A DNA stretch of 20,561 bases from a virus: positions 1-20,561 of IMG/VR virus record IMGVR_UViG_3300009003_000029, one strand, 5' to 3'. The position numbers were made by a program, and so were the translations under genes. Numbering within the stretch: position 1 is the first letter of the stretch; each line of letters starts with the position of its first letter. The notes below the pieces were generated by a model, which saw nothing but the letters and a program-made list of their open reading frames with translations, made no database searches and had not been told where the DNA came from. This document shows positions 1 through 20,561 of this stretch, one piece after another.

Positions 1-506
1 CTGCCTTGAACCGTCGAATCGCCGTTATAGCGACCCGTCTTCGAGTAACTGTTCATAGGGACTTCGCTCATTCTCATGAAAATGATCTGGCCTATTTTCA
101 GGCCAGGGTATAGCGGTAGGTCGTAATGACGCCTTACGTTTACTAATTCGAGGGTTAATTTACTGTTGCAAAAGCCTGGATCGATCCACCCAGCAAGTAG
201 ATTCTCGTATCCCTCTCTAGCCCTGCTTGATTTCAAGGCAAACTGAGCGCAAATGTGATCAGGTATTTTTTTAAATGTTTCATGCGTTTCAGCCAGGACA
301 AACTCACCTGGCGTCAATCGATAAGGGTTCTTTTCTGTTCGGCTGGAGATGTCAACATGGAGCAGGTCTTTCTGCCCTGCGACTTCAATCATCAATCCAC
401 TGCCCAGCCTTACATCAAGCGATGCCGGGTTGATCAGATCTTCGGACCAGTCTTTCATTGCTCCGCCGGAGCACAGCGAAATAATTTCGAGATCGGAAAG
501 CACCAT
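1..506 (-). CDS. dcd: dCTP deaminase (partial, C-terminus beyond window)
   Basis: Deaminates dCTP to dUTP, feeding dUMP to thymidylate synthesis for phage DNA replication; a cytosolic, normally homotrimeric enzyme. I read it by translating the minus strand from ATG at 506; 168 residues are visible and the frame is open to the left edge, so only the C-terminal tail is missing (family about 190). Visible landmarks are INPASLDVRLG (25-35), the KSSRAR block (92-97, matching the E. coli Ser111/Arg115 region), AGWIDPGF (105-112), LTLELVN with the catalytic Glu at 120 (E. coli Glu138), PLYPGLKIGQ and the C-terminal GRYNGDSTVQG nucleotide-binding loop. All catalytic residues are present. It starts 2 bases after the endolysin stop, so it is probably translationally coupled to it. 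Whether it also has dUTPase activity cannot be told from sequence alone. Confidence 0.9.
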   Translation of the reverse strand, partial: MVLSDLEIISLCSGGAMKDWSEDLINPASLDVRLGSGLMIEVAGQKDLLHVDISSRTEKNPYRLTPGEFVLAETHETFKKIPDHICAQFALKSSRAREGYENLLAGWIDPGFCNSKLTLELVNVRRHYDLPLYPGLKIGQIIFMRMSEVPMNSYSKTGRYNGDSTVQG

Positions 507-508
507 TT

Positions 509-1582
509 CTAGTAATCCCAGCGTATTCTTGGACCGGCTTCTCGCATACCGAGATGGACGAATCCTTTGTTAGCTCCATATCCTAAACTATGCGGCCAAT
601 TTTGGTCACACCATTCTTGTACGGCGTAAATGTCAGCGCCCTGTACATAAAAATCCACAGCGCCAACGCCTGGCGCGGGGTATAAGTGCTCCGAACCGCT
701 AGCTCCGCCGACTGATCGATTGATCGCTGGTGGCCTGTAGCCAGACGTAATGACCACCGGCTTTCCGCCAAACCTGCCACGGACACGCTCTAGAAATGCC
801 GCCAGAGTTGCAGCAGTATCTAACTGATGCTGCTCATTGAACCGTCGCTCTTCTAGATTCAGCGCAAACTCGCCCAGCGTGATGTGGGGGGTCAGCCGAC
901 TGGTAAACGCAGACCCAGGCCGGAGCTTTGCTGTTTCAGCTGGCGGCGATTGATCTCCGCCTTTCCAGAGTTTGCCCTCGGCTTGCCTCCGACGTTTCAG
1001 ACCGGCTTCAAAGCTGCTCCCAGGGTTTCGATAGAGCAGCATCGCGTCAGGAACAGTTTTCCAGTCTTTATCACGAAGCTTTTGGCTGATTGTCTCAAAA
1101 CCTTCAGAGCCATAGAATCCAGAACCAAGGTTGTAGGCGAAGCTGATCAATGCTGCCTGCTGATTCTCCGCCATTTCTGACCAGTAAGGAACGGTCTGAG
1201 AAAGCTTGTCGTCGATTTTGTCTACTGTGCCTTCCAGTAAAGCATCGCCTTCTTTTCTTCTGATCCAGTCGCCTTCCCTTACGGGTCGCCCGTCAAGATG
1301 CGACAAATTTCCCCATCCAATCGTCCAGTAACCGGCAGGGCATTTATACGCTTCTGCGTGCCAGCCTTCAAACTTCTTAATAAGTTCTAATGCTTGCTTG
1401 TGATCAGACTGTTTGCCTGATTGGCTCCATGTTGCGAACCATTCCCGATCACGTCGCATAGCAGCTTCATAGCCAATATTCGCAAGGTCTGCTTCTAGAA
1501 GTGAGATGCTTGCGGCTTGATGCGGCAAGCCTTTGTAATAGCGAAACAACTGTTCCAGGGTGATTGCTTTACTGTTCGTCAT
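509..1582 (-). CDS. Two-domain endolysin: GH24 lysozyme plus M15 D,D-peptidase
   Basis: Degrades host peptidoglycan at lysis; 357 residues from the chosen ATG. Residues about 60-210 form a GH24 (phage lysozyme) domain with the E-8aa-C-5aa-T catalytic pattern: Glu72 in KKFEGW, Cys81 in KCPAGYW (Asp in T4 lysozyme) and Thr87 in TIGWG. Residues about 225-357 form an M15-type zinc peptidase: VITSGYRPPAIN, then SEHLYPAPGVGAVDF with candidate zinc ligands His and Asp, and FVHLGMR with the third ligand His. There is no signal peptide, so access to the wall should need a holin. An in-frame start at 1672 would add 30 residues with no resemblance to lysozymes and overlap the upstream gene by 104 bases; ATG at 1582 overlaps it by only 14 and is preferred. 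The two activities together would cut both glycan and peptide bonds. Confidence 0.92.
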   Translation of the reverse strand: MTNSKAITLEQLFRYYKGLPHQAASISLLEADLANIGYEAAMRRDREWFATWSQSGKQSDHKQALELIKKFEGWHAEAYKCPAGYWTIGWGNLSHLDGRPVREGDWIRRKEGDALLEGTVDKIDDKLSQTVPYWSEMAENQQAALISFAYNLGSGFYGSEGFETISQKLRDKDWKTVPDAMLLYRNPGSSFEAGLKRRRQAEGKLWKGGDQSPPAETAKLRPGSAFTSRLTPHITLGEFALNLEERRFNEQHQLDTAATLAAFLERVRGRFGGKPVVITSGYRPPAINRSVGGASGSEHLYPAPGVGAVDFYVQGADIYAVQEWCDQNWPHSLGYGANKGFVHLGMREAGPRIRWDY

Positions 1583-1760
1583 TCCAAGGTGATTTAATGT
1601 GCAGGTCGTTGATCTGGGGTGGTGGCATGACTGGCGGCTGTGATTTATGCCAGCGTTCAACCTCAGCGTCAATCCGAGGCTTTAGGGTTGCCTCGAATTT
1701 ACGACGTTGAATTTCGCGCTTCAATCCCTCAAGCGGTGATCGCGTTGAGAATCTAAACAA
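1569..1760 (-). CDS. Small basic protein of lysis region, unknown function (63 aa)
   Basis: I do not recognise this protein. It is 63 residues, rich in Arg/Lys in the first half (KREIQRRKFEATLKPRIDAE, which looks helical) with a proline-rich stretch (QPPVMPPPQ) before the C-terminus. It has no membrane segment. The apparent start is TTG at 1760; a strong GGAGGT lies at 1768-1763 but only 2 bases upstream of it, which is closer than usual, and no in-frame ATG exists. It follows the 49-residue membrane-protein candidate by 20 bases and overlaps the endolysin start by 14 bases, so position suggests a lysis accessory role or a structural cofactor. The intact frame between two real genes and the good ribosome-binding sequence are the case for it; the start is uncertain. 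Confidence 0.55.
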   Translation of the reverse strand: MFRFSTRSPLEGLKREIQRRKFEATLKPRIDAEVERWHKSQPPVMPPPQINDLHIKSPWNDEQ

Positions 1761-1780
1761 CCACCTCCCATCAGCAGGGA

Positions 1781-1930
1781 TCAGCCCTTTTTTCCCTTTA
1801 AAGAACGCAGAACAGTGAACAGGAGTTGAAACACTGAGTTGTCCTTAAGCTTGCTCATTCCAATCAGCTCACTAGCTGCTGCTACCACAATCCAAAAGGC
1901 TGGATGTGCCAAAACTTCTTCGATGCCCAT
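1781..1930 (-). CDS. Small membrane-protein candidate, possible holin (49 aa)
   Basis: A 49-codon ORF (ATG at 1930, TGA at 1783-1781) starting MGIEEVLAHPAFWIVVAAAS. It has a hydrophobic stretch at residues 10-25 (PAFWIVVAAASELIGM), then KLKDNSVFQLLFTVLRSL, and a basic end (KGKKG). Short proteins with this layout (one membrane helix, an NSV/I-QLL motif, a Lys-rich tail) are, as I remember it, common next to phage endolysins, but I know no proven function for them. It starts 17 bases after the stop of the 91-residue gene and ends 20 bases before the next, fitting the operon exactly. The position between a membrane/coiled-coil protein and the endolysin suggests a holin or pinholin role; that is inference. 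No convincing Shine-Dalgarno sequence precedes the ATG. Confidence 0.75.
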   Translation of the reverse strand: MGIEEVLAHPAFWIVVAAASELIGMSKLKDNSVFQLLFTVLRSLKGKKG

Positions 1931-1947
1931 TTGAATGCCGTTGATTC

Positions 1948-2223
1948 TTAGTCGATTCTAGCCTTGGTGGTTTCTAAAACAGTTATTCGGTTCCCGTGAT
2001 CATTCAGGCGTTCGTAAATTTCACGGCGATCAGCGTTGGCCTGAACTTTTTCCGCCTTCATGTCCTGATGCAAGTCTTCAAGTTTTGTCGCAATAGACTC
2101 GACACCAGCGGTGAGGCGAATAACCGCTTCACGGCTTTCGCTGGTTCGCCTAGTAAACCCAGAGACACTCATCCCAGCTATACCAAGGGACGCGCCTAGG
2201 ATCGCAGCGTAAATTTCAATCAC
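1948..2223 (-). CDS. Membrane-anchored coiled-coil protein of lysis cassette (91 aa)
   Basis: A 91-residue protein with a GTG start at 2223, preceded by AGGA about 4 bases upstream. Residues 3-22 form one glycine/alanine-rich hydrophobic segment (IEIYAAILGASLGIAGMSVSG), followed by charged RR and then a long helical, heptad-like stretch (residues 30-88: ESIATKLEDLHQDMKAEKV and ERLNDHGNRITVLETTKAR). A single N-terminal membrane helix followed by a coiled coil suits an inner-membrane spanin or a holin-like protein, and the gene sits three genes before the endolysin. No lipobox-bearing partner (an Rz1-like o-spanin) is visible, so I prefer the neutral call. It could instead be a membrane-associated structural or exclusion protein. 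Confidence 0.75.
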   Translation of the reverse strand: MIEIYAAILGASLGIAGMSVSGFTRRTSESREAVIRLTAGVESIATKLEDLHQDMKAEKVQANADRREIYERLNDHGNRITVLETTKARID

Positions 2224-2237
2224 GAATCCTAGCCTTG

Positions 2238-2387
2238 TTATTTCAAGTCTAAAGGGTCTAGCCTACCAGACAAGATTGCAACTGCACGTTTGTAAAACAT
2301 GCAGTCTGTCTTCCCTGCCTCTTCTAAGGCTTGCTTAACGCGCTTCCAGTTTTCGAGAGTATGTTGACCGATAGTTTTATGGCTCAA
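2238..2387 (-). CDS. Small conserved-looking hypothetical protein (49 aa)
   Basis: A 49-codon ORF read by hand: a TTG start at 2387 overlapping the stop of the 224-residue gene (the TTG lies 5 bases before that TAA), ending in TAA at 2240-2238, 14 bases before the next gene. The protein has an amphipathic Lys/Glu-rich helix (LENWKRVKQALEEAGKT), then DCMFYKRAVAILSGR and DPLDLK at the end. It has no signal peptide or membrane segment. The sequence looks protein-like and I have an impression of similar short proteins in marine phages near the lysis genes, but I cannot name a function. The frame fills an otherwise unexplained 153-base gap exactly, which supports its reality. The only in-frame ATG (residue 30) would leave a 20-residue peptide, so the TTG start is the better choice. 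Confidence 0.7.
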   Translation of the reverse strand: MSHKTIGQHTLENWKRVKQALEEAGKTDCMFYKRAVAILSGRLDPLDLK

Positions 2388-3051
2388 TGATCTCAACCAG
2401 TATAGTTACCCAGTCATCTGACACGTTTAGTTGCCCCCATGCACCCCACGAATAGCTGCCTGCTGCTCCAATCGGTTGAAAGGAAACTGCTAACGACCCT
2501 GTGTTACTCCCGCTTGTTGAAGACTCTATCAAAGTCGCCCCTGAAGGAGGAAACCATCTATTTTTATTTACATTGTCACGATTCCAAAAGACGAGCTGAA
2601 GTGCTAATGAATTTGCGGAATAGTTTGAGGAAAGATTGTCATGGCTTGGAGTATTCCCCGATCCTGTAGCTCTAAGACTATCTCCTTTATACGTGACTCC
2701 ATTTGTATTTGTGAAATTATTATCCGCTCTAACCGTGAAAGCTATGGCTTGATCGAAATCTTGAAGCACATCTGTCATACGGAAAGAGGTTAATGACCCA
2801 GGATTAGGAACTCCAAAAATGCCGTAGCCTACGGTGTTAACTTGATTTCTTTCTATAACACTCACGCCGTTTCCGCTTTGAATATTTGGCTGTGAGTTAT
2901 CTGAAGATGCCACAAAGAGAAACATGTCCCCAGACTGTGAGTTTGGGAAAGACATCAAGTCTCCTTGTGTATTGACATCCCAAGTGTCAACTACTAGCCA
3001 TTGGCTTGTGCTTGATGTGATAAGTAATGGGGAGATGCCGCCTGGAATCAT
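2377..3051 (-). CDS. Beta-rich virion protein, possible fibre tip or receptor-binding protein (224 aa)
   Basis: The function is not recognised. The 224 residues are rich in Ser, Asn, Gly and aromatic residues and predict as beta-strands, with no membrane segment or catalytic motif I can see. Typical stretches are GDMFLFVASSDNSQPNI, ALQLVFWNRDNVNKNRW and YSWGAWGQLNVSDDWVTIL; this pattern (GD-hydrophobic early, a GATLIESS strand, a hydrophobic C-terminal strand) resembles beta-sandwich modules at the ends of phage fibres. It begins 9 bases after the 752-residue fibre, with GAGGT at 3062-3058 set 6 bases before ATG, a strong ribosome site that overlaps the fibre stop codon. Tight coupling to the fibre suggests a distal tip, a fibre chaperone or a capping subunit. 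It overlaps the following 49-codon gene by 11 bases. Confidence 0.6.
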   Translation of the reverse strand: MIPGGISPLLITSSTSQWLVVDTWDVNTQGDLMSFPNSQSGDMFLFVASSDNSQPNIQSGNGVSVIERNQVNTVGYGIFGVPNPGSLTSFRMTDVLQDFDQAIAFTVRADNNFTNTNGVTYKGDSLRATGSGNTPSHDNLSSNYSANSLALQLVFWNRDNVNKNRWFPPSGATLIESSTSGSNTGSLAVSFQPIGAAGSYSWGAWGQLNVSDDWVTILVEIIEP

Positions 3052-3060
3052 TGTTCTACC

Positions 3061-5319
3061 TCAAGAAAAATTGGTTGCGAGTGTGCAAATAATTGAAGGG
3101 CTTACTCCGGCCAGACGGACAACGTAACTCAAAACATCAACAGCACCAGGGGCAGCCGAAAGGGCTGGAGTAATACCTCCAGCAAAATCGTAATTGCTCC
3201 CGAATGCGAGCGTCCTGCCTCCCACTCCATCCTGACTAATAAAAATACAACCGGATTGCCCAGCGGCTAAGTTTGTCGGGTTGTCAAGTGTCCTGTTTCC
3301 GCCGAGCGTTACGCTGTAAAAATTATTTTCATTTAAATTGACCGCTATATTGGCTGCATCGGCTAATGCTGTGATACTTCCACGTTGAGCTTTAGTAAAT
3401 GTTTGATTTTCGTCTTCCTTGACTGTTGCAGCGTCAAACGCTTCGACAGTTACGCCAATATCTGAAGCAGTTAGATAGGATCCTGCACTTCCATTGCTAG
3501 CAGCCGTAATCCTTCCTTGCTGGTCTACCGTGATTGCTGCATTTGTGTAGCTTCCTGGCGTTACAGCCGTGTCGTCTAAGTTGAGCGTAATGGATCCACT
3601 AGCGTTAACAGTTGTAAGCCCTGTGCCACCAGTGAGAGTGGCTTTTGCTAATGACCCACTGCTGGTGCCTACAAGAAGCTCGCCATCTGTATAAGTCGTC
3701 TGTCCGGTTCCCCCATACGCAACTCCGACCTCAGTTCCTTGCCAAGAACCTATAGCAATCGTGCCGACACTTGTCAGGCTTGATCCGACAATGCCTGTAC
3801 CCAAGCTTGTAGCGTCTAGAACCTTTGTCTCGGCGATTCGATATTCCTTATTAAGTGCAAGGTCTAAATGTTCAGATGATCTCCAATTTTCTCTACTCTG
3901 TAACCACCTAAAGGTTTTATCTGTGGCTCCTTTAAGTGTTATTCCTCCAAGGTCTGCGGTTGTGTTTGTGGGGCTTGCCACTACGCCAAGCTCAATGTTC
4001 TTATCTTCAACCAGAAGATTCTGGGTATCCAGTGTTGTTGTTGTTCCACTGACAGTCAAATCACCTGCAATCGTGACCGAACCAGCGAAGGCTCCATCTC
4101 CGTTGTCATCAAGCTGAATATTGGGGTTGGCAGGTAACGAACCACCAAAAATTAGAGATCCATTTGAATTAATTCTAAGTTTCTCTGCTCGGCCTGCTGA
4201 AATAACTACGGTATCACTTATCGCTGTTTCGCTTGAATTGCCTCTATAGGCCCCAATGACTGTATTATTGTTTCCGCTGAAGTGGTATGCAGAATCGTGC
4301 CCTAACGCGACATTGTATTCTCCTGTTGTCGAAAGCCTTAAAGCTCCAACTCCCAATGCAGTATTATTCTCTCCTCCGATAAGATCACCTGCTGCTTTAT
4401 TGCCGACCGCTACGTTTCTAGACCCTGTTGTGCAATCAATAAGAGCCGATTCCCCGACCGAAGTATTATGAAACCCTGTTGTGTTCGCTTGCAGAGATTT
4501 AAGCCCAACAGATGTGTTACCGCTTCCTTCGGTATTGCTCTCAAGAGATTTCTTTCCGAAGGAAGAATTTCCAGTCCCAGTAGTATTGCTGCCTAAGTTT
4601 TGTACTCCTACACTTGTGTTGCTTAAAACAGAATTGCCGCCACGACTTATGTCAATATTGTTGTATGCTCCAGCAGTAATCTCGCCGTTTGAATGAATAG
4701 TTAGGCTAGGAGAAGAAGGCGCTCCAGGGCCTACGGAAACATCGCCTATGACTTCTAAGTCTCCAGGAACGCTTAAATCGCTTGTAAATTCAACCGCATT
4801 GCCCTGTGCGTTGGTTCTAAGTATTTGGCCTGCCGTGCCAGGAGTAATTGAAATGTTTGGCTGGGTTGAGTTTCCGCCAACCGCCAAAGGAGATGTTGCG
4901 TTAACGCCAACAAGAAAGCTGCCGATTTCAGCTTGCAGCTGAGAAGCATCTACTACACGCCCAGGTGATCCATTAGTAATGTCAGTTGCGCTAGCAAGCT
5001 GAACAGTGCCACTTGCGCTAGAAGTTGCTGTGTTTACTGTTATTGCAGGAGTGAATTGCGTCGAAGAATCTTGATATACAAAAAGCCTTGCCGGGGTTAC
5101 GCTTGTGTCAAGCCAAGGGTCGCCGGGGCTCGCCCCAGTAGGCGCAGTGGCGCTAACCCAAATATTGTTAATTTTTCGGACATTCCCGGCAGTATCTTTG
5201 CATGTCAGAAATGGGCCGTCAGCGTTGTAATTTACGGCAATTTCGCCTAGCCCTAGATCGCTAGCGACCGGAAGCCTTTGGGATACACCACTCTTCTTGT
5301 GAACAATATCAAGGGCCAT
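3061..5319 (-). CDS. Tail fibre with YadA-head-like repeats (752 aa)
   Basis: A receptor-binding tail fibre, probably trimeric. Residues 1-80 are the likely attachment domain (MALDIVHKKSGVSQRLP start, then GEIAVNYN and PGDPWLDTS). Residues 234-360 hold seven tandem copies of a 17-residue motif of the form N-T-S-V-G-x5-L-x3-TTG, as in left-handed beta-roll heads of YadA-type adhesins. Residues 430-580 carry blocks common in cyanophage fibres: LLVEDKNIELG, GGITLKGATDKTFRWL, SSLTSVGTI, YGGTGQTTYTDGELLVGT. The C-terminus (NFYSVTLGGNRTLDNP, QDGVGGRTLAFGS, VDVLSYVVRL) is a domain I know from the ends of phage structural proteins. No S74 self-cleaving chaperone follows. It is preceded by the window's largest gap, with two hairpins and no clear Shine-Dalgarno, and is followed by the coupled 224-residue gene. 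Confidence 0.85.
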   Translation of the reverse strand: MALDIVHKKSGVSQRLPVASDLGLGEIAVNYNADGPFLTCKDTAGNVRKINNIWVSATAPTGASPGDPWLDTSVTPARLFVYQDSSTQFTPAITVNTATSSASGTVQLASATDITNGSPGRVVDASQLQAEIGSFLVGVNATSPLAVGGNSTQPNISITPGTAGQILRTNAQGNAVEFTSDLSVPGDLEVIGDVSVGPGAPSSPSLTIHSNGEITAGAYNNIDISRGGNSVLSNTSVGVQNLGSNTTGTGNSSFGKKSLESNTEGSGNTSVGLKSLQANTTGFHNTSVGESALIDCTTGSRNVAVGNKAAGDLIGGENNTALGVGALRLSTTGEYNVALGHDSAYHFSGNNNTVIGAYRGNSSETAISDTVVISAGRAEKLRINSNGSLIFGGSLPANPNIQLDDNGDGAFAGSVTIAGDLTVSGTTTTLDTQNLLVEDKNIELGVVASPTNTTADLGGITLKGATDKTFRWLQSRENWRSSEHLDLALNKEYRIAETKVLDATSLGTGIVGSSLTSVGTIAIGSWQGTEVGVAYGGTGQTTYTDGELLVGTSSGSLAKATLTGGTGLTTVNASGSITLNLDDTAVTPGSYTNAAITVDQQGRITAASNGSAGSYLTASDIGVTVEAFDAATVKEDENQTFTKAQRGSITALADAANIAVNLNENNFYSVTLGGNRTLDNPTNLAAGQSGCIFISQDGVGGRTLAFGSNYDFAGGITPALSAAPGAVDVLSYVVRLAGVSPSIICTLATNFS
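4240..4620 (-). repeat. 17-residue (51-bp) tandem repeats in the fibre
   Basis: Residues 234-360 of the 752-residue fibre repeat with a period of 17. The first six units begin NTSVG, NSSFG, NTSVG, NTSVG, NVAVG and NTALG; a seventh of 16 residues begins NVALG, and a partial NTVIG follows. Positions 1 (Asn) and 5 (Gly) are invariant, a Leu/Ala lies near position 9, and TTG or SGN near position 13-15. The coding units have diverged at the DNA level, so this is an old protein repeat rather than a recent expansion. The pattern fits one turn of a trimeric beta-roll per unit. Confidence 0.85.
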
Positions 5320-5338
5320 CTGCTATCGAGCGAAGATT

Positions 5339-5368
5339 CTGGTATTGACCAGTGAGCTAATTCTAGCT
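5339..5368. promoter_or_regulatory. Two adjacent small hairpins in the longest intergenic gap
   Basis: The 50-base gap between the vWA stop and the fibre start holds two perfect inverted repeats with 4-base loops, 2 bases apart: 5339-5352 (CTGGT, loop ATTG, ACCAG) and 5355-5368 (AGCTA, loop ATTC, TAGCT). In the mRNA the second forms right after the vWA stop (5372-5370) and the first ends 19 bases before the fibre ATG. There is no U-tract, so they do not look like intrinsic terminators. They may mark mRNA processing, translational control of the fibre, or a protein-binding site. The stems are only 5 bp, so chance cannot be excluded. Confidence 0.4.
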
Positions 5369-5369
5369 G

Positions 5370-6320
5370 CTACAACGAAGCATCAAACAACAGCTCTCCT
5401 AGTATTTTACCTAGGACGGCAAACGTCAACGGGAAGTTGTCCCCGCAAGCCGTTAGTGCTAATACAGCTCCGCCTGTAAGTTCCGCGTAATGCCCGACGT
5501 TCGTTGAGCTGTCACCATTACTGTTTGCGCCTTGACTCACTCCAGAAAAGTACCCTTCACAAGTAAGAGTTGTCTTGTCAATGTTTTTGACAATTGTTAA
5601 GTCACTTAATTGAGTACTGGAAGCGACGGTTGCGGGCGAAAAAATAACTGTAGCTTCAGTTTGCCCTGTAAAAACGAAACCGTAAACCCTAGAACCGCTA
5701 GGGACAGTTCCGGCACTTATAAGAGCATTGAGCTGACTACAACTTGGCTCTAAATCTCTACTTTGGTTAAATCGCAGGTCAGGACCATCAATAAAAACTA
5801 ATATCTGAGAGTCACCGCCTCTCATCAAAGCGTCCAATTGCTCACCATTTCTTAAATTGCCTGACGCCTCTTCTGTTGATTCTGAAATAACAATTCGAGC
5901 AATATTGTCATCTTTGCTTCTGAAAGCACCTAAAGAACCTCTTGGACCCCCTGGCCTTGCGATAGCGTAAATAGCTCCTGTTTCGTCTTCAAAATTTGCA
6001 CCTAACTCAGAACCAGGATCAGTAGCTCCCCAGTTTGCTTCTGAGATTTCACTGCTGTCAATAAAAACTTTGTCCGGGCTAGTGTCTGCAAATAAACCAT
6101 TGCCAAAGCCTCCAATACTATATCTATTTAAAAAGGTTTCAGTGCCCACGCCTTCAGCCGCCAAGGCACTCTCAATTGACAATATGTTTGCTTTGTCCTT
6201 AAACGCATTGATAAAATTACCGTTAGAACCAGATTCGTCAAACAAGACTGTGACATCTACAGCAGCAGGCTTGCGAGTGCGAGCCTTGCTGCCAAAAAAA
6301 GCGGGTACTGCAGTGACCAT
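5370..6320 (-). CDS. von Willebrand factor A (vWA) domain virion protein (316 aa)
   Basis: A vWA fold occupying nearly the whole protein, a metal-dependent adhesion domain. The first strand VDVTVLFDESGS carries a complete MIDAS DxSxS motif (Asp28, Ser30, Ser32). Thr100 in WGATDPGSE is a candidate second ligand. The third position, usually Asp in TDG/TDE, reads ISEST (Glu147) after the strand ARIVI. Further strands are QILVFIDGPD (172-181), SRVYGFVF, and HYAELTGGAVLAL near the C-terminus, which matches the ATGG closing motif of vWA domains. There is no signal peptide, so it presumably joins the particle during assembly. It sits 2 bases after the 1205-residue fibre and 50 bases before the repeat fibre, so a role in host adhesion, or in attaching or capping a fibre, is the natural inference. 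The fold call is fairly secure; the function is not known. Confidence 0.7.
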   Translation of the reverse strand: MVTAVPAFFGSKARTRKPAAVDVTVLFDESGSNGNFINAFKDKANILSIESALAAEGVGTETFLNRYSIGGFGNGLFADTSPDKVFIDSSEISEANWGATDPGSELGANFEDETGAIYAIARPGGPRGSLGAFRSKDDNIARIVISESTEEASGNLRNGEQLDALMRGGDSQILVFIDGPDLRFNQSRDLEPSCSQLNALISAGTVPSGSRVYGFVFTGQTEATVIFSPATVASSTQLSDLTIVKNIDKTTLTCEGYFSGVSQGANSNGDSSTNVGHYAELTGGAVLALTACGDNFPLTFAVLGKILGELLFDASL

Positions 6321-6322
6321 AA

Positions 6323-9300
6323 TTAAGCAACCATAGAGGCGGTGAAAACTATGTTGGTTGAAGTTGCAACATAATATCCAATCAACACGTTCCCCGACAA
6401 TCCTTCTGAATTAGTTATTGGGCTTACAAAAGTGTTTACTACTCCAGACCAATTGCTCCCATTGATTGAAGTAAATGGCCTGTTTACTCCAGCCGCTCTA
6501 GTAACCAAAATAAACCCAGAAGCCCCAGGTACAGGATTTAGCGGTGTTCCTAAATCAATCGCAACCGTGTTTGCATTCTGCACAAAAGTAAAGTTTGTTG
6601 AATTTGCAAAGTTGTCTTGACCGCTTACCCAAACTGCAGGCGTTAGCTTAATTACGTCCTCTGGGTTAACTGGCGGGATTTGCGCCGTTGGCACAAGACC
6701 TGTTGCATCCAGGCTTGCAAAACCGTTAGCGACACCTCTTGCGCTGCTTAGTGACGATGGAGTTACAGTTCTGGTTGCATCACTTAGCGCAAGCGTTTCA
6801 GCACCAGTAGCAAGCTCAACAATACCTTTGGCCGCAGTAGAAGCATTTTGAATCAGGCCAGCATCATCTAGGTCGGGTATCCTCGCCACTGGAATTTTGG
6901 CGGTCGAGTCCAGATCGCAGAGACCATCTGCCACTCCACGTACAGAGCCAAGATTTTTTGCTGTTAATGCGTCAACATCGTTTGCATTTGACGGGTTGCT
7001 AATTCCTGCAGCATCTGAGTCAGTTGCAAGTTTGACAATACCTCTTTGTGTTTCTGTCGCTTCAGGCAGTACGCCGTCTGCAAATGTGACGGAACCTTCA
7101 ACTGTTCCGTTAATCAGTACTTCGTTAGTCAACTCTGTACGCTGAGAAGACTGTAAAAGTTGTGTAACGCTTAAAGTTTCAAAATCAGTAGGAGTTGCCG
7201 GAAAATCAGGGTCTCCGGCGAGAGCCCCCAAACCAGCGATTTCACTGTTTACAGTTTGGTTAGTACCAAGGTCCGTAATTACGTTGCCTTGAACTAGAAG
7301 GCCATCTTCGTTGAATCCAGTGTTGTAGCAGCGACCACCCAGCAGGTTTACCGCAAAATAATCAATTTTATTTTGCTGAGACAACGGTGTTGCTTGATAC
7401 TTTGGTAACGCTTTTGTGTAATTGCCGTATCCAACAAACTCATAGGCGTGAGCAAACGCTCTAATAATACTTGGCCGGTTAAACTCTAGTGGCCAGTTTG
7501 TCCTAGAGTTGATTTTTCCAGAAGGTACAGGGCTGAGAGGATCAGCAGGATTCCAGTCTCTTAATACTTCTGTGTCTTGTTGCTCAAGAACAGTCCCCGA
7601 AAGTGTTCCGTTCTCTTGCAATCCAACATCTTGAGCCGTGTACCCAATTGCTCTCATCAAAGAACTTACGCCTTGAAAATCAGTGCTACTCCTTACTTGA
7701 TCAAGAATCAAGCTGTTTGTTGATTGATTTATTCCAAGGTCAGTGCTCGTAGGACTGTTTGACAGGTCGTTATCTAAAATCAACAAAGGCCCTGAAGATG
7801 TTCTTAAAAGTTCAACACCTCTTTCGTCAGGGAGCATTGGCAAGCTTGCTTCAAAATTTTCAGCGGAGAACGTGCTAAATCTTTTGTTCCTCTTGCTCCG
7901 AAATACTCTATTGTTTCTTGATACAGGAGTCCCTACTCTGTAAAAAGTAGAAGGATTGAAAGAAGACGCGCTGTCTCCAGGACGAATAACAATTTTATAA
8001 ACATCGCTGCCAAAAGAGTTGTCTGAGTCTTTTGAGGTTGAAACAATAAAAACTTCATTTGGATTGTTTGTGGGGTCTAATTGTTGGTTGAGGGTGCTAC
8101 GGTTCCCTAAGCGTAAAATGTAATTTCCTACGGGTCTGCGAGTTGTTGCACTACCAGAAACAACCAATGAATATTCACGTTCTTCGGGCTTCCTAGTGTC
8201 AGAAAGCCTTCTGATGTAGACACGGTTGCCTTCTAAGGTTTGGTTTGAAATGGTTGAGATGTTGTTTACGCTAGGGTCGTCAATACCTCCGTCAACAACA
8301 ATTATCTGAGTAGGATTTGCCGAATCAAAAGGCACAGAGGCCAACTTAGCTCGTACATCAATTGCTTGGCTTGCTGAAGCCCCAGGCCCCTCGGAGCGAC
8401 TGCTATTTTCAATCCAAATATAGTCTCCTTCTTTCAAGCTATACCCGTTGTTAGCAAAAGCTGTCTCTGGGTCAAAAGCAACTTGTAAATTAATAGCGCC
8501 TGTTGCACTGTCGTATCCCAAGCTAGATACGTTACCAATTCCGATTCTGCGGATGTTGCTCCCATCTGTTTTTACTTTTAGAGGTCTACGGATACGAAGT
8601 GCTTGAAATCCTTTGTCTTGGGCAAACGCGCCACCTGTTGTGCTAATACCTCTAAAACCACTGCTAAGTAAAGCTGTGTTGCCAAAATTACTATTACTAT
8701 TGGTAATAGTGCATTCTCCACCTGAAGCCGTCCAGTGATGCACGTTTGAGCCGATAACAAAACAGCTGACCTCTTGCGTTAAGGCGCTATTTGTGACCTT
8801 GAAGCCGAAACTTCTATAATCCACTTCATAGCATCCAGTGGAAGGAGAAAAGTTCCCAGAGATTCGCGACCTTACATCGTTACTATCTGCGTTTATGTAC
8901 TCGTTGTATCCACTGCAAGTCTGCCAAGAGCCTCCTGTGTAAATCTGCCAAGCATTCATGTCACGCTGAAGCGCAACAATTGTGAACTGGGCTACGACCA
9001 TTGAGCGTAGTCCTGAAACACCATCACTTCCGTCAAGATACATGCCGCACATGCCGTAGTCGGAGCGCAAGCTGCAATTAAAGACATATCCAGAACTGCC
9101 TTTAACAGAATCTGTCGCAGCTGAAACCTGATTGTCAGGGTATTCGGTGGTGATTTGTGTTTCGCCTGGATTTATAACTTCAACGTCAGAAGATGAAAGA
9201 TTGAAAGCGGTTGCGATTTTCTGGTAATAAGCGGTTAAATCAGACTGGGAACAGAAAGAAAAGGCTTGAAGCAGGTGATGAGAAGATTGATAGGTAAGAG

Positions 9301-9940
9301 AATCTTTAAAAGTAAAATTAAAAAAGAACGAACCCCCAGTGGTTTTGAATAAACTACCTCTGTCGGTTACTGGATTGCCGCCTGCACTTGGTACGGACCT
9401 GGGACGTATGACACTTTTACGAAGGTCAGCACCAATAATTGAAACTCCTCTTGGGAGAATAATTCCCATGTCTTCAGAGTTAAAAGCTCTTAGGTCTTCT
9501 TCGGTAGGCTCGTAATCATTAGGCCACTGGCTCACAGTTAGACCCGTGCTCGGAGTGTTGTCAACAACGTATTCGCTGGCAGCGACTTTGATTAGAACAC
9601 GGTCATACAAATCATTCCCAACTCCGCTTTGAACGGACAAGCGAGCTGCCTCGATTAGCCCTCTATTGAGGGTTTTGAATGGTGCTGACTCCGAGTAGCC
9701 GCAAGTAAGCTGTTGATTGCTTAGAGGAGGAGTTACCGTATTGTCTGCGATACCGGCGACAAATTTGTCAGAACCAATCTCATGGTTAACGTAAAGCGTT
9801 GTCGTAGACGTTGAGTCCACTTCCCCGCCAGCAAGACGCAACACCGCGCTGGTGACTTCGCCAGCCTGAGTGCGGAACGTGTTTTGACTAATGTCAATAT
9901 TGTCAATAGCTCCAGGCTGACCCGGTGTAACGATTGCCAT
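6323..9940 (-). CDS. Large tail fibre/tailspike, beta-helix type (1205 aa)
   Basis: A host-recognition or structural fibre. The N-terminal 180 residues (IDISQNTFRT, LYVNHEIGSD, PFKTLNRGLIEAARLSV, DRVLIKVAASEY, GIILPRGVSIIGADLRKSVI) match, by recognition, the start of large structural proteins of T4-like cyanophages often annotated VrlC or structural protein. Residues about 160-440, rich in short hydrophobic strands with Asn/Gly turns (SYVFNCSLRS-like, CTITNSNSNFGN), suggest a right-handed beta-helix. The middle (450-900) has Ig-like and loop-rich stretches. Residues 966-1089 contain two copies of a GIV-(K/E)-LAT repeat seen in lambda Stf-like and T4-like fibres. The last 106 residues form a beta-rich tip domain ending TASMVA. 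No pectate-lyase or glycosidase catalytic motif is evident. It follows the 360-residue gene across a 10-codon mini-ORF and is coupled to the vWA gene. Confidence 0.8.
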   Translation of the reverse strand: MAIVTPGQPGAIDNIDISQNTFRTQAGEVTSAVLRLAGGEVDSTSTTTLYVNHEIGSDKFVAGIADNTVTPPLSNQQLTCGYSESAPFKTLNRGLIEAARLSVQSGVGNDLYDRVLIKVAASEYVVDNTPSTGLTVSQWPNDYEPTEEDLRAFNSEDMGIILPRGVSIIGADLRKSVIRPRSVPSAGGNPVTDRGSLFKTTGGSFFFNFTFKDSLTYQSSHHLLQAFSFCSQSDLTAYYQKIATAFNLSSSDVEVINPGETQITTEYPDNQVSAATDSVKGSSGYVFNCSLRSDYGMCGMYLDGSDGVSGLRSMVVAQFTIVALQRDMNAWQIYTGGSWQTCSGYNEYINADSNDVRSRISGNFSPSTGCYEVDYRSFGFKVTNSALTQEVSCFVIGSNVHHWTASGGECTITNSNSNFGNTALLSSGFRGISTTGGAFAQDKGFQALRIRRPLKVKTDGSNIRRIGIGNVSSLGYDSATGAINLQVAFDPETAFANNGYSLKEGDYIWIENSSRSEGPGASASQAIDVRAKLASVPFDSANPTQIIVVDGGIDDPSVNNISTISNQTLEGNRVYIRRLSDTRKPEEREYSLVVSGSATTRRPVGNYILRLGNRSTLNQQLDPTNNPNEVFIVSTSKDSDNSFGSDVYKIVIRPGDSASSFNPSTFYRVGTPVSRNNRVFRSKRNKRFSTFSAENFEASLPMLPDERGVELLRTSSGPLLILDNDLSNSPTSTDLGINQSTNSLILDQVRSSTDFQGVSSLMRAIGYTAQDVGLQENGTLSGTVLEQQDTEVLRDWNPADPLSPVPSGKINSRTNWPLEFNRPSIIRAFAHAYEFVGYGNYTKALPKYQATPLSQQNKIDYFAVNLLGGRCYNTGFNEDGLLVQGNVITDLGTNQTVNSEIAGLGALAGDPDFPATPTDFETLSVTQLLQSSQRTELTNEVLINGTVEGSVTFADGVLPEATETQRGIVKLATDSDAAGISNPSNANDVDALTAKNLGSVRGVADGLCDLDSTAKIPVARIPDLDDAGLIQNASTAAKGIVELATGAETLALSDATRTVTPSSLSSARGVANGFASLDATGLVPTAQIPPVNPEDVIKLTPAVWVSGQDNFANSTNFTFVQNANTVAIDLGTPLNPVPGASGFILVTRAAGVNRPFTSINGSNWSGVVNTFVSPITNSEGLSGNVLIGYYVATSTNIVFTASMVA
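6674..7045 (-). repeat. Two GIV(K/E)LAT fibre repeats
   Basis: Residues 966-1022 and 1038-1089 of the 1205-residue fibre are two diverged copies of one module. Each starts (R/K)GIV(K/E)LAT, passes through DALTAKNLGSVRGVA or TVTPSSLSSARGVA, and ends LDSTAKIPVARIP or LDATGLVPTAQIP. These modules recur in tail fibres of many phages and are exchange points for fibre recombination. Confidence 0.8.
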
Positions 9941-9973
9941 TTAACCGAATGCTCTTTGTCCCACTTTAGTCAT
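9941..9973 (-). other. Ten-codon mini-ORF bridging two tail genes
   Basis: The gap between the 360- and 1205-residue genes is filled exactly by a reading frame coding MTKVGQRAFG. Its ATG (9973-9971) shares a base with the upstream stop TAA (9975-9973), and its TAA (9943-9941) directly abuts the fibre ATG at 9940. The fibre ATG has no good Shine-Dalgarno of its own. Translation of the mini-ORF could carry ribosomes to the fibre start (translational coupling). It may also be chance; the peptide itself is not recognisable. Confidence 0.3.
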
Positions 9974-11055
9974 TATACTCCCACTTTTAATGCAATTTCG
10001 CCAGATGTCGCGAAGTTGGCCGAACCAACGATCACATCCGTAGCCCTGACGTTCACCGCAATGTTCGTTATCAAAATATTTGTAGCGTAATAAAGCCCAC
10101 CTCTAGCCAAAACACTGCACGTATCGCTGACCTTCCGCTGCATTAACCAAAATTCCGCTTCAGCTTTCGCGCCTCGCTCCGTTAATTGCAGAAGCTGAAG
10201 CAAGTAGCTTGGGTCTACGGGCCTGTCTCCGCTAGCGGACGAATGTCCTGCCTCTCCAATTTGGAAATCAAATTTCCCACCACCGGTAATGATACTTTTT
10301 ATATTTTCGCCAAATTTCTCGCCAACCTGAGTGGTATCAACAGCCGCACCGTCTAGTTCTAAAGACCACTCAGCTAACTCGCATTGCAACACCCAAGGGA
10401 AACCGTTTACCGCACTCCTTGGCGTAAGGTCTGCGTCATCATACTCAGCAGTGCCTGCGGCAGGGCTCTGATAAGAGGGCGCAAAGTCGCAAATACTTTC
10501 AAGCGTCACCTCATCTCTAACGTCGCTGAATCTGTAGTCTCTGACGCCTGAAACGCATTCAGTTAGAGCATTGTTGTAATCCTGAGTACCTGCCGCAGCA
10601 ATTAACAAAACGTTAAAATCGTACTGAGCCAAGTTAACTTTGTTGATAGACCCACCGTTAACAGCAGAGCAATAATCTGTATAAAAGCTGAGCCTGTTTA
10701 GGGAATCTTTATAAACAAAATACTCCGCACTTTTAGCTCCAACGCCACAGTAAAAGTTATCTGAATCTTCTCCTACACCTCTTTTGTAGAAAAAATCATC
10801 GTTGTCTGCTATGTGAGAACGATTAGGGCCTGTTTCAAGAAATCCTCCTGCATACATTGCAGAGCCGTTTGAGCACTGACCTGATAAAGGAAGCCCTTCC
10901 TGGGAGAAGAGATACACCTCATCCCCTGACCAGAAATCTTGATTACTTAAAACAATAGCGTCAATATCGGCCCTGAGTACTGAAGAGCTTACAACAATAG
11001 GCAGCGGCGCTTCTCTTCTTAGTCGAACAATTCCATCAATTCCAAGTACCGCCAT
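9973..11055 (-). CDS. Tail protein with tail-tube-like C-terminal domain (360 aa)
   Basis: A virion structural protein of 360 residues. The N-terminal part (RLRREAPLPIVVSSSVLRAD, SNQDFWSGDEVYLFS, QEGLPLSG) resembles a module I associate with marine siphophage tails; the middle is cysteine-containing and loop-rich. From about residue 220 the sequence looks like a tail-tube beta-barrel: LQCELAEWSLELDGAAVDTT, VGEKFGENIKSIITGGGKFD, AEAEFWLMQRK, YYATNILITNIAVN and GEIALKV. Seven Cys are spread along the chain. It starts 4 bases after the 132-residue gene with GGAGGA at 11071-11066, 10 bases before ATG. It may be a specialised tube, terminator or tip-ring subunit rather than the main tube; I would want a structure prediction to choose. 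Confidence 0.65.
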   Translation of the reverse strand: MAVLGIDGIVRLRREAPLPIVVSSSVLRADIDAIVLSNQDFWSGDEVYLFSQEGLPLSGQCSNGSAMYAGGFLETGPNRSHIADNDDFFYKRGVGEDSDNFYCGVGAKSAEYFVYKDSLNRLSFYTDYCSAVNGGSINKVNLAQYDFNVLLIAAAGTQDYNNALTECVSGVRDYRFSDVRDEVTLESICDFAPSYQSPAAGTAEYDDADLTPRSAVNGFPWVLQCELAEWSLELDGAAVDTTQVGEKFGENIKSIITGGGKFDFQIGEAGHSSASGDRPVDPSYLLQLLQLTERGAKAEAEFWLMQRKVSDTCSVLARGGLYYATNILITNIAVNVRATDVIVGSANFATSGEIALKVGV

Positions 11056-11059
11056 GGCA

Positions 11060-11458
11060 TTAGAATCCTCCAGTTAAAGGTCCAGAAACCTGGAAGCCAA
11101 CGCTGCAAGAGGTGACCGCACCAACAGAAACGCTGGGGGAAATACTTGTCAAAACTGCAGAACCGCTTAACTGGCTGCCGCCAGCGGAATCCAAAACAAG
11201 CTCAATGTTGCTCAAGGGTTCTGAGGAATTATTCAAAACATCGTTGAAAAGCGCTGTTGCGCTTGCCTCGGCTGGGTCGTACATGATTTCAGCAGTGCCC
11301 GTTGCTCCTCTTAAGCCGGAAACGTAAGAACGATCAAAGACTCCAATCCCGGTAGTCTCCAAACTGTCTTTTGAAATGTTCAACGACCAAGAGCGGACGC
11401 GAGCAACCACCGTCCCCCGCCACCTGAGTTGTCCGTTACTGCCAGTGCGAACAGCCAT
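11060..11458 (-). CDS. Tail-tube-like protein (132 aa)
   Basis: A short virion protein with the pattern of compact tail-tube/TP901-type proteins: a turn GSNGQLRWRG at the N-terminus, VRSWSLNISKDSLETT, a loop with RSYVSGLRGATGTAEIMYD, ALFNDVLNNSS, and paired C-terminal strands (GSAVLTSISPSVSVG, CSVGFQVSG). Those features, and the length, fit a single beta-barrel that polymerises into rings. It ends 4 bases before the 360-residue gene, which carries a similar domain, so the two look paired. If one of these is the major tail tube, its location downstream of the tape measure and tip genes is unusual for siphoviruses. A distal tail or adaptor ring is an equally fair reading. The start follows AAAGG at moderate spacing. 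Confidence 0.6.
   Translation of the reverse strand: MAVRTGSNGQLRWRGTVVARVRSWSLNISKDSLETTGIGVFDRSYVSGLRGATGTAEIMYDPAEASATALFNDVLNNSSEPLSNIELVLDSAGGSQLSGSAVLTSISPSVSVGAVTSCSVGFQVSGPLTGGF
11066..11071 (-). promoter_or_regulatory. Strong ribosome-binding site of the 360-aa tail gene
   Basis: GGAGGA in the mRNA sense, 10 bases before the ATG at 11055 and inside the end of the preceding 132-residue gene. It supports the chosen start and suggests relatively high translation of this subunit compared with neighbours that lack a clear site. Confidence 0.6.
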
Positions 11459-11494
11459 AACTACAAGCCTTTTGAATCATTCTACTCACTAAAG

Positions 11495-11875
11495 TCAACC
11501 ATCCAATGTTCCAATTAATTTCACGGTGACTCTTGATCGATTATTGAAAACTGATTGGACCTGAGGAGTCTCTTGCCAACGCCAAGTAACATAGCTTGGG
11601 ATTTGAGCTTGCAAGGCAGAGTTCATTCCATTGAAGATCGACGATGGCAGGGTCAAGGCAGTGCCTGAACCGTAAGCAGAATTAAAACAAGCCAAAATCG
11701 TTGTTAGCTCTGCATCGTCAGCCGAAAACTCTAAGTCCAAAACAGCGTCGAATGCTTTGCTTCCGTAAAGCCTTGTCGTACCAGCGCCGCTGATGCTGTT
11801 AAAACGCTTAGTGGGATAATCGCCAACCGTATAGGTGCGCTGAGTAGGTATAAGTGATGGAAAAGAAACTGTCAT
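11495..11875 (-). CDS. Conserved minor tail protein, unknown exact role (126 aa)
   Basis: A compact 126-residue protein with the look of a tail-tip component: SLIPTQRTYTVGDYP, a core FNSISGAGTTRLYGSKAFDA, the strand VLDLEFSADDAELTTIL, ALTLPSSIFNGMN and C-terminal RSRVTVKLIGTLDG. I recall similar sequences beside tip genes of marine siphophages, but cannot tie it to a characterised family; distal-tail (Dit), gpM-like or tail-terminator functions are all possible. The ATG at 11875 overlaps the tip-protein stop by one base (TAATG), and GGAGG lies 13 bases upstream. The next gene follows after 36 bases. Confidence 0.5.
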   Translation of the reverse strand: MTVSFPSLIPTQRTYTVGDYPTKRFNSISGAGTTRLYGSKAFDAVLDLEFSADDAELTTILACFNSAYGSGTALTLPSSIFNGMNSALQAQIPSYVTWRWQETPQVQSVFNNRSRVTVKLIGTLDG

Positions 11876-14800
11876 TAGCCGATCAAGCCCTCCAAAAGCC
11901 AGTTGCTGTCATTGTCAAAACCATCGACGACCAGGCTTTCATCGTTACTGTTGGTTGGAAAGTGAATAGCCTCAACCTCAATGTTACCGTCTTCGTCAAA
12001 AGAAAGAGATTGAGTCTTGTATGTTTGGACGTTAGTGCTTCCACTGTTTATGCAGAACACTGAATCAGAAAAACTTGTTGAGCCGTTTTGTACAAGCATT
12101 GTTGTCTCAGTGATTTGTGTTGAAGCCCCATCCCAAAGCAGAACAGAATAATTGCCATCAGCGAGTGGCGGCCAAGAAGTGATTGTTCCATCGGATGCGA
12201 TGGCACCGTTTTGAGGCTGGTCAAAAGTTGTTGTCTCAAGCCCTAGCTTGAATACGCCACCAATATCGAGATTGGCCTCGCTAGGGGTAGTCTTGAATTT
12301 AATTGAATGAGTTACAAGTCTGCGGAATCTGCATTCCCATTTGCCTCTGTCTATTGCATGTCTTTCGCTTGTCGCGAAATCGCTAATATCAATCGACTCT
12401 ATAGGCGCAAGGTTTTCGACCCCAGCCTCTCGAACTATGACTTCTCTGACAACAGGAAATAGCCCCCTGGAGAAATCTCCAGTCTCGTTTCTCTCCTCTC
12501 GCCATTTTACGGAAATTCTTGGCGGTATACGATCCGCCGCGTCAAAATAATTTAACTCAAAAGAGCCATCAATTATATTGCCTGACGTGAAAAGTTGAGT
12601 TATTGTTTCTGGCCCTTCAAAATTAGCTACGGGCTGCAATGCAAACTTACCGTTTCTTATAACAAGATCCAGGAGGAAGTCAGCGGCTCTTTGGGCTCCC
12701 CATGTTCTAAGATTTTGCTTTTCAGTAACAGCACCGTCAAAGAAATACTTTCTTGAATAATTCCAGTCAGCAGCGGAATCAAAACTCGCTTTATCGATCT
12801 GTTGGGGGCTCATTATTGAACCAACGCCGTACCTGTCGTTTGTAAAGAGATCGTATAGCACGTCAGGGAACCTGCTGGTGGACCTAACGCCTTTATTCAC
12901 GTAAGCACTAAACTGCTGAAGACTTTTTACCTCTTCACTGCTTTTAATATTCAATCCCACGATTGCTGACGCGAAATATCTTGGAACTATGGCACTGCTT
13001 GAAACATTGTTTATGTAAACAATTTCGTGCTCAGGTTGAGAGGCGCTGCTTGTGACTTCATTGTAAATAAAAGCCTCCGCTATTTTTGCGTAAGAGTCCA
13101 CGTAATATGGGCTATCTTCTCTGCTTCCGGCTAGCGTAAGGCCTCCTTTTGGATAGAATACCGATACACTAAAACTGTCAACATTTCTAGGAATAATTTC
13201 GCCTGAGAATTGCAGTACCACCCCACCTTCGTTAATTGTTTGAATGCTTTGCACCGAGTAATCCAAAACAGCTAGCTGGCCAGCAGCTGCACCTGTGCGT
13301 ATTTCCCAGGACGATAAAGGCTCGATCCGTATCTCGTATCGATTCTCAAAAGTAAAATCTAGCTTAAGATAGTTGTAAACATCGACGCCAGTAGCACTTC
13401 TCGCTCCAAAAATAGTGCTTATTTCGGTAAACTCTGAATTGCTTGCAGCTACTCGATAAGAAATGCGAAAAAAGCTATACCTTAACTCTGGGCCTGTATA
13501 GGTGCCGCTAGCAAAATTTACAGGCGAAGCGCCATCAGCGTCCTCACCGTTAAAATTGTCACATGCCTCGTCGTCTATCTGAGAGTAAGTTTTAGTATCT
13601 CTAAAATTACAAATGCCTGAAACGTTTAACTGCAAGCGACTTCTAAAGCCTATTTCTATCATCCTAGAGCCACGCTCAGTCACGATATTGGCTATAGCGC
13701 AACGCATAATATGAGCAGTGCTGCTTGCTATTCGGGCAGAGCTAGTATCAGCGTCACTTAGGGAGACAAAATCAACTGCGCCTTGACGAACTACCGTAAA
13801 CTCCGCCGTCATATCCCTGCCCCCACCCGTAGGAGTCAGGTCAGCATCAGAAATGAATGGCTGCAAGCTGCGGTCAGAACAAATTGCCAAGGCGCTGCCA
13901 ATTTTATAAAGCTGACCAATGTTTATTAATTCGTCGTACTGCTTTTGACGCCCCGCTACAGCACCCGCGACATCTCCTACAGTCGCTTCTCCCAAGCCTC
14001 CTCCGCGAGTAAAACCATTTGGGTAATCATCCAGGGCGCATGAGCTTAGAAGCCTATAGCTAAGCTTTTCACCCGTATTTACTAAAACACTATTTCCAGA
14101 TGTCGGAACGCCATTCTTTGCGTACAAACAAGATTTGCCAGCGAAGATTGTGTTTTGCTTATCGCGATTCGCCAACTCTTGCCAGTCTGACTTGCAATTT
14201 ACTTCGTTATCAGTTCTTACAGTAAACTGTCTGCCTGGCCTGAATACAGGATTAACCCTGTAACCCAGATTGTTGCCAATGAATCCATATACCCCTATTG
14301 AGGTTTGCGTAGAAGGCTTTGAGGTGAAACAAAAAGCAGGTTGATAACCTCCGTTTGCATTTTTCACCTGAAAGACATCATCTGCCCCGTCGTTTTCTGA
14401 GTTTGCTTCGTCACTGGGAGGCGTTACACCAGAAATGTAATCTCCTGAAGTAATCCTTCCGCCAGTGTTGTTGTAATAAGCAGATATTCTTCCTGTAGTA
14501 GAGAGACCTAAGTCGTATCCATTAAGAAGGTTGTTGCCGATAGCAAACTGCCCTGGGTCAATAATCATTCCTTCAAACCTATCTCCAGTATCGCTCGACT
14601 CTCCGACCAAGAAAATAGCTCTTAGCAGCTGCCCGCCACCAATACTATAAATTTGAGACCACAGCAGGTTGGTATTTACTCTAACCCCTCCGTAATATTT
14701 GCCATCAATTAACTGACGATTGGCATAAACGATAGGAATGGTGCTTCCAATCTCAACAACGTTTTGAACAGTGTCAAAACCGCTTTTGGCTGTAAATTGA

Positions 14801-15096
14801 TCCCCCCTAACGATGGTCTGCCCGTCTACATTTCTTGTCCTTACGTCAGGAGCTTTTCTTACTTGAGGCTTAGGCGCTAGCAGTGCCGACGCAGCAGATA
14901 GCACAAGACCAATCGCAAGGTTGATCAGAATAATAGTGAATGGCTCTAAGGCAACAAGCTCGCCAGGTCTTAGCTTGCTACGGAGAATCGCTTGACGACA
15001 AAACCACACATATTGCTCTTGAGACATCCCAGTGATGCCCATAATCTCCCGATCCTGCGGGAGGAGCATAATTCGATTTTTGTTAGGGCTCAGCAT
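11875..15096 (-). CDS. gpJ-like tail tip/host-specificity protein (1073 aa)
   Basis: Central protein of the siphoviral tail tip, the hub that closes the tube and often contacts the receptor. Residues 53-74 form one strongly hydrophobic segment ending LLAPKP, a feature of gpI/gpJ-type N-termini that may insert into or contact the host membrane. A diagnostic stretch DVLYDLFTNDRYGVG near 743-757, with the preceding SAIVGLNIKSSEEVK and VNKGVRS, matches the conserved part of the lambda J family. The central portion carries scattered Cys (for example KSCLYAK, MRCAIAN, GICNFRD). The C-terminal 150 residues (HAIDRGKWECRFRRLVTHS, FKLGLETTT) are beta-rich. The start is TAATG-coupled to the 155-residue gene. 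Length is close to lambda J (1132). No C-terminal fibronectin repeats are obvious, so receptor binding may be delegated to the separate fibres. Confidence 0.8.
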   Translation of the reverse strand: MLSPNKNRIMLLPQDREIMGITGMSQEQYVWFCRQAILRSKLRPGELVALEPFTIILINLAIGLVLSAASALLAPKPQVRKAPDVRTRNVDGQTIVRGDQFTAKSGFDTVQNVVEIGSTIPIVYANRQLIDGKYYGGVRVNTNLLWSQIYSIGGGQLLRAIFLVGESSDTGDRFEGMIIDPGQFAIGNNLLNGYDLGLSTTGRISAYYNNTGGRITSGDYISGVTPPSDEANSENDGADDVFQVKNANGGYQPAFCFTSKPSTQTSIGVYGFIGNNLGYRVNPVFRPGRQFTVRTDNEVNCKSDWQELANRDKQNTIFAGKSCLYAKNGVPTSGNSVLVNTGEKLSYRLLSSCALDDYPNGFTRGGGLGEATVGDVAGAVAGRQKQYDELINIGQLYKIGSALAICSDRSLQPFISDADLTPTGGGRDMTAEFTVVRQGAVDFVSLSDADTSSARIASSTAHIMRCAIANIVTERGSRMIEIGFRSRLQLNVSGICNFRDTKTYSQIDDEACDNFNGEDADGASPVNFASGTYTGPELRYSFFRISYRVAASNSEFTEISTIFGARSATGVDVYNYLKLDFTFENRYEIRIEPLSSWEIRTGAAAGQLAVLDYSVQSIQTINEGGVVLQFSGEIIPRNVDSFSVSVFYPKGGLTLAGSREDSPYYVDSYAKIAEAFIYNEVTSSASQPEHEIVYINNVSSSAIVPRYFASAIVGLNIKSSEEVKSLQQFSAYVNKGVRSTSRFPDVLYDLFTNDRYGVGSIMSPQQIDKASFDSAADWNYSRKYFFDGAVTEKQNLRTWGAQRAADFLLDLVIRNGKFALQPVANFEGPETITQLFTSGNIIDGSFELNYFDAADRIPPRISVKWREERNETGDFSRGLFPVVREVIVREAGVENLAPIESIDISDFATSERHAIDRGKWECRFRRLVTHSIKFKTTPSEANLDIGGVFKLGLETTTFDQPQNGAIASDGTITSWPPLADGNYSVLLWDGASTQITETTMLVQNGSTSFSDSVFCINSGSTNVQTYKTQSLSFDEDGNIEVEAIHFPTNSNDESLVVDGFDNDSNWLLEGLIG

Positions 15097-15563
15097 TATC
15101 TCAATGAAATGTTTCCAGTGGAGGGAAGCTCGCCCACACTGACTTGAGTGAGTACGCGCCTTGGAATGTTGGCTTCAATTGCGTCCAAAGGATTCCCTAG
15201 CCGTACCTGCAGCCTACTCGTATCATGCTCAAAACCAAGCACCGCGTAAAGCTCCTCGCTGTACCTATTGGTTTCAACCAACGTATCAGGATCAAGCCAT
15301 ACAGTGCGTATCTCTGCCAGCCAGCGTTCATCAGATGCTGTTTGGAAAATGTTTAGATCCAATTGATTGACAGCAAACACAACTGCCGCCGAAATGTTGG
15401 CAGCTTGCAGGTCAAGCGTTCCACCGCTAAAGCCAAACCCTGCAAAAACATAACTTGTACCTAAATAAGTACGTGATTCGCCTTGGAAAAAATTCTGGAA
15501 GGCATAGCCAGTGTTTGAGCCTTGAAAATCAACCAGCTTCAGATAAGTGCCAATCGCAAGCAT
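15096..15563 (-). CDS. Minor tail protein, DUF1833/gpL-like (155 aa)
   Basis: A 155-residue tail-tip protein between tape measure and gpJ-like genes. It has two mixed strands early (YLGTSYVFAGFGFSGGTL), a motif ERWLAEIRTVWLDPDTL, YSEELYAVLGFEHD, a short charged RLQVRLGNPLDAIEANIP and RRVLTQVSVGELP. Motifs such as LRLG-x-PxDA and PRR-x-L are typical of the DUF1833/gpL class that forms part of the distal tail. The ATG at 15563 shares one base with the tape-measure stop (TGATG), and its stop shares a base with the next ATG (TAATG), so the three genes are probably translated as a coupled set. The class assignment is by recognition only; minor tail protein is more secure than a named homologue. 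Confidence 0.65.
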   Translation of the reverse strand: MLAIGTYLKLVDFQGSNTGYAFQNFFQGESRTYLGTSYVFAGFGFSGGTLDLQAANISAAVVFAVNQLDLNIFQTASDERWLAEIRTVWLDPDTLVETNRYSEELYAVLGFEHDTSRLQVRLGNPLDAIEANIPRRVLTQVSVGELPSTGNISLR

Positions 15564-18500
15564 CAGCCAAGCCCCACTTTGGACCTTGATGCAGGCCGCT
15601 GCCTTAAGTCAGAAAATACCTGGCTACGGGCCTTGCGAGAAGCGGATTCGGAAAGCGCAAGTCCTTGCTCAACTGTTAGATATTCCACATTGTTGATCAC
15701 CGTGGTATCTAGCTTAACCCTGATCGGCTCTGACATTTCAGTGGCTTGACGTTCTGCAGCCTTACGCTCAATCACTCGCTCCATTGACATAGAGCTTGAT
15801 GATACAGCCGCTTGACTTTGAGCAATGGCTTGCTGAGTTGAGTAGTTGTTGTTGATGTAATTACGACTTTCGGCCATTCCGTCCTGACCAAGATCGCCAG
15901 AGCCGCCAGCAAGGCCCAATGGGCTGCCGCCAGAAATAGCAGCACGACTTGCCGAAAAGACATCGTTTGGAATAATGTTTCCGTTGCCCGAAGGGACCAT
16001 AAGCTCCATCCCACGTTCGCCCACGATATATGGCTTATTTGCGCTAACTGGGCCGCCGTTAGCCCTAAACGCTCCAGCAAAAGGCGTACCACCGCCAAAG
16101 TCTCCGAGTGAGTTACCTGTAATACTTGGTGCGCTGGGGTTAAACCCACCACCACCACCACCACCACCACCACCACTGCTGCCACCAAGAAGGCCCAAAG
16201 CAGCATCTAAAACCGCTATTGTCACCATCTTCGCAATAATCTGCCCCGCCATATCCAAGAAATAACTACCAACACTCTTGAAAAAATCAGCCAATGCCTG
16301 CTTCGCACTTGTGGCACCAGTAATTGCATTGGTGAACGACTGAGAGAATGCACTGCCAATAGCGTTTGCTGCGCCAGTGATTTGATTGATTGGATTTACC
16401 AGATCTTCCAGTTCTTTTTTCAAACTGCGAATGTTTTGGCTCAACCCTTCCGTCAACGTTGGATCTATTCTTTGGCGGAACAGATCGGTTTGCTGTTCAG
16501 CGTTTGGATCCCCTGCGTCTTTCCTTGACTGCCTGAATCTTTCAATTCTCTGCTCGTTTGTCACCAAGCCAAGCTGATCGCGCAAGCTAAACAGCTCGTC
16601 TTCGGACGCTTTTGCAATGGCTTCTTTCTCAAACCTGTATCGCTGTGCTTCTTTCGTAAGCTCTGCAGCATATTCAATTGAAAGGCGAGCGTCGTCGTTT
16701 TGTTTAGTTGCAATAGCTTCTGCTACCAATGCGCCCTGTTCTTTTTGCCCCTCGGCAGCCTTAAGGGCTTCGAGATATTTCAGTTCAACCTGTGCAGCTT
16801 GTTCGGCAAAGTCAATAGAAATTCTTTGGTTGTTTAACTGATTTACCCTTGACCTGTTGTTTTTGTTTTGAGCTTCGCCAATATCTATCTCGTTATCCAG
16901 CCTCGCTTTTGTAGCGGCAATGAGTTTGCCTTCATTTATGATTGAATCAAGCAAAGACTTGCGCACTTTTTCTGCCTTGCCGCCGCCGCCGCCGCCGCCG
17001 CCGGTATCAGTGCCGGTAGGAGAAGCGAAGTCAGTTAGACCTTTAGCGGCTTCTGGAGCACTAGGGTACTTTTCAATTAAGGTTTTATAGTTCAGTCGAA
17101 GTCTTGCTTGAGCTGCCTCGTCTGCTTTTAGCCTTGATGTCAAGTCTTCTGGGACTGCTACACCAGCGAGAGGAGGCGCACTTCCCCCCATGGCCCGCTC
17201 GCCTCCATCTGATTGTGATGCCTTAAACTCTTTAATACTTTTCTTTGTTTTCGCGAGCCTAGCTTCGACAATATCAAGATTCTTGACAATATCCTTAAAG
17301 GTTGATCTCAGCGTTTCTTTCGTTGCAGCCGTTCCACCGATTGACCTGAAGAAAACTTCACCTTGAGGTTTTGTGCCAGAAGCGTCAAGGTCAGCTTTTG
17401 CTTGCTTAATTCTATTGAAGTAAGATATAACCAGCTCTGCGCCAACAATGGCAAAGCTTATTACGATTGGCGCTGCTAAGGATGCAGCTAAAGTTTTCAC
17501 TGTCGTTCCAAACCTGGCCAGCTTTGTCGCGGCAAGAGACGCCTGCTGAGTGGTTTGTCTGAACCCAGTTCTTATTAATGCGAACATAAGTTTTAGTGGC
17601 CCACTTAAAGCAACAAACGCTTTTAGTGCAAAATTCACGGCGACAAGCTTTGCCGCGAAAGATGCAATAGTCAATATCGCACCTCTGTTTTGAATAATAA
17701 AACGCATCCCTTCTCCAACAGCCTTCGCCATAACCACCAGGCTTGGGCCAATATCAGTAATAAATTCCAAAAACGCTTCCTGAAACTCAGCACCGATTGG
17801 CTGAAGAGCCTTACCTATCTCAAGCCGCATTTTGTCGTATGCAACCGTCAGTCTTGCTCCAGCTGACTCGGAAGACCCGGCAATCTTTTTAGCCAATTCG
17901 CCGTATTCACCACCCAGTTGAACCAAGAACTTCATCAGGTCATTCAGGCCCACCTCGCCTTTTTGCAAGGCTTTTGTCAGCTCTGGGCCGGTCCTGCCTG
18001 ACGCTTCAGCAATTTTGTTAAATGTGCCAGGCAGTCTTTCTGCAATTTGATTGATCTCTTCTGCACTGACTTTGCCCTTCGAGAAAATCTGAACGAGCGC
18101 AGTTACGGCTCCTTCAACCTGCTCTGCACCGCCACCCGTAGCGATAATTGCAGAGTTAATGTTCTTGAACGCAAGCTCTGCATCAGCAATGCCACCGCCA
18201 GCACCTTTTACTGCTGCTGTAAGTCGAGTGATCCCTCTGATAGCAACTTCTTGTGGAATGTTTAATTCTTTTGTGACATCAGCAGCGGCTTGCAGTGCTT
18301 GGTTGTAATTACTTGCGTCACCTGCAATACCATTCAACGCAATTTTGAGTTTCTCAATGCTCGCCGCATACTCAGCAAACCCACCAAGCTGCTGCCTGAG
18401 CTGACCTACCTGAGCGCCAAGTGCAGCACCAGCAAAAGACCCGCCAACACCACCAACTGCGCCACCAATTGCGCCACCCAGGAACCCTTCAGGTCCACCG

Positions 18501-20353
18501 AAAATACCGCCGGAGATCGTTGCACCAGCAACTTGGGCGGCCTTACCGGGAGAGAACTTACGGCGGCTCATCCTTCGGCTGGCTTTTTCCGACTGCCTGT
18601 CAAGGTTTTCAATTTGCTGGGTTAAACGCTTAAATGCAGCCGTGGTTGTAGGCAGCTCGTTGCGCTTCCTTTCCAGAGCAGCTTTAAGGTTATTTATGCC
18701 AGAAATGCTTCCATTGTTTGCGGCTTTAGCCTTTCTTATCTCTGCGTTATATGGCTTATACGCAGCAGCAGCTTCTCTTAGCGCATTTGCTTGCTTCTTT
18801 ATTGGCTCGCTCATCCCTAAAGCGGCATTTACGCCAGTCGCAGCTGTTGGTAACGCAGCTGCGTCTTCTTTTAAGCCGGGGAAGTCAGCGGGGACTGGTC
18901 GTGCTCTAGTGACATTGCCTGTTAAATCGAAGACTCCGCGAGCCATTCCGCTTCTAGCTAGCCCAGTACCCGGAGCCGTGGTCTGACCGGCAGCAGGCAA
19001 CAGCAGCGGCGTTGAAGCCACGCCTGCCCTAACGGCTGCACCAAGTTCAGCCCTAGCAGCCTCTTGCTGCCTGACAATACCTCGACGAAGATAGTTGCCA
19101 CCTACAGAGGTGTTCGCGTAAACACCCTGGGCAGTAGAAGCCTGCCTCGCCATGTCAGTCACATTGCGGTAACTGCCAGCGATCTCGTTCAATTCTTTCT
19201 GTAAATTATTAACCTGCCTTGCGTTTTCTGCATACTTAGATGAACCTTCAGCTGTTTCTGTATTCAGCTCATTCATCTCAGCCTGAAGCTGGCCAATAGC
19301 TTCACGCAGATTCTTTTGATTTCTAACTGTATTGCCGCTAGCTAAATCTTTTACCAGCGCAGCGCCTAACCCCTGAGCCGTTGCTGTTGCCTCTCGCTGC
19401 ACCTGTGCAATACGCAAAGCAACAGCAACATATTGATCGCTTGACCTAACAGTATTTATCAACCGATCTTGCAGTTCAGTGAGCCTTTGAGAAAAAGCAG
19501 CAGTTGTAGCCGGTAGATCACCTAATCGCTGATCAAGCGCATCTATAGGGCCAAGTTCTACGTTGCCTGTATAAACTTGAGCACCAGCTCTTACTGATCT
19601 TCTAGCCTCGCGAGCAGTCTCTTGAATGCCTAGCTGCTTCCTTCTCGCTATCGCTGCAGTTAATTGATTTTCTTTCTTTGCAAGCTCTTCGGTAGCCTTA
19701 CCTTTTTCGCTAAGAGCTATGACTTCACCTCTAACAATTTCCTCTCTCTCTTTTGCGGCTTGAGCTTGTTTTCTTGCAGCAGCTTCATACTTTGCTAAGA
19801 CTCCTGAGACAGAAGCAGCCCTAGCCCTGTTTCGGCTTGCGTTTTGTTCTAGTGCAGCGTCAAGTGAGTTAACTTTTTTTGTCAACTCATCAATTTCTTT
19901 TGAAAGCCCAAAGAATGCTTGAGAGTCCTGAGACGCTTGATTCCTTAATTGCTTAAGACCGTCAATTGCTTTTTTTATTTGCGCCGAACTAGAAGAAGCG
20001 GCGGACCCAATTTCTAGTAACGCGGATCTTTGCTCTTCTATCTGCGTACTAGACCCCTTAATTGCTAGCCCTAAATCCCCAATTTTTGCAGCAAGAAACT
20101 TATACATCCTGCCGCCCATGGCGGCTTGCTGGCGCAAACCCTCAAGCGCCTTAATCTGTCCTCTTACTGTCGCTTCGCTGTTGCCAGCTTCTGCGGCAAA
20201 ATTTCTAATATCTTTAGCTGCTTGAACAATACTTATATCAGAAAGTTTTGTCTGTTTTGATAAATCTCGGAACGAGCTTTTTAAGGACGCAAGCTGTTCT
20301 GCGCCTGTGACCTTAATTTTAATATCAACAGGCGAAACGGTTTTACTTGCCAT
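15563..20353 (-). CDS. Tail tape measure protein (1596 aa)
   Basis: Sets tail length and is ejected with DNA. Residues 1-560 are mostly helical coiled coil (ELTKKVNSLDAALEQN, VNNLQKELNEIAGSY). Residues 600-655 are Gly/Ala-zipper-like (GGPEGFLGGAIGGAVGGVGG). Residues about 655-860 match the tape-measure core domain of the TMP_3 type (ALQAAADVTKELNIP, RLPGTFNKIAEASGRTG). Two hydrophobic segments lie near 890-925 and 955-975. Further coiled coil occupies about 1130-1330 and is bracketed by glycine runs at 1118-1125 and 1394-1403. The C-terminus has PYIVGERGMELMVPSG, a common tape-measure ending. At about 0.15 nm per residue, the tail should be near 240 nm; that rule is established, the number is inference. 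The start overlaps the chaperone stop by 11 bases. Length, layout and position agree. Confidence 0.95.
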   Translation of the reverse strand: MASKTVSPVDIKIKVTGAEQLASLKSSFRDLSKQTKLSDISIVQAAKDIRNFAAEAGNSEATVRGQIKALEGLRQQAAMGGRMYKFLAAKIGDLGLAIKGSSTQIEEQRSALLEIGSAASSSSAQIKKAIDGLKQLRNQASQDSQAFFGLSKEIDELTKKVNSLDAALEQNASRNRARAASVSGVLAKYEAAARKQAQAAKEREEIVRGEVIALSEKGKATEELAKKENQLTAAIARRKQLGIQETAREARRSVRAGAQVYTGNVELGPIDALDQRLGDLPATTAAFSQRLTELQDRLINTVRSSDQYVAVALRIAQVQREATATAQGLGAALVKDLASGNTVRNQKNLREAIGQLQAEMNELNTETAEGSSKYAENARQVNNLQKELNEIAGSYRNVTDMARQASTAQGVYANTSVGGNYLRRGIVRQQEAARAELGAAVRAGVASTPLLLPAAGQTTAPGTGLARSGMARGVFDLTGNVTRARPVPADFPGLKEDAAALPTAATGVNAALGMSEPIKKQANALREAAAAYKPYNAEIRKAKAANNGSISGINNLKAALERKRNELPTTTAAFKRLTQQIENLDRQSEKASRRMSRRKFSPGKAAQVAGATISGGIFGGPEGFLGGAIGGAVGGVGGSFAGAALGAQVGQLRQQLGGFAEYAASIEKLKIALNGIAGDASNYNQALQAAADVTKELNIPQEVAIRGITRLTAAVKGAGGGIADAELAFKNINSAIIATGGGAEQVEGAVTALVQIFSKGKVSAEEINQIAERLPGTFNKIAEASGRTGPELTKALQKGEVGLNDLMKFLVQLGGEYGELAKKIAGSSESAGARLTVAYDKMRLEIGKALQPIGAEFQEAFLEFITDIGPSLVVMAKAVGEGMRFIIQNRGAILTIASFAAKLVAVNFALKAFVALSGPLKLMFALIRTGFRQTTQQASLAATKLARFGTTVKTLAASLAAPIVISFAIVGAELVISYFNRIKQAKADLDASGTKPQGEVFFRSIGGTAATKETLRSTFKDIVKNLDIVEARLAKTKKSIKEFKASQSDGGERAMGGSAPPLAGVAVPEDLTSRLKADEAAQARLRLNYKTLIEKYPSAPEAAKGLTDFASPTGTDTGGGGGGGGKAEKVRKSLLDSIINEGKLIAATKARLDNEIDIGEAQNKNNRSRVNQLNNQRISIDFAEQAAQVELKYLEALKAAEGQKEQGALVAEAIATKQNDDARLSIEYAAELTKEAQRYRFEKEAIAKASEDELFSLRDQLGLVTNEQRIERFRQSRKDAGDPNAEQQTDLFRQRIDPTLTEGLSQNIRSLKKELEDLVNPINQITGAANAIGSAFSQSFTNAITGATSAKQALADFFKSVGSYFLDMAGQIIAKMVTIAVLDAALGLLGGSSGGGGGGGGGGFNPSAPSITGNSLGDFGGGTPFAGAFRANGGPVSANKPYIVGERGMELMVPSGNGNIIPNDVFSASRAAISGGSPLGLAGGSGDLGQDGMAESRNYINNNYSTQQAIAQSQAAVSSSSMSMERVIERKAAERQATEMSEPIRVKLDTTVINNVEYLTVEQGLALSESASRKARSQVFSDLRQRPASRSKVGLG
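16146..16175 (-). repeat. (CCA)10 / glycine-codon microsatellite in the tape measure
   Basis: Ten perfect CCA units on the plus strand. In the tape measure frame they give nine GGT codons followed by one GGG, ten consecutive glycines (residues 1394-1403) shortly before the conserved C-terminus. It is a pure trinucleotide repeat, prone to in-frame slippage, forming a flexible linker. Confidence 0.95.
16979..17002 (-). repeat. (GCC)8 / glycine-codon microsatellite in the tape measure
   Basis: Eight perfect GCC units on the plus strand give eight GGC glycine codons (residues 1118-1125) between a Thr-Gly-Thr-rich linker and the downstream coiled coil. A different codon (GGC) from the other glycine run, so the two did not come from one duplication. 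Confidence 0.95.
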
Positions 20354-20561
20354 CTTTCTTGTTCAGCTCAGAGAGTGCAGCAGCTTCCATTACTTGAAGG
20401 CTCTCCAGCATCTCACGGGGATTGCTTACATCATAAAGGGACATTAGCCCTGATGCACCCAGCAAAACCTCATATTTCAATCCAACGTAACCTCCCATCG
20501 TGACGGTCCATTGCGTTTGCATTCGCAAGAACATCATCAACGCATCCCAGTTTTCTTCCCA
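20343..20561 (-). CDS. Tail assembly chaperone, DUF1799-type (partial, N-terminus beyond window)
   Basis: Only the last 72 residues are inside; the frame is open to the right edge, so the ATG/TTG codons near 20540 are probably internal rather than the start. The sequence begins WEENWDALMMFLRMQTQW and continues GGYVGLKYEVLL. That W-x3-W-x-A-L-x2-FL-x2-TQW-x5-GG-x-VGL pattern matches DUF1799, a family found just before the tape measure in many siphophages and usually read as the tail assembly chaperone. Such proteins are often made through a programmed frameshift from the preceding gene, analogous to lambda G/GT; the slippery site would lie outside the window. It overlaps the tape-measure start by 11 bases, consistent with coupled translation of chaperone and client. 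Confidence 0.8.
   Translation of the reverse strand, partial: WEENWDALMMFLRMQTQWTVTMGGYVGLKYEVLLGASGLMSLYDVSNPREMLESLQVMEAAALSELNKKDGK

Follow-up and report, generated by a model that had tools for sequence, protein, structure and literature searches.

A vWA-fold protein, predicted from the tail module of a probable cyanophage, as a candidate adhesin of the main tail fibre

Results

A 316-residue protein between two tail fibre genes

The DNA analysed here (hereafter the window) is a virus record of 20,561 bases with its tail module on the minus strand (Table 1). From its size and sequence, we read the longest of the listed ORFs as a tape measure. The ORF on which this study focuses starts with ATG and encodes a protein of 316 residues, and it lies, as the first-pass annotation had it, between two fibre-like genes, the main tail fibre gene fib1 upstream and the second fibre-like gene fib2 downstream. 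For the 360-aa gene (g360), there was no Pfam or PHROGs match at E <= 1. The PHROGs matches of the 224-aa gene that follows fib2 are at chance level (E 0.15 and above), and its product is perhaps another host-contact protein. Besides the full-profile match of the endolysin-like ORF, separate parts of this ORF also match PHROGs endolysin and peptidase families.

The J-like protein matched five records in the phage collection, all of them Synechococcus phages (S-CBS1, S-CBS3, and S-LBS1), with 18-22% of its length covered, and fib1 is matched by 460 phage records (tblastn) named Synechococcus, Cyanophage, Prochlorococcus, or Marine. From the matches of both proteins, the host is likely to be a cyanobacterium.

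Table 1. Genes and predicted features of the window (positions in the window)
Feature	Positions	Strand	Basis
Tape-measure-like ORF	15563-20353	minus	
J-like tail protein	11875-15096	minus	
Minor-tail-like protein	11495-11875	minus	
Major-tail-like protein	11060-11458	minus	
360-aa gene (g360), no family	9973-11055	minus	
fib1, tail fibre, 1205 aa, directly upstream of the vWA gene	6323-9940	minus	PHROGs tail fiber families, best E 2.9e-97
fib1C, C-terminal 115 residues of fib1; domain co-occurring with the vWA gene in the examined loci	6326-6670	minus	Linkage tables
Gene of the predicted vWA-fold protein, 316 aa	5370-6320	minus	ORF; structure model with vWA matches; profile similarity to 58 vWA sequences
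Codons 1-21, putative docking peptide MVTAVPAFFGSKARTRKPAAV	6258-6320	minus	Start common to distant homologues and L061
DESGS, residues 28-32, predicted MIDAS DxSxS	6225-6239	minus	D28, S30, S32 invariant in 13/13 homologues
Thr149, candidate MIDAS Thr (GGT-motif position)	5874-5876	minus	hhalign register; T in 10/10 close, D in 3/3 distant homologues
Asp178, candidate MIDAS Asp (TDG-motif position); ends model strand 173-178	5787-5789	minus	hhalign register; D in 10/10 close, H in 3/3 distant homologues
LTGG, residues 281-284, right before model strand 285-288	5469-5480	minus	Alignment, model
fib2, second fibre-like gene, 752 aa, downstream of the vWA gene	3061-5319	minus	PHROGs virion structural and tail fiber families
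224-aa gene after fib2	2377-3051	minus	
Endolysin-like ORF, 387 aa	509-1672	minus	One PHROGs endolysin family, full profile, E 1.5e-138

A family without a name in the reference databases

Eight loci with homologues came from two IMG/VR scans, one with the protein itself and one with its first alignment, and further homologues were found by HMM search of loci fetched via g360 (present in 28 loci) and via the J-like gene (76 loci, from the best 80 of 176 matches). Since the latter scan covers the best 80 of 176 matches, the linkage counts given below describe a sample. The resulting alignment, A3, holds 13 different sequences, of which ten are close to the window protein (67-100% identity) and three are distant (28-30%; L053, L109, and L074). 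In two of the distant loci, the place of fib2 is taken by two shorter ORFs, both with fibre-like N-terminal starts (L053:9534-11050 and L109:6511-8027).

None of the 13 homologues matched a model suggestive of vWA in Pfam, PHROGs, or NCBIfam at E <= 10; three models reached E 0.06-0.15 in these searches, all with unrelated names and each matched by a single member. PF13519 and PF00092 each matched 0 of 32 related phage records, so both models miss the family. Among PDB sequences, neither the window protein nor A3 found a match, and L053 gave a single match, to a cadherin (E 0.1); YfbK of Escherichia coli, used as a yardstick, gave three. Searches of cultured phages by tblastn returned no relatives of the window protein at E up to 10 and none of L053 at E up to 1; matches of L074 to 37 Lactococcus records (E 0.2-0.8), located in tape-measure genes, were taken as chance. 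Cyanobacterial genomes likewise yielded no relatives, neither in a set of 291 nor in a set of 3, with a profile that recovers 19 of 19 known phage records, and none of the 61 stretches that fit a pattern in a contig set of 84,980 species was confirmed as a relative.

Predicted structure points to a vWA fold

With 13 homologues as input, the best AlphaFold2 model reached pLDDT 69.1 and pTM 0.78 (model m33eaec14446d), the other four having pLDDT of 63, 62, 47, and 44, i.e., below 50 in two of the five; a model obtained from five close homologues alone had pLDDT 30 and was unusable. Strands and helices alternate in the best model, the last helix spanning residues 300-310, and residues 1-13 as well as several loops fall below pLDDT 50. 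Foldseek retrieved 25 PDB chains at E <= 0.001, with low TM-scores of 0.26-0.34 on the query. These entries, all of which we take to be vWA-bearing, are of integrin, complement, collagen VI, TEM8/CMG2, TRAP, PTMP1, Rpn10, and calcium-channel proteins. VIA-align, which served as a second look at Foldseek's own list, gave Z 11.4 over 181 residues at 3.2 A with an integrin alphaV/beta8 entry, Z 10.9 over 183 residues at 3.7 A with the integrin alphaM I domain, and Z 11.0 with TFIIH subunits, and several of the top matches in a viral structure library carry vWA names. Counting against this reading of the fold, the model has a strand at residues 140-147, immediately before T149, where the canonical vWA domain has a helix. 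Collectively, the Rossmann-like beta/alpha model, the vWA-bearing best matches of Foldseek and VIA-align, and, with mixed outcomes, the profile comparison described below support the vWA fold that had been proposed from the sequence.

For the profile comparison, vWA sequences were collected from cyanobacterial genomes, nine via PF25106, 29 via PF00092 (out of 30 loci, L226 being left out), and 20 further ones; the first two groups form a set of 38 and all three a set of 58. Against the 58 sequences, A3 scored 43.0 in hhalign (Prob 83, E 8.8e-6), compared with 20.1 for the best of 60 column shuffles, and it still scored 21.8 after removal of the first 37 residues, a value reached by 0 of 60 shuffles (best, 19.7). 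Against the 38 sequences, the score was 34.8 (Prob 40); none of the 100 column shuffles exceeded 19.5, and reversing the alignment gave 14.8. The part beyond residue 37 reached 21.1, compared with at most 20.3 in 100 shuffles. Ten other gene families of the window attained at most 23.5 against the 38-sequence profile, versus 34.8 for the vWA-fold family; the unrelated family J, however, scored 26.5 against the latter's own profile, which counts against the similarity. The 20 further sequences on their own gave 36.2 for the full family, with 0 of 60 shuffles reaching this value, and offered no support outside the DxSxS region, 36 of 60 shuffles reaching the score of the part beyond residue 37. 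For the 29 PF00092 sequences, 1 of 100 shuffles reached the full score, and profile support after residue 37 came exclusively from the sets in which these 29 are contained.

A probably canonical metal site

The first-pass annotation had described a modified MIDAS made up of the DxSxS motif (D28, S30, and S32), a candidate Thr100, and Glu147 in place of the usual Asp, together with a closing LTGG motif. The motifs stand: all 13 homologues retain D28, S30, and S32, down to 28-30% identity, and LTGG is present in nine of the ten close homologues, the tenth (L004) having LTSG and the three distant ones TNG. Because DxSxS is invariant across this range of identity and 0 of 60 shuffles match the profile score, the motif and the similarity to vWA sequences are more than chance. 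The modification itself, in contrast, does not hold as described, since the residues named for it are not conserved, position 100 being Thr in just three of the ten close homologues (V, N, or E in the others) and position 147 being Glu in four and Gln in six of them, and since the better-scoring alignments point to Thr149 and Asp178 instead. Another candidate for the MIDAS Thr, Thr114, was ruled out by the alignments to T149 and by the presence of Ala in the distant homologues.

The set D28-S30-S32-T149-D178 is invariant in the ten close homologues. In alpha2delta-1, T331 and D363 are given as 32 residues apart (PMC6231325), a spacing which the 29 residues between T149 and D178 fit. Given the alignment register, the invariance, the model strand that ends at D178, and the fitting spacing, we predict that the site is probably a canonical MIDAS formed by these five residues. 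In the three distant homologues, DxSxS is kept, column 148 holds Thr or Ser, and columns 149 and 178 hold Asp and His, respectively; thus, part of the family may possess an altered metal site. Taken alone, the distant sequences gave other hhalign alignments of low probability (Prob 2-14).

An alternative register, which places E111 at the Thr and T149 at the Asp of the site, would imply that the MIDAS is altered and that the beta-4 Asp was lost in this clade, whatever the role of the protein. It was suggested when the nine PF25106-type sequences were used on their own, by weak alignments (Prob 2-3) that pair residues of about 142-149 with strand beta-4, and it agrees with the model strand at 140-147, with the invariance of E111 and R142 in all 13 homologues, and with the Asp of the distant three at column 149. 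The higher-scoring alignments to the 38 and 58 sequences, however, pair T149 with GGT and D178 with TDG, as does the part after residue 37 when aligned to the 29 PF00092 sequences. In one setting with these 29, the T149/D178 register came second (24.0) to an alignment of 8 columns that places residues 172-179 elsewhere (27.6). Block tests led us to demote the E111/T149 register: against the 58-sequence profile, residues 122-230 alone scored 21.3, which 0 of 60 shuffles reached, whereas residues 84-170 scored 13.3, reached by 3 of 60. When the 20 further sequences were used by themselves, shuffles reached the scores of the two blocks in 11 of 60 and 42 of 60 cases, respectively. We therefore regard the altered register as doubtful and retain the canonical site in what follows.

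An N-terminal peptide links the protein to a fibre domain

The family shares an N-terminal motif, M-x-x-x-[VL]-P-[AG]-[FW]-F-G-x-K-A (with D for G in L024), which recurs in the distant homologues and in one locus, L061, where the same peptide precedes a different body that belongs to no family (L061:12342-13034). Within the stretch of this body that was searched, there is no DxSxS. The L061 body reads somewhat like a repeat or propeller protein, and the frames of both the peptide gene and the upstream fib1 are broken in the contig. In 109 loci, a relaxed version of the motif occurs, among ORFs of at least 60 codons, only in the vWA-fold family and in L061. Its DNA pattern was found in 19 stretches of IMG/VR, 18 of them on known contigs (including that of L061) and one in a new homologue cut by the contig end.

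Two nucleotides separate the fib1 stop codon from the ATG of the vWA gene, and the association extends to the fibre domain encoded there. When fib1 sequences ending inside a locus were grouped by length and last 25 residues, a gene with the anchor peptide followed fib1 in 10 of 10 groups with fib1C and in 0 of 7 groups without it; L061 does not enter this count, given its broken fib1 frame, although it shows both a match to fib1C and an anchor gene. In the examined loci, the vWA gene occurs only after fibres that carry the fib1C domain. This linkage could reflect inheritance in one clade. The comparison of L074 and L069, whose fib1 N-termini are similarly distant (37-39% identity) but which differ in both fib1C and the anchor gene, argues for a module.

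The same arrangement bears on two other roles. First, the protein might connect the two fibres structurally in the tail tip; its vWA domain would then bind fib2 or some other phage protein and make no contact with the host. The vWA gene does lie between fib1 and fib2 in those examined loci that hold all three, and vWA domains are generally protein binders; however, L058 and L069 have a fib2-like gene after fib1 and no vWA gene between them, so that such a link is not needed in general, and we consider it unlikely. Second, vWA proteins serve many functions both inside and outside cells, and the product might not belong to the virion but be an effector, secreted or placed on the cell surface, that acts on the infected cell and, for example, blocks superinfection. 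A gene situated inside the tail module, 2 nt behind a fibre gene and linked to a fibre domain, makes this very improbable.

Evolution of the tail module

Across related contigs, the vWA gene and fib2 have nearly the same dN/dS (0.26 and 0.27). The values are 0.10 for fib1, 0.08 for g360 and g132, and 0.07 for g126 and J (n = 10 each), 0.03 for g155 (n = 8), 0.06 for g91 (n = 5), and, with n = 3 each, 0.06 for the endolysin and 0.07 for a dCTP deaminase-like gene. The highest value among the compared genes belongs to the 224-aa gene (0.49, n = 5), and the tape-measure-like ORF, with identity among relatives down to 50%, reaches 0.38 (n = 8). Since both exceed the vWA gene, a high dN/dS does not by itself point to host contact. 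The fibre-associated role proposed by the first-pass annotation thus receives indirect support, from the linkage to fib1C and from fast evolution, though the tape-measure-like ORF evolves faster.

Within the vWA-fold protein, the "top" loops, in classes assigned by hand without coordinates, have an entropy of 0.93 and a dN/dS of 0.35, compared with 0.44 and 0.19 for strands and helices, and the other loops come close to the top loops (entropy 0.70 and 0.87; dN/dS 0.30 and 0.35). The anchor peptide has a dN/dS of 0.35 in the close clade, a value based on few changes, and constraint at the protein level is not unusually strong. Synonymous divergence over the first 20 codons is 0.14 in the vWA gene (6261-6320), 0.15 in fib1 (9881-9940), and 0.47 in fib2, in which the dip is absent. 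The low value at the anchor was considered as a sign of recombination, an explanation that we dropped because the start of fib1 dips equally.

These rates also bear on the possibility that the protein is an assembly factor, a chaperone of fib1 that is absent from the finished virion. There are models for such a function: T4 gp38 is described as helping fibre folding and assembly (PMC6851490), and MoxR-vWA pairs have been proposed to act in virion assembly of jumbo phages in a report that also cites such a pair as required for tail assembly of an archaeal virus (PMC7824862). The position of the vWA gene directly after a fibre gene would suit this function. Nevertheless, the gene evolves like fib2 and not like fib1, the different body borne by the same peptide in L061 better fits an exposed part, and none of the 10 related contigs searched, all of which may be fragments, contains a match to the MoxR-type AAA+ models PF07728 and PF07726. 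An assembly factor is improbable in our judgement.

Discussion

We propose that the vWA-fold protein is a stand-alone adhesin, clipped onto the tip of the main tail fibre and holding the host through a metal ion at a canonical MIDAS, a reading for which we judge the chances to be evenly balanced. In this mechanism, the N-terminal peptide (MxxxVPAFFGxKA) would dock on the C-terminal domain of fib1, the vWA body would face outward from the fibre tip, and the metal ion at D28, S30, S32, T149, and D178 would mediate the hold on a protein at the surface of the host cell, which is probably cyanobacterial. The analysis shows the predicted fold, the conservation of DxSxS, the linkage to fib1C in the examined loci, the recurrence of the peptide on another body in L061, and fast evolution; a place in the virion, attachment to fib1, a bound metal ion, and the identities of ligand and host are inferred. 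The working mode that most likely applies is drawn, by analogy, from gp38 of phage S16.

A broader possibility, which we advance only tentatively and hold to be less probable than not, is that these phages use a plug-in adhesin system, in which one C-terminal fibre domain accepts a short docking peptide and the bodies attached to it are exchanged, vWA in most cases and another body in L061, with integrin-type holding of the host through a metal ion and a metal site that changed between T149/D178 and D149/H178 within the family. A short docking peptide could then explain how adhesin bodies are exchanged. If the adhesin proposal is true, an integrin-type fold joins the known kinds of detachable phage receptor-binding proteins, and the Mg/Mn dependence of adsorption becomes testable for such phages. 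A hypothesis of function is also gained for a protein family that is unnamed in Pfam, PHROGs, and NCBIfam.

Comparison with known systems

The predicted fold resembles those of integrin I and I-like (vWA) domains (Z 10.9-11.4), and in the favoured register the putative metal site has the five residues of an integrin-type MIDAS, DxSxS, Thr, and Asp, as given for alpha2delta-1 (PMC6231325). Identity to these domains is 8-18% over the aligned residues, and the phage protein departs from them by its long insertions, by an N-terminal peptide that is short and phage-specific, and by the linkage of its gene to a fibre.

In its suggested mode of action, the protein is comparable to gp38 of T2/S16-type phages, which is described as a separate fibre-end protein that attaches through its N-terminal part and turns a variable part towards the receptor (PMC6851490, PMC12892980). 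In S16, according to the former source, an N-terminal domain with conserved tryptophans attaches gp38 to the tip of the gp37 fibre, and the distal loops are variable. Our protein likewise is encoded by a separate gene beside a fibre gene and has a shared N-terminal peptide. The fold of gp38, however, is a polyglycine sandwich, whereas the vWA-fold protein has no run of more than two Gly in its sequence, and its N-terminal segment, the docking of which is putative, is much shorter. Thus, it may work like gp38, yet it is not a member of the gp38 family.

The openly licensed literature, as far as its text was accessible to our searches, yielded no account of a comparable tail protein with a stand-alone vWA domain, and the systems nearest to it differ in various respects. 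Bd0875 of Bdellovibrio is described as a MIDAS adhesin for which the point mutants D66A and E213A, both affecting the site, failed to bring back wild-type function (PMC11003981). It provides an example of a vWA/MIDAS adhesin acting where a bacterium contacts another bacterium; unlike the phage protein, it is a cellular protein that has a lipobox and an additional small beta domain. The VWA-domain protein gp185 of the Vi01-like phage Sajous1, retrieved once in a proteomic table, is classed by its authors among proteins of DNA/RNA processes and not with the tail (PMC10892097). For contractile injection systems, vWA is named among the domains associated with tail fibres (PMC12923769). The closest described phage precedent that we found for a fibre role is gp164 of Bacillus phage 0305phi8-36, a baseplate/fibre-region protein of a contractile tail reported to contain a vWA domain in its central portion (PMC2147016), whereas the vWA-fold protein of the window stands alone.
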